From Cellulomonas wangsupingiae (lineage in GTDB: Bacteria; Actinomycetota; Actinomycetes; Actinomycetales; Cellulomonadaceae): a DNA stretch of 64,000 bases. Positions 1 to 64,000 of this stretch are shown in pieces. Numbering within the stretch: position 1 is the first letter of the stretch; each line of letters starts with the position of its first letter. The stretch covers positions 1,240,001-1,304,000 of the forward strand of contig NZ_CP101989.1 in the NCBI RefSeq assembly GCF_024508275.1. Reading direction: 5' to 3'. The notes below the pieces were generated by a model. That model saw only the letters and a list, made by a program, of their open reading frames with translations. It searched no databases and was not told the DNA's origin. Position numbers and translations under genes: made by a program.

Positions 1-88
1 ACGTCCCCGTCCGCGGTGTCGGCCTCTTCACACCGCGTCGCCCGCGCGCCGAGGTGCACCGAGGCTCGGCCGCCGCGACGATGGCAGG

Positions 89-1639
89 ATGAGTGAAGCC
101 GCCGACGTCCCGGCCCGAGGTGTCGAGACCCATGTGGGCGGGACCGGTCGGGAGCGCACCTTCTTCGGCCACCCGTTCGGGCTGTTCACGCTGTTCTCCA
201 CGGAGCTGTGGGAGCGGTTCAGCTACTACGGCATGCGCGCGATCCTCTTCTACTTCCTGACGGACACGTTCGCCAACGACGGCCTGGGGCTCGACGACGC
301 CACCGGAGCGGCGCTGGTCGCCGTCTACGGCTCGGCGGTCTACCTGGTCACGGTGGTCGGCGGGTGGGTGGCCGACCGGATGATCGGGGCTCGCAGGGCC
401 GTGCTGTGGGGCGGCGTCGTCATCGCGGCCGGCCACGTCGCTCTGGCGGTGCCCGCGCAGTGGACGGCGTACCTGGGGATCGTGCTGGTGGCGATGGGTA
501 CCGGGCTGCTCAAGCCGAACGTCTCCAGCATGGTCGGCGAGCTCTACCGCCGGGACGACCCGCGGCGGGACTCGGGCTTCTCGATCTTCTACATGGGCAT
601 CAACATCGGGTCCTTCACGGCGCCGTTCGTCGTGCAGATCGCCCGGGGCATCGGCGGGTACCACGCCGGGTTCTCCGTCGCCGCCGTCGGCATGGGGCTG
701 GCCCTCGTCGCCTTCGTCACGGGGCGCCGCGCACTGCACGGGGCGGGCGAGGTCGTGCCGAACCCGCTGACGCCCGCGGACCGGCCGCGGGTCGTGCGCA
801 TGATCGTGCTGGTGGCGCTCGCGGTGGCCGCGGCGACCGCGCTGGCGTGGGTCGTCGTCCGCTCGGGGTCGAGCGACGTCGGGGCGCTCGCGGTGATCAT
901 CGACGCGCTGTCGTACCTGGCCTTCGGCGCTCCGATCGTGATGTTCCTCGTCATGTTCCGCTCACCCAAGGTCAACTCGGCCGAGCGCTCGCGCCTGCGC
1001 GCGTACATCCCGCTCTTCGTGGCGGCGATGCTGTTCTGGATGATCTTCGAGCAGGCGTCGAACACGCTGTCGGCGTACGCGCGCGACAACACGGACCTCG
1101 ACGTCCTCGGCGTGACGATCTCCCCGGTCCTCTACCAGTCGGTCAACCCCGCGGCGATCATCGTGCTCGCGCCGGTCTTCGCGTGGTTGTGGGTCCGGCT
1201 CGACGACCGGCCGCCGACGGCCGTGAAGTTCGCGATCGGCCTGACGTTCGCGGCGCTGAGCTTCGTGTTCCTCGCCGGTGCGTCGGCGGTCGCGGGCGAC
1301 GGGAAGTCCCCGTGGTGGGTGCTCGTGGTGGTGTACGTGGTGCAGACCCTCGGCGAGCTCTGCCTGTCGCCCGTCGGGCTCGCGGCGACGACGCTGCTGG
1401 CGCCGCAGGCGTTCCGCGGCCAGGCCATGGCGCTGTGGTTCCTCGCCCCGGCGGCGGGCCAGGCCATCACCGCACAGCTCATCACGGCGACCGAGGGCGT
1501 CAGCCGCACGGCGTTCTTCGGCGGCATCGGACTGGTCACGCTGGCGGTCGCGGCCGCCATGTTCGCGCTCGCGCCGTGGGTGACACGGCACATCCGCGAG
1601 GGCGACGAGTCCGACGAGGAGGTCGCGGCGCGCCGGTGA
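89..1639 (+). CDS. POT/PTR2 family proton-coupled oligopeptide transporter
   Basis: A 516-residue polytopic membrane protein of the proton-dependent oligopeptide transporter branch of the major facilitator superfamily. It should import di- and tripeptides with protons across the cytoplasmic membrane. The proton-coupling motif ExxER is present (Glu39, Glu42, Arg43, within ELWERFSYYGMR), and the PTR2 signature FYMGINIGS lies near residue 170. About a dozen hydrophobic segments and the length fit the family (450-520 residues). The ATG at 89 is taken as the start because residues 30-50 already hold the conserved N-terminal motif. The gene stands alone, converging on the LacI gene downstream with only 9 bp between stop codons. 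Substrate is inferred from family membership. Confidence 0.93.
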   Translation: MSEAADVPARGVETHVGGTGRERTFFGHPFGLFTLFSTELWERFSYYGMRAILFYFLTDTFANDGLGLDDATGAALVAVYGSAVYLVTVVGGWVADRMIGARRAVLWGGVVIAAGHVALAVPAQWTAYLGIVLVAMGTGLLKPNVSSMVGELYRRDDPRRDSGFSIFYMGINIGSFTAPFVVQIARGIGGYHAGFSVAAVGMGLALVAFVTGRRALHGAGEVVPNPLTPADRPRVVRMIVLVALAVAAATALAWVVVRSGSSDVGALAVIIDALSYLAFGAPIVMFLVMFRSPKVNSAERSRLRAYIPLFVAAMLFWMIFEQASNTLSAYARDNTDLDVLGVTISPVLYQSVNPAAIIVLAPVFAWLWVRLDDRPPTAVKFAIGLTFAALSFVFLAGASAVAGDGKSPWWVLVVVYVVQTLGELCLSPVGLAATTLLAPQAFRGQAMALWFLAPAAGQAITAQLITATEGVSRTAFFGGIGLVTLAVAAAMFALAPWVTRHIREGDESDEEVAARR

Positions 1640-1648
1640 CGACGCGGC

Positions 1649-2667
1649 TCAGGGCCGCGGGGGAGCGGTCGACGCCCGCGGCACCAGGGAGGTCGGCAGC
1701 CTGCGGTGCGTCGTGACGTCGGTGCCGGCGATGAGGTCCACGAGCAGGTGCAGCGCGGCGGCGCCCATGTCCTGCAGCGGCTGCGCGACGGTCGTCAGCG
1801 GCGGTGTGCTCAGGGCCGACTCGGGGACGTTGTCGAAGCCGATGACCGACAGCTCGGACGGCACCGACAGGCCGAGGTCCCGGGCCACGTCGAGGACGGC
1901 GAGCGCCGACAGGTCGTTGGCCGCGAAGACGGCCGTGGGCGGGTCGGCGCGGTCGAGCATGGCGCGGGCCGGCTCCTGCGCCGCCCCGCGGCGGTAGTCA
2001 CCCATGCCGACGAGCGTCTCGTCGACCGCGACGCCGGCCGCGGACATGGCGCGGCGGAAGCCCTCCTCGCGCAGGCGCGCGGAGGCGAGGTCGGGCCGTC
2101 CGCCGAGGAACGCGATCCGGCGGTGCCCGAGGTCCAGCAGGTGCTGCGTCGCGAGCACGGCGCCGGCGAGGTTGTCCGAGTCGACGGTGGGCATCCCCGT
2201 GGGCCCGGCGTGCGGGTCCACCGCGACGACCGGCACTCCCGGGCGCGCCTCGATCACGGTCGGGGTGACGATGATGGCGCCGTCGATCAGGGTCCCGGAC
2301 AGGCGCGACAGGTACCGGCGCTCCCACCCCACCTCGGCGGACCCGCCGCCACCGCCGGAGTACGCCAGGAGCTCGTACCCGGTGGCCGCGACGGCGCTGC
2401 CGGCGCCCTTGAGCAGCTCGGCCGAGAACGGCTCGAACTCCGCCACGAGGATGCCCAGGACGTTCGTCCGGTAGGAGCGCAGGGAGCGCGCGCCGAGGCT
2501 CGCCTCGTAGCCCAGGTCGGCGATGACCTCCTGCACACGCTCAAGTGTGCGCTGGGAAACGCCGTAGCGACCGTTGACGACCTTGGAGACGGTGGCCACC
2601 GAGACCCCGGCGGTTCGGGCGACATCGGCCATCTTGACGCGGGGGAGCGAATCCACGTGGGTGATCA
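1649..2667 (-). CDS. LacI-family transcriptional regulator of the adjacent sugar operon
   Basis: LacI/GalR repressor with an N-terminal helix-turn-helix (MADVARTAGVSVATVSKVVN) followed by a periplasmic-binding-protein-like sugar-sensing domain and the usual C-terminal VIGFDNVPES and TTVAQPLQDMG segments. An open frame extends upstream to 2728, but that would run through the operator palindrome. The ATG at 2667 or the internal ATG at 2631, right at the helix-turn-helix, is more likely; neither has a clear ribosome binding site, so the start is uncertain by 12 codons. The gene is divergent from a sugar ABC operon ending in a GH3 glycosidase, the arrangement of Streptomyces bxlR-bxlEFGA, so it probably represses that operon and itself until a xylo- or gluco-oligosaccharide binds. 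Confidence 0.9.
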
Positions 2668-2677
2668 TAGGACATCG

Positions 2678-2697
2678 TGTCGATAACGTTATCGACA
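2678..2697. promoter_or_regulatory. Perfect 20-bp palindromic LacI-type operator
   Basis: The sequence tgtcgataac followed by its exact reverse complement gttatcgaca forms a 20-bp perfect palindrome with a central CG, the hallmark of LacI-family operators. It lies between the divergent LacI regulator and the sugar-binding protein gene, 11 bp upstream of the favoured regulator start and about 77 bp upstream of the binding protein. Regulation of both transcription units by the adjacent repressor is inferred. Confidence 0.8.
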
Positions 2698-2773
2698 TCG
2701 ATTGACACCGCTCCTGGACCACTGTCAACCTAGGCGCCGTCCGACCTGTCAGCGACGACGAGGAGATTCAAAG

Positions 2774-4072
2774 ATGAAGAGGACTGCGGCACTGCGCGCG
2801 GTCGCGCTCGGGGCAGCGGTGGCGTTGATCGCGACCGCCTGCAGCTCCGGGGGCGGGGCTGAAGAGGGCACCGACGGCGAGGGCGAGAACGTCACCCTCA
2901 CCTGGTGGCACAACTCGAACAACAGCCCTGGCAAGGACTACTACGAGGACCTGGCCGACGAGTTCGAGGGCGACAACCCGGGCGTCACGATCGAGGTCAC
3001 TGCCCTGCAGCACGAGGACATGCTGACCAAGCTCGACGCGGCGTTCCAGACCGGTGACCACCCGGACATCTACATGGAGCGTGGCGGCGGCGAGCTCAAG
3101 GCGCACGTCGAGGCCGGGCTCACCAAGGACCTCACCGACGAGCTGCCGGACACGATCTCCGCGCTCGGCACCGCGGTCTCCGGCTGGCAGGTCGAGGACC
3201 GGACCTATGCCCTGCCGTTCAGCCTCGGCGTCGTCGGCTTCTGGTACAACAAGGCGATGTTCGCCCAGGCGGGCATCACGACGCCCCCGACGACGACGGC
3301 GGAGCTCGACGCGGCCGTCGAGGCGCTCAGGTCCGCGGGCATCGAGCCGGTCTCGGTCGGTGCCGGCTCGGGCTGGCCCGCCGCGCACTACTGGTACTAC
3401 TACAGCCTGCGGCAGTGCTCGCAGGAGGCGCTGAACGAGGGCACCCAGTCGTTCGACTTCTCGGACCCGTGCTGGCTGCGTGCCGGCGAGAGCCTGCAGT
3501 CGTTCATCGCCACGGAGCCCTTCAACACCGGCTTCCTCGGCACCGAGGCGCAGGGCACGCCGGAGTCGGCGTCCGGCCTCCTCGCCAACCGCAAGGTCGC
3601 GATGGAGCTCGCCGGTCAGTGGGAGCCGGGCGTCATGCAGGGCCTGACGGACGATGGTCAGGGCCTGGGCGACGACACCGGTTGGTTCCCCTTCCCGGCG
3701 GTCGACGGTGGCGAGGGTGAGCCGACGGCTCAGCTCGGTGGCGGTGACGCCTGGGCGTGCGCCGAGGACGCGCCGGCCGCGTGCGTCGACTTCATCGAGT
3801 TCCTGCTCTCCAACGACGCGCAGAAGCGCTTCGCCGAGCTGGACATGGGCCTGCCGACCCTCCCGTCGGCCGCTGCCTTCGTCGCGGCGCCCGAGCTCGC
3901 TCAGGTGCTCGCCGTCCGTAACGAGGCGCCCTACGTGCAGCTCTACCTGGACACGGCGTTCGGCGAGAACATCGGTGGTGCCATGAACGAGGCCATCGTG
4001 AGCATGTTCAACGGCAACAACACGCCGCAGGGCATCGTCGACGCGATCCAGGCCGCGGCAGCGAACGAGTGA
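2774..4072 (+). CDS. Sugar ABC transporter substrate-binding lipoprotein
   Basis: A 432-residue extracytoplasmic solute-binding protein of the oligosaccharide (cluster D/family 1) type. The N-terminus is a lipoprotein signal peptide ending LIATAC-SSGG; the cysteine would be lipidated although the -3 residue is not the ideal leucine. The mature part opens with LTWWHNSNNSPGKDYY and has the aromatic-rich sugar pocket seen in xylobiose or cellobiose binders. The ATG at 2774 is preceded by a strong GAGGAGA ribosome binding site; an in-frame ATG further upstream would add an unlikely arginine-rich extension. First gene of an operon: its stop overlaps the GTG of the permease gene. Ligand inferred from the downstream GH3 gene. 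Confidence 0.92.
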   Translation: MKRTAALRAVALGAAVALIATACSSGGGAEEGTDGEGENVTLTWWHNSNNSPGKDYYEDLADEFEGDNPGVTIEVTALQHEDMLTKLDAAFQTGDHPDIYMERGGGELKAHVEAGLTKDLTDELPDTISALGTAVSGWQVEDRTYALPFSLGVVGFWYNKAMFAQAGITTPPTTTAELDAAVEALRSAGIEPVSVGAGSGWPAAHYWYYYSLRQCSQEALNEGTQSFDFSDPCWLRAGESLQSFIATEPFNTGFLGTEAQGTPESASGLLANRKVAMELAGQWEPGVMQGLTDDGQGLGDDTGWFPFPAVDGGEGEPTAQLGGGDAWACAEDAPAACVDFIEFLLSNDAQKRFAELDMGLPTLPSAAAFVAAPELAQVLAVRNEAPYVQLYLDTAFGENIGGAMNEAIVSMFNGNNTPQGIVDAIQAAAANE

Positions 4073-5124
4073 CCGGCGTGGCAGGAGACCTGACCCCCCG
4101 TGGGGGGCACGCAACCAGGACTGCTGCCGCCACCGCCGTCAACCCGGGTGCCACCGGCCACGCCACGGCGTGGTCGGTGGCCTCCGGGCCGCGGGGGCGC
4201 GCCGCGTCGTCGAACGAGTGGCGCAAGCGCCTCGAGATCGCGTTCTTCGTGGCGCCGGCACTTCTGCTGTTCGCCCTGTTCGTCGTGGTGCCGGTCGTCC
4301 AGGCCGCGCGCTACTCCGTCTTCAAGTGGAACGGGCTGGGGCCGCTCGACGACTTCGTCGGCCTCCAGAACTACACCAACGCGCTCGCCGACACGATCTT
4401 CCAGCGGGCCATCACCAACAACCTGACCATCGCGGCGCTCTCGATCGCCATCCAGCTGCCGATCGGTCTGCTCATCGCACTGCTGCTCAACCGCAAGTTC
4501 CGGGGTCAGACGGCGATGCGCGTCATCGTCTTCGTCCCGTACGTCCTGGCCGAGGTCGTGGCCGGTGTGGTGTGGAAGCTGATGCTGCAGCCCGAGGGAG
4601 CGGTCAACGCCTTCCTCGAGACGATCGGACTGGGAGCGTTCACGCAGCTGTGGGTCGGTGACTCGGGCGTCGCACTGTGGACGGTCATGGCGGTCCTCAC
4701 GTGGAAGTACGTGGGCCTGGCGATCGTCCTCCTCCTCGCCGGTCTGCAGGGCGTCCCCGAGGACCTGCACGAGGCCGCCCAGATCGACGGCGCCTCCTGG
4801 TGGCAGGCGCAGCGCAAGATCACGATCCCGCTGCTCGGGCCCACGATCCGCACGTGGATGTTCCTGTCCATGATCGGTTCGCTCCAGCTCTTCGACATGG
4901 TGTGGATCCTCACCAAGGGCGGTCCGGACAACGCGACCGTCACCATGGCGACGTACCTGATCAAGCAGGGCACGGAGCGCAGCCAGTACGGGTACTCGTC
5001 GGCCGTGGCCATCATCCTCTTCGTCATCTCCTTCGTGCTGGCGACGCTGTTCCAGACGTTCGTGCTGAACCGCGACGCCGGTGAGGACAAGACAGCCAAG
5101 CGTCGGAAGAAGGTGGCCCGATGA
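4069..5124 (+). CDS. Sugar ABC transporter permease, MalF-like
   Basis: A 351-residue inner-membrane permease subunit. After a roughly 60-residue, Ala/Gly/Thr-rich, probably disordered N-terminus there are six predicted membrane spans, the first being IAFFVAPALLLFALF. The cytoplasmic EAA loop that docks the ATPase is clear (EAAQIDGASWWQAQ). Start is the GTG overlapping the binding-protein stop (GTGA); a later start that removes part of the low-complexity tail cannot be excluded. The gene pairs with the overlapping MalG-like gene. No ATPase is encoded nearby, so a shared MsiK-type ATPase encoded elsewhere is likely, as in other actinobacterial sugar importers. Confidence 0.92.
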   Translation: MTGVAGDLTPRGGHATRTAAATAVNPGATGHATAWSVASGPRGRAASSNEWRKRLEIAFFVAPALLLFALFVVVPVVQAARYSVFKWNGLGPLDDFVGLQNYTNALADTIFQRAITNNLTIAALSIAIQLPIGLLIALLLNRKFRGQTAMRVIVFVPYVLAEVVAGVVWKLMLQPEGAVNAFLETIGLGAFTQLWVGDSGVALWTVMAVLTWKYVGLAIVLLLAGLQGVPEDLHEAAQIDGASWWQAQRKITIPLLGPTIRTWMFLSMIGSLQLFDMVWILTKGGPDNATVTMATYLIKQGTERSQYGYSSAVAIILFVISFVLATLFQTFVLNRDAGEDKTAKRRKKVAR

Positions 5125-5999
5125 CCTCCGTCGTCAACCAGCCCACGCGCAGGTCGAGCCCGGCACGGTCGGGCGCCGGCCGGCGGCGTGCGGTCAGCCC
5201 GTGGGTCTACGTCGCGTCGGTCGTCGTCGCGGTCGGCACGCTGGCCCCGGTCGTGTACGCGGTGCTCTCGGGCTTCCGCTCCAACGGCCAGATCGGCGCG
5301 AACCCGGTCGCACTGCCCAACCCCTGGGTGTTCGACAACTACGTCAGCGTCATCATGTCGTCCAGCTTCTGGCAGTATGCGCTGAACTCCGTGATCATCG
5401 CTGCCGTGACGACGGCCCTGGTGGTCGTCGCGGGCGTCATGGCCGCGTACCCGCTCGCGCGGTACCGGTTCAAGGGTCGGCAGGCGCTGTTCAACGTCTT
5501 CGTCATGGGTCTGCTGTTCCCGCTGACGGTCGCGATCATCCCGCTGTTCCTCATGGTGCGTGACCTGAACCTGACGAACACGTACTGGGGTGTCGCGCTC
5601 CCACAGGCGGCGTTCGCGCTGCCGATGACGATCGTCATCCTGCGCCCGTTCCTCATGGCACTGCCCAACGAGCTCGAGGAGGCGTCCATGCTCGACGGCG
5701 CCTCGCGGATCGGGTTCTTCTGGCGGATCCTGGTCCCGCTGTCGGGGCCGGGCATGGTGACGACGGGGGTGCTCGCGTTCGTCGCGTCGTGGAACGGCTA
5801 CCTGCTGCCCCTGCTGTTCATCAACGACCCCGCGCTGAAGACGCTGCCCCTCGGTGTGGCGGACTTCTCCACGGAGCACTCGGCCAACACGGCCGGCGTG
5901 CTCGCGTTCACCTCGCTCGCGGTGATCCCGGCGCTGGTGTTCTTCCTGACGATGCAGAAGCGGATCGTCAGCGGCCTGCAGGGGGCCGTGAAGGGCTGA
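5121..5999 (+). CDS. Sugar ABC transporter permease, MalG-like
   Basis: A 292-residue permease, second membrane subunit of the same importer. It has a short basic N-terminus, six hydrophobic segments and the EAA loop EEASMLDGASRIGFFW near the C-terminal third. The ATG overlaps the stop of the preceding permease by four bases (ATGA), indicating translational coupling. About 120 bp separates it from the GH3 gene, which is probably co-transcribed. Function follows from the family and from the binding protein and MalF partner directly upstream. Confidence 0.93.
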   Translation: MTSVVNQPTRRSSPARSGAGRRRAVSPWVYVASVVVAVGTLAPVVYAVLSGFRSNGQIGANPVALPNPWVFDNYVSVIMSSSFWQYALNSVIIAAVTTALVVVAGVMAAYPLARYRFKGRQALFNVFVMGLLFPLTVAIIPLFLMVRDLNLTNTYWGVALPQAAFALPMTIVILRPFLMALPNELEEASMLDGASRIGFFWRILVPLSGPGMVTTGVLAFVASWNGYLLPLLFINDPALKTLPLGVADFSTEHSANTAGVLAFTSLAVIPALVFFLTMQKRIVSGLQGAVKG

Positions 6000-6122
6000 G
6001 CCCTTCCCCCTGGAGTTCCCCACCCCGGCGCGTCCTGGGGCCTCGTGCGCTGCACTGCGCGCGGGGTCCCGGGCGGCCCGTGCCCGCACTGTGGCGGTCG
6101 CGCACCCGAAGGAGACACTGCA

Positions 6123-8402
6123 GTGACGGAGCTCGACGTGTCGGCAGGACCCCGCGTGTCGGAGCGGGTGCGCGACCTCCTCGCTCGCATGACTCTCGAG
6201 GAGAAGTTGGCGCAGATCGTCGGCTTCTGGGAGAAGAACGAGGGCGAGGCCGTCGCCCCCCTCCAGGGTGAGTTCGAGGCCGAGCGCGGTCTGGACGACG
6301 CGATCCGGGACGGGCTGGGCCACCTGACGCGTGTCTATGGCACCCGCCCGGTCGACGCCGCCGAGCGCGCGCGCTGGCTGTGGGACAAGCAGCGCTGGTT
6401 CCGTGACCAGACGCGGCTGGGCATCCCCGCCCTCGTCCACGAGGAGTGCCTCACGGGCCTGTCCGCCTGGGGTGCCGCGACGTTCCCGACGCCGCTGGCC
6501 TGGGGGGCCGCGTTCGACGCGGAGCTCGTCACGCGCATGGGCGCGCTGATCGGGGAGTCGATGCGCATGCTCGGCATCCACCAGGGTCTCGCGCCGGTCC
6601 TCGACGTCATCCGCGACCCCCGCTGGGGCCGGGTCGACGAGTGCATCTCCGAGGACCCCTACCTCGTCGGCACCCTCGGCACCTCGTACGTGCGAGGGCT
6701 GCAGTCGGCGGGCGTCCACGCGACGCTCAAGCACTTCGTCGGGTACTCCGCGTCCCAGTCGGGCCGCAACTTCGGGCCCGTGCACGCCGGCCCGCGCGAG
6801 CTGGCGGACGTGCTGCTCGTGCCGTTCGAGATGGGCGTGCTGGACGGCGGCGTGCGCTCCGTGATGTCCGCCTACAACGAGATCGACGGCGTGCCCGTGG
6901 CCGGCAACGACGAGATCCTCACGACCCTGCTGCGTGACCGCTGGGGCTTCGACGGCACCGTGGTCGCCGACTACTTCGGCGTCGCGTTCCTGCAGCTGCT
7001 GCACCACACCGCGGCGGACCTGGGCCAGGCTGCGGGCCAGGCCCTGGCGGCCGGGGTCGACATCGAGCTGCCGACCGGCGACGCCTACCTCCAGCCGCTC
7101 GCCGCCGCGGTGCGGGCCGGAGCCGTCGACGAGGCGCTGGTCGACCGGGCGGTGCTGCGTGCGCTCGCGCAGAAGGAGGACCTGGGCCTGCTCGACGCGA
7201 CGTTCGAGGACGAGCCCCCCACCGAGGTGGACCTCGACTCCCCGGCGCACCGCGAGGTCGCCGCCCTGCTCGCCGAGCGCTCGCTCGTGCTGCTCACCAA
7301 CGACGGCACGCTGCCCCTCGCGGCGGACGCGCGGGTCGCGGTCATCGGGCCCAACGCCGACCGGGCCGCGGCCCTGTTCGGCTGCTACTCCTTCCTCAAC
7401 CACGTGCTGGCGCACCACCCGGACGTCGTGGTCGGCATCGAGACCCCGACCGTGCTCGAGGCCCTGCGCCGCGAGCACGGTGACGGGGTCACGTACGCGC
7501 GCGGCTGCGCGGTCGACGACGACGACCGGTCCGGCTTCGACGAGGCCGTGGCGGCCGCGAGCGCCGCCGACGTCGCGGTGCTCGTGGTCGGCGACCACGC
7601 CGCCCTGTTCGGCCGGGGCACGGTCGGCGAGGGCTGCGACCGCGACGACCTCGAGCTGCCCGGTGTGCAGCGAGAGCTCGTCGAGGCCGTGCTCGCCACC
7701 GGCACGCCCGTCGTGCTCGTCATGCTCACCGGCCGCCCGTACGCCGTGGACTGGGCCCTCGGGCGCTGTGCCGCGGCGGTGCAGGCGTTCTTCCCCGGCG
7801 AGGAGGGCGGCAACGCGATCGCGGGCGTGCTCACCGGCCGCGTGAACCCCTCGGGTCGTCTGCCCATCACGCTGCCGCGGTCGGCCGGCGCGCAGCCGTA
7901 CTCGTACCTGCACCCCGCCCTCGGCGGCGACGGGGACGTCACCAACCTCAGCACGGTGCCGACGCTCCCGTTCGGCCACGGGCTGTCCTACACGTCGTTC
8001 ACCCGCACGGACCTGCGGGTCGCGCCCGGGGCCTCGACGTGCGGCGGGCTGACGGTCACGGTGACGGTCACGAACACGGGGTCCCGCACGGGCGCCGACG
8101 TCGTCCAGGTGTACGGCAAGGACGTGGTCGCGTCGGTGACGCGGCCGGTCGCCCAGCTCCTCGGGTACCACCGCATCGAGCTGGCACCGGGGCAGAGCGC
8201 CGACGTCGAGCTCGCGGTCCCGGCGGCGCGTCTCGCGTTCACGGACCGCTCGGGCCGTCGCGTCGTGGAGCCGGGCGAGCTCGAGGTCTGGGTGGGTGCG
8301 TCGTGCGCGCAGCGTGACGTCGAGACGAGCGTCGTGCTCACCGGCGACACGTACCCGGTGACGCTGGACGACCCCCGCTGGACCGGGGTGACCGTCGTCT
8401 GA
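6123..8402 (+). CDS. GH3 beta-xylosidase / beta-glucosidase (BxlA-like)
   Basis: A 759-residue cytoplasmic glycoside hydrolase family 3 enzyme without signal peptide. It has an N-terminal TIM-barrel (MTLEEKLAQI onward), an alpha/beta sandwich and a C-terminal fibronectin type III-like domain (from about residue 640, ending VELAVPAARLAF). The candidate nucleophile is Asp283 in VVADYFG and the candidate acid/base is Glu503 in GEGCDRDDLELPG. Start is the GTG at 6123 after GAAGGAGA; a longer reading from 6045 adds a Cys/Gly-rich stretch without a ribosome binding site. The operon order LacI, binding protein, two permeases, GH3 and the motif AAGVDIELPTG resemble bxlA xylosidases. It would hydrolyse imported xylo- or gluco-oligosaccharides; which one cannot be decided from sequence. 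Confidence 0.9.
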   Translation: MTELDVSAGPRVSERVRDLLARMTLEEKLAQIVGFWEKNEGEAVAPLQGEFEAERGLDDAIRDGLGHLTRVYGTRPVDAAERARWLWDKQRWFRDQTRLGIPALVHEECLTGLSAWGAATFPTPLAWGAAFDAELVTRMGALIGESMRMLGIHQGLAPVLDVIRDPRWGRVDECISEDPYLVGTLGTSYVRGLQSAGVHATLKHFVGYSASQSGRNFGPVHAGPRELADVLLVPFEMGVLDGGVRSVMSAYNEIDGVPVAGNDEILTTLLRDRWGFDGTVVADYFGVAFLQLLHHTAADLGQAAGQALAAGVDIELPTGDAYLQPLAAAVRAGAVDEALVDRAVLRALAQKEDLGLLDATFEDEPPTEVDLDSPAHREVAALLAERSLVLLTNDGTLPLAADARVAVIGPNADRAAALFGCYSFLNHVLAHHPDVVVGIETPTVLEALRREHGDGVTYARGCAVDDDDRSGFDEAVAAASAADVAVLVVGDHAALFGRGTVGEGCDRDDLELPGVQRELVEAVLATGTPVVLVMLTGRPYAVDWALGRCAAAVQAFFPGEEGGNAIAGVLTGRVNPSGRLPITLPRSAGAQPYSYLHPALGGDGDVTNLSTVPTLPFGHGLSYTSFTRTDLRVAPGASTCGGLTVTVTVTNTGSRTGADVVQVYGKDVVASVTRPVAQLLGYHRIELAPGQSADVELAVPAARLAFTDRSGRRVVEPGELEVWVGASCAQRDVETSVVLTGDTYPVTLDDPRWTGVTVV

Positions 8403-8405
8403 TCC

Positions 8406-8425
8406 CCGTCGGCCACTGCCGACGG
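8406..8425 (+). terminator. GC-rich hairpin after the GH3 gene
   Basis: An 8-bp perfect stem (ccgtcggc / gccgacgg) with a four-base loop sits four bases after the GH3 stop codon. There is no T tract, so intrinsic termination is only plausible; it could instead be an mRNA-stabilising hairpin. Confidence 0.45.
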
Positions 8426-8529
8426 ATCACAGGTCGGACGCGCGACACGCCGTGCGCCGCGCCGACGTAACGTGACGCCGACGCCACCGCGAGGTGGCTG
8501 CGCACCCCCGCCGAAGGAGACACCCCGCG

Positions 8530-10392
8530 ATGAGCCGTCCCCTGCGCTCTCGTACCTCGACCCACGGTCGCAACATGGCCGGTGCCCGCGCGCTGTGGCG
8601 CGCGACGGGCATGGGCGCGGACGACTTCGGCAAGCCGATCATCGCGATCGCGAACTCGTACACGCAGTTCGTCCCCGGGCACGTGCACCTCAAGGACATG
8701 GGGGACCTCGTCGCCGGCGCGATCCGCGAGGCCGGCGGCGTCGCCAAGGAGTTCAACACGATCGCCGTCGACGACGGCATCGCGATGGGCCACGGCGGCA
8801 TGCTGTACTCGCTGCCCAGCCGCGACCTCATCGCCGACTCTGTCGAGTACATGGTCAACGCGCACTGCGCGGACGCCCTGGTCTGCATCTCCAACTGCGA
8901 CAAGATCACCCCGGGCATGCTCAACGCCGCGCTGCGGCTGAACATCCCGGTCGTGTTCGTGTCCGGCGGGCCGATGGAGGCGGGCAAGGCGGTCGTCGCC
9001 GACGGTGTCGCGCGCACGCCGCTCAACCTCGTCAACGCGATCAACTACTCGGCGGACGACAACGTCTCCGACGAGGCGCTCGGGCGCGTCGAGGAGAACG
9101 CGTGCCCCACGTGCGGCTCCTGCTCGGGCATGTTCACGGCCAACTCGATGAACTGCCTCACGGAGGCGCTGGGCCTGTCGCTGCCGGGCAACGGCTCGAC
9201 GCTGGCCACGCACACCGCGCGCCGCGAGCTGTTCCTCGAGGCCGGCCGCACGGTCGTCGACCTCGCGCGCCGCTACTACGACGACGAGGACGACACGGCG
9301 GCGCCCCGCTCGATCGCGACCAAGGCGGCGTTCACCAACGCGATGACGCTGGACGTCGCGATGGGCGGCTCGACGAACACCGTGCTGCACATCCTCGCCG
9401 CGGCCCAGGAGGCCGAGATCGAGTTCACGCTCGACGAGATCGACGCGATCAGCCGCCGCGTTCCCTGCCTGTCGAAGGTCGCACCGAACCACCCGGACTT
9501 CCACATGGAGGACGTCCACCGCGCCGGCGGCATCCCCGCCCTGCTCGGTGAGCTGGACCGCGGTGGCCTGCTGGACCACGACGTGACCAGCGTCCACACC
9601 CCCACGCTGCGGGCGTGGCTCGACGACTGGGACGTCCGGGGCGGCAAGGCCACGCCGCGCGCGCTCGACCTGTTCCTCGCGGCGCCCGGTGGGGTGCGCA
9701 CGACGCAGGCGTTCTCGACGTCGAACGTGTGGGAGTCCCTCGACACCGACGCGGCGAACGGCTGCATCCGCGACGTGGCGCACGCGTACACGGTCGAGGG
9801 CGGGCTGGCCGTGCTGCGCGGCAACCTGGCCGAGGACGGCGCGATCCTCAAGACGGCGGGCATCGACCCCGACGTCTTCCACTTCGTGGGCCGCGCGCTG
9901 GTGTGCGAGTCGCAGGACGAGGCGGTCGAGAAGATCCTCACCAAGCAGGTCGAGCCCGGTCACGTCGTGGTCGTGCGCTACGAGGGCCCCGCGGGCGGTC
10001 CCGGCATGCAGGAGATGCTGTACCCGACGTCGTTCATCAAGGGGCGCGGCCTGGGCAAGGTGTGCGCGCTGATCACCGACGGGCGGTTCTCCGGCGGGTC
10101 CAGCGGCATCTCGGTGGGCCACATCAGCCCCGAGGCGGCCGCGGGCGGCACGATCGGCCTCATCGAGGACGGCGACGAGATCGAGATCGACGTCGAGACC
10201 CGGCTCATCCGCGTCAACGTGCCCGACGCCGTGCTCGCCGAGCGTCGTGCCAAGATGGAGGCGCGGGAGAACCCGTGGCAGCCGGTCGACCGCGACCGCT
10301 ACGTGTCGCCCGCCCTGCAGGCGTACGCCGCGATGGCGACGTCGGCCGACCGCGGCGCCGTGCGGGACGTCAGCAGGCTGCGCCGGCGCTGA
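8530..10392 (+). CDS. ilvD: Dihydroxy-acid dehydratase, long (E. coli-type) class
   Basis: A 620-residue IlvD. It dehydrates 2,3-dihydroxy-isovalerate and 2,3-dihydroxy-3-methylvalerate to the 2-keto acids in valine, leucine and isoleucine synthesis. Length and motifs match the E. coli enzyme (616 residues): [12 protein letters not shown] (Cys119, Cys123) and [16 protein letters not shown] (Cys192, 195, 198). At the position where the short class has a cluster cysteine (ITPCN) this protein reads YTQFVPGH, which supports the oxygen-labile [4Fe-4S] class. Start is the ATG at 8530 after GAAGGAGA; a reading from 8494 adds an Arg-rich peptide with no ribosome binding site. A second dehydratase of the other class lies 630 bp downstream. 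Confidence 0.95.
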
Positions 10393-10398
10393 CGAGGG

Positions 10399-10932
10399 TC
10401 AGCACTCCTCGGTGGAGCGCTCGGTCAGCACCCAGCGGCCGTCGGCGGGCGCCAGCACGATGCGGCCGCAGCTGCTGCCCTCGACGTACACGACGTGCAG
10501 CACCGCCTGCTCGTCGGTCTGCTCGCGCAGCTCGACGACCGTCTCCGCGGACTGGCCGACGGCGGCGTACAGGCCCGCCGTCATCTCGATCAGCGACGCG
10601 CAGTCGGTGATGCCGGGGAAGCCCTGCGCGGTGATCTCGTCGACCATGCTCTGCGCGAGCTCGGGGGTCATGTAGCCGCACGCGGTCTCGACGTCGGGGG
10701 TGCGGCTCGCGGCGAGCCACGTGCGGAAGCTGTCCACCGGGCCGCCGTCGCCGGCGGGAACGTCGGGTGCGGCCTCGACGGAGAGCTCGGCGCTCGTGGC
10801 GGTGGGGGTCGGCGTCGGTTCGGTGCCGGGCGTCTGCGCGGCCCCGCCGGTGCAGCCGGTCAGCAGCACGGCGCACAGCAGCGGGGCGGCCGTCCACGGC
10901 GTACGACGACGGGCGGCGGTAGGCGTTCTCAC
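10399..10932 (-). CDS. Putative lipoprotein of unknown function
   Basis: A 177-residue protein with a lipoprotein signal: basic N-terminus, hydrophobic AAPLLCAVL and lipobox LTGC at about residues 24-27, followed by a Pro/Thr-rich linker. The globular part (about residues 58-177) contains DSFRTWLAASR, DVETACGYMTPELAQ and a C-terminal VLTERSTEEC. This resembles NTF2-like or DUF4878-type small secreted domains, but the match is weak. GTG start at 10932 is used. The gene sits between two ilvD genes but on the opposite strand, so there is no operon link. A 14-bp palindrome overlaps its start codon. Confidence 0.75.
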   Translation of the reverse strand: MRTPTAARRRTPWTAAPLLCAVLLTGCTGGAAQTPGTEPTPTPTATSAELSVEAAPDVPAGDGGPVDSFRTWLAASRTPDVETACGYMTPELAQSMVDEITAQGFPGITDCASLIEMTAGLYAAVGQSAETVVELREQTDEQAVLHVVYVEGSSCGRIVLAPADGRWVLTERSTEEC

Positions 10933-10939
10933 GTGAGAA
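10926..10939. promoter_or_regulatory. 14-bp palindrome over the lipoprotein start codon
   Basis: The sequence ttctcac/gtgagaa is perfectly palindromic and covers the GTG start of the lipoprotein gene, in the gap divergent to the second ilvD. It could be an operator for either gene. No regulator is encoded alongside, so the role is open. Confidence 0.4.
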
Positions 10940-10957
10940 TCCTGCCACCGGGTCGGA

Positions 10958-10993
10958 CGCTCCCCGCATCGGCGACCAAGGACGCGGGGAGCG
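10958..10993 (+). other. Hairpin in the untranslated region before the second ilvD
   Basis: A 10-bp perfect stem (cgctccccgc / gcggggagcg) with a 16-base loop ends about 30 bp before the ATG of the second ilvD. There is no T tract and no obvious leader peptide, so an attenuator is not supported. It may affect translation or mRNA stability. Confidence 0.35.
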
Positions 10994-11023
10994 CGCGGCG
11001 CGGTGCGGAACTAGGGTCGCGGG

Positions 11024-12742
11024 ATGACGAGCACGCACGCGGAGCCGGCTCCGGGCATCGACATCAAGCCGCGGTCGCGGCAGGTCACCGACGGGCTGGA
11101 GGCCACGGCCGCGCGCGGCATGCTGCGTGCCGTCGGTATGGGGGACGAGGACTTCGCGAAGCCGCAGATCGGCGTCGCGAGCTCGTGGAACGAGATCACG
11201 CCGTGCAACCTCTCGCTCGACCGACTGGCGAAGGCCGTCAAGAGCGGTGTGCACGCGGCCGGGGGGTACCCGCTGGAGTTCGGGACCATCTCGGTGTCCG
11301 ACGGCATCTCGATGGGCCACGAGGGCATGCACTTCTCGCTGGTGAGCCGCGACATCATCGCCGACAGCGTCGAGACGGTGATGATGGCCGAGCGCCTCGA
11401 CGGGTCCGTGCTGCTGGCCGGCTGCGACAAGTCGTTGCCCGGGATGCTCATGGCCGCGGCGCGCCTGGACCTCGCGAGCGTCTTCCTCTACGCCGGCTCG
11501 ATCATGCCGGGCTGGGTCAAGCTCTCCGACGGCACCGAGAAGGACGTGACGATCATCGACGCGTTCGAGGCCGTCGGCGCGTGCGCCCGCGGTCTCATGA
11601 GCCGCGAGGACGTCGACCGCATCGAGCGCGCGATCTGCCCAGGCGAGGGCGCGTGCGGCGGGATGTACACCGCCAACACGATGGCGTCGGTCGCCGAGGC
11701 CATCGGGATGTCGGTCCCGGGCTCGGCCGCGCCGCCGTCGGCGGACCGCCGCCGCGACCAGTTCGCGCACCGCTCGGGTGAGGCGGTGGTCGAGCTGCTG
11801 CGGCGTGGCATCACGGCGCGGGACATCATGACGAAGGAGGCGTTCGAGAACGCCATCGCGGTGGTCATGGCGTTCGGCGGCTCGACCAACGCGGTGCTGC
11901 ACCTGCTGGCCATCGCGCACGAGGCCGAGGTGGACCTCACCCTCGACGACTTCTCCCGCGTCGCGTCGCGCGTGCCGCACCTGGGCGACCTCAAGCCGTT
12001 CGGCCGGTACGTCATGAACGACGTCGACCGTGTCGGTGGTGTCCCCGTGATCATGAAGGCGCTGCTCGACGCCGGCCTGCTGCACGGCGACTGCCTGACG
12101 GTCACGGGCCGCACGGTGGCCGAGAACCTCGCCGAGATCGCCCCGCCGGACCCCGACGGCAGGATCCTGCGCGCGCTCGACGACCCGATCCACCGCACGG
12201 GCGGCATCACGATCCTGTCCGGGACGCTCGCCCCGGAAGGGGCGGTGGTGAAGTCCGCCGGCTTCGACTCCGACGTCTTCGAGGGCACGGCGCGCGTCTT
12301 CGAGCGGGAGCGCGCGGCCCTGGACGCGCTCGAGGACGGCACGATCCAGGCCGGTGACGTCGTGGTCATCCGCTACGAGGGGCCGAAGGGCGGCCCCGGG
12401 ATGCGCGAGATGCTCGCGATCACCGGTGCGATCAAGGGCGCGGGTCTCGGCAAGGACGTCCTGCTCGTGACCGACGGCCGGTTCTCCGGCGGCACCACGG
12501 GCCTGTGCGTGGGGCACATCGCGCCCGAGGCCGTCGACGCGGGCCCGATCGCGTTCGTGCGCGACGGCGACCGGATCCGCCTCGACGTGGCCCGCGCGAC
12601 GCTCGACCTGCTGGTCGACGACGACGAGCTCACGGCCCGTCGCGCGGGCTGGGAGCCGCTGCCGCCGCGCTACACGCGCGGGGTGCTGGGCAAGTACCAG
12701 AAGCTGGTGGGCTCGGCCTCGCGCGGGGCCGTGCTGGGCTGA
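11024..12742 (+). CDS. ilvD: Dihydroxy-acid dehydratase, short ([2Fe-2S]-type) class
   Basis: A 572-residue dehydratase of the IlvD/Edd family, close in length to mycobacterial and plant dihydroxy-acid dehydratases (about 560-580). Three cysteines sit where the [2Fe-2S] ligands of that class lie: Cys61 (NEITPCNLS), Cys134 (GCDKSLPGM) and Cys205 ([11 protein letters not shown]). The C-terminus carries [10 protein letters not shown], and the extreme tail [13 protein letters not shown] is nearly repeated at 13558-13596. It probably catalyses the same step as the upstream long-class enzyme with an oxygen-stable cluster. A sugar-acid dehydratase is a less likely alternative because the GHEGM, GCDKS and YTANTM motifs fit true IlvD well. 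ATG at 11024. Confidence 0.92.
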
Positions 12743-12812
12743 ACCGGCGACCGCACGCCCGACGTACGCACACCCGACCTCGACGGCCGGAGCGGCGACG
12801 TCGCCACAGCGC

Positions 12813-13253
12813 TCACGCGCCGGGCGTCGGACGGGCGACGGCGCGCAGGTCGAGCCCGCTGATCCCGCGGTAGTCGTCGGGGTTGCAGGTGTACAGGGGG
12901 AGTCCTTCGGCGATCGCGGTCGCCGCGATGAGGGCGTCGAACGCGCGTGCGGCGGGCTTGCGGCGCGATGCCCGCAGGTCCGCGGCGACGCGTCCGAACG
13001 CGCGCGCGGCAGCAGCGCCGAACGGGATCGGCTCGAAGTCGGCCTCCGCCTGCTGCAGGTGCGCCTGCCGCGCGGCACGGACCGACGGCTCGTCGGCGAC
13101 GAGCGGCCCAGCGGACAGCTCCGCGATCGTCACAGCGCTGACGAGCGGCTCGTCCGGGAGGTCGGCGGGGTCCAGGTGCGCGAGCAGGACGAGGATGTTC
13201 GTGTCGAGCAGGCCGCCGTCGGTGCGGTCGGTGGCGGGCGCATCCCGCGTCAC
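12813..13253 (-). CDS. vapC: VapC-type PIN-domain toxin
   Basis: A 146-residue PIN-domain ribonuclease, the toxin of a type II toxin-antitoxin pair. Acidic catalytic positions are visible: LLDTNILV near residues 15-22, AELSAGP near 47, AFDALIAATA near 106-115 and CNPDDYRG near 126. Length is slightly above the usual 125-140, caused by about 14 extra N-terminal residues; the start at 13253 overlaps the antitoxin stop by four bases and is kept for coupling. It is predicted to cleave RNA when free of its antitoxin. The pair lies between the intact tail of an ilvD and a decayed second ilvD tail. Confidence 0.9.
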   Translation of the reverse strand: MTRDAPATDRTDGGLLDTNILVLLAHLDPADLPDEPLVSAVTIAELSAGPLVADEPSVRAARQAHLQQAEADFEPIPFGAAAARAFGRVAADLRASRRKPAARAFDALIAATAIAEGLPLYTCNPDDYRGISGLDLRAVARPTPGA

Positions 13254-13486
13254 AGCGTCATGTCGAGGACGGCGTCGACGTCCGCGCGCAGCGCCGCCGG
13301 GTCGACGTCGGGCAGGTGACGGCGCCGGGCGACGAGGTCGGCCGCCGTCGCGCCCCGCCGGGGGACCGGGCGCAGCTCGGCGACGGGGGTGCCGTCACGC
13401 GTCACCACGACCGACTTGCCTCGGGCGACGTCGTCGAGCACGGCCCCGCCGTGCCCGCGCAGCTCGCGTACCGTGACCGTTCGCAT
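13250..13486 (-). CDS. Phd/YefM-type antitoxin
   Basis: A 78-residue antitoxin. The N-terminal part, MRTVTVRELRGHGGAVLDDV then GKSVVVTRDGTPVAELRPVP, is the classic Phd/YefM DNA-binding fold; the C-terminus (VARRRHLPDVDPAALRADVD) is the flexible toxin-neutralising segment. It overlaps the PIN toxin gene by four bases (ATGA), the typical antitoxin-first order. A 16-bp perfect palindrome lies 10 bp upstream of its start, as expected for autoregulation by the toxin-antitoxin complex. The start ATG at 13486 is fixed by the conserved Phd N-terminus. Confidence 0.9.
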   Translation of the reverse strand: MRTVTVRELRGHGGAVLDDVARGKSVVVTRDGTPVAELRPVPRRGATAADLVARRRHLPDVDPAALRADVDAVLDMTL

Positions 13487-13495
13487 CCGACGAGC

Positions 13496-13511
13496 GTATC
13501 ACCGGTGATAC
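13496..13511. promoter_or_regulatory. 16-bp palindromic operator of the toxin-antitoxin pair
   Basis: gtatcacc/ggtgatac is a perfect palindrome located 10 bp before the antitoxin start and probably overlapping its promoter. Antitoxins of the Phd class bind such palindromes to repress their own operon; assignment is by position. Confidence 0.65.
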
Positions 13512-13537
13512 AAGACGGTCCGAGCGGCATGCGCAGC

Positions 13538-13599
13538 GTGCTGGGGCAGCTACCCGGAAGCTCGTGGGAGCGGCGTCCAGGGGAGCCGTGCTCGGCCGA
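13538..13599 (+). pseudogene. Decayed 3' end of an ilvD-like gene
   Basis: One frame reads [13 protein letters not shown] (13558-13596) and matches 12 of 13 residues of the C-terminus of the intact ilvD ([13 protein letters not shown], 12701-12739). At DNA level I count 30 of 39 bases identical, and eight of the nine differences are synonymous. The similarity continues less cleanly upstream from about 13538. The stop TGA has become CGA and no upstream coding remains. The synonymous pattern suggests this tail diverged in a functional gene before being stranded here; it is not a recent local duplication. Confidence 0.75.
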
Positions 13600-13775
13600 C
13601 CGGCCACGCGCCTGCGCGCCCGGGTCGCGCCGCTCGCGTTGCGGACCCGCCCGTGCGGGTGTTGCGTGTGGTCAACGGGACGCGACGACGGGTTCCCCGA
13701 GCCCGTCCCGCGTCCGGTGCAGGTCCAGGTGCGCCGGGTCCTCGGCGCAGCTGACGCCGACCGCAGGGGGCAGCC
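13600..13775. other. Non-coding stretch before the second sugar operon
   Basis: No convincing coding region, palindrome or terminator was seen here. It presumably carries the promoter of the downstream sugar operon; an AGGGGG ribosome binding site lies just before the ATG at 13776. Confidence 0.4.
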
Positions 13776-15017
13776 ATGACCCGACGTGCGCGCGGCGGCG
13801 CGTGCCTCATCGCGTGCGCCGTGCTCGTCCCGCTCGTCGCCTGCTCGTCACCCGCGTCGGGCGACGGGCGCGTCCAGCTGGATTTCTTCCAGTTCAAGTC
13901 CGAGGCGGTCGCGACGTTCGACGCGATCATCGCCGACTTCGAGGCCGAGCACCCCGACATCGACGTCGTGCAGAACAACGTGCCCGACGCCGAGACCGCG
14001 TTCCGCACCCGCCTGGTCCGCGAGGACGTCCCGGACGTCGTCACGCTCAACGTCAACGGCGTGTTCGGCGAGTTCGCGGACGCCGGGGTGCTGTACGACT
14101 GGGCCGACGACCCCCTGCTGGAGGAGATCTCACCCGCCGTCGTGCGGATCGTGCAGGACCTGGGCCAGTCGTCGCCGGGTGCCGTGAACGCGCTGCCGTT
14201 CGCCAACAACTCCTCGGGCTTCGTCTACAACGCCGACCTCCTGGCGGCGCAGGGCGTCGAGGTCCCCACGACGTGGGCGGAGCTGCTGACCGCGATGGAC
14301 ACCTTCGAGCAGGCGGGCACGACGCCCGTGTACGCGACGCTCAAGGACGGCTGGACCGCCCTGCCGGCGTTCAACCAGCTCGTCGCCAACACCGTCCCCG
14401 CCGACTTCTGGGAGCGGCTGGACGCGGGGGAGACGACGTTCGCGGAGGAGTGGCGCCCGGCCGCCGACCAGCTCGCGGAGCTGTTCGCGTTCGCCCAGCT
14501 CGACCGTTTCAGCCGCGACTACAACGCGGGCAACCAGGAGTTCGCCGCGGGCGGCGTCCCGTTCTACCTGCAGGGGTCGTTCGCGATCCCCGCGATCGTG
14601 TCGTTCGAGCCCGCGTTCGAGCTCGGCTTCGGGAACCTGCCCACGACCGACGACGCCGCGACGCAGCTGCTGGTGTCGGGGGTGGACGTCGGCGTGACGA
14701 TGGGCGCGCAGCCGCGTCACCCGGAGCAGTCGCGGCTGTTCGTCGAGTACCTCATGCAGCCCGACGTCATGCGCCAGTACTCGCAGGACCAGTCGGCCAT
14801 CACCCCGCTCGTCGACGCGACGACCGGTGACCCGACGCTCGAGCCCGTCCTGCCGTTCTTCGACGACGACCGGGTGACCGGCTACGTCGACCACCGCATC
14901 CCCGCGAGCATCCCGCTTGCCGCGATGCTCCAGCAGTACCTCATCGACGGGGACGCCGACGCGTTCCTCACCCAGCTCGACGAGGAGTGGGACCAGGTCG
15001 CCGCCCGGCGCTCCTGA
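13776..15017 (+). CDS. Sugar ABC transporter substrate-binding lipoprotein (second operon)
   Basis: A 413-residue extracellular solute-binding protein. The signal peptide ends at lipobox LVAC-SS (residues about 23-26). The mature domain begins VQLDFFQFKSEAVATFD and has the two-lobed oligosaccharide-binding layout, with FANNSSGFVYNADLL and GSFAIPAIVSFEP as typical segments. ATG start after AGGGGGCAGCC. First gene of the operon binding protein - permease - permease - GH13 alpha-glucosidase, so the likely ligand is an alpha-linked gluco-oligosaccharide (maltose, isomaltose or trehalose type). It is only distantly similar to the binding protein at 2774. Confidence 0.92.
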   Translation: MTRRARGGACLIACAVLVPLVACSSPASGDGRVQLDFFQFKSEAVATFDAIIADFEAEHPDIDVVQNNVPDAETAFRTRLVREDVPDVVTLNVNGVFGEFADAGVLYDWADDPLLEEISPAVVRIVQDLGQSSPGAVNALPFANNSSGFVYNADLLAAQGVEVPTTWAELLTAMDTFEQAGTTPVYATLKDGWTALPAFNQLVANTVPADFWERLDAGETTFAEEWRPAADQLAELFAFAQLDRFSRDYNAGNQEFAAGGVPFYLQGSFAIPAIVSFEPAFELGFGNLPTTDDAATQLLVSGVDVGVTMGAQPRHPEQSRLFVEYLMQPDVMRQYSQDQSAITPLVDATTGDPTLEPVLPFFDDDRVTGYVDHRIPASIPLAAMLQQYLIDGDADAFLTQLDEEWDQVAARRS

Positions 15018-15038
15018 TCCGGGACGAAGGAGTCCGCC

Positions 15039-15983
15039 ATGGCCACCGCCGCCGCGCCGACCCCGGCGCACGTCGCCCCACCGCCCGAACCTCCCGACGC
15101 ACCCCGCCCCCTGCGCCCGCCCTCGCGCGTGCCGCGCGCGTTCTGGTGGATGGTCCTGCCGGCGGTCGCGATCTTCTTCGTGTTCCACACGCTGCCGGTG
15201 CTGCAGGGGATCTTCTTCAGCTTCACCGACTACGCCGGGTACGGCACCTGGCAGTTCGTGGGGCTGCGCAACTACCTCAACCTGTTCGGCAACGACCGGA
15301 TCGCGCACTCGTACCTGTTCACGTTCCAGTTCGCGATCGTCGCGACGGTCCTGACCAACGCGCTCGCCCTGACGATCGCGATGGGGCTCAACGCCCGCAT
15401 CCGGCTGCAGACGACGCTGCGCGGCCTGTACTTCATCCCGAACGTGCTGGCCGTGCTGGTCGTCGGGTACGTCTTCAACTACCTGTTCTCCAACTCCCTG
15501 CCGGTGCTCGGGCAGGCGCTGGGCGTCGAGTGGCTGTCGACGTCGATCCTGGCGAACGAGGACCTCGCGTGGCTCGGCATCGTCGTCCTGGCGGTGTGGC
15601 AGGCGTGCGCGTTCAACATCATCCTGTACCTCGCCGGCCTGCAGACGATCCCGGGCGAGCTGTACGAGGCGGCGTCGCTCGACGGCGCCTCGACCTGGCG
15701 CAGGTTCCGGTCGATCACGTTCCCCCTGATCAGCGCGTTCTTCACGATCAACATGGTGCTGTCGCTGAAGAACTTCCTGCAGGTCTTCGACCACGTCATC
15801 GCGCTGACCAACGGCGGGCCGGGCACCGCGACGGAGTCGATCTCCCTGGTGATCTACCGCGGCGGCTTCCAGGGCGGGGAGTACGCGTACCAGACGGCCA
15901 ACGCCGTGGTGTACCTCGTCGTCATCATCGTGCTGTCGCTCGCGCAGCTGCGGTTCCTGCAGTCGAGGGAGGTGGAGTCCTGA
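15039..15983 (+). CDS. Sugar ABC transporter permease, MalF-like (second operon)
   Basis: A 314-residue permease with a Pro/Ala-rich cytoplasmic N-terminus of about 35 residues, six membrane spans (first FWWMVLPAVAIFFVFHTL) and the EAA loop EAASLDGASTWRRFR. ATG at 15039 follows GACGAAGGAG. Its TGA overlaps the ATG of the next permease (TGATG). It forms the transmembrane channel with the MalG-like partner; the ATPase is not encoded in the window. Confidence 0.92.
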   Translation: MATAAAPTPAHVAPPPEPPDAPRPLRPPSRVPRAFWWMVLPAVAIFFVFHTLPVLQGIFFSFTDYAGYGTWQFVGLRNYLNLFGNDRIAHSYLFTFQFAIVATVLTNALALTIAMGLNARIRLQTTLRGLYFIPNVLAVLVVGYVFNYLFSNSLPVLGQALGVEWLSTSILANEDLAWLGIVVLAVWQACAFNIILYLAGLQTIPGELYEAASLDGASTWRRFRSITFPLISAFFTINMVLSLKNFLQVFDHVIALTNGGPGTATESISLVIYRGGFQGGEYAYQTANAVVYLVVIIVLSLAQLRFLQSREVES

Positions 15984-16882
15984 TGTCCGACACCGTGCTG
16001 CGGCGCAAGGTGACCGGGACGCCCTCGCGCAGCGGGCGCCGCCTGCGCCGCCGCGACCTGGCGGAGGGGAAGGTCAGCTGGCCGCTGACGATCCTGCTCG
16101 TGCTGGGGTCGCTCACCGTCCTGGTCCCGTTGTACTTCACGGTCGTCACGGCGCTGAAGACCCCGGCCCAGCTCGGCGGCGCCGGGTTCGGCGTCCCGGA
16201 GAGCTGGACGTGGTCGAACTTCGCGGACGCGTGGCGCCTGACCAACTTCCCGCAGGCGGCGGGCAACAGCCTGATGCTCACCGTCGGTGCGCTCGTCCTG
16301 ACGCTGCTGACGAACTCGCTCGTGTCCTACGCGATCGCCCGGCAGATGGCCCACCACAAGGTCTTCAAGGGTCTGTACTTCTACTTCGTGTCGGCGCTGT
16401 TCGTGCCGTTCCCGATCATCATGCTGCCCGTGGTGAAGCTGACCGCGCAGCTCGGCCTCGACAACCAGATCGGCCTGGTCCTGCTGTACACGGTGTACGG
16501 GCTGGCGTTCAACATCTTCGTGTTCGTCGCGTACATCAAGTCCATCCCCCTCGAGCTCGAGGAGGCGGCGCGCATCGACGGGGCGTCGACGTGGGCCGTG
16601 TTCTGGCGGATCGTGTTCCCGCTGCTGGCGCCGATGAACGCGACGGTCGCGATCCTCACGGTCATCTGGGTGTGGAACGACTTCATGCTGCCCCTGGTGA
16701 TCCTCAGCCAGCGCGACGACCTGACGCTGCCCCTGACGCAGTACGTCTTCCAGAGCCAGTTCAACACCAACTACACCGTCGCGTTCGCCTCCTACCTCAT
16801 GCAGATGGCACCCCTGCTGCTGGTGTACGTCGTGGCGCAGCGCTGGGTCATCTCGGGCGTCACCCGCGGCGCGATCAAGTGA
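15983..16882 (+). CDS. Sugar ABC transporter permease, MalG-like (second operon)
   Basis: A 299-residue permease with a basic N-terminus (SGRRLRRRD), six hydrophobic segments and the EAA loop EEAARIDGASTWAVFW. The frame is open far upstream, but the ATG at 15983, sharing one base with the stop of the MalF-like gene, is the natural start because the upstream part only shadows that gene in another frame. It is the second membrane subunit of the importer whose other parts are encoded immediately upstream. Confidence 0.93.
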   Translation: MSDTVLRRKVTGTPSRSGRRLRRRDLAEGKVSWPLTILLVLGSLTVLVPLYFTVVTALKTPAQLGGAGFGVPESWTWSNFADAWRLTNFPQAAGNSLMLTVGALVLTLLTNSLVSYAIARQMAHHKVFKGLYFYFVSALFVPFPIIMLPVVKLTAQLGLDNQIGLVLLYTVYGLAFNIFVFVAYIKSIPLELEEAARIDGASTWAVFWRIVFPLLAPMNATVAILTVIWVWNDFMLPLVILSQRDDLTLPLTQYVFQSQFNTNYTVAFASYLMQMAPLLLVYVVAQRWVISGVTRGAIK

Positions 16883-16982
16883 CGGGTCCGCCCGACCTGC
16901 ACCGCGGACCGGCGACGCGCGCGACGTGCGACCCATGGCTGGTCGTGCGACGGTCGAAGGCCCCGGACGAGGAGCAGCGCTC

Positions 16983-18731
16983 ATGACCTTCACCGTCGAC
17001 GACGCCCCCTGGTGGACCGGAGCGGTCGTCTACCAGATCTACCCGCGGTCCTTCCAGGACTCCGACGGTGATGGCATCGGTGACCTGCGCGGCGTGCTGC
17101 AGCGCGTCGACCACCTCGCGGATCTCGGGGTGGACGTCGTGTGGTTCTCCCCGGTCTACCGCAGCCCGCAGGACGACAACGGGTACGACATCAGCGACTA
17201 CCAGGACGTCGACCCGCTGTTCGGGACGCTCGAGGACCTCGACGAGGTGATCGACGCGCTGCACGAGCGCGGCATCAAGGTCGTCATGGACCTGGTCGTC
17301 AACCACACGAGCGACGAGCACCCGTGGTTCGTCGAGTCCCGGTCGTCCACGGACAACCCGAAGCGCGACTGGTACTGGTGGCGGCCCGCCCGCCCGGGCA
17401 TGGCCCCGGGCACCCCCGGCGCCGAGCCGACCAACTGGGCGTCGTTCTTCTCCGGGCCGACCTGGGAGTACGACGAGGCGACGGGCGAGTACTACCTGCA
17501 CCTGTTCAGCCGCAAGCAGCCGGACCTCAACTGGGAGAACCCGGAGGTGCGCCAGGCCGTCTTCGCGATGATGCGCTGGTGGCTGGACCGGGGGATCGAC
17601 GGCTTCCGCATGGACGTCATCAACCTCATCTCCAAGGCGGTGGGTCCGGACGGGTCGCTGGCCGACGGACCGGCCACGACGGGCGCCCTGGGCGACGGGT
17701 CCGGTCAGTACATGCACGGCCCGCGGCTGCACGAGTACCTGCAGGAGATGCACCGGGAGGTCTTCGACGGCCGCCGCGACGGGCTGCTGCTGGTCGGTGA
17801 GACGCCGGGCGCCACCGTCGAGGACGGTGCGCTGTTCACCGATCCGAGGCGGCGCGAGCTCGACATGGTGTTCACGTTCGAGCACGTCGGGCTCGACCAC
17901 GGCCCCGGCGGCAAGTACGACCCCAGGCCGCTGGACCTGCGCGACCTCAAGGCCGTGCTGGGGCGCTGGCAGGCGGGGCTCGCCGACGTCGGCTGGAACG
18001 CGCTGTACTGGGACAACCACGACCAGCCGCGCATCGTGTCGCGCTTCGGCGACGACGGCGAGTACCGCCGGGAGTCGGCGACGATGCTGGCCACCGTCCT
18101 GCACCTGCACCGCGGCACGCCGTACGTCTACCAGGGCGAGGAGCTCGGGATGACGAACGCGCACCTGCGCTCGTTCGACGACTACCGCGACATCGAGGCG
18201 CTGCGCCACGTCGAGGAGACGCGTGCGCTCGGGTACGTGAGCGACGACCGGATCCTGGCCGGACTGGCCGCGATGAGCCGCGACAACGCACGCACCCCCG
18301 TGCACTGGGACGCCTCCTCGAACGCCGGGTTCACCACGGGCGAGCCGTGGCTGCCGGTCAACCCGAACCACCGGCACGTCAACGCCGAGGCGGAGCGCGC
18401 CGACCCGTCGTCGGTCTACCACCACTACCGCCGGCTGATCGCGCTGCGGCACGAGGACGCGACGGTCCGGCTCGGTGACTTCACGATGCTGCTGCCGGGG
18501 CACCGCCACGTGTACGCGTTCACGCGCGAGCTCGACGGGGACGCCCTGCTGGTCCTGGGGAACTTTTCGGGGGACGAGCAGCAGGTGGACGTCGACGCGG
18601 TCTGGGACGGGGCCGAGGTGGTGCTGGGCAACGTGCCCGACCCCGCCGTGCCCCGCGACGGAGTCGTGCGGCTGTCCCCGTGGGAGGGCGTGGTCCTGCG
18701 CCGGGTCGTGGGTGCCGCCACGGGCGGGTGA
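16983..18731 (+). CDS. GH13 alpha-glucosidase / oligo-1,6-glucosidase
   Basis: A 582-residue cytoplasmic family GH13 enzyme (no signal peptide). The barrel begins VVYQIYPRSFQDSDGDGIGD, and the conserved regions are present: DLVVNHTSDEH, nucleophile Asp211 in GFRMDVIN, acid/base Glu273 in LLVGETPG and stabiliser Asp347 in NHDQPR. The QPDLNWENP segment is typical of exo-acting alpha-glucosidases. ATG at 16983 follows GAGGAGC; a longer reading from 16926 lacks a ribosome binding site. Last gene of the sugar ABC operon, it should hydrolyse imported alpha-glucosides. The exact linkage (1,4 or 1,6) is not certain. Confidence 0.93.
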   Translation: MTFTVDDAPWWTGAVVYQIYPRSFQDSDGDGIGDLRGVLQRVDHLADLGVDVVWFSPVYRSPQDDNGYDISDYQDVDPLFGTLEDLDEVIDALHERGIKVVMDLVVNHTSDEHPWFVESRSSTDNPKRDWYWWRPARPGMAPGTPGAEPTNWASFFSGPTWEYDEATGEYYLHLFSRKQPDLNWENPEVRQAVFAMMRWWLDRGIDGFRMDVINLISKAVGPDGSLADGPATTGALGDGSGQYMHGPRLHEYLQEMHREVFDGRRDGLLLVGETPGATVEDGALFTDPRRRELDMVFTFEHVGLDHGPGGKYDPRPLDLRDLKAVLGRWQAGLADVGWNALYWDNHDQPRIVSRFGDDGEYRRESATMLATVLHLHRGTPYVYQGEELGMTNAHLRSFDDYRDIEALRHVEETRALGYVSDDRILAGLAAMSRDNARTPVHWDASSNAGFTTGEPWLPVNPNHRHVNAEAERADPSSVYHHYRRLIALRHEDATVRLGDFTMLLPGHRHVYAFTRELDGDALLVLGNFSGDEQQVDVDAVWDGAEVVLGNVPDPAVPRDGVVRLSPWEGVVLRRVVGAATGG

Positions 18732-18794
18732 GGTGCTGAGCCCACAGCCCAGGACGACCTGGCGCGCACCGGACGTCTCGGGCACGCTGTGCCG

Positions 18795-19379
18795 ATGGCC
18801 AAGGTGCACGAGCGGATCACCGAGCGGATGCGCACGTGGCTGCTCGCGCAGCACGTGTTCTTCGTCGCGACCGCGCCGAGCGGTGCCGAGGGGCACGTCA
18901 ACGTGTCGCCCAAGGGCGTCGGTGGCACGTTCGCGGTGCTCGACGACCGGACGGTCGCGTACGTCGACCTCACCGCCTCGGGGTCGGAGACCATCGCGCA
19001 CCTGCGGCAGAACGGCCGCATCACGCTGATGTTCTGCGCGTTCGACGGCCCGCCGGACATCGTGCGGCTGCACGGACGGGGCCGGTTCGTCACGCTGTAC
19101 GACGAGGGGTTCGAGGATCTGCTCGCGCGCTTCGACGGCGGGCTGGACGAGTCCCGCGGGGTGCGCGCCGTCGTCGTCGTCGACGTGGATCGCGTGTCGG
19201 ACTCCTGCGGGTACGGCGTGCCGCTCATGGACTACCGCGGCGAGCGGGACCTGCTGCCGTCGTACATGGAGCGCAAGGGCGTCGACGGGCGCGCGGCGTA
19301 CCGGCGGCTGAAGAACCGCACGAGCATCGACGGACTGCCCGGGTTCGACATGGACCCGGAGCCCGACGCGAGCGTCTGA
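18795..19379 (+). CDS. Pyridoxamine 5'-phosphate oxidase-like (split-barrel) protein
   Basis: A 194-residue protein of the PPOX-fold, FMN-binding split-barrel group. Recognisable parts are FFVATAPSGAEGHVNVSPKG (strand pair lining the flavin), HLRQNGRITLMFCAFDG and VRLHGRGRFV. Proteins of this subgroup often bind FMN, haem or F420 and have no settled substrate, so a specific reaction is not assigned. ATG at 18795 is preferred; a GTG two codons earlier is possible. It stands alone between the alpha-glucosidase operon and the convergent FAD reductase of the polyketide cluster. Confidence 0.82.
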   Translation: MAKVHERITERMRTWLLAQHVFFVATAPSGAEGHVNVSPKGVGGTFAVLDDRTVAYVDLTASGSETIAHLRQNGRITLMFCAFDGPPDIVRLHGRGRFVTLYDEGFEDLLARFDGGLDESRGVRAVVVVDVDRVSDSCGYGVPLMDYRGERDLLPSYMERKGVDGRAAYRRLKNRTSIDGLPGFDMDPEPDASV

Positions 19380-19386
19380 CCGGGCG

Positions 19387-20412
19387 TCAGCGGGCCAGGC
19401 GCTCCACGACCGCTCCGAACACCCGCGGCAGGCCACGGGCCGCGGGGACGAGCGTGCCTCGCAGCGGGGACGACGCCCACGCGACCAGCCCTGACGTGAT
19501 CACCCGGTAGTCCCGGGTGGCGGCCCACCAGGCGCGCTCGTACGCCGCCGGGTCGTCGAGCGTCGCGACCGCCGCCCTCGCCTGCGCGAAGCCCACGCGC
19601 AGCCCTTCACCGGTGAGCGCGTCGACGTAGCCCGACGCGTCACCGACGAGCCGCACGGGGCCTGAGGTGCGGCGCGTGCTGCGTCGGCGCAGGGGGCCCG
19701 CTCCCCGCAGCGGTCCGGCCGGTGCGCCCTCGAGCCGGGCCGCGAGCTCGGGCAGCGAGGCCAGGACGTCCGCCGGGTCCACACCGCGCGGGCCGAGCAG
19801 CGCCACCCCGACGAGGTCGCCGGCCACCGGGGTCACGTACGCCTCCGCGAAGGGCGACCAGTGCACCTCGACGAGGTCGGTCCACGGCGCCACCGTGTAG
19901 TGGCGGCGCAGCCCGTACCGGCGGCGGTCGGTCCGCGCGTCGCCGCCGGGCGCCTCCAGGCCGAGCCGCCGGCGCACCGTCGAGTGCAGCCCGTCGCACG
20001 CGAGCAGGTACCGGGCGGACACCCCGGCGGCGACGACCCCGCCCGGCGTCGTGCCCACGTCGTCGACCCGTGCCGTGACGGTGACCGCCCCCACGTCGGC
20101 CGCGCGCGCCCGCAGTGCGTCGTGCAGGGTCGTGCGCCGCACCCCGCGTCCCGTCCCGTGACGGAAGCGGTGGTCCACGTGCCCCGCGGGGGAGCGGTAG
20201 CTGATGCCGGCGATCGCGTGCCCGGGCGGGTCGACGTCCCACCCGTGCAGCAGGCGGAGCGCACCGGGCATGAGGCCCTCGCCGCAGGCCTTGTCGACGG
20301 ACCCCGTGCGCGGCTCCAGCACGACGACGTCGAGCCCGCGCCGCCGCGCCTCGATCGCCGCGGCCAGGCCCACCGGGCCGCCGCCCACGACGAGGACGTC
20401 GGTGTCGGGCAC
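19387..20412 (-). CDS. FAD-dependent reductase / monooxygenase of the geranylgeranyl reductase family
   Basis: A 341-residue flavoprotein. It has an N-terminal dinucleotide-binding motif VVGGGPVGLAAAIEARRRG, the middle KACGEGLMPGALRLL that marks the geranylgeranyl reductase branch, and a second FAD contact GDASGYVDALTGEGL. Last gene of the minus-strand cluster: type III PKS, methyltransferase (3 bp gap), this gene (4 bp gap). In the related actinobacterial alkyl-dihydrogeranyl-methoxyhydroquinone pathway a flavoprotein hydroxylates the resorcinol ring, and a prenyl chain is also reduced. This protein could do either, and the sequence favours a prenyl reductase or related hydroxylase. GTG start at 20412. 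Confidence 0.85.
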   Translation of the reverse strand: MPDTDVLVVGGGPVGLAAAIEARRRGLDVVVLEPRTGSVDKACGEGLMPGALRLLHGWDVDPPGHAIAGISYRSPAGHVDHRFRHGTGRGVRRTTLHDALRARAADVGAVTVTARVDDVGTTPGGVVAAGVSARYLLACDGLHSTVRRRLGLEAPGGDARTDRRRYGLRRHYTVAPWTDLVEVHWSPFAEAYVTPVAGDLVGVALLGPRGVDPADVLASLPELAARLEGAPAGPLRGAGPLRRRSTRRTSGPVRLVGDASGYVDALTGEGLRVGFAQARAAVATLDDPAAYERAWWAATRDYRVITSGLVAWASSPLRGTLVPAARGLPRVFGAVVERLAR

Positions 20413-20416
20413 GTGG

Positions 20417-20941
20417 TCAGACGGTCACGGTCGCAGCCTGCAGCGCGCGCTCCTCCGCGGGGATGCGGAAGCGCAGCAGGAGGACGGCGTTGAGGACCGT
20501 GAAGACGAGCGCCGTGACCCACGCCGTGTGGACGAGCGGCAGCGCGATGCCCTCGACGACGACGGCCACGTAGTTGGGGTGCCGGAACCAGCGGTACGGG
20601 CCGCGGTCCACCAACGACAGGCCGGGGACCACGATGACGCGGGTGTTCCAGCGCGGTCCGAGGGTCGCGATGCACCACCAGCGCAGCGCCTGGCTGGCGA
20701 CGACGAGCGCGAGGGCCGGCCAGCCGAGCCACGGCAGGAACGGCCGGTCGGCCACGAGCACCTCGACCACGCACGCGACGAGCAGCGCCGTGTGCAGGGC
20801 GACCATCGCCGGGAAGTGCCCCAGCCCGCTCTCGACCCCGCCGCGCTCGAAGGACCACCGGGCGTTGCGCTTCGAGACCACGAGCTCGAGGAGACGTTCC
20901 ACGGCCGTCAGGCCGACGACCACGAAGTAGAGCGTGAGCAC
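20417..20941 (-). CDS. ICMT-like membrane methyltransferase
   Basis: A 174-residue integral membrane protein of the isoprenylcysteine carboxyl methyltransferase (ICMT/PEMT-like) family. Four to five hydrophobic helices are visible, with the SAM-binding signature GPYRWFRHPNYVAVVVEG near residues 112-130 and a C-terminal RIPAEERAL. It lies 3 bp after the type III polyketide synthase, so it probably O-methylates the phenolic lipid made by that enzyme, as proposed for similar small methyltransferases in actinobacterial alkylresorcinol clusters. GTG start at 20941. The substrate is inferred from context. Confidence 0.87.
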   Translation of the reverse strand: MLTLYFVVVGLTAVERLLELVVSKRNARWSFERGGVESGLGHFPAMVALHTALLVACVVEVLVADRPFLPWLGWPALALVVASQALRWWCIATLGPRWNTRVIVVPGLSLVDRGPYRWFRHPNYVAVVVEGIALPLVHTAWVTALVFTVLNAVLLLRFRIPAEERALQAATVTV

Positions 20942-20944
20942 GCG

Positions 20945-22024
20945 TCAGCCTTCCGTCGGGGACCAGCGGAGCAGAACCGTCTCGACACCGACGCCGGGGC
21001 CGAACGCGAGGAGCACACCGGGCGAACCGGGCGGCGGGTCGGTACGCAGCGTACGGCCGAGGACGTCGAGCACCGAGGCCGACGAGAGGTTGCCGACCGC
21101 TGCGAGCGACTCGCGGCTGGCGTCGAGCGCGTCCGCGGGCAGATCGAGGGCCTCCTCGACGGCGTCGAGGATCCGCGGGCCGCCGGCGTGGACCACCCAC
21201 CGCGTCACGTCCCGCGGCTCGAGCCCTTGGCCGGCCAGCAGCCGCTTGACGTCGGTGGCGACCTCCGCCCGCACGACGTCCGGCACCTCGGCGGACAGCA
21301 CGATGCGGAACCCGGACGCGCCGATCCGCCAGCCCAGCTCACCCGAGGTGCCGGGGACCAGGCGGCTGCGGGTGTCCTCGATCCGCGGCCCACGGGCCGC
21401 CGCAGCCGCCGGGTGCGCCGGGCCGACCACCACGGCAGCGGCGGCCCCGTCCCCGAAGAGCCCGTTGGCGACGAGTGCGGCGGGGTCGCGGTCCGAGTGC
21501 TGCAGGGTCAGGGAGCACAGCTCGAGGCACACGAGCAGCGCCGTGCCGTCCGGGTGCCCGACCAGGTAGTCGTGCACCCGCGCCAGGCCTGCCGCCCCGC
21601 CGGCACAGCCCAGCCCGAACGAGGGCAGCCGCTTGACGTCGTCGCGCATGCCGAGGCGCCCCACCAGCGTGGCGTCGACCGACGGGGCGCCGATCCCGGT
21701 CACCGACGTGAACAGGACGAGGTCGACGTCGGCGGGGTGCACCCCCGCGCCGGACAGCGCCTCGTGCACCGCCCGCTCGGCCAGGTCGGTCCCCACCGCG
21801 AGGTACAGGTCGTTGGCGTGGCCGAAGTCCCGGATCCCGGCGTACTCGCCCGGGTCGAGCGCGAGGTGCCGCGTGCGGACACCGCTGCTGCGGTGCACCC
21901 GGCGCAGCAGACCGGCGGTGCGAGCGTCGTCACCCGCGACGAGGGGGGCGACGACCTGGGTGATGGCGTCCTGGTCGCGCGGCGGACCGGGCAGGGCCGT
22001 GGCGACGGCGAGGACGCGCGACAT
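20945..22024 (-). CDS. Type III polyketide synthase (chalcone/alkylresorcinol synthase family)
   Basis: A 359-residue homodimeric ketosynthase. The catalytic triad is complete: Cys140 in GLGCAGG, His279 in WVVHAGG and Asn312 in GNLSSAS. The C-terminal LLAFGPGVGVETVLL is the usual active-site loop. Bacterial members condense a fatty acyl starter with malonyl-CoA units to give alkylresorcinols or pyrones. The frame is open far upstream, but ATG at 22024 is chosen because the extension only shadows the divergent UbiA gene. First gene of the cluster, divergent by 57 bp from a UbiA prenyltransferase, which suggests a prenylated, methylated alkyl-hydroquinone product. Confidence 0.93.
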   Translation of the reverse strand: MSRVLAVATALPGPPRDQDAITQVVAPLVAGDDARTAGLLRRVHRSSGVRTRHLALDPGEYAGIRDFGHANDLYLAVGTDLAERAVHEALSGAGVHPADVDLVLFTSVTGIGAPSVDATLVGRLGMRDDVKRLPSFGLGCAGGAAGLARVHDYLVGHPDGTALLVCLELCSLTLQHSDRDPAALVANGLFGDGAAAAVVVGPAHPAAAAARGPRIEDTRSRLVPGTSGELGWRIGASGFRIVLSAEVPDVVRAEVATDVKRLLAGQGLEPRDVTRWVVHAGGPRILDAVEEALDLPADALDASRESLAAVGNLSSASVLDVLGRTLRTDPPPGSPGVLLAFGPGVGVETVLLRWSPTEG

Positions 22025-22081
22025 GTCCGGAATCGTCCCACGCACGGCGCCGGACGGCGCGGGGAGGCTACCGTCACACCC

Positions 22082-22972
22082 GTGGCCGACACCTCGACCG
22101 AGCCCGGCCACGCGTCGGGCCCGCCGCACGCGGGACGTCGTCTCGTGGCGCTGCTGCTCGCGTCCCACCTCGGACCCACGGTCGTCGTCACGTCCTTGTG
22201 CACGGCGCTCGCGGTCGCCGTCGGGGCACCCGCCGGCACGGTGCTGCTGGTGCTGGGCACGGTCCTGGCGGGGCAGCTGTCGATCGGCTGGTCGAACGAC
22301 TGGCTCGACGCCGGGCGGGACCGAGCCGTGGGACGCACGGACAAGCCGGTGGTGTCGGGCGGGGTGACCGCGACAGGGCTGCGGACCGCCGCGCTCGTCG
22401 CCGTGGCGGCGAGCGTCGTGCTGTCCGTGCCGTGCGGGCTCGCGGCGGTCGTCGCGCACCTCGTCGTCGTCGCGATGGGCTGGGCGTACAACCTCGGGCT
22501 GAAGTCGACCGCCGCGTCCTGGCTGCCCTACGCCGTCGCCTTCGGCGCGCTCCCGGCGTTCGTCGTGCTCGCCCTGCCCGGCGACGCGTTGCCGGCGGGC
22601 TGGCTGGTGGCGGCCGGGGCGCTGCTGGGCGTCGGGGCGCACCTGGCCAACGTCCTGCCGGACCTGGACGACGACGCCGCCACCGGGGTGCGGGGGCTGC
22701 CGCACCGGATGGGGCGCCGGGCGACCGCCGTGCTGGCTCCGGCGGTCCTGGCCGTGGCCGTCCTCGTGGCGGTCGTCGGCCCACCCGGGCCGCCCCGGGG
22801 CGCCACGGTGGTCGTGGGCGTGGTGGCCGTGGCGGTGGCGTGCCTGGCGGGCGTGACCGCCGTGGCGCGACCGCGCAGCCGCGCGCCGTTCCCGCTGGTC
22901 ATGCTCGTGGCCGCGCTGTGTGTCGGCGTGCTGGTCACCACCGGCCTGGAAGGGGCCGTGGTCCCCACCTGA
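22082..22972 (+). CDS. UbiA-family prenyltransferase
   Basis: A 296-residue membrane prenyltransferase with about eight hydrophobic segments. The first aspartate-rich motif is NDWLDAGRD (from Asn72) and the second is in the DLDDDAATGVRGLP segment; both chelate magnesium-diphosphate. GTG start at 22082 lies 57 bp from the divergent type III polyketide synthase. In the alkyl-dihydrogeranyl-methoxyhydroquinone pathway a UbiA-like enzyme attaches the geranyl chain to the ring, and that is the most likely job here. A menaquinone-type MenA role is less likely because of the polyketide context. Confidence 0.88.
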   Translation: MADTSTEPGHASGPPHAGRRLVALLLASHLGPTVVVTSLCTALAVAVGAPAGTVLLVLGTVLAGQLSIGWSNDWLDAGRDRAVGRTDKPVVSGGVTATGLRTAALVAVAASVVLSVPCGLAAVVAHLVVVAMGWAYNLGLKSTAASWLPYAVAFGALPAFVVLALPGDALPAGWLVAAGALLGVGAHLANVLPDLDDDAATGVRGLPHRMGRRATAVLAPAVLAVAVLVAVVGPPGPPRGATVVVGVVAVAVACLAGVTAVARPRSRAPFPLVMLVAALCVGVLVTTGLEGAVVPT

Positions 22973-23060
22973 TCGGGTGGCACCCTCACGCGGACGGGTG
23001 ACCCGACCGGCGGTCGGCCCCGACGACGGGTAGCGTCCCCGCCGAATCCGGACGAAGGGG

Positions 23061-23555
23061 GTGGGTGTGGCGCGACGCGTCGGACCGGCCGTGGGCGTCG
23101 GCGCCCTGCTGCTGCTGCTCACCGGGTGCACGGGCACCCCCGCCGACGTGGGGGACCCTGTCGTGGAGTTCACGGCGCCCCACGCCCGCTCGTACGACGG
23201 GGAGGTGCGTGTCGCCGTGCACCCGCTGCACGTCGACGGCAGGTCGATGGAGCTGCGGCTGACGCTGACGCCCCTGGGCGGGGACGACACCCGTGACCAC
23301 CGGCCGATCCGCGTCGACGAGCTCGTCGACCGCACCCCCGTCCTGAGCGACGTCCGCACGCTCACGACGTACGACGTGCTCGGGGCGGCGTCCGGGCCGC
23401 GGCACACCGCGATGCTGGGTGCGGAGACGGTCGTGGGCGAGCCGGTCGTCTACCAGGCCTGGTTCGCCGCGCCCGACGACCAGGTGCAGACCCTGGACCT
23501 CGTCGTCGACCCGTCCTGGGGGTCGGTCCTGCGCGTGCCGGTGGTGCGAGGGTGA
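23061..23555 (+). CDS. Putative lipoprotein, paralogue of the gene at 24652
   Basis: A 164-residue protein with signal peptide and lipobox LTGC at residues about 20-23. The mature part is a predicted beta-rich domain. It shares several blocks with the lipoprotein at 24652: SYDGEVRVAVHPLHVDG versus AYAGRTRIAVQAIVVDG, SMELRLTLTPLGG versus VMELRVAFTPLGG, and VVYQAWFAAPDDQV versus VLYQGWFAAPETRV. Function unknown. GTG start at 23061, or the in-frame GTG at 23067. Its stop overlaps the start of the OmpA-family gene (GTGA), so the three genes form one operon. Confidence 0.8.
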   Translation: MGVARRVGPAVGVGALLLLLTGCTGTPADVGDPVVEFTAPHARSYDGEVRVAVHPLHVDGRSMELRLTLTPLGGDDTRDHRPIRVDELVDRTPVLSDVRTLTTYDVLGAASGPRHTAMLGAETVVGEPVVYQAWFAAPDDQVQTLDLVVDPSWGSVLRVPVVRG

Positions 23556-24655
23556 GGCGCCGGTACCTGACCGCGGCCCCGCTGTGCCTGCTCCTGGTCG
23601 CGGCAGCGCCGACCCCGCCCGGGCCCATCAGCCTCGGCGACCTGCCCGCCGTCACGGCGAAGGTGCGCGAGGACTCCGTGCGGGTCGGCGACCTCGAGCG
23701 GCTCCACGTCTTCCTGCACGACCACAGCGAGCGCTCCCTGAGCGTCACCCCCCTGGCGACGCGGGAGGAGGAGGACGGGGAGACGGTCGTGTCACTTGCG
23801 ACCGACCTGCTGTTCCCCGGCGACGACGCCTCGCTCTCCGACACCGCGCGGGCGCAGATCGGCGGGCTGCTGTCCGACGTGCCCGACGGCGGCGAGGTCG
23901 CCGTCGAGGGGCACACCGACTCGTTCGGCACGCCGGAGCGCGACCAGGCGCTGTCGGAGAGCCGGGCCGCGGCCGTCGCCGACGCCGTGCGCGCCGCGCG
24001 GCCCGACCTCGTCCTGACCGTCCTCGGGTACGGCGGGACGCGCCCCCGGGTCGAGGAGCTCGGCGACGACGCCCCGGAGCACCGCGCGGCCAACCGGCGC
24101 GTCGAGCTGCGTCACCGGTCGGTCGCGGGCGCCACGCCGGCTCCCGCGCCCGAGCCCGTGCGCTCGGCGCCGCCGCGCCCGCCGACGTCGCCCCACGTCC
24201 TGCCCCTGCCGGCGGACGCCGTCACGGGGCAGGAGACCCGCTTCCCCGCCGTCACGGTCGCCGGTGCGGACGTCGTCGTCGGTGTCGAGGAGCTGGTCGT
24301 GCGCGGCGCCGTCACGCAGCTGTCGCTCATCGTCCGGCTCGAGGGCGCCGAGCGTCTGGTCCAGGACCTCCCGGACCTGCACGAGACCCTCGACGCGGGG
24401 TCGCGGGGCACGGGTGTCGCGTGGAACCCCGTGCTGGTCGACCGGGCGGGGCTGCTGCGGTACGGCGAGGTCCGCGCCGAGCGGCTCGGGGACGCGTGGG
24501 CGGGGGAGGGGCACCAGGTCGGGACGCCGTTGACCGCCCCGCGGCGGTTCACGATCACCTACCCGCGGCTGCTGGGCGAGCCCTCCGCGGTGGACGTCGT
24601 GCTGGGTGAGGGGCTGCCCGTCCTCACCGGGGTCGACGTGGAGGTGGAGCGATGA
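23552..24655 (+). CDS. OmpA-family secreted protein
   Basis: A 367-residue exported protein with an N-terminal signal peptide (MRRRYLTAAPLCLLLVAAAP; no lipobox). The OmpA C-terminal-like domain is at about residues 80-190, with VEGHTDSFGTPERDQALSESRAAAVADAV and GYGGTRPR, and ends ANRRVELRH. In Gram-negatives this fold binds peptidoglycan; in actinobacteria it is scattered and the ligand is unproven. After a Pro/Ala linker, a C-terminal beta-rich region of about 150 residues follows that resembles the flanking lipoproteins in composition. It overlaps both neighbours by four bases, so the operon is tightly coupled and probably builds an envelope complex. Confidence 0.85.
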   Translation: MRRRYLTAAPLCLLLVAAAPTPPGPISLGDLPAVTAKVREDSVRVGDLERLHVFLHDHSERSLSVTPLATREEEDGETVVSLATDLLFPGDDASLSDTARAQIGGLLSDVPDGGEVAVEGHTDSFGTPERDQALSESRAAAVADAVRAARPDLVLTVLGYGGTRPRVEELGDDAPEHRAANRRVELRHRSVAGATPAPAPEPVRSAPPRPPTSPHVLPLPADAVTGQETRFPAVTVAGADVVVGVEELVVRGAVTQLSLIVRLEGAERLVQDLPDLHETLDAGSRGTGVAWNPVLVDRAGLLRYGEVRAERLGDAWAGEGHQVGTPLTAPRRFTITYPRLLGEPSAVDVVLGEGLPVLTGVDVEVER

Positions 24656-25179
24656 GGCGCAGGGGCCGGGTCGTGGGCGTCGTCGTGGCGCTGGTGCTCG
24701 CCGCCGGGTGCACGGGTGGGCAGGGCGAGCCCTCCGAGCCCGCCACGCCGGTGGCGTTCGACGGGGAGGTCGTCACGGCGGGCGACGGCGGCGGGGTTGC
24801 CGAGCTCACCGTGCCGGCGTCCGGCGCGTACGCGGGTCGGACGCGGATCGCGGTGCAGGCGATCGTCGTCGACGGACCGGTGATGGAGCTGCGGGTCGCG
24901 TTCACGCCGCTCGGCGGTGCGGGGGCCTCCCCGGACGGGCGCGTCGCGCTGGGCGACATGCTCGAGCGCCATCCGCTGATCGGCGACGTGACGTCGCTGG
25001 TCCAGCACGAGGTGATCGAGGGCTGGCACACCGACCTCCAGCGGGCCGTGACGCCGTCGGGCGTGCCCGTGCTGTACCAGGGGTGGTTCGCCGCGCCGGA
25101 GACACGTGTCGAGGCGCTCGACGTCGTCATGGGGCCCGAGGGCCCGACGTTCCGCGACGTCCCCGTCACCTACCGCTGA
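24652..25179 (+). CDS. Putative lipoprotein, paralogue of the gene at 23061
   Basis: A 175-residue protein with a basic N-terminus, hydrophobic VVGVVVALVLAAG and a cysteine at the lipobox AAGC (residues about 17-20). The mature domain is clearly related to the lipoprotein at 23061, sharing the MELR-FTPLGG and YQGWFAAP blocks, so the two flank the OmpA-family gene as paralogues. Function unknown; envelope location is inferred. ATG at 24652 overlaps the OmpA stop (ATGA). Convergent with the AMIN-like lipoprotein downstream. Confidence 0.82.
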   Translation: MRRRGRVVGVVVALVLAAGCTGGQGEPSEPATPVAFDGEVVTAGDGGGVAELTVPASGAYAGRTRIAVQAIVVDGPVMELRVAFTPLGGAGASPDGRVALGDMLERHPLIGDVTSLVQHEVIEGWHTDLQRAVTPSGVPVLYQGWFAAPETRVEALDVVMGPEGPTFRDVPVTYR

Positions 25180-25186
25180 CGCGGGC

Positions 25187-25828
25187 TCAGTCCTCGAGGT
25201 CGACGACGACCCGGACGGGGTCCTGCAGCACCGAGACGCGGAACGGCCGCGGCCCGTCGTCCACGCCGACGAACGACTGGGTCATGCCCTCGAAGGTCAG
25301 CGGGCGCACGACCTGCTCGATGTCGCCGGTGTCGGGGCGCACGTCGCCCGCGTGCTCCTGCGGGCCGCTCTCGAGCGGGTAGGTGGTCCCGGTCAGCCAG
25401 ACCTGCAGGATCGCGTCCCCGTCGACCGGGCGGACCTCGCCGGTCGGGTCCTCGACGGCCTGGTCGACCCAGCCGACGCGGTAGCCGGGCGTGCCCTCGC
25501 CGCCCGTGAGCTCGTAGACCACGCGGTCGAACCCGGGGTGCTCGCCGACGCGGACCTGCGTCACGACGTAGCCGAGGGCGTCGCCCTCCTGCGTCAGCTC
25601 CGTGCCCGGGGGTGCGAAGGCCGCCTCGGCGGGCTCGGCCGCCGGCGACGGAACCGTGGTCGGCCCGGTGGTCAGGGCGGGGTCGGACGGGGGTGCCGAG
25701 GTGGCGCTCGGCGTCACCGTCGGCGGCGTCGCGGAGGGCGCGGGCGTGGCGTCGCGGCCGCACGCGGTCAGCGTCAGGAGCGTCGCGGCGACGGCGGCGG
25801 CGACCAGGGGGCGGGGCGGTACGGTCAT
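25187..25828 (-). CDS. AMIN-like domain lipoprotein
   Basis: A 213-residue predicted lipoprotein: signal peptide ending LTLTAC (residues about 18-23), a Thr/Pro/Ser-rich spacer to about residue 70, then a beta-sandwich. The segments FDRVVYELTGGEGTPGYRVGWVD, AILQVWLTGTTYP and a terminal PVRVVVDLED match the AMIN-like domain of actinobacterial surface proteins, related to domains that target proteins to the cell wall. ATG at 25828 follows GAGGAGC. Stands alone, divergent from ilvB. Confidence 0.82.
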   Translation of the reverse strand: MTVPPRPLVAAAVAATLLTLTACGRDATPAPSATPPTVTPSATSAPPSDPALTTGPTTVPSPAAEPAEAAFAPPGTELTQEGDALGYVVTQVRVGEHPGFDRVVYELTGGEGTPGYRVGWVDQAVEDPTGEVRPVDGDAILQVWLTGTTYPLESGPQEHAGDVRPDTGDIEQVVRPLTFEGMTQSFVGVDDGPRPFRVSVLQDPVRVVVDLED

Positions 25829-25980
25829 CGGCTGCTCCTCGTCGCGGTGGGCCGTGGGCTGTGCTCACCGTAGGCCGGGGGTCGCCACGACGCCCCCGAG
25901 CAGGTCAGAACGCGCCGACCAGCTCGTTGCATCCAGCAGGCGGACACGTGAACCAAGATGTGAGACGGACGGGGAGGGAT
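25829..25980. other. Intergenic region upstream of the ilvB promoter
   Basis: Non-coding gap between the AMIN-like lipoprotein start and the predicted ilvB promoter. No palindrome or terminator of note was seen. Confidence 0.4.
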
Positions 25981-26009
25981 GTGACACGGGCGGTCAGCAG
26001 GCGTAGGGT
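25981..26009 (+). promoter_or_regulatory. Predicted ilvBNC promoter
   Basis: A -35-like GTGACA (25981-25986) and a -10-like TAGGGT (26004-26009) are separated by 17 bp. Transcription would begin around 26016, at or next to the GTG/ATG of the leader peptide, so the leader mRNA would be leaderless or nearly so. Predicted from spacing and motif only. Confidence 0.5.
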
Positions 26010-26022
26010 CACCCACGTGCAG

Positions 26023-26058
26023 ATGATCCTCGTAGTACTTCCTGAGCGCGCCGGCTGA
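26023..26058 (+). CDS. ilv operon leader peptide (attenuation peptide)
   Basis: An 11-residue peptide, [11 protein letters not shown], begins with five consecutive branched-chain codons (Ile, Leu, Val, Val, Leu). It uses codons rare in this genome (GTA, GTA, CTT), which should make ribosome movement sensitive to charged Ile-, Val- and Leu-tRNA. An alternative GTG two codons earlier adds Val-Gln. It is followed 34 bp later by a terminator hairpin and then ilvB, the standard layout of transcription attenuation, as described for ilvB leaders in Streptomyces and Corynebacterium. Confidence 0.88.
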
Positions 26059-26092
26059 CGCCACCCGCACAGGTCGCTCGTCGCGCGCGCTC

Positions 26093-26132
26093 GCCCCTCG
26101 TCCAGCCCGGTGCCCGGGTCGAGGGGCTTTTT
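26093..26132 (+). terminator. ilvBNC attenuator terminator
   Basis: An 8-bp stem (gcccctcg / cgaggggc, 26093-26100 with 26120-26127), with a further small pairing inside the 19-base loop, is followed directly by TTTTT. It lies between the leader peptide and ilvB and should end transcription when branched-chain aminoacyl-tRNAs are plentiful. The competing antiterminator would use the region 26059-26092. Confidence 0.85.
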
Positions 26133-26207
26133 CGTGCCCGGCGTCCGTCGGGCGCGGCCCCCCGCACCGGACGACCACCACCCGCACTCGACCCGCAGGA
26201 GACGACG

Positions 26208-28073
26208 ATGGTCCAGGGTCCCCACCCCGCACCCCCGCGCACACCCGTGCGCCCCGTGCGCCCGGCCGCCGAGGCGCCCACCCGCCTCGACCTGCCGCCC
26301 GAGGCGCCCCGCGTGATCGGGCCCGAGAAGGTCACGGGTGCGCAGTCGATCGTCCGGTCGCTGGAGGAGGCGGGCGTCGAGGTCGTGTTCGGGATCCCCG
26401 GCGGCGCGATCCTGCCCACGTACGACCCGCTCATGGACTCCAAGCGCGTGCGCCACATCCTGGTGCGGCACGAGCAGGGCGGCGGGCACGCCGCCGCCGG
26501 GTACGCGTACGCGACGGGCAAGGTCGGCGTGACCATGGCGACGTCGGGACCCGGCGCGACCAACCTCGTCACCGCGATCGCGGACGCGAACATGGACTCG
26601 GTGCCCATGGTCGCCATCACGGGCCAGGTCGGTGCGTCGATGATCGGCACCGACGCGTTCCAGGAGGCCGACATCGTCGGCATCACGCTGCCGGTCACCA
26701 AGCACAACTACCTCGTGACGGACGCGGACGACATCCCGCGCACCATCGCCGAGGCGTTCCACATCGCCTCGACGGGGCGCCCCGGCCCGGTGCTCGTGGA
26801 CATCGCCAAGTCGGCCATGCAGGCGCAGACCACGTTCTCCTGGCCGCAGGACATCGCGCTGCCCGGCTACCACCCGGTCACCAAGCCGCACGCCAAGCAG
26901 ATCCGCGAGGCGGCGCGGCTGCTCGCGACGTCCCGCCGGCCTGTGCTGTACGTGGGCGGCGGCGTGATCCGCTCCGGTGCCGCCGACCTGCTGCGCCGCC
27001 TCACCGACGCGTCCGGGGCACCCGTCGTGACGACGCTCATGGCGCGCGGGGCCCTGCCCGACTCGCACCCGCAGCACCTGGGCATGCCGGGCATGCACGG
27101 CACGGTCGCCGCCGTGGCCGCGCTGCAGAAGGCGGACCTCGTCGTGGCGCTGGGGGCGCGGTTCGACGACCGCGTGACCGGCCTGCTCTCGTCGTTCGCG
27201 CCGAACGCCGCCGTCGTCCACGCCGACATCGACCCGGCCGAGATCGGCAAGAACAAGCGGGCCGACGTGCCGATCGTGGGTGACCTGCGCGAGGTCATCG
27301 CCGACCTGCTGCCCGAGCTCGAGCGTGAGCACGCGCAGCACGGCAGGCCGGACCTCGAGGCCTGGTGGCAGCAGCTCGACGCCTGGCGCGAGACGTTCCC
27401 GCTGGGGTTCGACGAGCCGTCCGACGGCCACCTGGCCCCGCAGCACGTCATCTCGCGGATCGGCGAGATCTCCGGGCCGGAGTCGATCTTCGTGGCCGGC
27501 GTGGGGCAGCACCAGATGTGGGCCGCGCAGTTCATCAGGTACGAGCGGCCCGGCGCCTGGATCAACTCCGGCGGGCTGGGCACGATGGGCTTCTCGGTGC
27601 CCGCGGCCATGGGCGCGAAGGTCGGCGACCCCAGCCGCACGGTGTGGTCCATCGACGGCGACGGCTGCTTCCAGATGACCAACCAGGAGCTCGCCACCTG
27701 CACGATCAACGAGATCCCCATCAAGGTCGCGGTGATCAACAACAGCTCCCTGGGCATGGTCCGCCAGTGGCAGACGCTCTTCTACGAGTCGCGCTACTCC
27801 AACACCGACCTGCACACGGGGCACGGCACGGCGCGCGTGCCCGACTTCGTCAAGCTCGCCGACGCCTACGGCGCCGTGGGTCTGCGGTGCGAGACGAAGG
27901 CGGACGTCGACGCGACGATCAAGCGCGCGATGGAGATCGACGACCGGCCCGTCGTCGTGGACTTCACGGTGTCGCGCGACGCCATGGTGTGGCCGATGGT
28001 CGCCGCCGGCGTCAGCAACGACGCCATCCAGTACGCGCGGGGCATCAGCCCGGCGTGGGACCGCGAGGACTGA
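26208..28073 (+). CDS. ilvB: Acetolactate synthase, large (catalytic) subunit
   Basis: A 621-residue thiamine diphosphate enzyme that condenses pyruvate with pyruvate or 2-ketobutyrate, the first common step to valine, leucine and isoleucine. Visible features are the cofactor-activating Glu89 in [10 protein letters not shown], the FAD-binding middle domain ([23 protein letters not shown]) and the diphosphate motif from GDGCFQM to INNSSLG. A Pro-rich N-terminal extension of about 35 residues precedes [18 protein letters not shown] at 26208 follows GCAGGAGAC. First structural gene of ilvBNC, behind a leader peptide and attenuator; ilvN follows after 16 bp. Confidence 0.97.
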
Positions 28074-28089
28074 GGAAGGTAGAAGAGCG

Positions 28090-28614
28090 ATGACCCGCCA
28101 CACCCTGTCCGTCCTCGTCGAGAACAAGCCCGGCGTGCTCACGCGCGTCGCCGGCCTGTTCGCCCGGCGGTCGTTCAACATCCACTCCCTCGCCGTCGGC
28201 CCGACCGAGCACGAGGAGATCAGCCGCATCACCGTCGTCGTCGACGTCGACGCGCTGCCGCTGGAGCAGGTGACCAAGCAGCTGAACAAGCTGGTGAACG
28301 TCATCAAGATCGTCGAGCTCGAGGACGCCGCCTCCGTGCAGCGCGAGCTGCTGCTGGTCAAGGTCAGGGCCGACGTGACGCAGCGCACGGGCGTCCTCGA
28401 GGTCGTCCAGCTGTTCCGCGCGCACGTCGTGGACGTCGTGCCGGACACCGTCGTCATCGAGGCGACCGGTGGCCCCGGCAAGCTCGGCGCGCTGCTGGCT
28501 GCCCTGGAGCCGTTCGGCATCCGTGAGATCGTGCAGTCCGGCACCGTGGCCATCGGCCGCGGCTCACGGTCGATCACGGACCGCGCGCTCGAGCGCGTCG
28601 CCCGGTCCGCGTGA
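28090..28614 (+). CDS. ilvN: Acetolactate synthase, small (regulatory) subunit
   Basis: A 174-residue regulatory subunit with an N-terminal ACT domain (HTLSVLVENKPGVLTRVAGLFARR) that binds valine, followed by the conserved C-terminal domain (RELLLVKVRADVTQRTGVLEV, then EATGGPGKLGALLAALEPFGI). It activates IlvB and confers feedback inhibition. Length is typical (about 165-175). It lies 16 bp after ilvB and about 60 bp before ilvC, all on one strand. Confidence 0.96.
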   Translation: MTRHTLSVLVENKPGVLTRVAGLFARRSFNIHSLAVGPTEHEEISRITVVVDVDALPLEQVTKQLNKLVNVIKIVELEDAASVQRELLLVKVRADVTQRTGVLEVVQLFRAHVVDVVPDTVVIEATGGPGKLGALLAALEPFGIREIVQSGTVAIGRGSRSITDRALERVARSA

Positions 28615-29703
<1,089 letters not shown>

Positions 29704-29720
29704 CCGCCCCCACCTCCACC

Positions 29721-29761
29721 CGCGAGAGGGCGATCCGGCTCCGTCGGATCGCCCTCTCGCG
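29721..29761 (+). terminator. 17-bp perfect hairpin after ilvC
   Basis: A perfect 17-bp stem (29721-29737 with 29745-29761) and a seven-base loop begin 17 bp after the ilvC stop. There is no T tract. Position and strength suggest the end of the ilvBNC operon. Confidence 0.75.
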
Positions 29762-29856
29762 CACGGTCAAGGGGTCGGGGTGCGCGACGGCGTCGCGCAC
29801 GGGAGGATCACGGCGCGAGGTCCGGTGCGGACCGCGACGACGACGAGGGGTGGACG

Positions 29857-30411
29857 ATGACCGAGCAGCAGCAGCCGACGGCACGGGCCGAGGCGGGGAC
29901 GCAGGACACGCGGATCGCCGACTTCTGGGACGCGGCACGCGGCCACCTCGGCTGGGGCAAGCTCGACACGGTCATGGGCGAGTCGGTCGACGGCGCCGTG
30001 GCGCCGCCCGCGTGGTCGTTCGGTGACGACGCGCGGCTCGCGGACGAGCTGCTGGACCTGGTGCTGCAGGGGCGCAAGACGGGGACGTCCACGGCGCTGG
30101 CGGAGTTCCAGGCGACCGACGAGCCGCTGCCGCGCGTCGGTGACGTCTCGATCGTGCTGGACTCCGCGGGCGACCCGCGAGCGCTGCTGCGCACGACGGA
30201 GGTCGCCGTGGTGCCGTTCGACCAGGTCGGTGCCGAGCACGCCGCCGCGGAGGGCGAGGACGACCTGTCGCTGGAGTCCTGGCGGCACCAGCACGAGGTG
30301 TACTGGCGGCGGCTGCTGGGCGACGCCGGCTTCTCGCCGACCATGGACGTGGTGACCGAGCGGTTCGAGCTGGTCTACCCGACGGACGGTCCGACGCCCC
30401 CGGTCGACTGA
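29857..30411 (+). CDS. ASCH-domain protein
   Basis: A 184-residue protein with an ASCH domain, a PUA-like beta-barrel expected to bind RNA. Typical segments are DELLDLVLQGRKTGTSTALAEF near residues 62-85 and LPRVGDVSIVLDSAGDPRALLRTTEVAVVPFDQV. The C-terminal ESWRHQHEVYWRR is also family-like. The cellular role is unknown; some ASCH proteins hydrolyse modified nucleosides and others act in translation control. ATG at 29857 after GACGAGGGG. It lies between ilvC and leuB and is probably independent, since a strong hairpin precedes it. Confidence 0.85.
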   Translation: MTEQQQPTARAEAGTQDTRIADFWDAARGHLGWGKLDTVMGESVDGAVAPPAWSFGDDARLADELLDLVLQGRKTGTSTALAEFQATDEPLPRVGDVSIVLDSAGDPRALLRTTEVAVVPFDQVGAEHAAAEGEDDLSLESWRHQHEVYWRRLLGDAGFSPTMDVVTERFELVYPTDGPTPPVD

Positions 30412-30464
30412 CCGACGGATGAGACGGTCATCCCGAGGGGTGGACGCGGGGTTACGCTGGCCCC

Positions 30465-31529
30465 ATGGCTGACACGACCCCGCCCTCCTCCCTGAACCTG
30501 GCCGTCGTGGCCGGCGACGGCATCGGGACGGAGGTCGTCGAGCAGGGCCTCCTCGTGCTCGAGCAGGCGCTGCACGGCACCGGCACCTCGGTGCGCACCA
30601 CCGACTTCGACCTCGGTGCGCGGCGGTGGCACGCCACGGGCGAGACGCTGACCGACGCGGACCTCGCCGCGATCCGCACGCACGACGCGATCCTGCTGGG
30701 TGCGATCGGCGACCCCTCGGTGCCCTCGGGCGTCCTCGAGCGGGGCCTGCTGCTCAAGCTGCGGTTCGCGCTCGACCACTACGTCAACCTGCGCCCCGGC
30801 AAGCTCTTCGCCGGCGTGACCAGCCCGCTGGCGGCGCCGGGGGACGTGGACTTCGTCGTCGTGCGCGAGGGGACCGAGGGGCCGTACGTGGGCAACGGCG
30901 GCGCGATCCGCGTCGGCACCCCGCACGAGGTGGCGAACGAGGTCAGCGTGAACACCGCGTTCGGTGTCGAGCGGGTCGTCCGCGACGCGTTCGCCCGCGC
31001 CGCCGCCCGCCCGCGCAAGAAGCTCACGCTCGTGCACAAGCACAACGTGCTGGTCCACGCCGGGCACCTGTGGCGTCGCACCGTCGAGGCCGTCAACGCG
31101 GAGTTCCCCGACGTGACCGTGGACTACCTGCACGTGGACGCCGCGACGATCTTCCTCGTGACGAACCCCGCGCGCTTCGACGTCATCGTCACGGACAACC
31201 TGTTCGGTGACATCCTCACCGACCTGGCCGCTGCGATCACCGGCGGGATCGGACTCGCGGCGTCGGCCAACATCAACCCCGACCGCACCGCCCCGAGCAT
31301 GTTCGAGCCCGTGCACGGCTCGGCGCCGGACATCGCCGGCCAGGGCAAGGCCGACCCCACCGCCACGGTGCTGTCGGTCGCGATGCTGCTCGACCACGTC
31401 GGGCTGCCCGACGCCGCGCGCCGCGTCGAGGCGGCCGTCGCGGCCGACCTCGCCGAGCGCGGCGCGGCGGAGCGAGTACGGTCGACGACCGAGGTGGGCA
31501 AGGACCTCGCCGCCCGCGTCGCCGGCTGA
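30465..31529 (+). CDS. leuB: 3-isopropylmalate dehydrogenase
   Basis: A 354-residue NAD-dependent decarboxylating dehydrogenase of leucine biosynthesis. It should also act on methylmalate in the citramalate route to isoleucine, which matters because a citramalate synthase gene lies 2.3 kb downstream. Motifs: [15 protein letters not shown] at the N-terminus, [17 protein letters not shown], and the metal/NAD site [20 protein letters not shown] followed by [15 protein letters not shown]. Length is normal. ATG at 30465. Confidence 0.95.
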
Positions 31530-31654
31530 CCCTCGGGGTCGAGCCCGCCGCGCGCACGACGCGTCCGTCGGTCCGCAGGCACGTGCCTGCACCGTCTGTC
31601 CCCCCGGCCGTCCGCACCGGTACCGTCGACGTCGACCCTGGTGAAAGGCCCCCC

Positions 31655-32761
31655 ATGAGCACCCTGACGACCCCCTCGTCCGACACGTTCCAGATCCACC
31701 TCACCGACACCCCGGTGGCGGACGCCGAGCGGGCGGCCGCGCTGGCGTCCCCGCAGTTCGGGACGGTCTTCACCGACCACATGGCGCGCGTCTCCTGGAC
31801 GCACGCCACCGGCTGGACCGGACGCCGGGTCGAGAAGTACGGTCCGCTGCTGCTCGACCCCGCGACCGCCGTCCTGCACTACGGGCAGGAGGTCTTCGAG
31901 GGCCTCAAGGCGTACCGGCACCCCGACGACAGCGTGTGGACGTTCCGCCCCGACGCGAACGCCGCCCGGTTCGCCCGCTCGGCCCGTCGTCTGGCCCTGC
32001 CCGAGCTGCCCGAGGCCGACTTCCTCGGGGCCATCCGAGCGCTGGTCGCCGTCGACCGCGAGTGGGTGCCGTCGGGGGAGGAGACGAGCCTGTACCTGCG
32101 CCCGTTCATGTACGCCTCCGAGCGCTTCCTCGGCGTGCGGCCGTCGCTCGAGGCGGAGTTCCTCGTCATCGCCTCGCCCGTGGGCCCGTACTTCGCGGGC
32201 GGCGTGAAGCCGGTGTCGATCTGGGTGTCGCAGGACTACCACCGCGCCGGCGCCGGCGGCACCGGCGCAGCGAAGTGCGGTGGCAACTACGCCGCGAGCC
32301 TGCTCCCGCAGCAGGAGGCGTACGCCAAGGGCTTCGAGCAGGTCTGCTTCCTCGACGACCGCACGAACACCCAGCTCGAGGAGCTCGGCGGCATGAACGT
32401 CGTCGTGGTCATGGCCGACGGCTCGGTCGTCACCCCGGCCCTGTCGGGGACGATCCTCGAGGGCGTCACGCGCTCGTCGATCCTCACGCTGCTCGCCGAG
32501 GGCGGGCACGAGGTCGCGGAGCGCCCTCTGCTGCTCGAGGACCTGCGCCGGGGCCTCGCGGACGGCAGCGTCACGGAGGTGTTCGCCTGCGGCACGGCCG
32601 CGGTGATGACGCCCATCGGACGGCTCGCGAGCGACGACTTCGACCTCGTCGTCGGTGACGGCACCGCCGGCCCGGTGACGACGCGCATCCGCGCCCAGCT
32701 CACCGACATCCAGTACGGGCGGGCCGCGGACCGGCACGGGTGGATGCACCGGCTCGTCTGA
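31655..32761 (+). CDS. ilvE: Branched-chain amino acid aminotransferase
   Basis: A 368-residue fold-type IV PLP enzyme that performs the last step to valine, leucine and isoleucine. The PLP lysine is in TGAAKCGGNYAASLLP, and other family segments are GQEVFEGLKAYR and ELGGMNVVVV. ATG at 31655 after GTGAAAGG is chosen because the conserved FQIHLTD region follows; a reading from 31583 adds a Pro-rich tail. It is followed by a long inverted repeat shared with the convergent membrane protein gene. Confidence 0.95.
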   Translation: MSTLTTPSSDTFQIHLTDTPVADAERAAALASPQFGTVFTDHMARVSWTHATGWTGRRVEKYGPLLLDPATAVLHYGQEVFEGLKAYRHPDDSVWTFRPDANAARFARSARRLALPELPEADFLGAIRALVAVDREWVPSGEETSLYLRPFMYASERFLGVRPSLEAEFLVIASPVGPYFAGGVKPVSIWVSQDYHRAGAGGTGAAKCGGNYAASLLPQQEAYAKGFEQVCFLDDRTNTQLEELGGMNVVVVMADGSVVTPALSGTILEGVTRSSILTLLAEGGHEVAERPLLLEDLRRGLADGSVTEVFACGTAAVMTPIGRLASDDFDLVVGDGTAGPVTTRIRAQLTDIQYGRAADRHGWMHRLV

Positions 32762-32774
32762 CCGACCGGACGTG

Positions 32775-32811
32775 GACGAGGGGCGTGCGCACCGGGTGCA
32801 CGCCCCTCGTC
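32775..32811. terminator. Bidirectional hairpin between ilvE and the convergent membrane protein gene
   Basis: A 14-bp perfect stem (gacgaggggcgtgc with its complement at 32798-32811) and a nine-base loop sit 13 bp after the ilvE stop and 8 bp after the stop of the convergent gene. No T tract. It probably separates the two convergent transcripts. Confidence 0.7.
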
Positions 32812-32819
32812 ACGGCCCG

Positions 32820-33392
32820 TCAGGCGCTCACGCGGCGCACCGTCCAGCCGAGCACGCCGGTCAGCAGGGACCACACGGCGACGCCGATGAGCAGGTTGAC
32901 GACGCCCGAGGCGACCGCCGAGGCGACGTCGTCGGTCCACGTCAGCGGCAGGAGCGTGGCCACGACCGTGGCCAGGCCGATGATCCAGCCGAAGAACGCG
33001 CGGGGGCGCGGCGTCGTCACGACCAGAAGCTGCAGCAGCGCGCCCGCCGCGACGGCGCTGAGGACCCCGCCGAGGATGTAGGCGCCCATGGCCGAGCCGG
33101 CGCCGAACGGGTCGCGGAACACCAGGTCGATGCGCAGGATCTGCTCCAGGACGATCACGCCGACGACGCCCACGAGCGCGGCCACCAGGGCGGTCGCCGC
33201 GACGCCCGCCCAGAACCTGCCCGTCTCGACCGTCAGGCGCGTCTCGGCCCGGCGCGCGACGCCGGGTGGTGCGGGGGAGGCGGGGGTCGCGGGTGCGGCG
33301 GGCGTCACGGGCGTCGCGGGCGCGGCGGGCGGCACCGCCGAGTACCTGCGGGTCGGCTCGTCGTCGGGCCTGCCGGAGGTGGGGATCGACAT
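32820..33392 (-). CDS. Four-helix integral membrane protein of unknown function
   Basis: A 190-residue protein: a Pro/Ala-rich cytoplasmic N-terminus of about 50 residues, then four hydrophobic segments, beginning GRFWAGVAATALVAALVGVVGV and ending VVNLLIGVAVWSLLTGVLGW. It resembles the small DUF6069-like actinobacterial membrane proteins, but I cannot confirm that. ATG at 33392 after ACAGGAGCC is chosen; the open frame continues far upstream only as a shadow of cimA. No operon partner. Confidence 0.78.
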   Translation of the reverse strand: MSIPTSGRPDDEPTRRYSAVPPAAPATPVTPAAPATPASPAPPGVARRAETRLTVETGRFWAGVAATALVAALVGVVGVIVLEQILRIDLVFRDPFGAGSAMGAYILGGVLSAVAAGALLQLLVVTTPRPRAFFGWIIGLATVVATLLPLTWTDDVASAVASGVVNLLIGVAVWSLLTGVLGWTVRRVSA

Positions 33393-33578
33393 CGTCGGCT
33401 CCTGTCTCGCACGGGACGTCGGGACGCGCGGACGCGCGACGTCGCAGCACACGCTAGCCACTGGCCGCCCGTTCGGCACCGTTGTGTCCCGGTTCGTCGC
33501 TCCCGCTGCGGTGCGAACCACCCGTCCGCATGATGGACGGGGTGCCCTGTGCGGCCGTCCTGTGCCACCATCGCGTCT

Positions 33579-33608
33579 GTGACCCGCTTCACTCTCATCA
33601 TCGCGTAG
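33579..33608 (+). CDS. cimA leader peptide (putative attenuation peptide)
   Basis: A nine-residue open frame with GTG start, reading MTRFTLIIA, with Thr, Leu and two consecutive Ile codons just before its TAG stop. The stop lies at the foot of a 10-bp hairpin that is immediately followed by a terminator hairpin with a T tract, and then by the citramalate synthase gene about 130 bp on. A CACCAT -10-like element 7 bp upstream would make the leader almost leaderless. The layout mirrors the ilvB attenuator in this window; control by isoleucine is inferred. Confidence 0.7.
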   Translation: MTRFTLIIA

Positions 33609-33662
33609 CGCGTCGGCCCACCAGCCGACGCGCAGACCTCCCGTATCCCGGGGGGTCTTTTT
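33608..33662 (+). terminator. cimA attenuator: two adjacent hairpins with T tract
   Basis: First hairpin: gcgcgtcggc / gccgacgcgc (33608-33617 with 33624-33633), a perfect 10-bp stem with a six-base loop. Second hairpin: 33634-33643 with 33649-33658, ten pairs including one G-U, followed by TTTTT. The second is an intrinsic terminator; the first overlaps the leader stop codon and probably acts as the pause or anti-antiterminator element. A proper alternative fold needs computing. Confidence 0.75.
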
Positions 33663-33791
33663 GTTGGTCCGGCTGTCCAGCAGGCACCACCCCCGCCTGT
33701 GCGACACGTCGACGAGGTACCGGCACCACCCCCGCCGGTCGCAGCCCATCCCGCCCCGCCGACGCACGCCAGCACCGCCCGAGGAGCCTTC

Positions 33792-35420
33792 ATGACCGAG
33801 CCCACGCCGACCTCGTCGACGTTCCACGTCTACGACACCACGTTGCGCGACGGCGCCCAGCAGGAGGGCATCAACCTGTCGGTCGCCGACAAGCTGACGA
33901 TCGCCCCGATGCTGGACGAGCTCGGTGTCGGGTTCATCGAGGGCGGCTGGCCGGGCGCCGTGCCCAAGGACACCGAGTTCTTCAAGCGCGCCGCCAAGGA
34001 GCTGGACCTGCGGCACGCCGAGCTCGCTGCGTTCGGCGCGACCCGCAAGGTGGGCGTCCGGGCGAACGACGACCCGCAGGTGCGCGCGCTGCTCGACTCC
34101 GAGGCCCCGGTCGTCACGCTCGTCGCCAAGAGCGACGTGCGGCACGTCGAGCGCGCGTTGCGGACGACGCCGGACGAGGGCCTCGCGATGATCGCCGACA
34201 CCGTGGCCTTCCTCGTGCGCGAGGGGCGCCGGGTGTTCGTGGACGCGGAGCACTTCTTCGACGGCCACCGGTACGACGCGGACTTCGCCCGCCGGGCCGT
34301 GAGCGAGGCGTTCGGGGCGGGGGCCGAGGTCGTCGCGCTGTGCGACACGAACGGCGGCATGCTGCCCGACGAGGTGCGCCGGATCGTCCAGGACGTCCGC
34401 GCCGCCGTCGGCCCCGGCGCGCTGCTCGGCATCCACGCGCACAACGACTCCGGCTGCGCGGTCGCGAACACGCTCGCGGCCGTCGACGCGGGGTGCGCGC
34501 ACGTGCAGGGCACGGTCAACGGGTACGGCGAGCGCACCGGGAACGCCGACCTGCTGTCCGTCGTCGCGAACCTCGAGCTCAAGCTGGGCCGGCGGGTGCT
34601 CGCCCGCGACGCCGATGCGACCGGAGGGCTCACCGAGCTCACGCGCATCGCGCACGCGATCAGCGAGATCACGAACATCTCGCCGTTCGCGCGGCAGCCG
34701 TACGTGGGGGCGAGCGCCTTCGCGCACAAGGCCGGCATCCACGCGTCGGCCATCAAGGTCGATCCCGACATGTACCAGCACACCGACCCGGCGCTCGTCG
34801 GCAACGACATGCGCATGCTCGTCTCGGACATGGCGGGCCGCGCGTCGATCGAGCTCAAGGGGCGCCAGCTCGGCATCGACCTCGCCGAGCACCCGGACGT
34901 GCTCTCGCGCGTCACCCACCGGGTCAAGGACGCCGAGGCGAACGGCTACACGTACGAGGCGGCCGACGCGTCCTTCGAGCTGCTGCTGGTGGAGGAGCTG
35001 GACGGCGCGCGGCCCGCGTACTTCCGCGTGGAGTCCTGGCGGGCGATCGTCGAGCGCAACGGGTCACGCGGAGCCGCGGCCACCGCGGAGGCGACCGTCA
35101 AGCTCCACGCGGGTGGCGAGCGCATCGTGCGGACAGGCGAGGGCAACGGACCGGTCAACGCGCTCGACCACGCCCTGCGCCTCGCGCTCGCGCGCGTCTA
35201 CCCCGAGCTCGAGGAGTTCGAGCTCATCGACTTCAAGGTCCGCATCCTCGACCAGATGCACGGCACCGACGCGGTCACGCGCGTGCTGATCGAGACGACG
35301 GACGGGCAGACGTCGTGGAGCACGGTCGGCGTCGGGCCCAACGTCATCGAGGCGTCGTGGGAGGCGCTCACGGACTCCGCGATCTGGGGGCTGCGCCACC
35401 GGGGTGTACCGCCGCGCTGA
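33792..35420 (+). CDS. cimA: (R)-citramalate synthase
   Basis: A 542-residue member of the LeuA/homocitrate synthase family, citramalate synthase branch. It should condense pyruvate and acetyl-CoA to (R)-citramalate, giving 2-ketobutyrate via LeuCD and LeuB and so isoleucine without threonine. The TIM barrel has the family start YDTTLRDGAQQEG, the FIEGGWPGAVPKD segment typical of this branch, and metal ligands in GIHAHNDSG. A C-terminal LeuA-type regulatory domain runs from about residue 400 (SFELLLVEEL onward). ATG at 33792 after GAGGAGCC. An Ile-containing leader and attenuator precede it, consistent with isoleucine as end product. Confidence 0.92.
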   Translation: MTEPTPTSSTFHVYDTTLRDGAQQEGINLSVADKLTIAPMLDELGVGFIEGGWPGAVPKDTEFFKRAAKELDLRHAELAAFGATRKVGVRANDDPQVRALLDSEAPVVTLVAKSDVRHVERALRTTPDEGLAMIADTVAFLVREGRRVFVDAEHFFDGHRYDADFARRAVSEAFGAGAEVVALCDTNGGMLPDEVRRIVQDVRAAVGPGALLGIHAHNDSGCAVANTLAAVDAGCAHVQGTVNGYGERTGNADLLSVVANLELKLGRRVLARDADATGGLTELTRIAHAISEITNISPFARQPYVGASAFAHKAGIHASAIKVDPDMYQHTDPALVGNDMRMLVSDMAGRASIELKGRQLGIDLAEHPDVLSRVTHRVKDAEANGYTYEAADASFELLLVEELDGARPAYFRVESWRAIVERNGSRGAAATAEATVKLHAGGERIVRTGEGNGPVNALDHALRLALARVYPELEEFELIDFKVRILDQMHGTDAVTRVLIETTDGQTSWSTVGVGPNVIEASWEALTDSAIWGLRHRGVPPR

Positions 35421-35516
35421 GCCGCGGCGCGTCGAGCGGGTCGTCGCGCAGGGGGTGCGCGCACGGCCTAGCCTTCGGTGGTGGCATCGAGGCCATGCGA
35501 GGAAGGGAGCCACTGC

Positions 35517-36416
35517 GTGTCCGGCACCGCCCCCCAGCCCTCCCGCGCCCCCGGGACGCCCGAGACGGACGACGCGGGAGACGACTTCCCTGACCTGCGC
35601 CGACGCGGTGCGCGTGGTGGGTGGTGGCTGCTCGTGGTCGTCGTGGTCGCGGTCGTCGTGCTCCTCGTCACGCAGCCGTGGGCGGGCGACGAGCCCGTGC
35701 CCGTGCCCACGCCGAGCGTCGTGCCGGACGCGCCCACGCCGGAGACCGAGCCGAGCGCCGACCCGTCGGCGAGCAGCACGGCCGCGCCCGCCCCGGGGGC
35801 CGGCGCCGTCTTCGACGCCGCGACGGCTCCGTCCCTGTTCGTCACCGCGACGGACCTCGAGAACGACGTCCCGGCGGGCGCCGGCGTGACCCGGTCCGTG
35901 GAGCCCGGCACGAGCGCGTGGGGGCTGCCGGCCGGGACGAGCGTCGACCCCTCGTCCTGCACGGCAGCCGTGACGGTGCTCGAGGCGCCGCCCTCGGTCT
36001 ACGACGCGACGTCCTGGGCGAACGACGAGCTGCGGTTCCAGCAGGACGTCGTCCTGCTGCCGGACGCGCAGACCGCGCGGGAGGCGTTCCGCGCGCTCGT
36101 GACGGTCGTCGACGAGTGCCCCCGCTACGCGCTGGTCGACGCCGCGGGCGACGGGACGACGTGGACCGCCGAACCGGCGCTCGAGGGGCAGAGCGTGTTC
36201 CCGGCGATCGTGCAGGACGTCACGGCGCAGACCGCGGGGGACACGACGCAGCAGACGACCGGGCACGTGCTGGTCGGCAACGCGATCCTCACGTGGACGG
36301 CGACCGCGCTGACGGCCGGCGACCGGGAGGCCGCGCGCGCCGTCGTCGGCCAGCCCGAGGACCTCACCGTCATGGTCGAGGAGCGGGCCCTCGCCGCGGT
36401 GCGCGCCCTGACCTGA
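35517..36416 (+). CDS. Membrane-anchored extracytoplasmic protein, PknH-sensor-like
   Basis: A 299-residue protein with a cytoplasmic acidic N-terminus, a single membrane span near residues 37-55 (WWLLVVVVVAVVVLLVT), a Pro/Thr/Ser-rich stalk and an extracellular domain of about 180 residues. The domain contains the cysteines CTAAV and DECPRYA, and its layout (AGTSVDPSSCTAAV, LRFQQDVVLLPDAQTAREAF) recalls PknH-like sensor domains of actinobacteria; this is a weak match. GTG at 35517 after GAAGGGAG is preferred to a reading from 35478. No clear operon partner. Confidence 0.72.
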   Translation: MSGTAPQPSRAPGTPETDDAGDDFPDLRRRGARGGWWLLVVVVVAVVVLLVTQPWAGDEPVPVPTPSVVPDAPTPETEPSADPSASSTAAPAPGAGAVFDAATAPSLFVTATDLENDVPAGAGVTRSVEPGTSAWGLPAGTSVDPSSCTAAVTVLEAPPSVYDATSWANDELRFQQDVVLLPDAQTAREAFRALVTVVDECPRYALVDAAGDGTTWTAEPALEGQSVFPAIVQDVTAQTAGDTTQQTTGHVLVGNAILTWTATALTAGDREAARAVVGQPEDLTVMVEERALAAVRALT

Positions 36417-36455
36417 GCGGCGCGGACGCCGCCGCAGCGCACCTAGGCTGGACGC

Positions 36456-37532
36456 GTGCACGGTGAGTACAAGGTTCCCGGGGGCAAGCTCGTCGTCGTC
36501 GACCTCGAGGTCGACGACGGGCTCCTGCGGGACGTGAGCCTGTCCGGCGACTTCTTCCTCGAGCCCGACGACGCGCTCGGCGTGCTGTCGTCCGCGCTCG
36601 ACGGCGTGCCGGCCGACGCCGGCGTCGCCCAGCTCGTCCACGTCCTCGACGACGCGCTGCGGCTCGCGCTCGACCAGGGCCGGATCGGCGGGCCCGTCGC
36701 CATGGTGGGCTTCGACACCCGGGCGGTCGCGCTCGCCGTGCGGCGCGCCCTGGGCCTGTCGACCGCGTGGACGGACCACGAGTTCGCGCTGCTCCACCCG
36801 GGGCCGATGCCGCCGGCCATGCACACCGCGCTCGACCAGGTGCTCACCGAGGAGCTCGACGCGGGCCGGCGGGGCCCGACGCTGCGCTTCTGGGAGTGGG
36901 AGGAGCCGGCCGTCGTCATCGGCTCGTTCCAGTCGCTGCGCAACGAGGTGGACCTCGAGGCCGCCGAGCGGCACGGCGTGACGGTCGTGCGGCGCATCTC
37001 CGGCGGCGGGGCGATGTTCATGGAGGCGGGCAACTGCATCACGTTCTCGCTGGTGGTGCCCGGGTCGCTGGTCGACGGGATGTCGTTCGAGGACTCGTAC
37101 GCGTTCCTCAACCAGTGGGTGCTCGGCGCCCTCGCCGACGTCGGCGTCACCGCGACCACGACGGGGCTGAACGACATCTCGTCAGCCGCGGGCAAGCTCG
37201 CCGGCTCCGCCCAGAAGCGCCTCGCCGGCGGTGCCGTCCTGCACCACGTGACGATGGCCTACGACATCGACGCCGACAAGATGCTCGAGGTCCTGCGGGT
37301 CGGGCGCGAGAAGCTCTCCGACAAGGGGACCCGCTCGGCGAACAAGCGGGTGGACCCCGTCCGCTCGCAGACCCACCTGCCCCGCGAGCAGGTCATCGAG
37401 GCGTTCGTCGCGCACTTCCGGTCGCGGTACCGGACGGTCGACGACGAGCTGCGTCCGGACGAGCTCCAGCGCGCGCGTGAGCTCGTGGCCACCAAGTTCA
37501 CCGACCCGGCGTGGACCGCGCGCGTCCCCTGA
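36456..37532 (+). CDS. lplA: Lipoate-protein ligase with N-terminal accessory domain
   Basis: A 358-residue protein that ligates lipoate (or octanoate) to E2/GcvH apoproteins. The catalytic domain (about residues 110-350) has RRISGGGAMFMEAGN for lipoyl-AMP binding and the lysine motif GKLAGSAQKRLAGG. The first 60-70 residues (YKVPGGKLVVVDLEVDDG then SGDFFLEPDDALGVLSSALDG) match the small lipoate ligase accessory domain that in E. coli LplA is C-terminal and in some archaea is the separate LplB protein. Here it is fused at the N-terminus. Start is GTG 36456. Stand-alone gene. Confidence 0.88.
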   Translation: MHGEYKVPGGKLVVVDLEVDDGLLRDVSLSGDFFLEPDDALGVLSSALDGVPADAGVAQLVHVLDDALRLALDQGRIGGPVAMVGFDTRAVALAVRRALGLSTAWTDHEFALLHPGPMPPAMHTALDQVLTEELDAGRRGPTLRFWEWEEPAVVIGSFQSLRNEVDLEAAERHGVTVVRRISGGGAMFMEAGNCITFSLVVPGSLVDGMSFEDSYAFLNQWVLGALADVGVTATTTGLNDISSAAGKLAGSAQKRLAGGAVLHHVTMAYDIDADKMLEVLRVGREKLSDKGTRSANKRVDPVRSQTHLPREQVIEAFVAHFRSRYRTVDDELRPDELQRARELVATKFTDPAWTARVP

Positions 37533-37571
37533 CCTGCGCCGTCGGTCGCGCGTCACGGGAGCGCCTGCGCG

Positions 37572-37916
37572 TCAGCGCGGCCAGGTGACCACGACGACCA
37601 GCGCGCAGCACCCGAGCAGCAGGAGCGCTGCGGCGCACGCGGCGACCAGCCGACCGCCCGGGTCGCGGCGCACGGTCCCCTCGGCGGCGTCGAGGGTCGC
37701 CGCCGCGCGCCCGTGCACGCCCGTGCGACGGCGTCGTGCGGCGCGCAGGAGGACGACGGCGAGCGTCGTGCCCGCCGCCGTCACCGCCCACGCGGACGCC
37801 CCCCACGTCTCAGCCAGCAGCCGCCCGGCGGCCACCGAGCCCGCCACCAGCCCGAGCGCGGTGCGCCGCCACGCGAGCGCGGTGCGCTCGGCGGCGAGAC
37901 CCGCCGGCGCGGTCAT
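37572..37916 (-). CDS. DUF202 membrane protein
   Basis: A 114-residue protein with three hydrophobic segments and the DUF202 signature LAAERTALAWRRTALGL at residues 7-23. Function is unknown. It overlaps the preceding, related DUF202 gene by four bases (ATGA), so two related small membrane proteins are co-expressed and might form a hetero-oligomer. Confidence 0.87.
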   Translation of the reverse strand: MTAPAGLAAERTALAWRRTALGLVAGSVAAGRLLAETWGASAWAVTAAGTTLAVVLLRAARRRRTGVHGRAAATLDAAEGTVRRDPGGRLVAACAAALLLLGCCALVVVVTWPR

Positions 37917-38293
37917 GCGCGCAGCAGTCCGACGAGGACCAGCACGCCGGCGACCCCGACGCCGGCGACGAGGAGGACGAAGCCGACCGGGGCGGGCAAC
38001 GGGTCGCCGCGGCGCATCGCCCGCTCGGTGCTGACCCACCCCCACCAGGCGACCGCCGGTGCCAGGGTGCCGAGGACGACGAGCACCACCGCCGCGGCGA
38101 GCCGCAGGCCGGGCTCGACGGGCAGGGCGAGGGCCTCGAGCGCCACGCCGCCGGCGAGCAGCGCCAGCCCGGTGCGCGCCCACGCGAGGAACGTGCGCTC
38201 GTTGGCCAGCGAGAACCGCGCGTCGGGCTCGGTCCCGACGTCGTACACCCACCGCGGGAACCTGCGGCCGGGCGGGGTCCTGTCGGGGCTCAT
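37913..38293 (-). CDS. DUF202 membrane protein (YidH-like)
   Basis: A 126-residue protein with three predicted helices and the DUF202 hallmark FSLANERTFLAWARTGLALLAGG. The cytoplasmic N-terminus is Pro/Arg-rich. ATG at 38293 is preferred over one at 38332, since the family usually starts 20-30 residues before the LANERTFLAW motif. First of a two-gene operon with the shorter DUF202 gene. Function unknown. Confidence 0.87.
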   Translation of the reverse strand: MSPDRTPPGRRFPRWVYDVGTEPDARFSLANERTFLAWARTGLALLAGGVALEALALPVEPGLRLAAAVVLVVLGTLAPAVAWWGWVSTERAMRRGDPLPAPVGFVLLVAGVGVAGVLVLVGLLRA

Positions 38294-38328
38294 GGGCTCA
38301 TCCTCCCCACCGCCGGGTCCCCGCGTCG

Positions 38329-39081
38329 TCACCCGGCCGCGCCCGGGGCCGGACGCGCCCCGAACACCGCCGTCCCGACGCGCACGACCGTCGCGCCCTC
38401 CGCGACGGCGGCCTCGAGGTCCGAGCTCATGCCCATCGAGAGGCCGCGCGCGTCACGCGTCCCGGGCGCCCCCGAGCCCACCACCTCGTCACGGACGGCG
38501 CGCAGCCGCGCGAAGCCGGCGCGGACCACGTGCTCGTCGGCGCTGCGGGCGCCGATCGTCATGAAGCCGGCGAGGCGCAGGCCCGGCAGGGCGGCGACGT
38601 CCGTCGCGAGCTCCGCCGCGGCGCCGGGCGGCACCCCGTGCTTGGTCGGCTCGCCCGACACGTTGACCTGGACCCACACGTCGAGCGGGACGCCCCGGTC
38701 CCGCACCCGCTGCGACAGGCGCACCGCCAGGGAATGGTCGGCGACGGACTCCACACCCGCTGCCCACCGCAGGGCGGCGTTCACCTTGTTGGACTGCAGC
38801 GGGCCGATCACGTGCCAGGTCGGGGAGAGGTCCGCCAGGTCCGGAGCCTTGGCGACGAGCTCCTGCACGCGGTTCTCGCCCAGCAGCACCGGGGCGGTCG
38901 GTGACCCGGCGGCCCGCAGGCGGGCGTCGGCCAGCAGCGCGGCCCGCACGACGGCGACGTCCATCGTCTTGGTCGCGAGCAGGACGCGGACCTCGCCCGG
39001 GCCGCGCCCGACCGCGGCGCACGCCGCCCCGACGCGCTCGTGCACCTGCTCCAGCCGCTGTGCGACGTCCGTGCTGCTCAC
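38329..39081 (-). CDS. YggS/PipY-family PLP homeostasis protein
   Basis: A 250-residue PLP-binding protein of the alanine-racemase-like single-domain family. Conserved parts are VLLATKTMDVAVV (PLP lysine), LLGENRVQELVAKA, WHVIGPLQSNKVN, VNVSGEPTKHG and LSMGMSSDLEAAV followed by VRVGTAVFG. It is thought to buffer free PLP and is not an enzyme of known substrate. GTG at 39081 is chosen from the family N-terminus; the frame is open far upstream without homology. In many actinobacteria the gene lies in the division cluster; here it is isolated. Confidence 0.93.
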   Translation of the reverse strand: MSSTDVAQRLEQVHERVGAACAAVGRGPGEVRVLLATKTMDVAVVRAALLADARLRAAGSPTAPVLLGENRVQELVAKAPDLADLSPTWHVIGPLQSNKVNAALRWAAGVESVADHSLAVRLSQRVRDRGVPLDVWVQVNVSGEPTKHGVPPGAAAELATDVAALPGLRLAGFMTIGARSADEHVVRAGFARLRAVRDEVVGSGAPGTRDARGLSMGMSSDLEAAVAEGATVVRVGTAVFGARPAPGAAG

Positions 39082-39204
39082 GACTACCGACCGTACCGGC
39101 ACCCGTGACGCGTCGACGCACCGGACCGCGTCGCGGGGGCCGGACGCCGGCCGCCCCGCTCGCCCGTGTGGCGGACACGGCGGCACGGGACGCATGCTGG
39201 CCGC

Positions 39205-39756
39205 ATGGAGGGGTGCACCGGCAAGCTGCTCGTCGCGACGCCCGGGCTGCTGGACGACAGCTTCCGGCGCAGCGTCGTCCTGGTGCTCGAGCACACCGAC
39301 GAGGGCGCGCTCGGCGTCGTCCTCGACCGGCCGCTGGACCTGGACGCGACCTCCGTGCTGCCGCAGTGGCAGGCGCATCTCAGCGCGCCTGGGCGCCTGT
39401 TCCAGGGCGGTCCCGTCGCACGGGACACCGCGCTCGCGCTCGCGGACGTCGCGGGCGCGGACGCGCCCCTGGGGGTGCGGCCGCTCGACGACCGGCTCGG
39501 TGTGGTCGACCTCGACGCGCCGCCGGCACTGGTCGTCGACGCCGTGCGCGGCCTGCGGGTGTTCATCGGGTACGCCGGGTGGGCCGCGGGCCAGCTCGAC
39601 GCGGAGATCGAGACGGGCGGGTGGTTCGTCGTCGACCACGAGCCCGGTGACGTGTTCACGTCCGACCCCCGGGGCCTCTGGCGCCGGGTGCTGCGCCGGC
39701 AGCCCGGTGACCTCGCGCTGCTGTCGACGGCCCCGGACGACGTGTCGCTCAACTGA
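39205..39756 (+). CDS. YqgE/AlgH family (UPF0301) protein
   Basis: A 183-residue protein with the family signature GKLLVATPGLLDDSFRRSVVLVLEH, then GALGVVLDRPL, LFQGGPV, VFIGYAGWAAGQLDAEI and a C-terminal LLSTAPDDVSLN. Cytoplasmic; biochemical function unknown. ATG at 39205 is chosen because the conserved motif begins four residues later. Length is typical (about 185). Confidence 0.93.
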   Translation: MEGCTGKLLVATPGLLDDSFRRSVVLVLEHTDEGALGVVLDRPLDLDATSVLPQWQAHLSAPGRLFQGGPVARDTALALADVAGADAPLGVRPLDDRLGVVDLDAPPALVVDAVRGLRVFIGYAGWAAGQLDAEIETGGWFVVDHEPGDVFTSDPRGLWRRVLRRQPGDLALLSTAPDDVSLN

Positions 39757-39822
39757 CTCTCGGGGTCGGGTCCGGGCCTTCCCGGATGTCGCCGGCCCGC
39801 GGTGCCGTGGGACCGTTGACCC

Positions 39823-40221
39823 GTGAAGACCTTGCTGAACGTCATCTGGCTCGTGTTCGCCGGTGCGTGGCTCGCGCTCGGCTACGTCGCCGCGGGCATC
39901 GTCTGCTGCGTGCTGATCGTCACCATCCCGTTCGGCATCGCGTCGTTCCGGATCGCGAGCTACGTGCTGTGGCCGTTCGGGCGGACGGTCGTCGACAAGC
40001 CGACCGCGGGCGCGTGGTCGACGATCGGCAACGTGATCTGGGTGCTGGTGGCGGGCATCTGGCTCGCGATCGGGCACGTCGCGACCGCGATCCCGCTGTT
40101 CGTCTCCATCATCGGCATCCCGATGGGCATCGCGAACCTCAAGCTCATCCCCGTCTCCCTGGTGCCCCTGGGCAAGGAGATCGTGCCGACGGACCGCGCC
40201 TTCGCGGCGTACGGGCGCTGA
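39823..40221 (+). CDS. YccF-domain inner membrane protein
   Basis: A 132-residue membrane protein built of two tandem YccF repeats: LLNVIWLVFAGAWLALGYV with TIPFGIASFRIASYVLWPFG, and IGNVIWVLVAGIWLAIGHV with IIGIPMGIANLKLIPVSLVPLG. Four predicted helices. Function unknown. ATG at 39823. It converges on ybaK with only 6 bp between stops. Confidence 0.9.
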   Translation: MKTLLNVIWLVFAGAWLALGYVAAGIVCCVLIVTIPFGIASFRIASYVLWPFGRTVVDKPTAGAWSTIGNVIWVLVAGIWLAIGHVATAIPLFVSIIGIPMGIANLKLIPVSLVPLGKEIVPTDRAFAAYGR

Positions 40222-40227
40222 CGGGCG

Positions 40228-40728
40228 TCAGTCCCGCGCGACGTCCGCCACGACCGCGTCGGTGAGCCGCACCAGGTCGTCCGGTGCGAGCTCGACGTCC
40301 AGCCCGCGTCGGCCGCCGGAGACCAGGACGGTGTCGAACAACCACACGGTCTCGTCGACGACGGTGGGCAGGCGGGTGCGCTGACCGAGAGGCGAGATGC
40401 CGCCGACGACGTACCCGGTGGCGCGCTCGGCGGCGTGGGCGTCGGCCATGACGGCGCGCTTGCCCCCGACCGCCGCGGCGAGCGCCTTGAGGTCCAGCCT
40501 GCCGGTGACGGGCACGACGGCGACGGTCAGCGCGCCGTCGACGTCGGCCACGAGCGTCTTGAAGACCTGCTCGGGCGGCACGCCCAGCACGTGCGCCGCC
40601 TCCAGGCCGTAGCCCAGGTCGCTCGCGGGGTCGTGCGCGTAGGTCCGGGCCGTGTGCGGGACACCGGCCTCCGTGAGCGCCACGAGCGCGGGGGTCCCGG
40701 CGCCCGGGCGTGCGTCCTTCCTGGCCAC
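40228..40728 (-). CDS. ybaK: Cys-tRNA(Pro) deacylase, YbaK/EbsC family
   Basis: A 166-residue trans-editing protein that hydrolyses Cys-tRNA(Pro) mischarged by ProRS. Family motifs: GVPHTARTYAHDPASDLGYGLEAAHVLG, VFKTLVADVDG with the catalytic lysine, VPVTGRLDLKALAAAVGGKRAVMAD and GYVVGGISPLGQRTRLPTVVDE. Length is typical. The start is a GTG. It lies 16 bp downstream of the VIT1 gene on the same strand, possibly a two-gene unit. Confidence 0.94.
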   Translation of the reverse strand: MARKDARPGAGTPALVALTEAGVPHTARTYAHDPASDLGYGLEAAHVLGVPPEQVFKTLVADVDGALTVAVVPVTGRLDLKALAAAVGGKRAVMADAHAAERATGYVVGGISPLGQRTRLPTVVDETVWLFDTVLVSGGRRGLDVELAPDDLVRLTDAVVADVARD

Positions 40729-40744
40729 CTGCCCAGGGTAGGCG

Positions 40745-41341
40745 TCAGAGGTGGACGCCGACGCCGGCGCCCACGCCGAACGTCACGGCCATCGCCAGCG
40801 AGCCGCCCAGCACGTTGCGCAGCACCGAGCGTCCGGGCGAAGCACCGGTGAACCGCGAGGACGCCCAGCCCGTCAGGACGAGCGCGACCACGACCGAGGC
40901 GAACGTCACCGGCACCCGGGCCGTGACGGACCAGGGCGCGAGCACGACGAGCAGCGGGATGACGCCGCCCACGGTGAAGGCGAGGAGCGACGCGAGCGCC
41001 GCGTGCCACGGGTTGGTGAACTCCTCACCCGCGTCGCCGACGGGCCTGCCCGCGGCGGCGGCGACGCGCTCGGCGTCGCGCTGGCTGCTGACCGACACGT
41101 ACTCGCCCGAGGCCATCGACAGGGCGCCCGCGACGAGCGCGGCCCCGCCGGCCAGCGCGATCGTCGACGTCGACGCGGCGGCTCCCGCGACACCCACGAC
41201 GGTGGCCGCGACCGACACGATGCCGTCGTTCGCTCCCAGGACGCCGGCGCGCAGCCAGTTGAGACCGGCGTTCGACACCCCCGGACGCCTGCCGCGGAGC
41301 AGCGCGCCGAGGCGGCGGCGGTGCTCCGTGGTCGTGGTCAT
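40745..41341 (-). CDS. VIT1/CCC1-family iron/manganese transporter
   Basis: A 198-residue membrane protein of the VIT1/CCC1 family. Signature segments: LRAGVLGANDGIVSVAATVVGVAG (first helix), ALSMASGEYVSVSSQRDAER, HAALASLLAFTVGGVIPLL and a last helix ending FGVGAGVGVHL. It probably exports Fe(II) or Mn(II) from the cytoplasm. It lacks a long cytoplasmic metal-binding domain, so it is a short version. ATG at 41341. The repeat array described at 41431-41660 occupies its upstream region and may affect its expression. Confidence 0.9.
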   Translation of the reverse strand: MTTTTEHRRRLGALLRGRRPGVSNAGLNWLRAGVLGANDGIVSVAATVVGVAGAAASTSTIALAGGAALVAGALSMASGEYVSVSSQRDAERVAAAAGRPVGDAGEEFTNPWHAALASLLAFTVGGVIPLLVVLAPWSVTARVPVTFASVVVALVLTGWASSRFTGASPGRSVLRNVLGGSLAMAVTFGVGAGVGVHL

Positions 41342-41430
41342 GACTCCACGATAGGCACGGGTGCGGCACCTGTCATCGCAGGAAAGCCTGCCCTGACCTG
41401 CGCAGACACAGGTTTGCCTACCCTCCGGTG

Positions 41431-41660
41431 GTGACAGTGCAATCCAGTCCGGGCCCCCCGCGTGGTGGTGAGAGTGCACTCCAGTTCGGGCACCCCCGCG
41501 CGGTGGTGACAGTGCGATCCAGTCCGGGCCCCCCGCGTGGTGGTGAGAGTGCGATCCAGTTCGGGCGCGCCTTCTGTTGGGCGGTGAGAGTGCGATCCAG
41601 TTCGCTGGGGTGACTGGATTGCACTCTCGCGGGGGGAGGGGGTGACTGGATTGCACTCTC
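41431..41660. repeat. Intergenic repeat array: five direct and two inverted copies
   Basis: The unit gtgaSagtgcRMtccagtYcg (S is c/g, R is a/g, M is a/c, Y is c/t) occurs as direct copies at 41431-41451, 41468-41488, 41506-41526, 41543-41563 and 41584-41604, start-to-start spacing 37-41 bp. The intervals are also similar (gggccccccgcgtg-like). Two inverted copies, gactggattgcactctc, lie at 41612-41628 and 41644-41660. Copy 5 and the first inverted copy face each other across about eight bases and can form an imperfect hairpin of about 17 bp. The array fills the gap between the helicase stop and the VIT1 start. I do not recognise it as a named element. Confidence 0.88.
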
Positions 41661-41663
41661 GCC

Positions 41664-41687
41664 GGGGGGGGGGGGGGGGGGGGGGGG
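41664..41687. repeat. Homopolymer run of 24 G
   Basis: An uninterrupted run of 24 G follows directly on the second inverted repeat copy, with further G-rich sequence after it. It is a likely slippage hotspot, and on the G strand it can form a quadruplex. It lies 34 bp from the end of the helicase gene, outside coding sequence. The exact run length may be affected by sequencing error. Confidence 0.85.
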
Positions 41688-41720
41688 TGGGGTGGGAGAG
41701 GGATTCGGGGCGGGGGCGGG

Positions 41721-44315
41721 TCAGAGAGGGCCGACCGTCAGGATGCGGAGGCGGACCTCGCCGGCCTCGTCGGAGGCCGCCAGGTCGACGAGGGCGTCGA
41801 TGCGCCAGTCGTGGTCGCCGGCCGGGTCGTCGAGGACCTGGCGGACGTGCCACGTGCCGGCCGCCGGGCCGTGCGCGTCGGCGGCCGTCCCCGGCGTGAC
41901 CTGGAAGAGCGCCGGGCCGCGGGCGGCGGGGCCGGTGCCGATCTCGTCGTGGACGTCGAAGTACGGCTCGATCGCGTCGGCCCAGCGGTCGGCGTCCCAC
42001 GGCTCACCCTCGCCGTCCACGTCACCCAGCGCGGCCAGCGCGCCCCACCGCTCACGTGCGGCGAGCTCGACGCGGCGGAACATCGCCCCGCGCACGAGCG
42101 CCCGGAACACCCGGGGATCCGCGGTCACGGGGGGCGGTGGCGCGTCTGCGGTGCCGTCGGTGTCCGGCTCGACGTCGGCGGTCGGGTCGGCCAGGCGCTC
42201 CCACTCGTCGAGCAGGCTCGAGTCGGTGCGCCGCACGAGGTCGCCCAGCCATGCGATGAGCTCCTCGAGCTCCTCGGTGCGGCGGTCCTCCGGGACGGTG
42301 CGGCGCAGCGCGCGGTACGCGTCGGCGAGGTAGCGCAGCAGGACGCCCTCGGTGCGGTCCAGCGAGTACAGCTGCACGTACTCCGCGAACGTGGCGGCGC
42401 GCTCGTGCATCTCGCGGACGACCGACTTCGGCGACAGCGTGAGGTCCGCGACCCACGGGTTCGTGCGCCGGTACGTGGCGAACGTGGCCTCGAGCAGCTC
42501 GGCCAGCGGGCGGGGGTAGGTCACCCCTTCCAGCAGCGCCATGCGCTCGTCGTACTCCAGGCCCTCGGCCTTCATGGCCGCGACGGCCTCGCCGCGCGCC
42601 TTGTTCTCCTGCGCGGCGAGCACCTGCCGCGGGTCGTCGAGGGTCGCCTCGATGACGGAGACGACGTCGTGGGCGTACCCCGGGTCCGCGGGGTCCAGCA
42701 GGTCGAGCGCGGCGTAGGCGAACGGCGACAGGGCCTGGTCGAGCGCGAACGTCGACGGGAGGTCGGCCACGAGCTGCACGGTCCGCCGGCGGCCCTTGGG
42801 TGCGGCGGGGTCGTCGACCCAGGGGCGCTCGACGACGCCGCCCGCGCGCAGCGACCGGTACACGTCCACGGCCCGCCGCACGTGCCGCGACCGGGCACCC
42901 TCGGGCTCGTGGTTGTCGGTGAGCAGGTGCGTCATGACGGCGACGGGGTCGCCGCGCCCGTCACGGCCGCGCTGCAGCACGTGCAGGACCATCGCGTGCG
43001 ACACCTGGAAGCTCGACGTCAGCGGCTCGGGCGGGGCGTCGCGCAGGCGCTCGAACGTCTTGTCGGTCCAGTTGACGTGACCCGACGGCGCCTGCTTGCG
43101 GACGATCTTCTTCTGCTTGCGCGGGTCGTCGCCGGCCTTCGCCAGCGCCCTGCGGTTCTCGATGACGTGGTCGGGCGCCTGGACGACGACCTCGCCCATC
43201 GTGTCGAACCCGGCGCGCCCGGCACGCCCGGCGATCTGGTGGAACTCGCGGGCCGTCAGGTGCCGCATGCGCACGCCGTCGTACTTCACCAGGCTCGTCA
43301 GGACGACCGTGCGGATCGGGACGTTGATGCCCACGCCGAGCGTGTCGGTCCCGCACACGACCGGCAGCAGGCCCTTCTGCGTGAGGCGCTCCACGACGCG
43401 GCGGTACTTGGGCAGCATGCCCGCGTGGTGCACCCCGACGCCGTGGCGCAGCAGGCGCGACAGGGTCTTGCCGAAGCCCGGGCCGAACCGGAAGCCGCCG
43501 AGCTCGGCGGCGATGGCGTCGCGCTGCTCGCGGCTCGCCAGCGGCGTCGAGAGCAGTGACTGCGCCCGCTCGACCGCCTCCTTCTGCGTGAAGTGCACGA
43601 CGTACACCGGTGCGCGCCGAGTCCTCACGAGCTCGTCGAGCAGCTCGTGCAGCGGCTCGACCGAGTACGAGAACGTCAGGGGCACGGGGCGCTCGGCGTT
43701 CGCGATGACCGCGACGTCGCGCTTCGTGCGGCGCGTGAGGTCCTCGGCGAAGAACGTGACGTCCCCGAGGGTCGCCGACATCAGGAGGAACTGGGTGCGC
43801 GTCAGCTCGATCAGGGGGATCTGCCAGGCCCAGCCGCGCTGCGGGTCGGCGTAGTAGTGGAACTCGTCCATGACGACGAGGTCGACGTCGGCGTCGGGGC
43901 CGTCGCGCAGCGCCTGGTTCGCGAGGATCTCCGAGGTGCAGCACACGATCGGGGCGCCGGGGTTGATGGCCGAGTCGCCCGTCATCATCCCGACGTTGGC
44001 CGATCCGAAGACGTCCACCAGCGCGAAGAACTTCTCGCTGACCAGCGCCTTGATCGGCGCGGTGTAGTAGGAGCGACGCCCCTGGGCGAACGCGACCGCG
44101 TGCGCGGCGACGCCGGCGAGCGACTTGCCCGAGCCGGTCGGCGTCGACAGGATCACGTGGTTGTCGCTCACCAGCTCCAGGAGCGCCTCCTCCTGGTGGG
44201 GGTACAGCGTCAGACCCTGGTCCGCCGCCCAGGACGTGAAGGCCTCGTACAGCGCGTCCGGGTCGTGCGCGGCGTCACCGGTGGGCAGGCGGTCGGTCAG
44301 GGGGGCGTCGGGCAC
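41721..44315 (-). CDS. DEAD/DEAH-box RNA helicase with DUF3516 C-terminus
   Basis: An 864-residue superfamily 2 helicase. Motif I is STPTGSGKS near residue 54-62, motif II DEFH in VVMDEFHYYADP, motif III SAT in LLMSATLGD and motif VI QIAGRAGRAGF. The C-terminal third carries the DUF3516 region (TLSPKSVVREMHERAATFAEY, LLRYLADAYRALRRTVPED). It resembles Ski2/Mtr4-like helicases of actinobacteria, whose role is presumed RNA turnover. GTG at 44315 after GCGAGGAT is chosen; the frame is open for 92 more codons upstream but that part is Thr/Arg-rich shadow of the APH gene. Confidence 0.92.
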   Translation of the reverse strand: MPDAPLTDRLPTGDAAHDPDALYEAFTSWAADQGLTLYPHQEEALLELVSDNHVILSTPTGSGKSLAGVAAHAVAFAQGRRSYYTAPIKALVSEKFFALVDVFGSANVGMMTGDSAINPGAPIVCCTSEILANQALRDGPDADVDLVVMDEFHYYADPQRGWAWQIPLIELTRTQFLLMSATLGDVTFFAEDLTRRTKRDVAVIANAERPVPLTFSYSVEPLHELLDELVRTRRAPVYVVHFTQKEAVERAQSLLSTPLASREQRDAIAAELGGFRFGPGFGKTLSRLLRHGVGVHHAGMLPKYRRVVERLTQKGLLPVVCGTDTLGVGINVPIRTVVLTSLVKYDGVRMRHLTAREFHQIAGRAGRAGFDTMGEVVVQAPDHVIENRRALAKAGDDPRKQKKIVRKQAPSGHVNWTDKTFERLRDAPPEPLTSSFQVSHAMVLHVLQRGRDGRGDPVAVMTHLLTDNHEPEGARSRHVRRAVDVYRSLRAGGVVERPWVDDPAAPKGRRRTVQLVADLPSTFALDQALSPFAYAALDLLDPADPGYAHDVVSVIEATLDDPRQVLAAQENKARGEAVAAMKAEGLEYDERMALLEGVTYPRPLAELLEATFATYRRTNPWVADLTLSPKSVVREMHERAATFAEYVQLYSLDRTEGVLLRYLADAYRALRRTVPEDRRTEELEELIAWLGDLVRRTDSSLLDEWERLADPTADVEPDTDGTADAPPPPVTADPRVFRALVRGAMFRRVELAARERWGALAALGDVDGEGEPWDADRWADAIEPYFDVHDEIGTGPAARGPALFQVTPGTAADAHGPAAGTWHVRQVLDDPAGDHDWRIDALVDLAASDEAGEVRLRILTVGPL

Positions 44316-44361
44316 CGGGCGATCCTCGCACGCGAGGCAGTGGACGGCAGGCGACCGGACC

Positions 44362-45177
44362 TCACGAGGCGTCCCACAGCAGCCGGTAGTAGGCGATGCG
44401 CTCGGCGTCGGGCTCGACCCCGTACGCGGCGTAGACGTGACCGTCGTAGCCGGGCCCGTAGTTCCACTCCGTGCTCCACGCGGCGACCGCCAGGTCCGCC
44501 CAGCGGTCCGCGACGCCGAGCCGACCGAGGTCGACGTGGGCGGCCCACGTGCCGTCGTCGCCGATGAGCGTGTTGGGGGCGCACGCGTCACCGTGGCACA
44601 CCACGAGCTCGTCGGCCGGGGGCGGCTCGAGCAGGCGCGCGCGTGCCTCGTCGGCGCTCAGGGCCCGGTGCTCGGGCGACCAGGCCGCCGGGGTGTCCCC
44701 GGCGGCGAGGTGCTCCAGGGCGCGCTCGACGCGGGAGCGTGCGGACCAGTCGAACGGGCAGTCGCCCACCGGCAGGGCGTCGTGCAGCGCGCGCAGGCCG
44801 GCGCCGATCGCCGTGGCGGCCTCGGCCGGGCGGTGCGACCACGGGGGGACCACCGCGCTGCGGGCGTCCACGGCGGCGGTCACGAGCCAGGTCCCGTCGT
44901 CGTCGGCACCCAGGCCGAGCACCTCGGGCACGGGGGTGAACGGCGCCGCCCAGGCCAGCCGGCGCGCCTCGGCCGCGAGGTCGAGCCCGGGGACGTCCAC
45001 AGGGACCCACTTGACGTACCGGCCCCGCCCCACGCGGAACGTCACGCCGCCGAGCTGGTTGCGCCACACCGCCTCGACGGGCGAGCCGCCGGCGAGCGCC
45101 GCGACGGCCGGCGGGACGGGCACGTGGTCCCGCGGGATCTCGGGGGGGACGATGTGCTCGGTGGCGGCGTCGGACAC
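44362..45177 (-). CDS. APH(3')-like aminoglycoside phosphotransferase family kinase
   Basis: A 271-residue small-molecule kinase. The catalytic loop is VVCHGDACAPNTLI (HGDxxxPN) and the metal-binding segment is HVDLGRLGVADRWADLAVA, both almost as in true APH(3') enzymes. An N-terminal lobe with VTFRVGRGRYVKWVP supplies the ATP lysine. Chromosomal actinobacterial homologues are often of unknown substrate, so aminoglycoside phosphorylation is plausible but not established. ATG at 45177. It lies 46 bp upstream of the helicase gene on the same strand and may be co-transcribed. Confidence 0.88.
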   Translation of the reverse strand: MSDAATEHIVPPEIPRDHVPVPPAVAALAGGSPVEAVWRNQLGGVTFRVGRGRYVKWVPVDVPGLDLAAEARRLAWAAPFTPVPEVLGLGADDDGTWLVTAAVDARSAVVPPWSHRPAEAATAIGAGLRALHDALPVGDCPFDWSARSRVERALEHLAAGDTPAAWSPEHRALSADEARARLLEPPPADELVVCHGDACAPNTLIGDDGTWAAHVDLGRLGVADRWADLAVAAWSTEWNYGPGYDGHVYAAYGVEPDAERIAYYRLLWDAS

Positions 45178-45320
45178 GGGCAGATCCTCTCACCCGGCTC
45201 CGGCGCCGGGGCCGCCCCGCGGGCGCGTGGGTGCGTCCGGGCCGCGCGACCATCCGGGCGGAAGTGTCCGGATCGTCGGGTACGGTGCCTGACCTGCGGT
45301 TGTGTGACGTAGATGGACCA

Positions 45321-45349
45321 TTACGCACCCGTAACCTACGCACGCGTAA
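45321..45349. promoter_or_regulatory. Tandem inverted repeats upstream of the acyl-CoA ligase gene
   Basis: Two copies of an inverted repeat, ttacg-N4-cgtaa (45321-45334) and ctacg-N4-cgtaa (45336-45349), lie 15 bp apart start to start, 15 bp before the ATG of the acyl-CoA ligase. The spacing and symmetry suggest cooperative binding by a dimeric repressor such as a TetR-type fatty-acid regulator. No regulator gene is next to it. Confidence 0.6.
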
Positions 45350-45363
45350 GTTACGATCAGGTC

Positions 45364-47049
45364 ATGACGACACCCTCTTCCGAGCACACGGACCTTCCTG
45401 CGGCCTGGCCGCACGGTGTCCCGCGCGACGTCGAGATCCCCGACGAGCCGCTCACCGCGCTCCTCGACCGCGCCGTGCGGGACCACGCCGACCGCGTCGC
45501 CGTCGACTTCCTCGGCCGCGCGACCACGTACCGGCAGCTCGCCGACCTGGTCGACCGCGGTGCGCGCGTGCTGCACGAGCTCGGGGTGGGCGCGGGCGAC
45601 CGCGTCGCGCTCGTCATGCCGAACTGCACGGCGCACGTCGTCGCGTTCTGGGCCACGCTGCGGCTCGGCGCCGTCGTCGTCGAGCACAACCCGACGTACA
45701 CGGCCGAGGAGCTGGCCCACCAGCTCGCCGACTCCGGTGCGACGGTCGCCCTCGTCTGGGAGCAGGCCGTCCCGCGGGTGCTCGAGGCCAAGGACCGCAC
45801 CGACCTGCGGCACGTCGTCGCCGTGGACCTCTCGGCCGACCTGCCGCGCACGTCCCGCTGGGCGCTGAAGCTGCCCGTCGCCAAGGCGCGCGAGACCCGA
45901 GCGGCCATGCGCGGGCCCGTGCCCGCCGACGTCCCGCACTGGGACCGCCTCGTGCGGGCGGCCGTGCCGTACCTCGTGCCGACCCGTCCCTCCTCCGGTG
46001 ACGTCGCGCTGCTGCAGTACACCGGCGGCACCACCGGCACGCCCAAGGCGGCCGTGCTGACCCACCGCAACCTCGTGGCGAACTCGCTGCAGGGCACGAC
46101 GTGGACCCAGGCCGCCCCCGGCACCGAGGTCGTCTACGCGGTCCTGCCGTTCTTCCACGCGTTCGGCCTGACCCTGTGCCTCGTGTACTCGGTCCGCATC
46201 GCCGCGACGATCGTCGTGCTGCCGTCGTTCGACCCGGAGCGCGTCCTCGCGGCCCAGCGTCGCCGCCCCGGCACGTTCCTGCCCGCCGTGCCGCCCATGC
46301 TCGAGCGCCTCGCGGTCGCCGCCGAGAAGGCCGGCGCCGACCTCACGTCGTTCCGGTACTCGATCAGCGGCGCCATGGCCCTGCCGCGGGCGACCGCCGA
46401 GCGCTGGGAGCGGGTCACGGGCGGCATCGTGGCCGAGGGGTACGGGATGACCGAGACGTCGCCCGTCGCGCTCGGCAACCCCCTGAGCAAGGACCGCCGG
46501 CCGGGCTCGCTCGGCCTGCCCTTCCCGTCGACGCGTGTGCGCATCGTCGACCAGGACGACCCGACGCGCGACGTCGCGCCGGGCGAGCAGGGCGAGCTCC
46601 TCATCTCCGGCCCGCAGGTCTTCCAGGGCTACTGGAAGCGCCCGGAGGAGACGGCGCACCAGCTGCTCGAAGGTGGCTGGCTGCGCACCGGTGACGTCGT
46701 GCGCATGGAGGACGACGGGATGATCGTCCTCCTGGACCGCATGAAGGAGATGATCGTCACCGGCGGCTTCAAGGTGTACCCCTCGCAGGTCGAGGACCAC
46801 CTGCGCGGCATGCCGGGCGTGCGCGACGTCGCCGTGGTCGGCGAGCCCGCGGGCGACATGGGCGAGCACGTCGTCGCGGCCGTCGTGCTGGACGACGACG
46901 CGCGAGGTGTCGACCTGGCGTCGGTGCGCGAGTGGTGCGAGACCCGGCTGGCCCGGTACGCGCTGCCCCGCCGGCTCGTCGTGCTCAAGGACCTGCCGCG
47001 CTCGCAGGTGGGCAAGGTGCTGCGTCGCGTCGTGCGCGACGAGCTCTGA
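45364..47049 (+). CDS. Long-chain fatty-acid--CoA ligase family protein
   Basis: A 561-residue acyl-adenylating enzyme (ANL superfamily). The P-loop-like motif YTGGTTGTPKAAVLTHRN is near residues 219-236; further motifs are VAEGYGMTETSP, GWLRTGDVV, and KEMIVTGGFKVYPSQVE with the hinge, then the catalytic lysine near the C-terminus (SQVGKVLRR). It activates a fatty or similar carboxylic acid with ATP and CoA. ATG at 45364 is preferred to 45313 because the upstream stretch is occupied by tandem inverted repeats. Monocistronic; divergent from the APH gene. Confidence 0.9.
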   Translation: MTTPSSEHTDLPAAWPHGVPRDVEIPDEPLTALLDRAVRDHADRVAVDFLGRATTYRQLADLVDRGARVLHELGVGAGDRVALVMPNCTAHVVAFWATLRLGAVVVEHNPTYTAEELAHQLADSGATVALVWEQAVPRVLEAKDRTDLRHVVAVDLSADLPRTSRWALKLPVAKARETRAAMRGPVPADVPHWDRLVRAAVPYLVPTRPSSGDVALLQYTGGTTGTPKAAVLTHRNLVANSLQGTTWTQAAPGTEVVYAVLPFFHAFGLTLCLVYSVRIAATIVVLPSFDPERVLAAQRRRPGTFLPAVPPMLERLAVAAEKAGADLTSFRYSISGAMALPRATAERWERVTGGIVAEGYGMTETSPVALGNPLSKDRRPGSLGLPFPSTRVRIVDQDDPTRDVAPGEQGELLISGPQVFQGYWKRPEETAHQLLEGGWLRTGDVVRMEDDGMIVLLDRMKEMIVTGGFKVYPSQVEDHLRGMPGVRDVAVVGEPAGDMGEHVVAAVVLDDDARGVDLASVREWCETRLARYALPRRLVVLKDLPRSQVGKVLRRVVRDEL

Positions 47050-47074
47050 CGAGGCCTGACAGAGACGCGACCTC

Positions 47075-47245
47075 GTGGCACGCGCGGAGCGCGGCGAGGA
47101 GGTCGTGATCGCGCGCGCCGGACGCCCCGCCGTCCGGCTCGTTCCTGTGGCGACGCGCGAGCGCACGTTCGGCACGATGCGCCTGACCGTCCCCGACGAG
47201 TTCTTCGAGCCGCTCGCCGAGGACGAGCTGGCGGCCTGGGAGTGA
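47075..47245 (+). pseudogene. 5'-truncated Phd-type antitoxin remnant
   Basis: The frame reads DLVARAERGEEVVIARAGRP then AVRLVPV, the middle of a Phd/YefM antitoxin, and ends ELAAWE with TGA at 47243-47245. The usual N-terminal DNA-binding start (about 15 residues ending HEAKTHLS-like) is missing: an in-frame stop (47057-47059) lies just upstream and the 3' end of the acyl-CoA ligase is 30 bp away. The first usable start, GTG 47075, would give only 56 residues. It overlaps the toxin remnant by four bases, so this was once a normal pair. Confidence 0.75.
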
Positions 47246-47557
47246 CCGCCCACCTCCTGGACACGCACGTCCTGCTCTGGCTGCCCGGTGATCCCGAGCG
47301 GGTGGCGCCGGACGTGCGGACGCGTCTCGCGGATCCGGTCGTCGACCTGCTCGTCTCGGCCGCGTCGGCCCTCGAGGTCGCGACGAAGCAGCGGCTCGGC
47401 AGTCTCGGCGCAGGCGAGCTCGTCGACACGTGGGGGCGGCGGGTGGCGGAGATCGGCGCGGCTGCTGGTCGCCCGGGCGGTCGTGGAGAACGCGACGCTC
47501 GTCACGCAGGACGCCGCGATCGGTGCGTTCGGCCGGGCGCGGGTGCTGGCGTGGTGA
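47242..47557 (+). pseudogene. PIN-domain toxin with internal deletion and frameshift
   Basis: One frame gives the N-terminal half of a VapC toxin (HLLDTHVLLWLPGDPERV, then LLVSAASALEVATKQRLG). The C-terminal half (RLLVARAVVENATLVTQDAA then IGAFGRARVLAW, stop at 47555-47557) is in another frame. The join lies near 47457-47463, and the central segment that normally carries a HRDPFD-like aspartate is absent, probably about 25 codons lost with a change of frame. Read without correction, the first frame continues as unrelated sequence. The toxin should be inactive, matching its damaged antitoxin. Confidence 0.8.
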
Positions 47558-47579
47558 TGCGCGCCAGTAGCGTGTGCCC

Positions 47580-48053
47580 GTGAGCGAGACCGAGGACCAG
47601 CCGCGCGTGGAGATGTGGACCGACGGCGCCTGCAAGGGCAACCCGGGCGTCGGGGGCTGGGGCGCGTGGATGCGCTTCGGCGACCAGGAGAAGGAGCTCT
47701 GGGGCGGCGAGGCCGCGACCACCAACAACCGCATGGAGCTCACGGCCGTGATCGAAGGGCTGCGCGCCCTGCGCCGGCCGTGCCTCGTGACGCTGCACGT
47801 CGACTCGACGTACGTCATGAACGGGCTCACCAAGTGGCTGCCGGGCTGGAAGCGCAACGGCTGGCTCACGGGGGAGAAGAAGCCCGTGAAGAACAAGGAG
47901 CTGTGGCAGGCGCTCGACACCGAGGTGCAGCGCCACCACGTCACGTGGGTGTGGGTGAAGGGGCACGCGGGGGACCCGGGCAACGAGCGGGCGGACGCGC
48001 TGGCCAACCGGGGCGTGGACGACGTGCGGGCGGGGTCGACGGCCGGGCGCTGA
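47580..48053 (+). CDS. rnhA: Ribonuclease HI
   Basis: A 157-residue RNase HI that removes RNA from RNA-DNA hybrids. Catalytic acids are in [33 protein letters not shown] and [15 protein letters not shown], and the basic handle ([24 protein letters not shown]) is intact. GTG at 47580 is chosen; a GTG two codons earlier is possible. It begins just after the broken toxin gene. Convergent with the oxidoreductase operon downstream. Confidence 0.95.
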
Positions 48054-48080
48054 CGCACCGGCGCGCCGACCCCGGCGGCG

Positions 48081-49253
48081 TCAGCCCTCGACGGGCGTCC
48101 ACCGTGCGTCGTCGGCCGCGGACCGCTCGACGGCGTCCAGCACCCGCTGCACCTGCAGGCCGTCCGCGAACGTGGGTGCCGGGTGCGCGCCCGCCGCGAT
48201 GCCCTCGACGAGGTCGACGACCTGGTGGGTGAACGCGTGCTCGTAGCCCAGGCCGTGGCCGGTGGGCCACCAGCTGCCCGTGTACGGGTGCTCGGGCTCG
48301 GTGACGTACACCCGCCGGAACCCCTGCAGGCCCGCGGGGTCGTGCGCGTCGTACACGTGCAGGACGTTCATGTCCTCGAAGTCGAACGCGAGCGACCCGT
48401 CCGTGCCGTTGATCTCGACGCGGATGGCGTTGCGCCGGCCGAGCGCGAAGCGCGTCGCCTCGAACAGCGCAAGCCCGCCGCCGGACAGCCGCGACGTGAA
48501 CACCGCGGCGTCGTCGACCGTCACCGGGCCGGTCGCGCCGCCGGCGTCCCCGACGCCCGACAGCCCGTCGAACGACGACGCCACCGGGCGCTCCTCGACG
48601 AACGTCGCGAGCTGCGCCGACACACCGGTCAGGTGCTCGCCGGTGATGAACTGCACGAGGTCGATCACGTGCGCACCGATGTCCCCGAGGGAGCCCGACC
48701 CGGCCTTCGCCTTGTCGAGGCGCCACGACAGCGGCGTCGCGGGGTCGGAGAGCCAGTCCTGCAGGTACAGGCCGCGTGCGTGCCGCACCGTGCCGATGCG
48801 GCCCTCGGCGACGAGCCGGCGTGCCAGCGCGATCGCCGGGACCCGGCGGTAGGAGTAGCCGACCATCGCCACCTGGTCCGGTGCCGCCTGCGCGGCCGCC
48901 ACCATCGCCTCGGCCTCGGCCACGGAGTTGGCCAGCGGCTTCTCGCACAGCACGTGCTTGCCGGCCTGCAGCGCCGCGATCGCGATCTCGGCGTGCGTGT
49001 CGCCCGGGGTGCAGATGTCGACGAGGTCGACGTCGTCACGGGCGAGCAGCTCGCGCCAGTCGGTGGTCGACGTGCGCCAGCCGAGGCGCTCCGCGGCGGC
49101 GGCCGTGCGCTGCGCGTCCCGCCCGGCGACCACGGCGAGGTCGGGACGCAGCGGCAGGTCGAAGAACCGGGGTGCGGTCTGCCAGGCGTGCGAGTGGGCC
49201 AGACCCATGAACGCGTGGCCGACCATGCCGACGCCGAGCCGCGGCGCGGTCAC
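48081..49253 (-). CDS. Gfo/Idh/MocA-family oxidoreductase
   Basis: A 390-residue NAD(P)-dependent sugar or inositol dehydrogenase. The N-terminal Rossmann fold begins LGVGMVGHAFMGLAHSHAW; the EKP motif HVLCEKPLANS marks the family, and the C-terminal domain has LGDIGAHVIDLVQFITGEHL with the catalytic histidine. GTG start at 49253 overlaps the preceding Gfo/Idh/MocA stop by four bases. Third gene of the operon ThuA - oxidoreductase - oxidoreductase. A sugar substrate is likely; identity unknown. Confidence 0.92.
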   Translation of the reverse strand: MTAPRLGVGMVGHAFMGLAHSHAWQTAPRFFDLPLRPDLAVVAGRDAQRTAAAAERLGWRTSTTDWRELLARDDVDLVDICTPGDTHAEIAIAALQAGKHVLCEKPLANSVAEAEAMVAAAQAAPDQVAMVGYSYRRVPAIALARRLVAEGRIGTVRHARGLYLQDWLSDPATPLSWRLDKAKAGSGSLGDIGAHVIDLVQFITGEHLTGVSAQLATFVEERPVASSFDGLSGVGDAGGATGPVTVDDAAVFTSRLSGGGLALFEATRFALGRRNAIRVEINGTDGSLAFDFEDMNVLHVYDAHDPAGLQGFRRVYVTEPEHPYTGSWWPTGHGLGYEHAFTHQVVDLVEGIAAGAHPAPTFADGLQVQRVLDAVERSAADDARWTPVEG

Positions 49254-50386
49254 GAGGCGGCCCGGGTGCGCGGGGCGGACGGGGCCATGTCGGGTCTCCC
49301 GGGGGTCGTGAGGTCGGCGAGCGGGACGAGCGGCGGGACCTCGCACGTGCTGGTGACCTCCAGCCTGGTGCGCTCGTCGGCGGCGCGCAGGACGGTCTCC
49401 ATCGTGTCGAGCACGTGCAGGGCGACGTCGGCGGCCGCGCGCGTGGTGCGGCGGTCCGCGCTGCGGGCGGCGTCGACGAGCCCGGCCCCGCGCCCGGCGT
49501 TCACGTACCCGGCCGACGGCGGCAGGGTCCGCCACTCGCCTCCGCGGGCGTGGACGCGCACGTCCCCCTCGAAGCGGTTGGGGTCGGGGACGAGCAGGGA
49601 GCCCTCCTCGCCGTGCACCTCGATCGGGCGGGCGAGGGACGCGGGGGCGTCGAAGCTCATGAGCAGCGTCGTGACGGCCCCGGACGCGTGCTCGACGAGC
49701 GCGGTCACGTGCGTCGCGACGTCGACGGGCACGAGCTCGCCGGCGCGCGGGCCCTGACCGATCGTGCGGTGCGAGCGCGGCCGGGTGGCCACGCCCTGGA
49801 CCGCGGTGACCGGGCCGAGCAGGTGCACGAGCGTCGTCAGGTAGTACGGGCCCATGTCGAGCAGCGGCCCACCGCCCGGCGCGTAGTAGAAGTCCGGCTG
49901 CGGGTGCCAGGCCTCGTGACCGCCGCAGGCCATCGTGGCCGTCGCGGCGACCGGGCGGCCGATGGCGCCGGACTCGACGGCGGCTCGGGCGGTCTGGACG
50001 CCCGTGCCGAGCACGGTGTCCGGCGCGCCCCCGAGGGCGACGCCGGCCGCGGCGGCGGCGTCCACCACCCGCTGCGCGTCCGCGACGGTCGCGCAGAACG
50101 GCTTCTCGTTGTAGACGGACCGGCCGTGCGCGACCGCCGCGAGGGCGACCTCCTCGTGCGCGGCGGGCGTCGTCAGGTCCAGGACCCACTCGACGTCGTC
50201 GTGCGCGAGCAGGTCCGGCAGGTCGAGCGCCCGGACGCCGTGCTGCGCGGCCGTCGCGTCGGCGCGCGCGCGGTCGAGGTCCGCGACGGCGACGATCTCC
50301 AGGTCGGGCGTCGTCGCGGCCGTCGTGAGGTAGGCGTTCGAGATGACGCCGCAGCCGACGACACCGACCCTCAACGGCTCGCCCAC
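49250..50386 (-). CDS. Gfo/Idh/MocA-family oxidoreductase (second copy)
   Basis: A 378-residue dehydrogenase with Rossmann start LRVGVVGCGVISNAYLTTAA, the family motif SVYNEKPFCATV and the C-terminal GGGPLLDMGPYYLTTLVHLLG. It is only distantly similar to its neighbour. GTG at 50386 is chosen; it lies inside the last codons of the ThuA gene (16-bp overlap) with a GAGAGGAG ribosome binding site eight bases upstream. Together the ThuA and two oxidoreductase genes look like a sugar oxidation/isomerisation pathway, probably for a keto-sugar or polyol. Confidence 0.9.
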   Translation of the reverse strand: MGEPLRVGVVGCGVISNAYLTTAATTPDLEIVAVADLDRARADATAAQHGVRALDLPDLLAHDDVEWVLDLTTPAAHEEVALAAVAHGRSVYNEKPFCATVADAQRVVDAAAAAGVALGGAPDTVLGTGVQTARAAVESGAIGRPVAATATMACGGHEAWHPQPDFYYAPGGGPLLDMGPYYLTTLVHLLGPVTAVQGVATRPRSHRTIGQGPRAGELVPVDVATHVTALVEHASGAVTTLLMSFDAPASLARPIEVHGEEGSLLVPDPNRFEGDVRVHARGGEWRTLPPSAGYVNAGRGAGLVDAARSADRRTTRAAADVALHVLDTMETVLRAADERTRLEVTSTCEVPPLVPLADLTTPGRPDMAPSAPRTRAAS

Positions 50387-51057
50387 ACCATGCTCCTCTC
50401 GATCATCGTGCGGACGCTGGGGTGCTCGAGGACGTCGAGGCTGTGGCCGGGCGTGACGACGCAGATGCGCCCCTCGCCCCACTGCCGGGTCCAGACGGCC
50501 GGGCACGTGATGGTGCGGTGCCAGGGGTGCCACGGCGGCGCCGGGTGCGTCGTGGTGGCCAGCACGTCGTTGAGGTCGTCCGTGAGCACCCAGTACTGCT
50601 CGGTCGTGAGCTCGAACGACCCGATCCCCGCGGTGACCGGGTGGTCGGCGGCGGCGGGCAGCATGTCGACCGTGTACGGCAGGTAGTTGTCGGACTGGTC
50701 GCCGTGGCACTCGTCGGGGTGCTTGGAGGGGTGGGTGGCGAACTGCCCGCCGATGAGCTGCAGGTAGTCGGAGCTGTTGCGGAACGAGTCGGCGATGCCG
50801 CCGTGCCAGCCGACCAGGCCGGTGCCGGCCGCGACGGCCTTGCGGAGCCCGGCGACGGCCGCGCCGGACGCCTCGCCCATCGTGTAGCACTGCACGACGA
50901 GGTCGACGTCGGCCATCGCGTCCTCGGCGTAGACCTCGGGGGTGTCGACGACCCGGACCGTGTGGCCCGTGGCCTCGAGATGGGGGAGGAACATGTCCGT
51001 CGCGGCGACGGGCGCGTGCCCGTCCCAGCCGCCCCGGACCACCAGAGCCTGCTTCAC
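50371..51057 (-). CDS. ThuA-domain protein
   Basis: A 228-residue ThuA-like (glutamine amidotransferase-fold) protein. It opens KQALVVRGGWDGHAPVAATD and has LVVQCYTMGEASG, GTGLVGWHGGIADSFRNSSD, FATHPSKHP and the terminal GRICVVTPGHSLDVLEHP. ThuA proteins take part in trehalose or other disaccharide use in rhizobia, often beside Gfo/Idh/MocA enzymes, as here. First gene of the operon. A 20-bp palindrome lies 30 bp upstream of its ATG (51057) and is the likely operator. Confidence 0.9.
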   Translation of the reverse strand: MKQALVVRGGWDGHAPVAATDMFLPHLEATGHTVRVVDTPEVYAEDAMADVDLVVQCYTMGEASGAAVAGLRKAVAAGTGLVGWHGGIADSFRNSSDYLQLIGGQFATHPSKHPDECHGDQSDNYLPYTVDMLPAAADHPVTAGIGSFELTTEQYWVLTDDLNDVLATTTHPAPPWHPWHRTITCPAVWTRQWGEGRICVVTPGHSLDVLEHPSVRTMIERSMVWASR

Positions 51058-51086
51058 GTGGAGCCTTCCGTGGGGATCTCGCGTCG

Positions 51087-51106
51087 GTGAGAGATCGATC
51101 TCTCAC
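51087..51106. promoter_or_regulatory. Perfect 20-bp palindromic operator before the ThuA operon
   Basis: gtgagagatc with its exact complement gatctctcac. It has the LacI-type even symmetry with central CG and shares the core GAGATCGATCTC with the palindrome at 52195-52208. The LacI gene lies between the two sites. Confidence 0.75.
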
Positions 51107-51141
51107 GACGCTACCCGCTCGCGGCTGGGACCGCCAGGACG

Positions 51142-52155
51142 TCAGACGGACTCGCGCACCGTGAGCGTCGTCGGCAGCACCACGTGCTGCGGTGCGGCGC
51201 CGGGGTCGCGCAGCAGGTCGAGCACGAGCTCCGCCGCCCGGGCCCCCAGCTCGCGCAGCGGCTGGCGCACCGACGTCAGCGGCGGCTCGCACGTCTCGGC
51301 CACCACGGTGTCGTCGAACCCGACGACCGACACGTCGTCAGGCACCCGGCGGCCGCCGGCCTCGAGCACCCGCAGCGCACCCAGCGCCATGAGGTCCGAG
51401 CCGGCGAAGAGCCCGTCGACGCCCGGGTCGCGCCGCAGCACGGATGCCGCGGCCGAGGCTCCCGACGACATCGAGAACGACCCGTGCGCCACGGGGCCCG
51501 GTGCCACGCCCCACGCGGCGAGCTCGTCGCGGAACCCCGCCGCGCGCGCGTCGGAAGGGGCGTACCCGGCGGGTCCCGCGATCATCGCCAGGCGGCGCCG
51601 GCCGGCCTCCAGCAAGGCCCGCGCGGCGAGTCGTCCACCCCCGTAGTGGTCACTGTCCACCGAGGTCAGGGCGTCGTCCATCGCGGCCGTCGGGCGTCCG
51701 ACGAACACCACGGGCACGGGCAGGTCGCCCAGCTCCGCGAAGAGCGGCTCGGACTCGCGCTGCAGCACCACGACCGCGGCGTCGACGTGGCCGGCGGCGA
51801 GGTAGCCGAGCAGGGGCGTGCGGTCGCGGCCGTCGTCCAGCAGCAGCACCGGCTGCACGGACCGCGCGAACAGCACGGCGGTCGCCCCGCGCAGCGGTGC
51901 GCCCACGAAGGGTCCGCCCTGCCCCTCCAGCTCGCTGCTCGGTGCGACGAGCGCGACCGAGCCCGTCGCGCCGCTGCGCAGCGCACGCGCCGCGGGGTGG
52001 GCGCGGTAGTCGAGCTCGGCCGCCGCCGCGCGCACCCGCCGGACGAGGTCGGCGGCGACGTTCGCCTGCCCGGCGAGCGCCCGCGAGGCGGTCGCGCGCG
52101 ACACGCCCGCCGCGCGTGCGACGTCGAGCAGCGTGGGACGCGCCGACGGGCTCAT
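51142..52155 (-). CDS. LacI-family transcriptional regulator
   Basis: A 337-residue LacI/GalR repressor: helix-turn-helix PTLLDVARAAGVSRATASRALAG with hinge helix DYRAHPAARALRSG, then a sugar-binding core (LLEAGRRRLAMIAGPAGYAPSD, VDGLFAGSDLMALGALRVL) ending SVVGFDDTVVAE and LTSVRQPLRELG. ATG at 52155 is chosen because the helix-turn-helix follows at once; an open frame to 52269 would run through the operator. It lies between the ThuA/oxidoreductase operon, read in the same direction, and the divergent GH127 gene. Palindromes sharing a core flank it on both sides. Confidence 0.92.
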   Translation of the reverse strand: MSPSARPTLLDVARAAGVSRATASRALAGQANVAADLVRRVRAAAAELDYRAHPAARALRSGATGSVALVAPSSELEGQGGPFVGAPLRGATAVLFARSVQPVLLLDDGRDRTPLLGYLAAGHVDAAVVVLQRESEPLFAELGDLPVPVVFVGRPTAAMDDALTSVDSDHYGGGRLAARALLEAGRRRLAMIAGPAGYAPSDARAAGFRDELAAWGVAPGPVAHGSFSMSSGASAAASVLRRDPGVDGLFAGSDLMALGALRVLEAGGRRVPDDVSVVGFDDTVVAETCEPPLTSVRQPLRELGARAAELVLDLLRDPGAAPQHVVLPTTLTVRESV

Positions 52156-52194
52156 GGGGGCATGGTGCCACGGCACCAGGCCGCCGGGGCAGGC

Positions 52195-52208
52195 GGAGAT
52201 CGATCTCC
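52195..52208. promoter_or_regulatory. 14-bp palindromic operator between LacI and GH127 genes
   Basis: ggagatc/gatctcc, a perfect palindrome 40 bp from the LacI start and 43 bp from the GH127 start. It contains the same 12-bp core GAGATCGATCTC as the palindrome at 51087-51106, so one regulator may control both units. Confidence 0.72.
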
Positions 52209-52250
52209 CCGGCACGTGACGCACCGCCTCCGGGATGTCAGGGTGGTGCC

Positions 52251-54539
52251 GTGAGCAGCGCCGCGGCACCGTCCGCCCCCCGTCCGTCCCGTGCCGTCAC
52301 TCCCTTCGGGCCGGCCGACGTGCGGCTGACCGACGGGCCCTTCGCGGCGGCGCAGCGCACCGCCCGGACCTACCTGCTCGGTCTCGACACCGACAGGCTG
52401 CTCGCGCCCTTCCGCCGGGAGGCGGGCCTGCCGTCGCGCGCCGAGCCGTACGGCTCGTGGGAGTCGATCGGGCTCGACGGGCACATCGGGGGGCACGCGC
52501 TGTCCGCGGCGGCGCTGCAGTGGGCGGCGACCGCTGACGAGCGCGCCGCGGCGATGGCCCGCCGCCTCGTCGACGGGCTCGTGGAGTGCCAGGACGCGCT
52601 CGGCACCGGGTACGTCGGGGGCGTGCCCCGCGGCGTCGCGCTGTGGGAGTCCGTGGCGTCGGGCGGCGCCGAGGCCGGCACGTTCGACCTCGGGGGCGCC
52701 TGGGTGCCGTGGTACAACGTCCACAAGACCTACGCGGGGTTGGTCGACGCCGCCCGGTACGCACCGGCCGACGTCGCCGCGCGCGCCCGGGGTGCCGCGG
52801 TCCGGCTCGGGGACTGGGGCGTCGCGCTCTGCGAGCGGCTCGACGACGCCGCCTTCGCGCGCATGCTGCGCACCGAGTTCGGCGGCATGTGCGAGGCGTA
52901 CGGCGACCTCGCCGAGCTGACGGGTGACCCGCGCTACGCGACGCTCGCCCGGCGGTTCGCCGACGAGACCCTGCTCGCGCCGCTGCGCGACGGCCGCGAC
53001 GCGCTCGACGGCCTGCACGCCAACACGCAGGTCGCCAAGGTCGTCGGCTGGCCCGCGATCGGCGAGACCGACGCCGCGGCGGCCTTCGTCGACGCCGTCC
53101 TGACCCGCCGCACGCTCGTGTTCGGCGGGAACTCGGTCTCCGAGCACTTCACGCCCGACGCCGCGGCGCACGTCACGCACCGCGAGGGCCCCGAGTCCTG
53201 CAACACCGCGAACATGCTGGAGGTCGAGCGGCGCCTCTACGCGCTCACCGGCGACGTCGGGCTCCTGGACGCAGCCGAGCGCCAGCTCGTCAACCACGTG
53301 CTGTCCGCGCAGCACCCCGACGGCGGGTTCGTGTACTTCACCCCGGCGCGACCCGGGCACTACCGCGTGTACTCGACGCGGGACGCCTGCATGTGGTGCT
53401 GCGTCGGCACGGCCCTGGAGACGTACGCGCGGCTCGGTGAGCTCGCGTACGCGCACACCGGTGGCGACCTGCTGGTGAACCTGCCGGTGCCCTCGACGCT
53501 GCACTGGGCGCAGCGCGGCGTCCGGGCGCGCCTGGCCTCGACGTACCCGACGGCGGCGCCCGTGACCGACGTCGCGCTCACCGTGGACGTCGACGCCCCG
53601 ACGGAGCTCGCCGTCCACGTGCGGCGCCCGGCCTGGGCCCTCGAGCGCGTGGAGCTCGCCGTCGACGGCGTGCCCGTGCCGCCGGTGGTCGAGCGCGAGG
53701 GCTACGCGACCGTGCGCCGGGCGTGGCGCGGCGGGGAGACGGTGACGTGGCGGCTCGTCGCCGGGCCCGCGGCCGAGCGGCTGCCGGGCGACGACGGCTG
53801 GGTCGCCCTGCGCTGGGGCCCGGTCGCGCTCGCGGCACGCGGCGACGCGGACGACCTGGTGGGCCTGCGCGCCGACGACGCGCGCATGGGTCACGTCGCG
53901 CACGGCCCGCTGCGCCCGCTGGCGGCCACGCCCGTGCTCGTCGGCGCGGACGCGGACCTGGCGGCGGCGCTGCGCCCGGCGGACGACGGCACGTTCGTCC
54001 TCGACCGCGGTGACGGCGAGACGCTGGTGCTCGAACCGCTGCACACGCTGCACGACGCGCGGTACACGCTGTACTTCCCGGCGGTCCCCGACGCCCACGC
54101 CGTCGCCGGGCGGCGCGCCGCGCTCGCGGCCGTCGACGACGAGCAGCTGGGCCTGGCCGCCCGCACCGTCGACGCGGTCGCGTGCGGCGAGCAGCAGCCC
54201 GAGACCGACCACCGCTACACCGGCGCCGACACCTGGACGGGCGCGGCCGACGGCCGGCACTGGCGGGCGACCCGCGACCGCTTCTCCTACCGGCTCGCGG
54301 ACCCGCAGGCCCGCGGCGCGGTGCTGCGCGTGACGTACCTGGCCGACCGCGGGCACGCCCGGGTCGTCGTCGACGGCACGGAGGTGGGTGTCGTCGAGGT
54401 CACGCAGCCGGCGCCGGGTCTCCGCGTGCTGGACCTGCCCGTGCCGCCCGGTCACCACGAGGTCTCCCTCGTCGCCGGACCGACCGGCGTCCCGACGCCC
54501 CCGGTCGTCGCCGTCCACCTCCTGACGGACCCCGCCTGA
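52251..54539 (+). CDS. GH127-family beta-L-arabinofuranosidase
   Basis: A 762-residue intracellular glycoside hydrolase (no signal peptide) of the GH127/DUF1680 group. The zinc-cysteine active site of HypBA1-type enzymes is recognisable: Glu315 and Cys317 in GPESCNTANMLE, and Cys383-Cys384 in DACMWCCVG. The N-terminal alpha/alpha barrel runs to about residue 430, followed by beta-sandwich domains; the last 120 residues look like a separate beta-domain (DUF6805-like). GTG at 52251 is chosen; the open frame upstream to 51444 is shadow of the LacI gene. GH146 or a related arabinan-active family is an alternative. Divergent from its probable LacI regulator. Confidence 0.88.
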   Translation: MSSAAAPSAPRPSRAVTPFGPADVRLTDGPFAAAQRTARTYLLGLDTDRLLAPFRREAGLPSRAEPYGSWESIGLDGHIGGHALSAAALQWAATADERAAAMARRLVDGLVECQDALGTGYVGGVPRGVALWESVASGGAEAGTFDLGGAWVPWYNVHKTYAGLVDAARYAPADVAARARGAAVRLGDWGVALCERLDDAAFARMLRTEFGGMCEAYGDLAELTGDPRYATLARRFADETLLAPLRDGRDALDGLHANTQVAKVVGWPAIGETDAAAAFVDAVLTRRTLVFGGNSVSEHFTPDAAAHVTHREGPESCNTANMLEVERRLYALTGDVGLLDAAERQLVNHVLSAQHPDGGFVYFTPARPGHYRVYSTRDACMWCCVGTALETYARLGELAYAHTGGDLLVNLPVPSTLHWAQRGVRARLASTYPTAAPVTDVALTVDVDAPTELAVHVRRPAWALERVELAVDGVPVPPVVEREGYATVRRAWRGGETVTWRLVAGPAAERLPGDDGWVALRWGPVALAARGDADDLVGLRADDARMGHVAHGPLRPLAATPVLVGADADLAAALRPADDGTFVLDRGDGETLVLEPLHTLHDARYTLYFPAVPDAHAVAGRRAALAAVDDEQLGLAARTVDAVACGEQQPETDHRYTGADTWTGAADGRHWRATRDRFSYRLADPQARGAVLRVTYLADRGHARVVVDGTEVGVVEVTQPAPGLRVLDLPVPPGHHEVSLVAGPTGVPTPPVVAVHLLTDPA

Positions 54540-54542
54540 TCC

Positions 54543-54560
54543 GCCCGCAGGGGTGCGGGC
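54543..54560 (+). terminator. Hairpin after the GH127 gene
   Basis: A 7-bp stem (gcccgca / tgcgggc) with a four-G loop begins five bases after the stop. No T tract. A weak terminator candidate. Confidence 0.4.
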
Positions 54561-54713
54561 CCGTGCCGACCGTCGTCGGCGTGACCCCGCGGGTCCGCCT
54601 CTGCCGGAGGCGTGAGCGCCTGCCACCGGACGTCGCGCCGCCTCGCAGGCCCGCGACTTCGCGCGCAGACTGGGGCACGACCCGCACCCGCTCGACGGTC
54701 CTGGCGGCCTCAC

Positions 54714-56123
54714 ATGTCTGATGACGACGGCACCATCCCGGTCAACGGCGTCGATGCCGCGTCCGGCGGTTACGTGGCCGACCCGCCCTCGGTGAGCGCG
54801 ATCGCCTCGCTCGCGCTCGACGGGCCCGTGCCTGCGCCGGACGCCGCGCAGGCGCGTGCGCGCGTACGCGACCGGTCCGAGGCGGTGCTCGGGGTGCGCG
54901 AGGGCGTCGACCCGCACGACCTCGCCCAGGCGGGCTGGGGGGTCGTCCTCGCCCCCGACCTCGACCCCGCCGTCGTCGAGGCGCTGCGGCCGCTGCTCGA
55001 GCTGCGGCGCGAGCAGGCCACGGCGGTCGACGAGCGCCGCTACCGCGAGCTGCACGTGCGGCCCGGGGAGTCCAAGGGTGAGCTGCTCGCGCGCCACGGC
55101 GTGGGCCCGGGTCCCGCGGATCCCGAGCGCGTCCCGTACTACCTGCTGCTCGTGGGGAGCCCTCGGTCCATCCCGTTCCGCCTCCAGCAGCAGCTCGCGG
55201 TCACCTACGCGGTGGGGCGGCTGGACCTGCGCACCCCCGCGGACCACGGCCGGTACGCGCGCGCGGCCGTCGACGCGGAGACGTCCGCCCCGGCCGGTCG
55301 CCCGACCGCGCACCTGTTCGCGACGCATCACCCCGACGACCCTGCGACCGAGCTGAGCACCGAGGCGCTGGTCGGGCCGCTCGAGCAGCAGCTCGGCTCG
55401 CGCCTGCCCGCCTGGGAGGTCACCGTCCACGGCGGTGAGGCCGCCACGGCGCCGACCCTGCGAGGGCTGCTCGGGGCGTCGACGCCGCCGAGACTGCTCG
55501 TGACGGCGACGCACGGTGTGGGTTTCCCACCCGGCGACCCACGACGGGTCGGCCACCAGGGTGCGCTCCTCTGCCATGGCTGGCCCGGGCCGCGGGCAGG
55601 CGCCCCGGTCGCACGGGAGCACTACGTGACCGCCGAGGACCTCGCCGACGACGACGACCTGAGCGGAACGGTCGCGTTCCACGTCGCGTGCTACGGCGCC
55701 GGGTCCCCGACGACCGGACGGGACGCGTCGTTCAGCGCCGCGCTCGTCCAACGCATGCTGTCGCTGCCGCGGGGGCCCGCGCTCGCGGTCGTGGGGCACG
55801 TCGACAGGGCCTGGGGCTGGTCGTTCGAGTGGCCGGCGGCCGGGCCCCAGATCGAAGCCGTCGCCAGCAGCCTGCTGGCGGTCTGCGCGGGCCGGCCCGT
55901 CGGGCACGCTCTCGACCACCTCCACCACCGGTACGCCGAGCTCGCCACCGAGCTCGTCGACCTGCTCGGGTCGAGACGCGAGGGCAGACGCGTCAGCGAC
56001 GCGGCCATCGCCCACGCGTGGACGGCCATGACCGACGCCCGCGACTACGCCCTGCACGGGGACCCCGCGGTGCGTCTGCGAGCCCCCGCGTATCAGGACG
56101 GTGCCGGTCACGCTCCTCCCTGA
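54714..56123 (+). CDS. Clan CD (caspase/gingipain-like) peptidase, first gene of the conflict operon
   Basis: A 469-residue protein I cannot assign to a named family but that shows the clan CD peptidase pattern: a His-Gly at His267 in LLVTATHGVGF and a Cys-x-Gly at Cys326 in FHVACYGAGSP. Upstream, YYLLLVGSPRSIPFRLQQQL followed by YAVGRLDL resembles the region before the catalytic domain in C25 (gingipain) and related peptidases. The C-terminus after residue 400 is helical. No signal peptide, so it is cytoplasmic. ATG at 54714 is used although its ribosome binding site is poor; a reading from 54612 adds an Arg-rich tail. First of four same-strand genes; the CHAT/SIR2 gene starts 24 bp later. 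Confidence 0.8.
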   Translation: MSDDDGTIPVNGVDAASGGYVADPPSVSAIASLALDGPVPAPDAAQARARVRDRSEAVLGVREGVDPHDLAQAGWGVVLAPDLDPAVVEALRPLLELRREQATAVDERRYRELHVRPGESKGELLARHGVGPGPADPERVPYYLLLVGSPRSIPFRLQQQLAVTYAVGRLDLRTPADHGRYARAAVDAETSAPAGRPTAHLFATHHPDDPATELSTEALVGPLEQQLGSRLPAWEVTVHGGEAATAPTLRGLLGASTPPRLLVTATHGVGFPPGDPRRVGHQGALLCHGWPGPRAGAPVAREHYVTAEDLADDDDLSGTVAFHVACYGAGSPTTGRDASFSAALVQRMLSLPRGPALAVVGHVDRAWGWSFEWPAAGPQIEAVASSLLAVCAGRPVGHALDHLHHRYAELATELVDLLGSRREGRRVSDAAIAHAWTAMTDARDYALHGDPAVRLRAPAYQDGAGHAPP

Positions 56124-56147
56124 CGTCGAGGGACCACGGAGGACCGT

Positions 56148-58292
56148 ATGACCACGGAGTACGCCGAGCTGGAGATCGGGCTGCACCACCGCGACGACGC
56201 GAGCTGGGCCGTCGAGCTGCGGTTCGACCAGCCCGGCTCGGACGTGGAGGTCCTGCTGCAGGACCGCGCCGTCATCACCGACCTCGACCTGCGCAAGCTG
56301 CGGGAGCTCGAGGACCAGCCCGACGAGTACGGCCGCGCGCTCGGGCAGGCCGTCTTCGGGACGGCGGCCGTGCGCGACGCGTACGGCCAGGCGTACGCGG
56401 CGGCGCTGCACCACCGCCGCCGCCTGCGGGTCCGGTTCTTCATCGGTCAGAGCGCCCCGGAGCTGCACGCCCTGCGGTGGGAGACCCTCGCGGACCCGGC
56501 GGACGGGTCCCGCCTGACGACCGACGAGAACGTCCTCTTCTCGCGCTACCTCAACAGCTTCGACTGGCGGCGGTCCGCCGGCCCGGCGTCGTGGACCACG
56601 CTGCGCGCCCTCGTCCTCGTCGCCGACCCCCACGACCTGGCGGACTGGGACGTCGGGCGCCCGCTCGCACGCGTCGACGTGGCCGGCGAGATCGCGCGTG
56701 CCCGCGCCGCGCTCGGCGAGATCACCGTCACCGCGCTTCCCGGGGCCGGGCCCCCCACCGTGTCCGGCCTCGTCGAGGAGCTGCGCGCCGGCGTGGACGT
56801 GCTGTACCTCGTGTGCCACGGCTACCGCTCGGGCGGCGCCGCCCGTCTGCTCCTCGAGTCCGAGGACGGCACCGCCGACAGCGTCGACGCGTCCGAGCTC
56901 GTCGAACGCATCCGCGACCTGCCCCAGCCACCGCGTCTCGTCGTGCTGGCCTCGTGCCAGAGCGCCGGCCCCGGCGTGCACCGCCACTCCGACGACGGCG
57001 GGGTCCTGGCCTGCCTGGGCCCGCAGCTCGCTCAGGCAGGTGTGCCGGCGGTGCTCGCGATGCAGGGCGACGTGTCGTTGGCGACCGTCGAGACGTTCAT
57101 GCCCGTCTTCTTCCGTGCGCTGCGGGTCGACGGCCAGATCGACCGGGCCATGGCCGTCGCCCGTGGTGAGGTCCGGGACCGGGCCGACTGGTGGGTCCCG
57201 ACGCTCTTCATGCGGATCACGAGCGGACGCCTGTGGTACTCGCACGGACCCGCCGACGAGGGTCCGTTCGAGCAGTGGGTCTCGCTGCTCGACCAGGTCG
57301 CGCGCAACAAGTGCACCCCCCTGCTGGGCCCCGGCCTCAGTGACTCCCTCCTCGGGGTCCGTCGGGACATGGCCGGGGCGCTGTCGCGCACGTACCGCTT
57401 CCCGCTCGCGCCCCACCGCGCCGAGGAGATGCCCCACGTCGCGCAGTACCTGTCGGTGGTGCACAACCCGGACTTCCCTCGCAGCACGCTGCTGAAGTGG
57501 CTGAGCCACTCGATCATCGGCCGGTACGGGACGCAGCTCCCGGACCATCTCGCGAGCAGGAGGTTCGACCAGGTCGACGAGGCCGATCTCGCGCGCCGGG
57601 TCAACGACCAGATCTGCGCGGCGTGGCGGCTCCGGCACCAGGCGGACCGCGACGACCCCGTCGCGGCGCTCGCACGCGTGCCGTTCCCGGTGTACGTCAC
57701 GACGCAGATGTCCGACCTCCTGTCCGACGCGCTGCGCGACGCCGGACGCGCGCCGGTCGTCGAGCTGTGCCGCTGGCGCGACGACACCGAGGACGACCCG
57801 ATCGACTGGCCACCGTCGATCTTCGACACGGAGCCCGACTACGAGCCGACACGTGAGCGTCCCCTCGTCTTCCACCTCTTCGGGCACCTGAGCGTGCCGG
57901 AGTCCGTGGTGCTCACCGAGGACGACTACTTCGACTTCCTCATCGGCGTCAGCGCCGACGCCCGGGCCATCCGGATCCCCGAGGTCGTGCGGGCCACCCT
58001 GACCAACTGCGGGCTGCTCCTCCTGGGCTTCCGCCCCGACGAGTGGGACTTCCGTGTGCTCTTCCGCAGCATCATGCAGCTGCCTGGTGCCAAGCGGCGC
58101 CGCAAGTACACGAACGTCTCCGTGCAGATCGACCCGGAGGAGGGCAACGCGACCCAGGCGCAGAAGGCGCGCAAGTACCTGGAGAAGTACTTCGGCGAGA
58201 GCAAGATGACGGTCTTCTGGGGCAGCCCCGACGACTTCCTGCGCGACCTCGGCCGGCTCTGGGACCACCGCGCGGCCCAGGAGCCGACATGA
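56148..58292 (+). CDS. CHAT peptidase fused to a SIR2-like domain
   Basis: A 714-residue two-module protein. The CHAT (caspase HetF-associated) domain spans about residues 110-370, with His224 in LYLVCHGYRSGG and Cys270 in VVLASCQSAGPG forming the dyad. A SIR2-like domain follows (about 375-690): CTPLLGPGLSDSLLG, VYVTTQMSDLLSDAL, VFHLFGHLSVPESVVLTEDDY and LLLLGFRPDEWDF. Canonical SIR2 positions look altered (TTQ where TTN is usual, LFG where LHG is usual), so NADase activity is doubtful. ATG after GGAGGACC. Its stop overlaps the STAND gene (ATGA). CHAT plus SIR2-like plus STAND is typical of bacterial conflict systems. Confidence 0.87.
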   Translation: MTTEYAELEIGLHHRDDASWAVELRFDQPGSDVEVLLQDRAVITDLDLRKLRELEDQPDEYGRALGQAVFGTAAVRDAYGQAYAAALHHRRRLRVRFFIGQSAPELHALRWETLADPADGSRLTTDENVLFSRYLNSFDWRRSAGPASWTTLRALVLVADPHDLADWDVGRPLARVDVAGEIARARAALGEITVTALPGAGPPTVSGLVEELRAGVDVLYLVCHGYRSGGAARLLLESEDGTADSVDASELVERIRDLPQPPRLVVLASCQSAGPGVHRHSDDGGVLACLGPQLAQAGVPAVLAMQGDVSLATVETFMPVFFRALRVDGQIDRAMAVARGEVRDRADWWVPTLFMRITSGRLWYSHGPADEGPFEQWVSLLDQVARNKCTPLLGPGLSDSLLGVRRDMAGALSRTYRFPLAPHRAEEMPHVAQYLSVVHNPDFPRSTLLKWLSHSIIGRYGTQLPDHLASRRFDQVDEADLARRVNDQICAAWRLRHQADRDDPVAALARVPFPVYVTTQMSDLLSDALRDAGRAPVVELCRWRDDTEDDPIDWPPSIFDTEPDYEPTRERPLVFHLFGHLSVPESVVLTEDDYFDFLIGVSADARAIRIPEVVRATLTNCGLLLLGFRPDEWDFRVLFRSIMQLPGAKRRRKYTNVSVQIDPEEGNATQAQKARKYLEKYFGESKMTVFWGSPDDFLRDLGRLWDHRAAQEPT

Positions 58293-61200
58293 CGACCACC
58301 GCACCGCGCAGCGAGACCGCGCGGCCGTCCCCGCTCGCCAACCCGTTCGTCGGTCCGCAGTCCATCCCCCACGGAGCCCCGATCTACGGGCGGACCCGTG
58401 AGACCACGACGCTGCTCAACCTGCTGGTCGCGGAGCGGATCGTGCTGCTGTACTCCCCGTCGGGCGCCGGCAAGACGTCCCTCGTCAACGCGGCGCTGCG
58501 CCCTGCCCTCGTCGAGGACGACTTCGAGGTGCTGCCCGTCGCGAGCGTCCGGCACGAGCCCGGTGACGGCGACCGCACGGGCCGCAACCGGTACGCCTTG
58601 AGCATCATGAGCTCGCTCGAGCAGCGACTGCCGGTGGACCAGCAGCTGGCACCCGCCGACCTCGCGGCGCTCACCCTGCACCAGTACCTGACGACGCGCA
58701 CCGACCTGGACGACCAGCCCGGGAACGAGGTCCTCGTCGTCGACCACTTCGAGGACGCGCTGCGCGTGGACCCCTTCGACCTCGACGCCAAGCGGGCGTT
58801 CTTCGCCGAGCTCGGCGAGGCCCTCGCCGACCGGCGGCTGTGGGCCCTGTTCGTGATGCGCGAGGACTACCTCGCGAGCCTCGACCCGTACCTGCGGTTG
58901 ATCCCCCTGCACTTCCAGGCGCAGTTCCGTCTCGACCTGCTGCGACCCGACAGCGCCCGGCAGGCCATCGTGCGGCCGATCGAGGCCGCCGGTGCCCACA
59001 TCGACGACGACGCCGTCACCCGGCTGCTCGGGGACCTGCGCCGGGTGAACGTGCTGCAGGGCGACGAGGTCCGGGCGACCGAGGGGCCGTACGTCGAGCC
59101 GGTCCAGCTGCAGGTCGCGTGCCACCGCCTGTGGCAGAACCTGGAACCCGGGCAGGACCGCATCAGGGTGAGCGACGTCGAGGCCACCGGCGACGTCGAC
59201 TCCGCGCTGCGGACCTACTACCGGGAGTCCGTGGCCCGGGTGTCCGAGGAGACCGGCGTGCCCGAGCGCATGGTGCGCGAGTGGTTCGAGCACGACCTCG
59301 TCACCCCCCACGGCCTGCGCACGCAGGTGACCACAGGGCCGGGCGGGACGGACCTGCTGAACCGGATGATCGCCACCCACCTGCTGCGGGCGGAGGAACG
59401 GCACGGCACCATCTGGTACGAGCTGTCCCACGACCGTCTCGTCGGTCCCGTGTCCGTCGACAACGAGCAGTGGGCGGGGGAGAACCTCAGCGCGTTCGAA
59501 CGGGACGCGCAGCTCTGGGACGCCCAGCACCGACCCGACGGCCTCCTGCTGTCCGACGACGCCCTCGCGGCCGAGGAACGGGCGGTCGACGAGGGCCGGG
59601 CGCGGCACAACGCGGTCGAGCAGGCGTTCTTCGCGCGGAGCGTCGACGCCCGCAGCGCTCGGGAGCACGAGCGGCGCTCGGTCCGTCGCACGCGCCGCGC
59701 CCTCGTCGTCGCCGTCGCCGCGCTGGTCGTCGCCGTCGCCGGCGGTGCGGCGGCCGGCCTGCTGGGGGCGACCGCGGCCGACAGGAACCGTGAGCTGGCG
59801 GCCAGCCTGATCGCCGCCGAGGGACAGCGGCTGGTCCAGGCCGACCCGGAGGCCGCGCTCATGCTGGCCACCGAGTCCCTGCGTGGTGGCGGCGGGCTGA
59901 CGCCTCCGGTGCGCGACCTGATCGCCGCGGCCGTCGTCGCCGGCCCCGTGGCGGGGCAGACGCTGGGTCCGAAGGGCATGGTCACCACGAGCCTCGGGAC
60001 GAGCCTCGACGGTCGCTGGACGGTCATCGGCGTCGCGCCCCCGACGGAGACGGACACGTCGACCGACGGCGACATCCAGGTGCTCGTCCTCGAGACCGCG
60101 ACCGGGGACACCCTCGACGGTGTCGAGGTGCCGGCCGTCCCGTCCTCCGTCGGCGTGTCCGACGACGGGCAGGTCACCTGGGTCGACGAGACCGGGGACG
60201 TGTGGTGGTGGGACCGGGAGGCAGGTGCCGCGCCACGCACGGTCGACCTCGCACCGACCGGCCCCGCGTCGACCGACCTCTACCCGTACTCCGTCATCCC
60301 GGCGCCCGACGGGTCGAGCCTCGGGATCACGTCCGACGAGGTGGACGACGAGGGGGTGTGGACGCAGCAGATCGCCCGCTTCACCCCGGACGGGACGCCG
60401 ATCGGCGACCCGTACCCCCTCGCCGGGGACGGCAACAGCACGTGGTCGTGGGACGGCGACCTGTGGGTCACGAGTGCTCCGGGAGGTGTCACGCTCGGGA
60501 GGTTCAGCGACAGCTCGTTCGCGCCCCTCCCGATCCCCCCGCCCGTCGCCGACACGTTCACGGTGGAGACCTCGCGCGACGGCAGCCGCGTGCTGGCGTT
60601 CGACGACACCGGCCGGGTGCTCCTGTGGGACGCCGCGACGCGGGACCTGGTGTGGGACTGGGCCGCATCGGCGAGCATCGCGACCGTCAGCGCCGACGGC
60701 TCCCTGCTGGCCGTACGCCGGCAGCACGAGGGCCTCGAGGTCTACGACGTCGCGACCCGCGCGCTGGTCGGCGGGCTCACCCTCTCCGGCCGTGAGACAG
60801 CCAGCTCGCTCTGGTTCCTCCCGGACGACCGGCTGGCCGTCACCGGCCTGTCCGGCCGCGCCACGATCCACGACTGGCGCTCGGAGGGCCGGGTGCTGCA
60901 GCCACCGGTCGGTGTCGCGGCGACGTCCGACCGCATCGCTGTCAGCCGTGCGGACGGGACGAGCATCTGGAGCGCCGACGGCAGGCTGACCGCTCGCCTC
61001 CCCACCAGCAAGGGCACGAGCGGCGTCGCGTTCCTCGACGACGAGGTCGTCGTCGTCACCCGTGACCCGGTCGGTGAGACCGGAGCCGCGATCGAGTTCT
61101 GGTCGGTCGACGACGGGGCGGGGGTGCTGCAGGAGACGGTGGACCTGCCCGGCATGGCGGGCGTCGACGCGGTCGCGACGACCGGTGACGGCCAGGCTCT

Positions 61201-61828
61201 GGCGGTGGCCTACGAGTCTACCGTCGACGTCGTCGCGCCCCAGAGCTGCACGCTCGACGCGGAGACGGGTGACGTCATCGCGCTGGACTTCACCGAGCAG
61301 GGCACCCTGGTCGTCTCGCGAAACGATGGCGTCACGGAGTACGACGTGACCTCACCGCAGTGCCTCGAGATCGCCGAGCCGGCGTCCGCGCCTGACTGGG
61401 ACATCCACGACACGGCGGTCGATCCTGCCTCGGGCACGCTGGCGGTCGTCGACCTGTGGGGAGGCGTCCGGCTCCACGTCGGTGGGTTCGAGCAGGAGGT
61501 GATCGCCCCGGCACCTCCCGGCGCCACCGTCGCGGAGACCGCGCTCCTCCCCGGTGGCGACTCCCTCGTGCTCATGTACGGCGACGGGTCGGTCAGCGTC
61601 TACGACGTGACGCGACGCGAGCTGTCCCCGCTGCGCGTGGAACCAGGGACCGTCACGCACCTCGAGACCGCGCAGGACACCCTGGTCATGGCGATCGAAG
61701 GCCGGGCCGCCCCCGTGACGATCCCCCTGACGGACGAGTCGCTCCGCGAGCTGGCCCGGGAGCGCCCCGACCACGCCCTCACCGACGTCGAGTGCGTCCA
61801 CCTGCTCGGCGACCTGTGTCGCCGCTGA
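58289..61828 (+). CDS. Membrane-anchored nSTAND NTPase with C-terminal beta-propeller
   Basis: A 1179-residue protein. N-terminal nSTAND1-type P-loop NTPase: Walker A SPSGAGKTSLV with Lys62 (first glycine of GxxxxGK replaced by Ser), Walker B VLVVDHFEDA with Asp152, then the WFEHDLVTPHGLRTQV and ELSHDRLVGPV segments usual in this family. A basic stretch (ERRSVRRTRR) precedes one membrane helix at about residues 471-494, followed by a helical linker (AEGQRLVQADPEAALMLATESL) and about 600 residues of WD40-like blades. The propeller is on the far side of the helix from the NTPase, so it may lie outside the cell. ATG at 58289 overlaps the CHAT/SIR2 stop. Likely sensor and switch of the operon. 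Confidence 0.87.
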   Translation: MTTTAPRSETARPSPLANPFVGPQSIPHGAPIYGRTRETTTLLNLLVAERIVLLYSPSGAGKTSLVNAALRPALVEDDFEVLPVASVRHEPGDGDRTGRNRYALSIMSSLEQRLPVDQQLAPADLAALTLHQYLTTRTDLDDQPGNEVLVVDHFEDALRVDPFDLDAKRAFFAELGEALADRRLWALFVMREDYLASLDPYLRLIPLHFQAQFRLDLLRPDSARQAIVRPIEAAGAHIDDDAVTRLLGDLRRVNVLQGDEVRATEGPYVEPVQLQVACHRLWQNLEPGQDRIRVSDVEATGDVDSALRTYYRESVARVSEETGVPERMVREWFEHDLVTPHGLRTQVTTGPGGTDLLNRMIATHLLRAEERHGTIWYELSHDRLVGPVSVDNEQWAGENLSAFERDAQLWDAQHRPDGLLLSDDALAAEERAVDEGRARHNAVEQAFFARSVDARSAREHERRSVRRTRRALVVAVAALVVAVAGGAAAGLLGATAADRNRELAASLIAAEGQRLVQADPEAALMLATESLRGGGGLTPPVRDLIAAAVVAGPVAGQTLGPKGMVTTSLGTSLDGRWTVIGVAPPTETDTSTDGDIQVLVLETATGDTLDGVEVPAVPSSVGVSDDGQVTWVDETGDVWWWDREAGAAPRTVDLAPTGPASTDLYPYSVIPAPDGSSLGITSDEVDDEGVWTQQIARFTPDGTPIGDPYPLAGDGNSTWSWDGDLWVTSAPGGVTLGRFSDSSFAPLPIPPPVADTFTVETSRDGSRVLAFDDTGRVLLWDAATRDLVWDWAASASIATVSADGSLLAVRRQHEGLEVYDVATRALVGGLTLSGRETASSLWFLPDDRLAVTGLSGRATIHDWRSEGRVLQPPVGVAATSDRIAVSRADGTSIWSADGRLTARLPTSKGTSGVAFLDDEVVVVTRDPVGETGAAIEFWSVDDGAGVLQETVDLPGMAGVDAVATTGDGQALAVAYESTVDVVAPQSCTLDAETGDVIALDFTEQGTLVVSRNDGVTEYDVTSPQCLEIAEPASAPDWDIHDTAVDPASGTLAVVDLWGGVRLHVGGFEQEVIAPAPPGATVAETALLPGGDSLVLMYGDGSVSVYDVTRRELSPLRVEPGTVTHLETAQDTLVMAIEGRAAPVTIPLTDESLRELARERPDHALTDVECVHLLGDLCRR

Positions 61829-61845
61829 CCGGAAGGCAGACCGCC

Positions 61846-62181
61846 ATGCCACGGACCGACCGCCCCGCCTACCCGCTCGCCGAGGTGCTCTGGCAGCTCG
61901 GCGAGGAGCTGCGTGCCGTCGCGGCCCGCAGCGAGGAGCACGAGCGCGCACCCGTCGTGGAGGTCACGACGGCGAGCGCGCGGCTGACGGTCACCGTGAC
62001 CCGCGACGCCAAGGGCGGACTGTCGTTCGGCGTCCTGGGCGTCGGGGCCGACCTCGGCGTCGGCGGCTCACGCGAGACGACGACCGAGCTGACCGTCGAC
62101 CTGAAGGTCGCCCAGCTGCCGGGGGCCGACGCCGCGCCACGGTCCGCCGTCTCGTTCTCGCCGCCCGTGTCCCGCTGGTGA
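61846..62181 (+). CDS. Trypco2-domain small protein
   Basis: A 111-residue protein matching the trypsin-co-occurring domain 2 (Trypco2) pattern: helix PLAEVLWQLGEELRAVAARS, then beta strands VVEVTTASARLTVTVTRDAK, a Gly-rich FGVLGVGADLGVGGS and a final TTELTVDLKVAQL. Trypco domains are reported to accompany trypsin or other peptidases in NTP-dependent conflict systems and are thought to act as adaptors. ATG at 61846, 17 bp after the STAND gene with GGAAGG upstream. Fourth and last gene of the operon; the gene downstream is convergent. Confidence 0.78.
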   Translation: MPRTDRPAYPLAEVLWQLGEELRAVAARSEEHERAPVVEVTTASARLTVTVTRDAKGGLSFGVLGVGADLGVGGSRETTTELTVDLKVAQLPGADAAPRSAVSFSPPVSRW

Positions 62182-62200
62182 CCGGTCCCGCCGGGTGCGC

Positions 62201-63106
62201 CTACCCGCCGGCCGCGGGCGGGAGGACCGCGTCGCCCACCGCGACCAGGCGGGAGCGCAGCGCGTTCGACCGTGCGGCGGTGTCCCGCTGGCGGCGGACG
62301 TACTCGGCCTTGCCCTCGGCGGTCTCGATCGCCACCGGTTCCAGCCCGTACGACGTGACGTCGTAAGGGCTGGCCTGCATGTCTGTCGTCCGGATCTCGC
62401 GCGCGAGGTCGAAGCAGTCGAGCAGCAGGCCGCCGGGGACGAGGGGGCCGAGCTTGAGCGCCCACTTGTACAGGTCCATGTTCGCGTGCAGGCAGCCGGG
62501 CTGCTCCATCGCCGCCTGCGTCGCGCGCGTCGGCGTCAGGGTGTTGCGCCCCACCGCCTCGGGGGTGAAGAACCGGAACGCGTCGACGTGCGTGCACCGG
62601 ATGCGGTGGGACTCGACGACGGCGTCGGTGCCGGCCTCGCCCAGCCGCAGCGGCAGCGCGTGGCGGTGGTCGCCCGCGGGCTCGCGGTAGACCATCGCCC
62701 ACTCGTGCAGCCCGAAGCAGCCGGTGGCCGCGGGCCGCGAGGCGGTCGCGGCGAGCAGCTCGACGACGAACCGCACGGCGTCCCCGCGTGCGGCCAGGAA
62801 CGCGTCGACGTCGAGGCGCACGGTGCCGTCGCCGTCCGTGCGGTACCACCGCCAGGCCGCGTGCGGGGCCGGCCCGTCCGGGCCGGGGGCCAGCGCGACG
62901 CCCGCACCCGGGTGCCAGCGGCGCAGCTGCGCGGGGGAGGCCGGGTAGTACTCGAACAGGAAGTCCTCGACGACGTGCTTCTCGTGCCGGGACCGCCGCG
63001 CGCGGTGCCCGGCGGTCGCCGCGTCGGCGCGCTCGGCGTGGGCGGCGGCACGCGCGGTCCACGTGGCCGCGTCGAGCACGGTCGAGGCGGAGGCGGTCGC
63101 GGTCAC
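62201..63106 (-). CDS. Conserved protein, commonly (mis)named 3-methyladenine DNA glycosylase
   Basis: A 301-residue cytoplasmic protein widely conserved in actinobacteria. Characteristic segments are RHEKHVVEDFLFEYYPASPAQLRRWHPG, CFGLHEWAMVYR, RCTHVDAFRFFTPEA, PGCLHANMDLYKWALKLGP and DMQASPYDVTSYGLEPVAIE. Many databases label it 3-methyladenine DNA glycosylase, but I see no helix-hairpin-helix or AAG/MPG motif that would support this. Function should be treated as unknown. GTG at 63106 is chosen; the open frame to 63250 is Arg-rich. Convergent with the conflict operon. Confidence 0.8.
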   Translation of the reverse strand: MTATASASTVLDAATWTARAAAHAERADAATAGHRARRSRHEKHVVEDFLFEYYPASPAQLRRWHPGAGVALAPGPDGPAPHAAWRWYRTDGDGTVRLDVDAFLAARGDAVRFVVELLAATASRPAATGCFGLHEWAMVYREPAGDHRHALPLRLGEAGTDAVVESHRIRCTHVDAFRFFTPEAVGRNTLTPTRATQAAMEQPGCLHANMDLYKWALKLGPLVPGGLLLDCFDLAREIRTTDMQASPYDVTSYGLEPVAIETAEGKAEYVRRQRDTAARSNALRSRLVAVGDAVLPPAAGG

Positions 63107-63374
63107 CGTTCCAGGGTAGGTCGCCGGTCGCCGCCCGGAACGCCATGCCCCGGCGGCCCGCGTCAGCGGGCGGCGCGGGTGCGGTTGCCGGGCCCCGCGG
63201 GCACGTCCCCGCTGTCGATCGCACCGCACGTGACGGGTCAGGCGCCTCATGCCTCCGCGGTGAGGCCGACCGGCCGCACCGACTCCACACCGGCGCGGTC
63301 ACGGTCGGGGTCGCTCACCCCCGGGGAGGTCGCCAGCGGTTGCCGGCTCGGCGCCCAGCCTGCAGGGTGGCGCC
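63107..63374. other. Intergenic region before the PdxH-family gene
   Basis: A 268-bp gap between divergent genes with no convincing small gene, palindrome or leader. It should hold promoters for both neighbours. Confidence 0.4.
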
Positions 63375-64000
63375 GTGCGTGAGCTGCTGCGGTCCCTGCC
63401 CGCCCTGTCCGGGACGGCGCCGGCGTTCGACCCGGACGCGGTGCCGGACGACCCGCTCGCGCTCTTCGCCGACTGGTTCACCACCGCCGTCGAGCGGGGA
63501 GTGCCCGAGCCGCACGCGGCCACGCTCGCGACCGCCGACGTCGCCGGGCAGCCGTCGGCCCGGGTCCTGCTGCTCAAGGACGTCGGCCCGCGGGGGTTCG
63601 CCTTCGCGACCGACGCCCGCAGCGCCAAGGTCGCCGACCTCGAGGTCAACCCGCAGGCGGCGCTGAACTTCTGGTGGCAGGGGGTGATCCGGCAGGTCCG
63701 CGTCACCGGCAGCGCCCGCTACCTGGGGGAGGAGGCGTCGGCGGTCGACTTCCTCGCGCGCTCGCCGGCGTCCCGCGCCGCCGCCGCTGCCGCGGTGCCC
63801 CCGGGGCAAGGGCTGGCCTCCGTGACCGACCTGCGCGACGCGATGACCCGCTCGCGCACCCGCGTCGAGGAGGACCCGGCGTTCGTGCTGCCGACGTGGC
63901 AGGCGTGGCTCGTCGTCCCGGACGTCGTCGAGTTCTGGCAGGGCTGCGCCGACCGCGCGCACGTCCGCCTCGTGTACCGCAGCACCGGCCAGGGCTGGGT
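63375..64000 (+). CDS. Pyridoxamine 5'-phosphate oxidase family protein, cut by the window end
   Basis: At least 208 residues with no stop before the window ends. It matches PdxH/PhzG FMN oxidases: DPLALFADWFTTAVERGVPEPHAATLATAD, SARVLLLKDVGPRGFAFATDARSAK, ALNFWWQGVIRQVRVTGSARY and the C-terminal VVEFWQGCADRAHVRLVYRS, close to the WQGRxxRxHDR end of PdxH. It should oxidise pyridoxamine or pyridoxine 5'-phosphate to PLP. The usual R-x-H-D-R reads RAHVR here (Asp replaced by Val), so a non-PdxH oxidase is possible. GTG at 63375 is the chosen start; only a few C-terminal residues are missing. Confidence 0.85.
   Translation, partial: MRELLRSLPALSGTAPAFDPDAVPDDPLALFADWFTTAVERGVPEPHAATLATADVAGQPSARVLLLKDVGPRGFAFATDARSAKVADLEVNPQAALNFWWQGVIRQVRVTGSARYLGEEASAVDFLARSPASRAAAAAAVPPGQGLASVTDLRDAMTRSRTRVEEDPAFVLPTWQAWLVVPDVVEFWQGCADRAHVRLVYRSTGQGW

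Follow-up and report, generated by a model that had tools for sequence, protein, structure and literature searches.

What kind of system is encoded when a gingipain-like peptidase, a CHAT peptidase fused to a SIR2-like domain, a STAND NTPase with a propeller and a Trypco2 protein lie side by side? Such a set occupies positions 54714..62181 of the window, by which we mean the whole stretch of 64,000 nucleotides from Cellulomonas wangsupingiae that was analysed (NZ_CP101989.1, positions 1,240,001 to 1,304,000). It had been singled out in a sequence-only reading as a possible NTP-dependent conflict operon, and the gene content confirmed the four-gene set and supports the conflict-system reading. 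As shown in Table 1, the four genes share the + strand, and together they resemble an alarm in which a membrane receptor and a switch protein are joined by two proteases of the caspase type.

Table 1. Features of the cassette and its flanks, in window coordinates.
Feature	Position	Strand	Remarks
Left flank, GH127 beta-L-arabinofuranosidase gene, outside the system	52320..54539	+	
Gene 1, gingipain-like (C25-like, clan CD) cysteine peptidase, 469 aa	54714..56123	+	dyad His267/Cys326
Gene 1, His267 codon, HG motif	55512..55514	+	invariant in 120/120 plus 12/12 loci
Gene 1, Cys326 codon, AC motif	55689..55691	+	invariant in 120/120 plus 12/12 loci
Gene 2, CHAT peptidase fused to SIR2-like domain, 714 aa	56148..58292	+	
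Gene 2, CHAT domain, residues 62-345	56331..57182	+	His224, Cys270 invariant in 121/121
Gene 2, degenerate SIR2-like domain, about residues 365-714	57240..58289	+	
Gene 3, nSTAND1 NTPase, transmembrane helix and beta-propeller, 1179 aa	58289..61828	+	4 bp overlap with gene 2
Gene 3, nSTAND1 NTPase, residues 33-385	58385..59443	+	Walker A GAGKT, Lys62
Gene 3, predicted transmembrane helix, residues 471-489	59699..59755	+	positive charges on NTPase side
Gene 3, propeller region, about residues 560-1179	59966..61825	+	fast-diverging, predicted extracytoplasmic
Gene 4, Trypco2 domain protein, 111 aa	61846..62181	+	
Right flank, outside the system	62201..63106	-	1e-60 match in 65/81 genus genomes; no Pfam match at 0.001

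Gene content of the cassette

Both peptidase assignments of the sequence-only reading held up, since gene 1 has the gingipain fold and dyad, and the CHAT domain of gene 2 scored 96.4 bits against a Pfam cut-off of 24, with its dyad intact. The STAND NTPase of gene 3 was likewise recovered, as was Trypco2 in gene 4 (PF19631, 32.8 against a cut-off of 24.2), which was found again in the genome search. The propeller is also supported, weakly by Pfam in the window protein, where no Pfam cut-off was passed. The earlier reading had not included the transmembrane helix of gene 3, an alpha/beta-hydrolase-like partner gene, the empty insertion site or the occurrence of the C25-like/CHAT pair in several phyla.

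PADLOC named no system for the cassette, and its AVAST models were absent among matches at E up to 1. No NCBIfam family was over its cut-off in the four genes. In PDB sequence searches, genes 1 and 3 were without a match and the best match of gene 2 had an E value of 0.14; a search with profile A1 gave no relevant match. Nothing among the literature matches listed was recognised as this gene set, most subscription papers being outside the scope of that search. The core parts of the combination recur in distant bacteria, as described below, and we found neither a name nor a tested function for it.

Insertion site and distribution

In 10 relatives without the cassette, both flanking genes lie at most 4 kb apart, and in 7 of these the distance is 66-360 bp. 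As the flanking genes are close together in these relatives, the cassette is an insertion between them. G808 and G008, each a single-contig genome, carry the cassette elsewhere: its distance to the right-flank gene is ~180 kb and 1.5 Mb, respectively, and the GH127 match is also remote from it. The cassette was rejected as a compositional island, its G+C content not being distinct. In the window it adjoins GH127 and LacI genes, and the five neighbours scanned, with sugar-metabolism, AMP-binding or no assignments, contained no known defence gene.

Recurrence in other genomes, named in the sequence-only reading as a check, was found: CHAT-SIR2 is present in 8 of 81 genus genomes, 7 of which, and no others, have the C25-like gene. 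In these seven the two genes lie within about 5 kb of each other; the eighth contig is too short there. Several of the carriers are closely related and hence are not independent events. At least 2,517 CHAT-SIR2 and 4,917 C25-like homologs were scored. With scoring limited to the top 2-4 candidates of each genome, CHAT-SIR2 was found at 1e-60 only in the genome of the window in a phylum sample of 396 genomes, and the C25-like gene at 1e-20 in that genome and in G676. In a class sample of 394 genomes, judged in the same way, full-length CHAT-SIR2 occurred in two, G303 and that of the window, and a match to the SIR2 part alone was seen in a further 15. The system is therefore rare in both samples. 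The C25-like gene of G676 lies on a contig of 4,465 bases without CHAT, with two hydrolase-type neighbours among the larger genes. The C25-like gene is often partnered by an alpha/beta-hydrolase-like gene, and these two occur together with CHAT in all six plasmid loci examined, which span three phyla (six of eight records with a C25-like match; Embleya NBC_00896 and a second Bradyrhizobium record were left out). In the Ensifer locus L073 no gene call adjoined the SIR2 match, and a phage collection yielded one partial CHAT match.

Trypco2 was rejected as a core part, being over cut-off in one of nine system-bearing genomes, and is an addition specific to this lineage. It occurs with relatives of other cassette genes in two further genomes, provided that contigs of equal length are taken to be one and the same.

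A predicted membrane receptor

The transmembrane helix between the NTPase and the propeller of gene 3 is conserved, as judged by hydropathy prediction only, and five of seven gene 3 proteins have a further, weaker stretch above the hydropathy threshold elsewhere (1.61-1.85). Because this helix separates the two domains, the propeller is predicted to be a fast-diverging extracytoplasmic sensor. In the propeller dS, too, is raised about twofold, so that part of the divergence may reflect recombination or relaxed constraint.

A receptor of this kind could also serve a switch in signalling or development instead of immunity, an external signal leading to proteolytic cleavage of a regulator (for example, an anti-sigma factor), much as happens in the Calp type III CRISPR system. 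We regard this as unlikely. The best anti-sigma match in gene 3 was an NCBIfam model at 12.2 bits against 100, far below threshold, and the four genes contained no other sigma or anti-sigma match. The patchy occurrence of full-length CHAT-SIR2 in the genus and class samples, the empty insertion sites and the fast evolution of the propeller argue against it as well.

The CHAT protease and its SIR2 half

The second half of gene 2 has the SIR2 fold, and the fold of ThsA is kept. The earlier view of this domain as an additional effector was not supported, as its catalytic residues are gone: Gln520 stands at the position of the catalytic Asn and Phe578 at that of the catalytic His, and gene 2 carries neither this Asn and His nor an Asn in the place of the HG motif. 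Among 121 CHAT-SIR2 sequences, the His position is Phe, Leu or Tyr in 120, the Asn is kept in 17 and the Asp of TTNxD in 2, and Asn and His occur together in none of 129 sequences. Stand-alone SIR2 forms beside nSTAND1 mostly keep the catalytic residues, whereas the CHAT-fused forms lost them. Because the NADase residues are lost, the SIR2 half is probably an adaptor.

These residue losses disfavour a NADase suicide system, in which the SIR2 half would hydrolyse NAD+ upon oligomerisation of the NTPase, in the manner of Avs5 and ThsA, with the peptidases serving only to regulate it. According to the available text on Avs5 (PMC12931631), a SIR2 fold can function with an altered HG motif, and defence is abolished by substitution of the HG position with Ala or Gln, as well as by N110A and by D112A. 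We consider a NADase system improbable.

The C25-like peptidase

The protein of gene 1 resembles the gingipains (family C25) in having the fold of their catalytic domain and both catalytic motifs, His-Gly and Ala-Cys. It differs from them in lacking a hydrophobic N terminus, a hydropathy scan having found no hydrophobic stretch, and in being linked to CHAT and STAND genes. We call it C25-like and not C25 because the window protein remains below the gathering score of PF01364 (15.6 versus 23). The G808 protein had no match to this model, and those of G303, Nostoc, Sinorhizobium and Planktothrix pass.

The claim of one same-strand operon is correct for the window and does not extend to relatives, most of which have the C25-like gene in convergent orientation. 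In six of the seven genus carriers with both genes, C25-like and CHAT lie on different strands, so that a shared operon is not essential. This arrangement, in which gene 1 opposes the other two genes and may be transcribed separately, would suit a toxin-type system with the C25-like peptidase as toxin and CHAT-SIR2 and nSTAND as restraints. However, the CHAT dyad is invariant, unlike in a mere antitoxin, and at 1e-10 none of the 81 genus genomes has the C25-like gene without CHAT-SIR2; we give the toxin scheme little credence. Extracytoplasmic carbohydrate or envelope sensing tied to the GH127 locus, suggested by the GH127 and LacI neighbours, is very improbable, and the empty sites largely refute it, as 10 relatives have the same neighbourhood without the cassette and the G808 and G008 cassettes lie far from it.

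Comparison with known systems

In the available text of Kaur et al. 2020 (PMC7159879), VMAP-linked caspase-superfamily peptidases always adjoin an alpha/beta-hydrolase gene, systems exist in which two components each contain a caspase, and trypsins have Trypco1/2 as neighbours; CHAT, SIR2, C25 and gingipain are absent from its main text. Unlike these MoxR-vWA systems, the cassette has no MoxR AAA+ or vWA domain among its four genes and its NTPase is nSTAND1. Its Trypco2 accompanies clan-CD peptidases, and neither the four cassette genes nor the five other window genes scanned matched a trypsin-like protein. AVAST type 5 (Avs5, SIR2-STAND), as far as described in the available text (PMC12931631), similarly couples a SIR2 fold with a STAND NTPase, but in the cassette these are in separate genes, the SIR2 residues are lost, CHAT is fused, and a transmembrane helix, a propeller and a second peptidase are added. 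SAVED-CHAT (PDB 8tl0) and Craspase TPR-CHAT/Csx29 differ in that no SAVED domain or CRISPR gene is present among the four genes, which are presumably activated by the STAND NTPase. The Canu caspase-nuclease loci (PMC12799240, available text) share a caspase-type protease, which there activates a partner proenzyme and was tested in phage defence, whereas the partner here is a second peptidase and no nuclease domain was found in the four genes. The DGR2 locus of Thiohalocapsa likewise combines Trypco2 with a CHAT-containing protein, but its CHAT-TIR is the target of a diversity-generating retroelement, and no C25-like gene was seen in the available text (PMC10907252).

Proposed mechanism and implications

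We infer, at an even chance of being right, that the genes form a horizontally moving NTP-dependent conflict cassette in which a membrane STAND receptor drives a CHAT/C25-like protease cascade. The computed basis of this model is the anatomy, the intact dyads, the SIR2 residue loss, the conserved helix, the co-occurrence and the empty sites. Weighing against it are the lack of known defence genes among the five neighbours scanned, the absence of a PADLOC name, the rarity of the system, the relatedness of several genus carriers, their mostly divided strands and the G676 contig with a C25-like gene but no CHAT. The fast-evolving propeller, predicted outside the cytoplasmic membrane, would bind a threat-linked ligand, and the signal would pass through the single transmembrane helix to the cytoplasmic nSTAND1 domain, which would then bind NTP and form oligomers. 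The degenerate SIR2 half would dock on the NTPase as an adaptor and gather the CHAT domains, and the clustered CHAT would become active and cut the gingipain-like peptidase, presumed to be cytoplasmic, or be cut by it, which would make a clan-CD cascade of two steps. Cleavage of host or invader proteins would then lead to cell death or growth arrest. Trypco2 might be an optional small adaptor in this lineage, at the place of the alpha/beta-hydrolase-like gene elsewhere.

More tentatively, the cassette could represent a widespread, unnamed family of membrane-anchored, apoptosome-like systems, with an outside propeller, a cytoplasmic STAND NTPase, a cascade from CHAT to gingipain-like peptidase, and a dead sirtuin kept purely as docking adaptor after the fused protease replaced the NADase effector. 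In loci of three phyla, CHAT travels with a second clan-CD family, the gingipain-like peptidases, frequently beside an NTPase; this suggests a conserved pair of initiator and executioner. To our knowledge, the only known bacterial CHAT-to-caspase cascade, that of SAVED-CHAT, relies on CRISPR signalling. An outside sensor, as predicted for gene 3, would be unusual; the STAND defence protein Avs5, according to the available text, senses a phage protein within the cell (PMC12931631). Finally, the series of stand-alone and CHAT-fused SIR2 forms makes it directly testable whether one effector was replaced by another and the former one retained as adaptor.

Gene content and recurrence of the locus

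The sequence-only reading had placed four same-strand genes at this locus, separated by 24, -4 and 17 bp, and this was confirmed, also by a codon-usage gene caller, which recovered exactly the same four genes. On the minus strand, a long open frame lies opposite genes 1 and 2 and the left-flanking GH127 gene; it was not picked by this caller and was rejected as a high-G+C artefact.

Coordinates of the loci and frames discussed
Feature	Record	Position	Strand	Content
Four-gene locus	window	54714-62181	+	C25-like peptidase, CHAT-SIR2, nSTAND1-propeller, Trypco2
Rejected antisense frame	window	52152-58304	-	2050 codons
Second conflict-like locus, L054	G018:C2:1018000-1037900	9288-18639		subtilase, two CHAT proteins, TPR/FHIPEP-like protein
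Plasmid operon, L084	plasmid	3727-9287		hydrolase-like, 450-515 aa protein, CHAT, C25-like
Plasmid operon, L085	plasmid	3586-8993		as L084
Plasmid operon, L086	plasmid	3415-9014		as L084

Full-length CHAT-SIR2 was found in 8 of the 81 genus genomes, several of which are closely related, so the carriers do not represent eight independent events. The C25-like gene occurs in seven of the 81, all CHAT-SIR2 carriers, at most ~5 kb from CHAT-SIR2; in the eighth carrier, G013, the contig stops within the nSTAND gene. The core genes thus recur as a set, and are also present in G303, a genome from a different order of the same class, but most relatives differ from the window in order or strand. Five of them (G018, G008, G808, G801 and G809) have CHAT-SIR2, nSTAND1-propeller and a convergent C25-like gene, and G822 shows this order with an alpha/beta-hydrolase-like gene in between. 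Among the genus carriers, the C25-like gene is first and co-directional only in the window, an arrangement shared by G303 (C25-like, CHAT-SIR2, nSTAND1). Against a strict pairing, no CHAT was seen on the contig (4,465 bases) that holds the C25-like gene of G676; two genes of hydrolase type neighbour it there. G018 also carries a second, distinct conflict-like locus (L054), adjoined by a divergent C25-like peptidase.

Gene 4 scored above the Pfam Trypco2 cut-off, which no protein passed when eight further genomes bearing the system were searched. The search for homologs gave only six, at 73-76% identity. One is on a 64,399-base contig, the size also recorded for a contig with an 86% identical CHAT-SIR2 and a 71% identical C25-like protein; another is from Cellulomonas sp. 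McL0617, on a 4,142,206-base contig, likewise the size recorded for a 72% identical C25-like protein, and no McL0617 CHAT-SIR2 was among the 120 matches listed. Based on the equal contig sizes, which bear on gene content and not on gene order, we infer that the gene set recurs at both Trypco2-bearing contigs.

The SIR2 half of gene 2

In a profile alignment with solved SIR2 NADases, Gln520 falls at the position of the ThsA catalytic Asn and Phe578 at that of the catalytic His; the solved chains 8bto and 9v12 have Ala at the Asn and His sites, respectively, and we read these as inactivating mutants. Across 121 CHAT-SIR2 sequences, the His site holds Phe in 100, Leu in 19, Tyr in one and His in one, Asn is present at the Asn site in 17, and the Asp of TTNxD is kept in two. 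The lone His belongs to P0123, an 863 aa CHAT-SIR2-TIR fusion of Geodermatophilus obscurus, which has Val at the Asn site and an additional TIR domain. Asn and His together were found in none of 129 sequences (the 121 and eight loci), whereas among 15 stand-alone SIR2 relatives from the class sample, counted from the alignment rows, 13 have TTN, 11 HLHG and 10 both. According to a study on Avs5, defence is lost when Asn110 or Asp112 is replaced by Ala, or the residue at the HG place by Ala or Gln, and Asn can substitute for His at this place (PMC12931631). Judged by these residues, the SIR2 half of gene 2 is degenerate.

We inspected ten stand-alone SIR2 loci (eight of the 15 relatives and two plasmid matches). 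An nSTAND1-type gene adjoins SIR2 in nine, three of these from partial gene calls; beside the SIR2 gene of the tenth, L073, none was found. The single partner tested against Pfam was nSTAND1-TPR, with an NB-ARC-TPR neighbour. L064-L072 form an actinomycete unit of stand-alone SIR2 and an nSTAND1-type gene, most with a further neighbour of ~800 aa, which is the NB-ARC-TPR protein in the locus tested, and its SIR2 partially resembles PADLOC ThsA models. Most simply, a SIR2 effector that worked together with an nSTAND1 NTPase would have become fused to CHAT, later lost catalysis and been kept as a link to the NTPase.

A predicted membrane receptor with a divergent propeller

Gene 3 matched Pfam nSTAND1 with 103 bits, and Walker A Lys62 is kept in 8/8 aligned proteins. 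A hydropathy scan detected a hydrophobic helix after the NTPase (residues 471-489, mean hydropathy 2.54), present at the equivalent position in all seven full-length proteins. In five of the seven, other stretches also scored above the scan threshold, though more weakly (1.61-1.85), and we do not consider these to be helices. The helix is preceded by 6-8 Lys/Arg within 15 residues and followed by 1-4, and because of this excess on the NTPase side the positive-inside rule predicts the propeller outside the membrane. A helix likewise follows the NTPase in both CHAT-nSTAND1-WD40 proteins of Nostoc, and in Planktothrix one lies close to the start of the split WD40 protein; the scan found none in three of three nSTAND1 partners of SIR2. 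The propeller assignment is based on WD40-type Pfam matches, which are clear in Nostoc and sub-threshold in the window protein.

The propeller half evolves much faster than the NTPase half. Identity between the window protein and six relatives is 23-28% and 46-49% in these halves, and 72-78% and 96-98% among G808, G801 and G809. In the latter three, dN/dS is 0.33-0.38 for the propeller, 0.05-0.10 for the NTPase, 0.05-0.07 for CHAT-SIR2 and 0.10-0.14 for the C25-like gene. The dS of the propeller is also about twofold higher, therefore recombination may share in the divergence.

Insertion site and plasmid relatives

In all ten relatives with a 79-85% GH127 match, this gene and the right-flank gene are less than 4 kb apart (66-360 bp in seven; in the remaining three, 1.4-3.9 kb containing other sequence), and in the genome studied here 7.7 kb. 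In G808 and G008, both single-contig genomes, ~180 kb and ~1.5 Mb separate the cassette from the right-flank gene, thus its location varies. In three relatives (L081, L082 and L083), the GH127-flanked site is filled with an alpha/beta-hydrolase, a weakly hydrolase-like gene and an unassigned gene, and L082 contains a fragment of the right-flank gene twice.

Eight plasmid records had a C25-like match, and in all six examined (Nostoc, Planktothrix, Sinorhizobium, Embleya, Gemmobacter and Bradyrhizobium) a CHAT gene and a homologous alpha/beta-hydrolase-like gene are nearby, the Sinorhizobium CHAT on the opposite strand and some kilobases off. The hydrolase label is above the Pfam cut-off (DUF900) in Gemmobacter and Bradyrhizobium only, sub-threshold in G822, Sinorhizobium and Planktothrix, and BLAST-based in Nostoc and Embleya. 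The CHAT assignment is likewise BLAST-based in Embleya; for Nostoc it was made from the annotation, a SAVED-CHAT match in PADLOC and a 31% match to gene 2. The hydrolase-like protein of G822 shares 43-46% identity with its Nostoc, Planktothrix and Sinorhizobium counterparts, and was not found in nine other genomes searched, including the one studied here. On the Embleya, Gemmobacter and Bradyrhizobium plasmids the genes form a tight four-gene operon, and neither of the two 450-515 aa proteins scanned matched a Pfam family.

Possible function

In outline, systems of this kind are known from Kaur et al. 2020 (PMC7159879), where conflict systems driven by NTPases pair caspase-type peptidases with alpha/beta-hydrolases. 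Literature searches, covering few subscription journals, returned no recognised description of the gene set, and the pairing of C25-like and CHAT proteases, a catalytically dead SIR2 half as probable adaptor and a propeller predicted outside the membrane seem to be new. We give roughly even chances to a membrane STAND receptor triggering a CHAT/C25-like protease cascade, for which defence would be the likeliest purpose.
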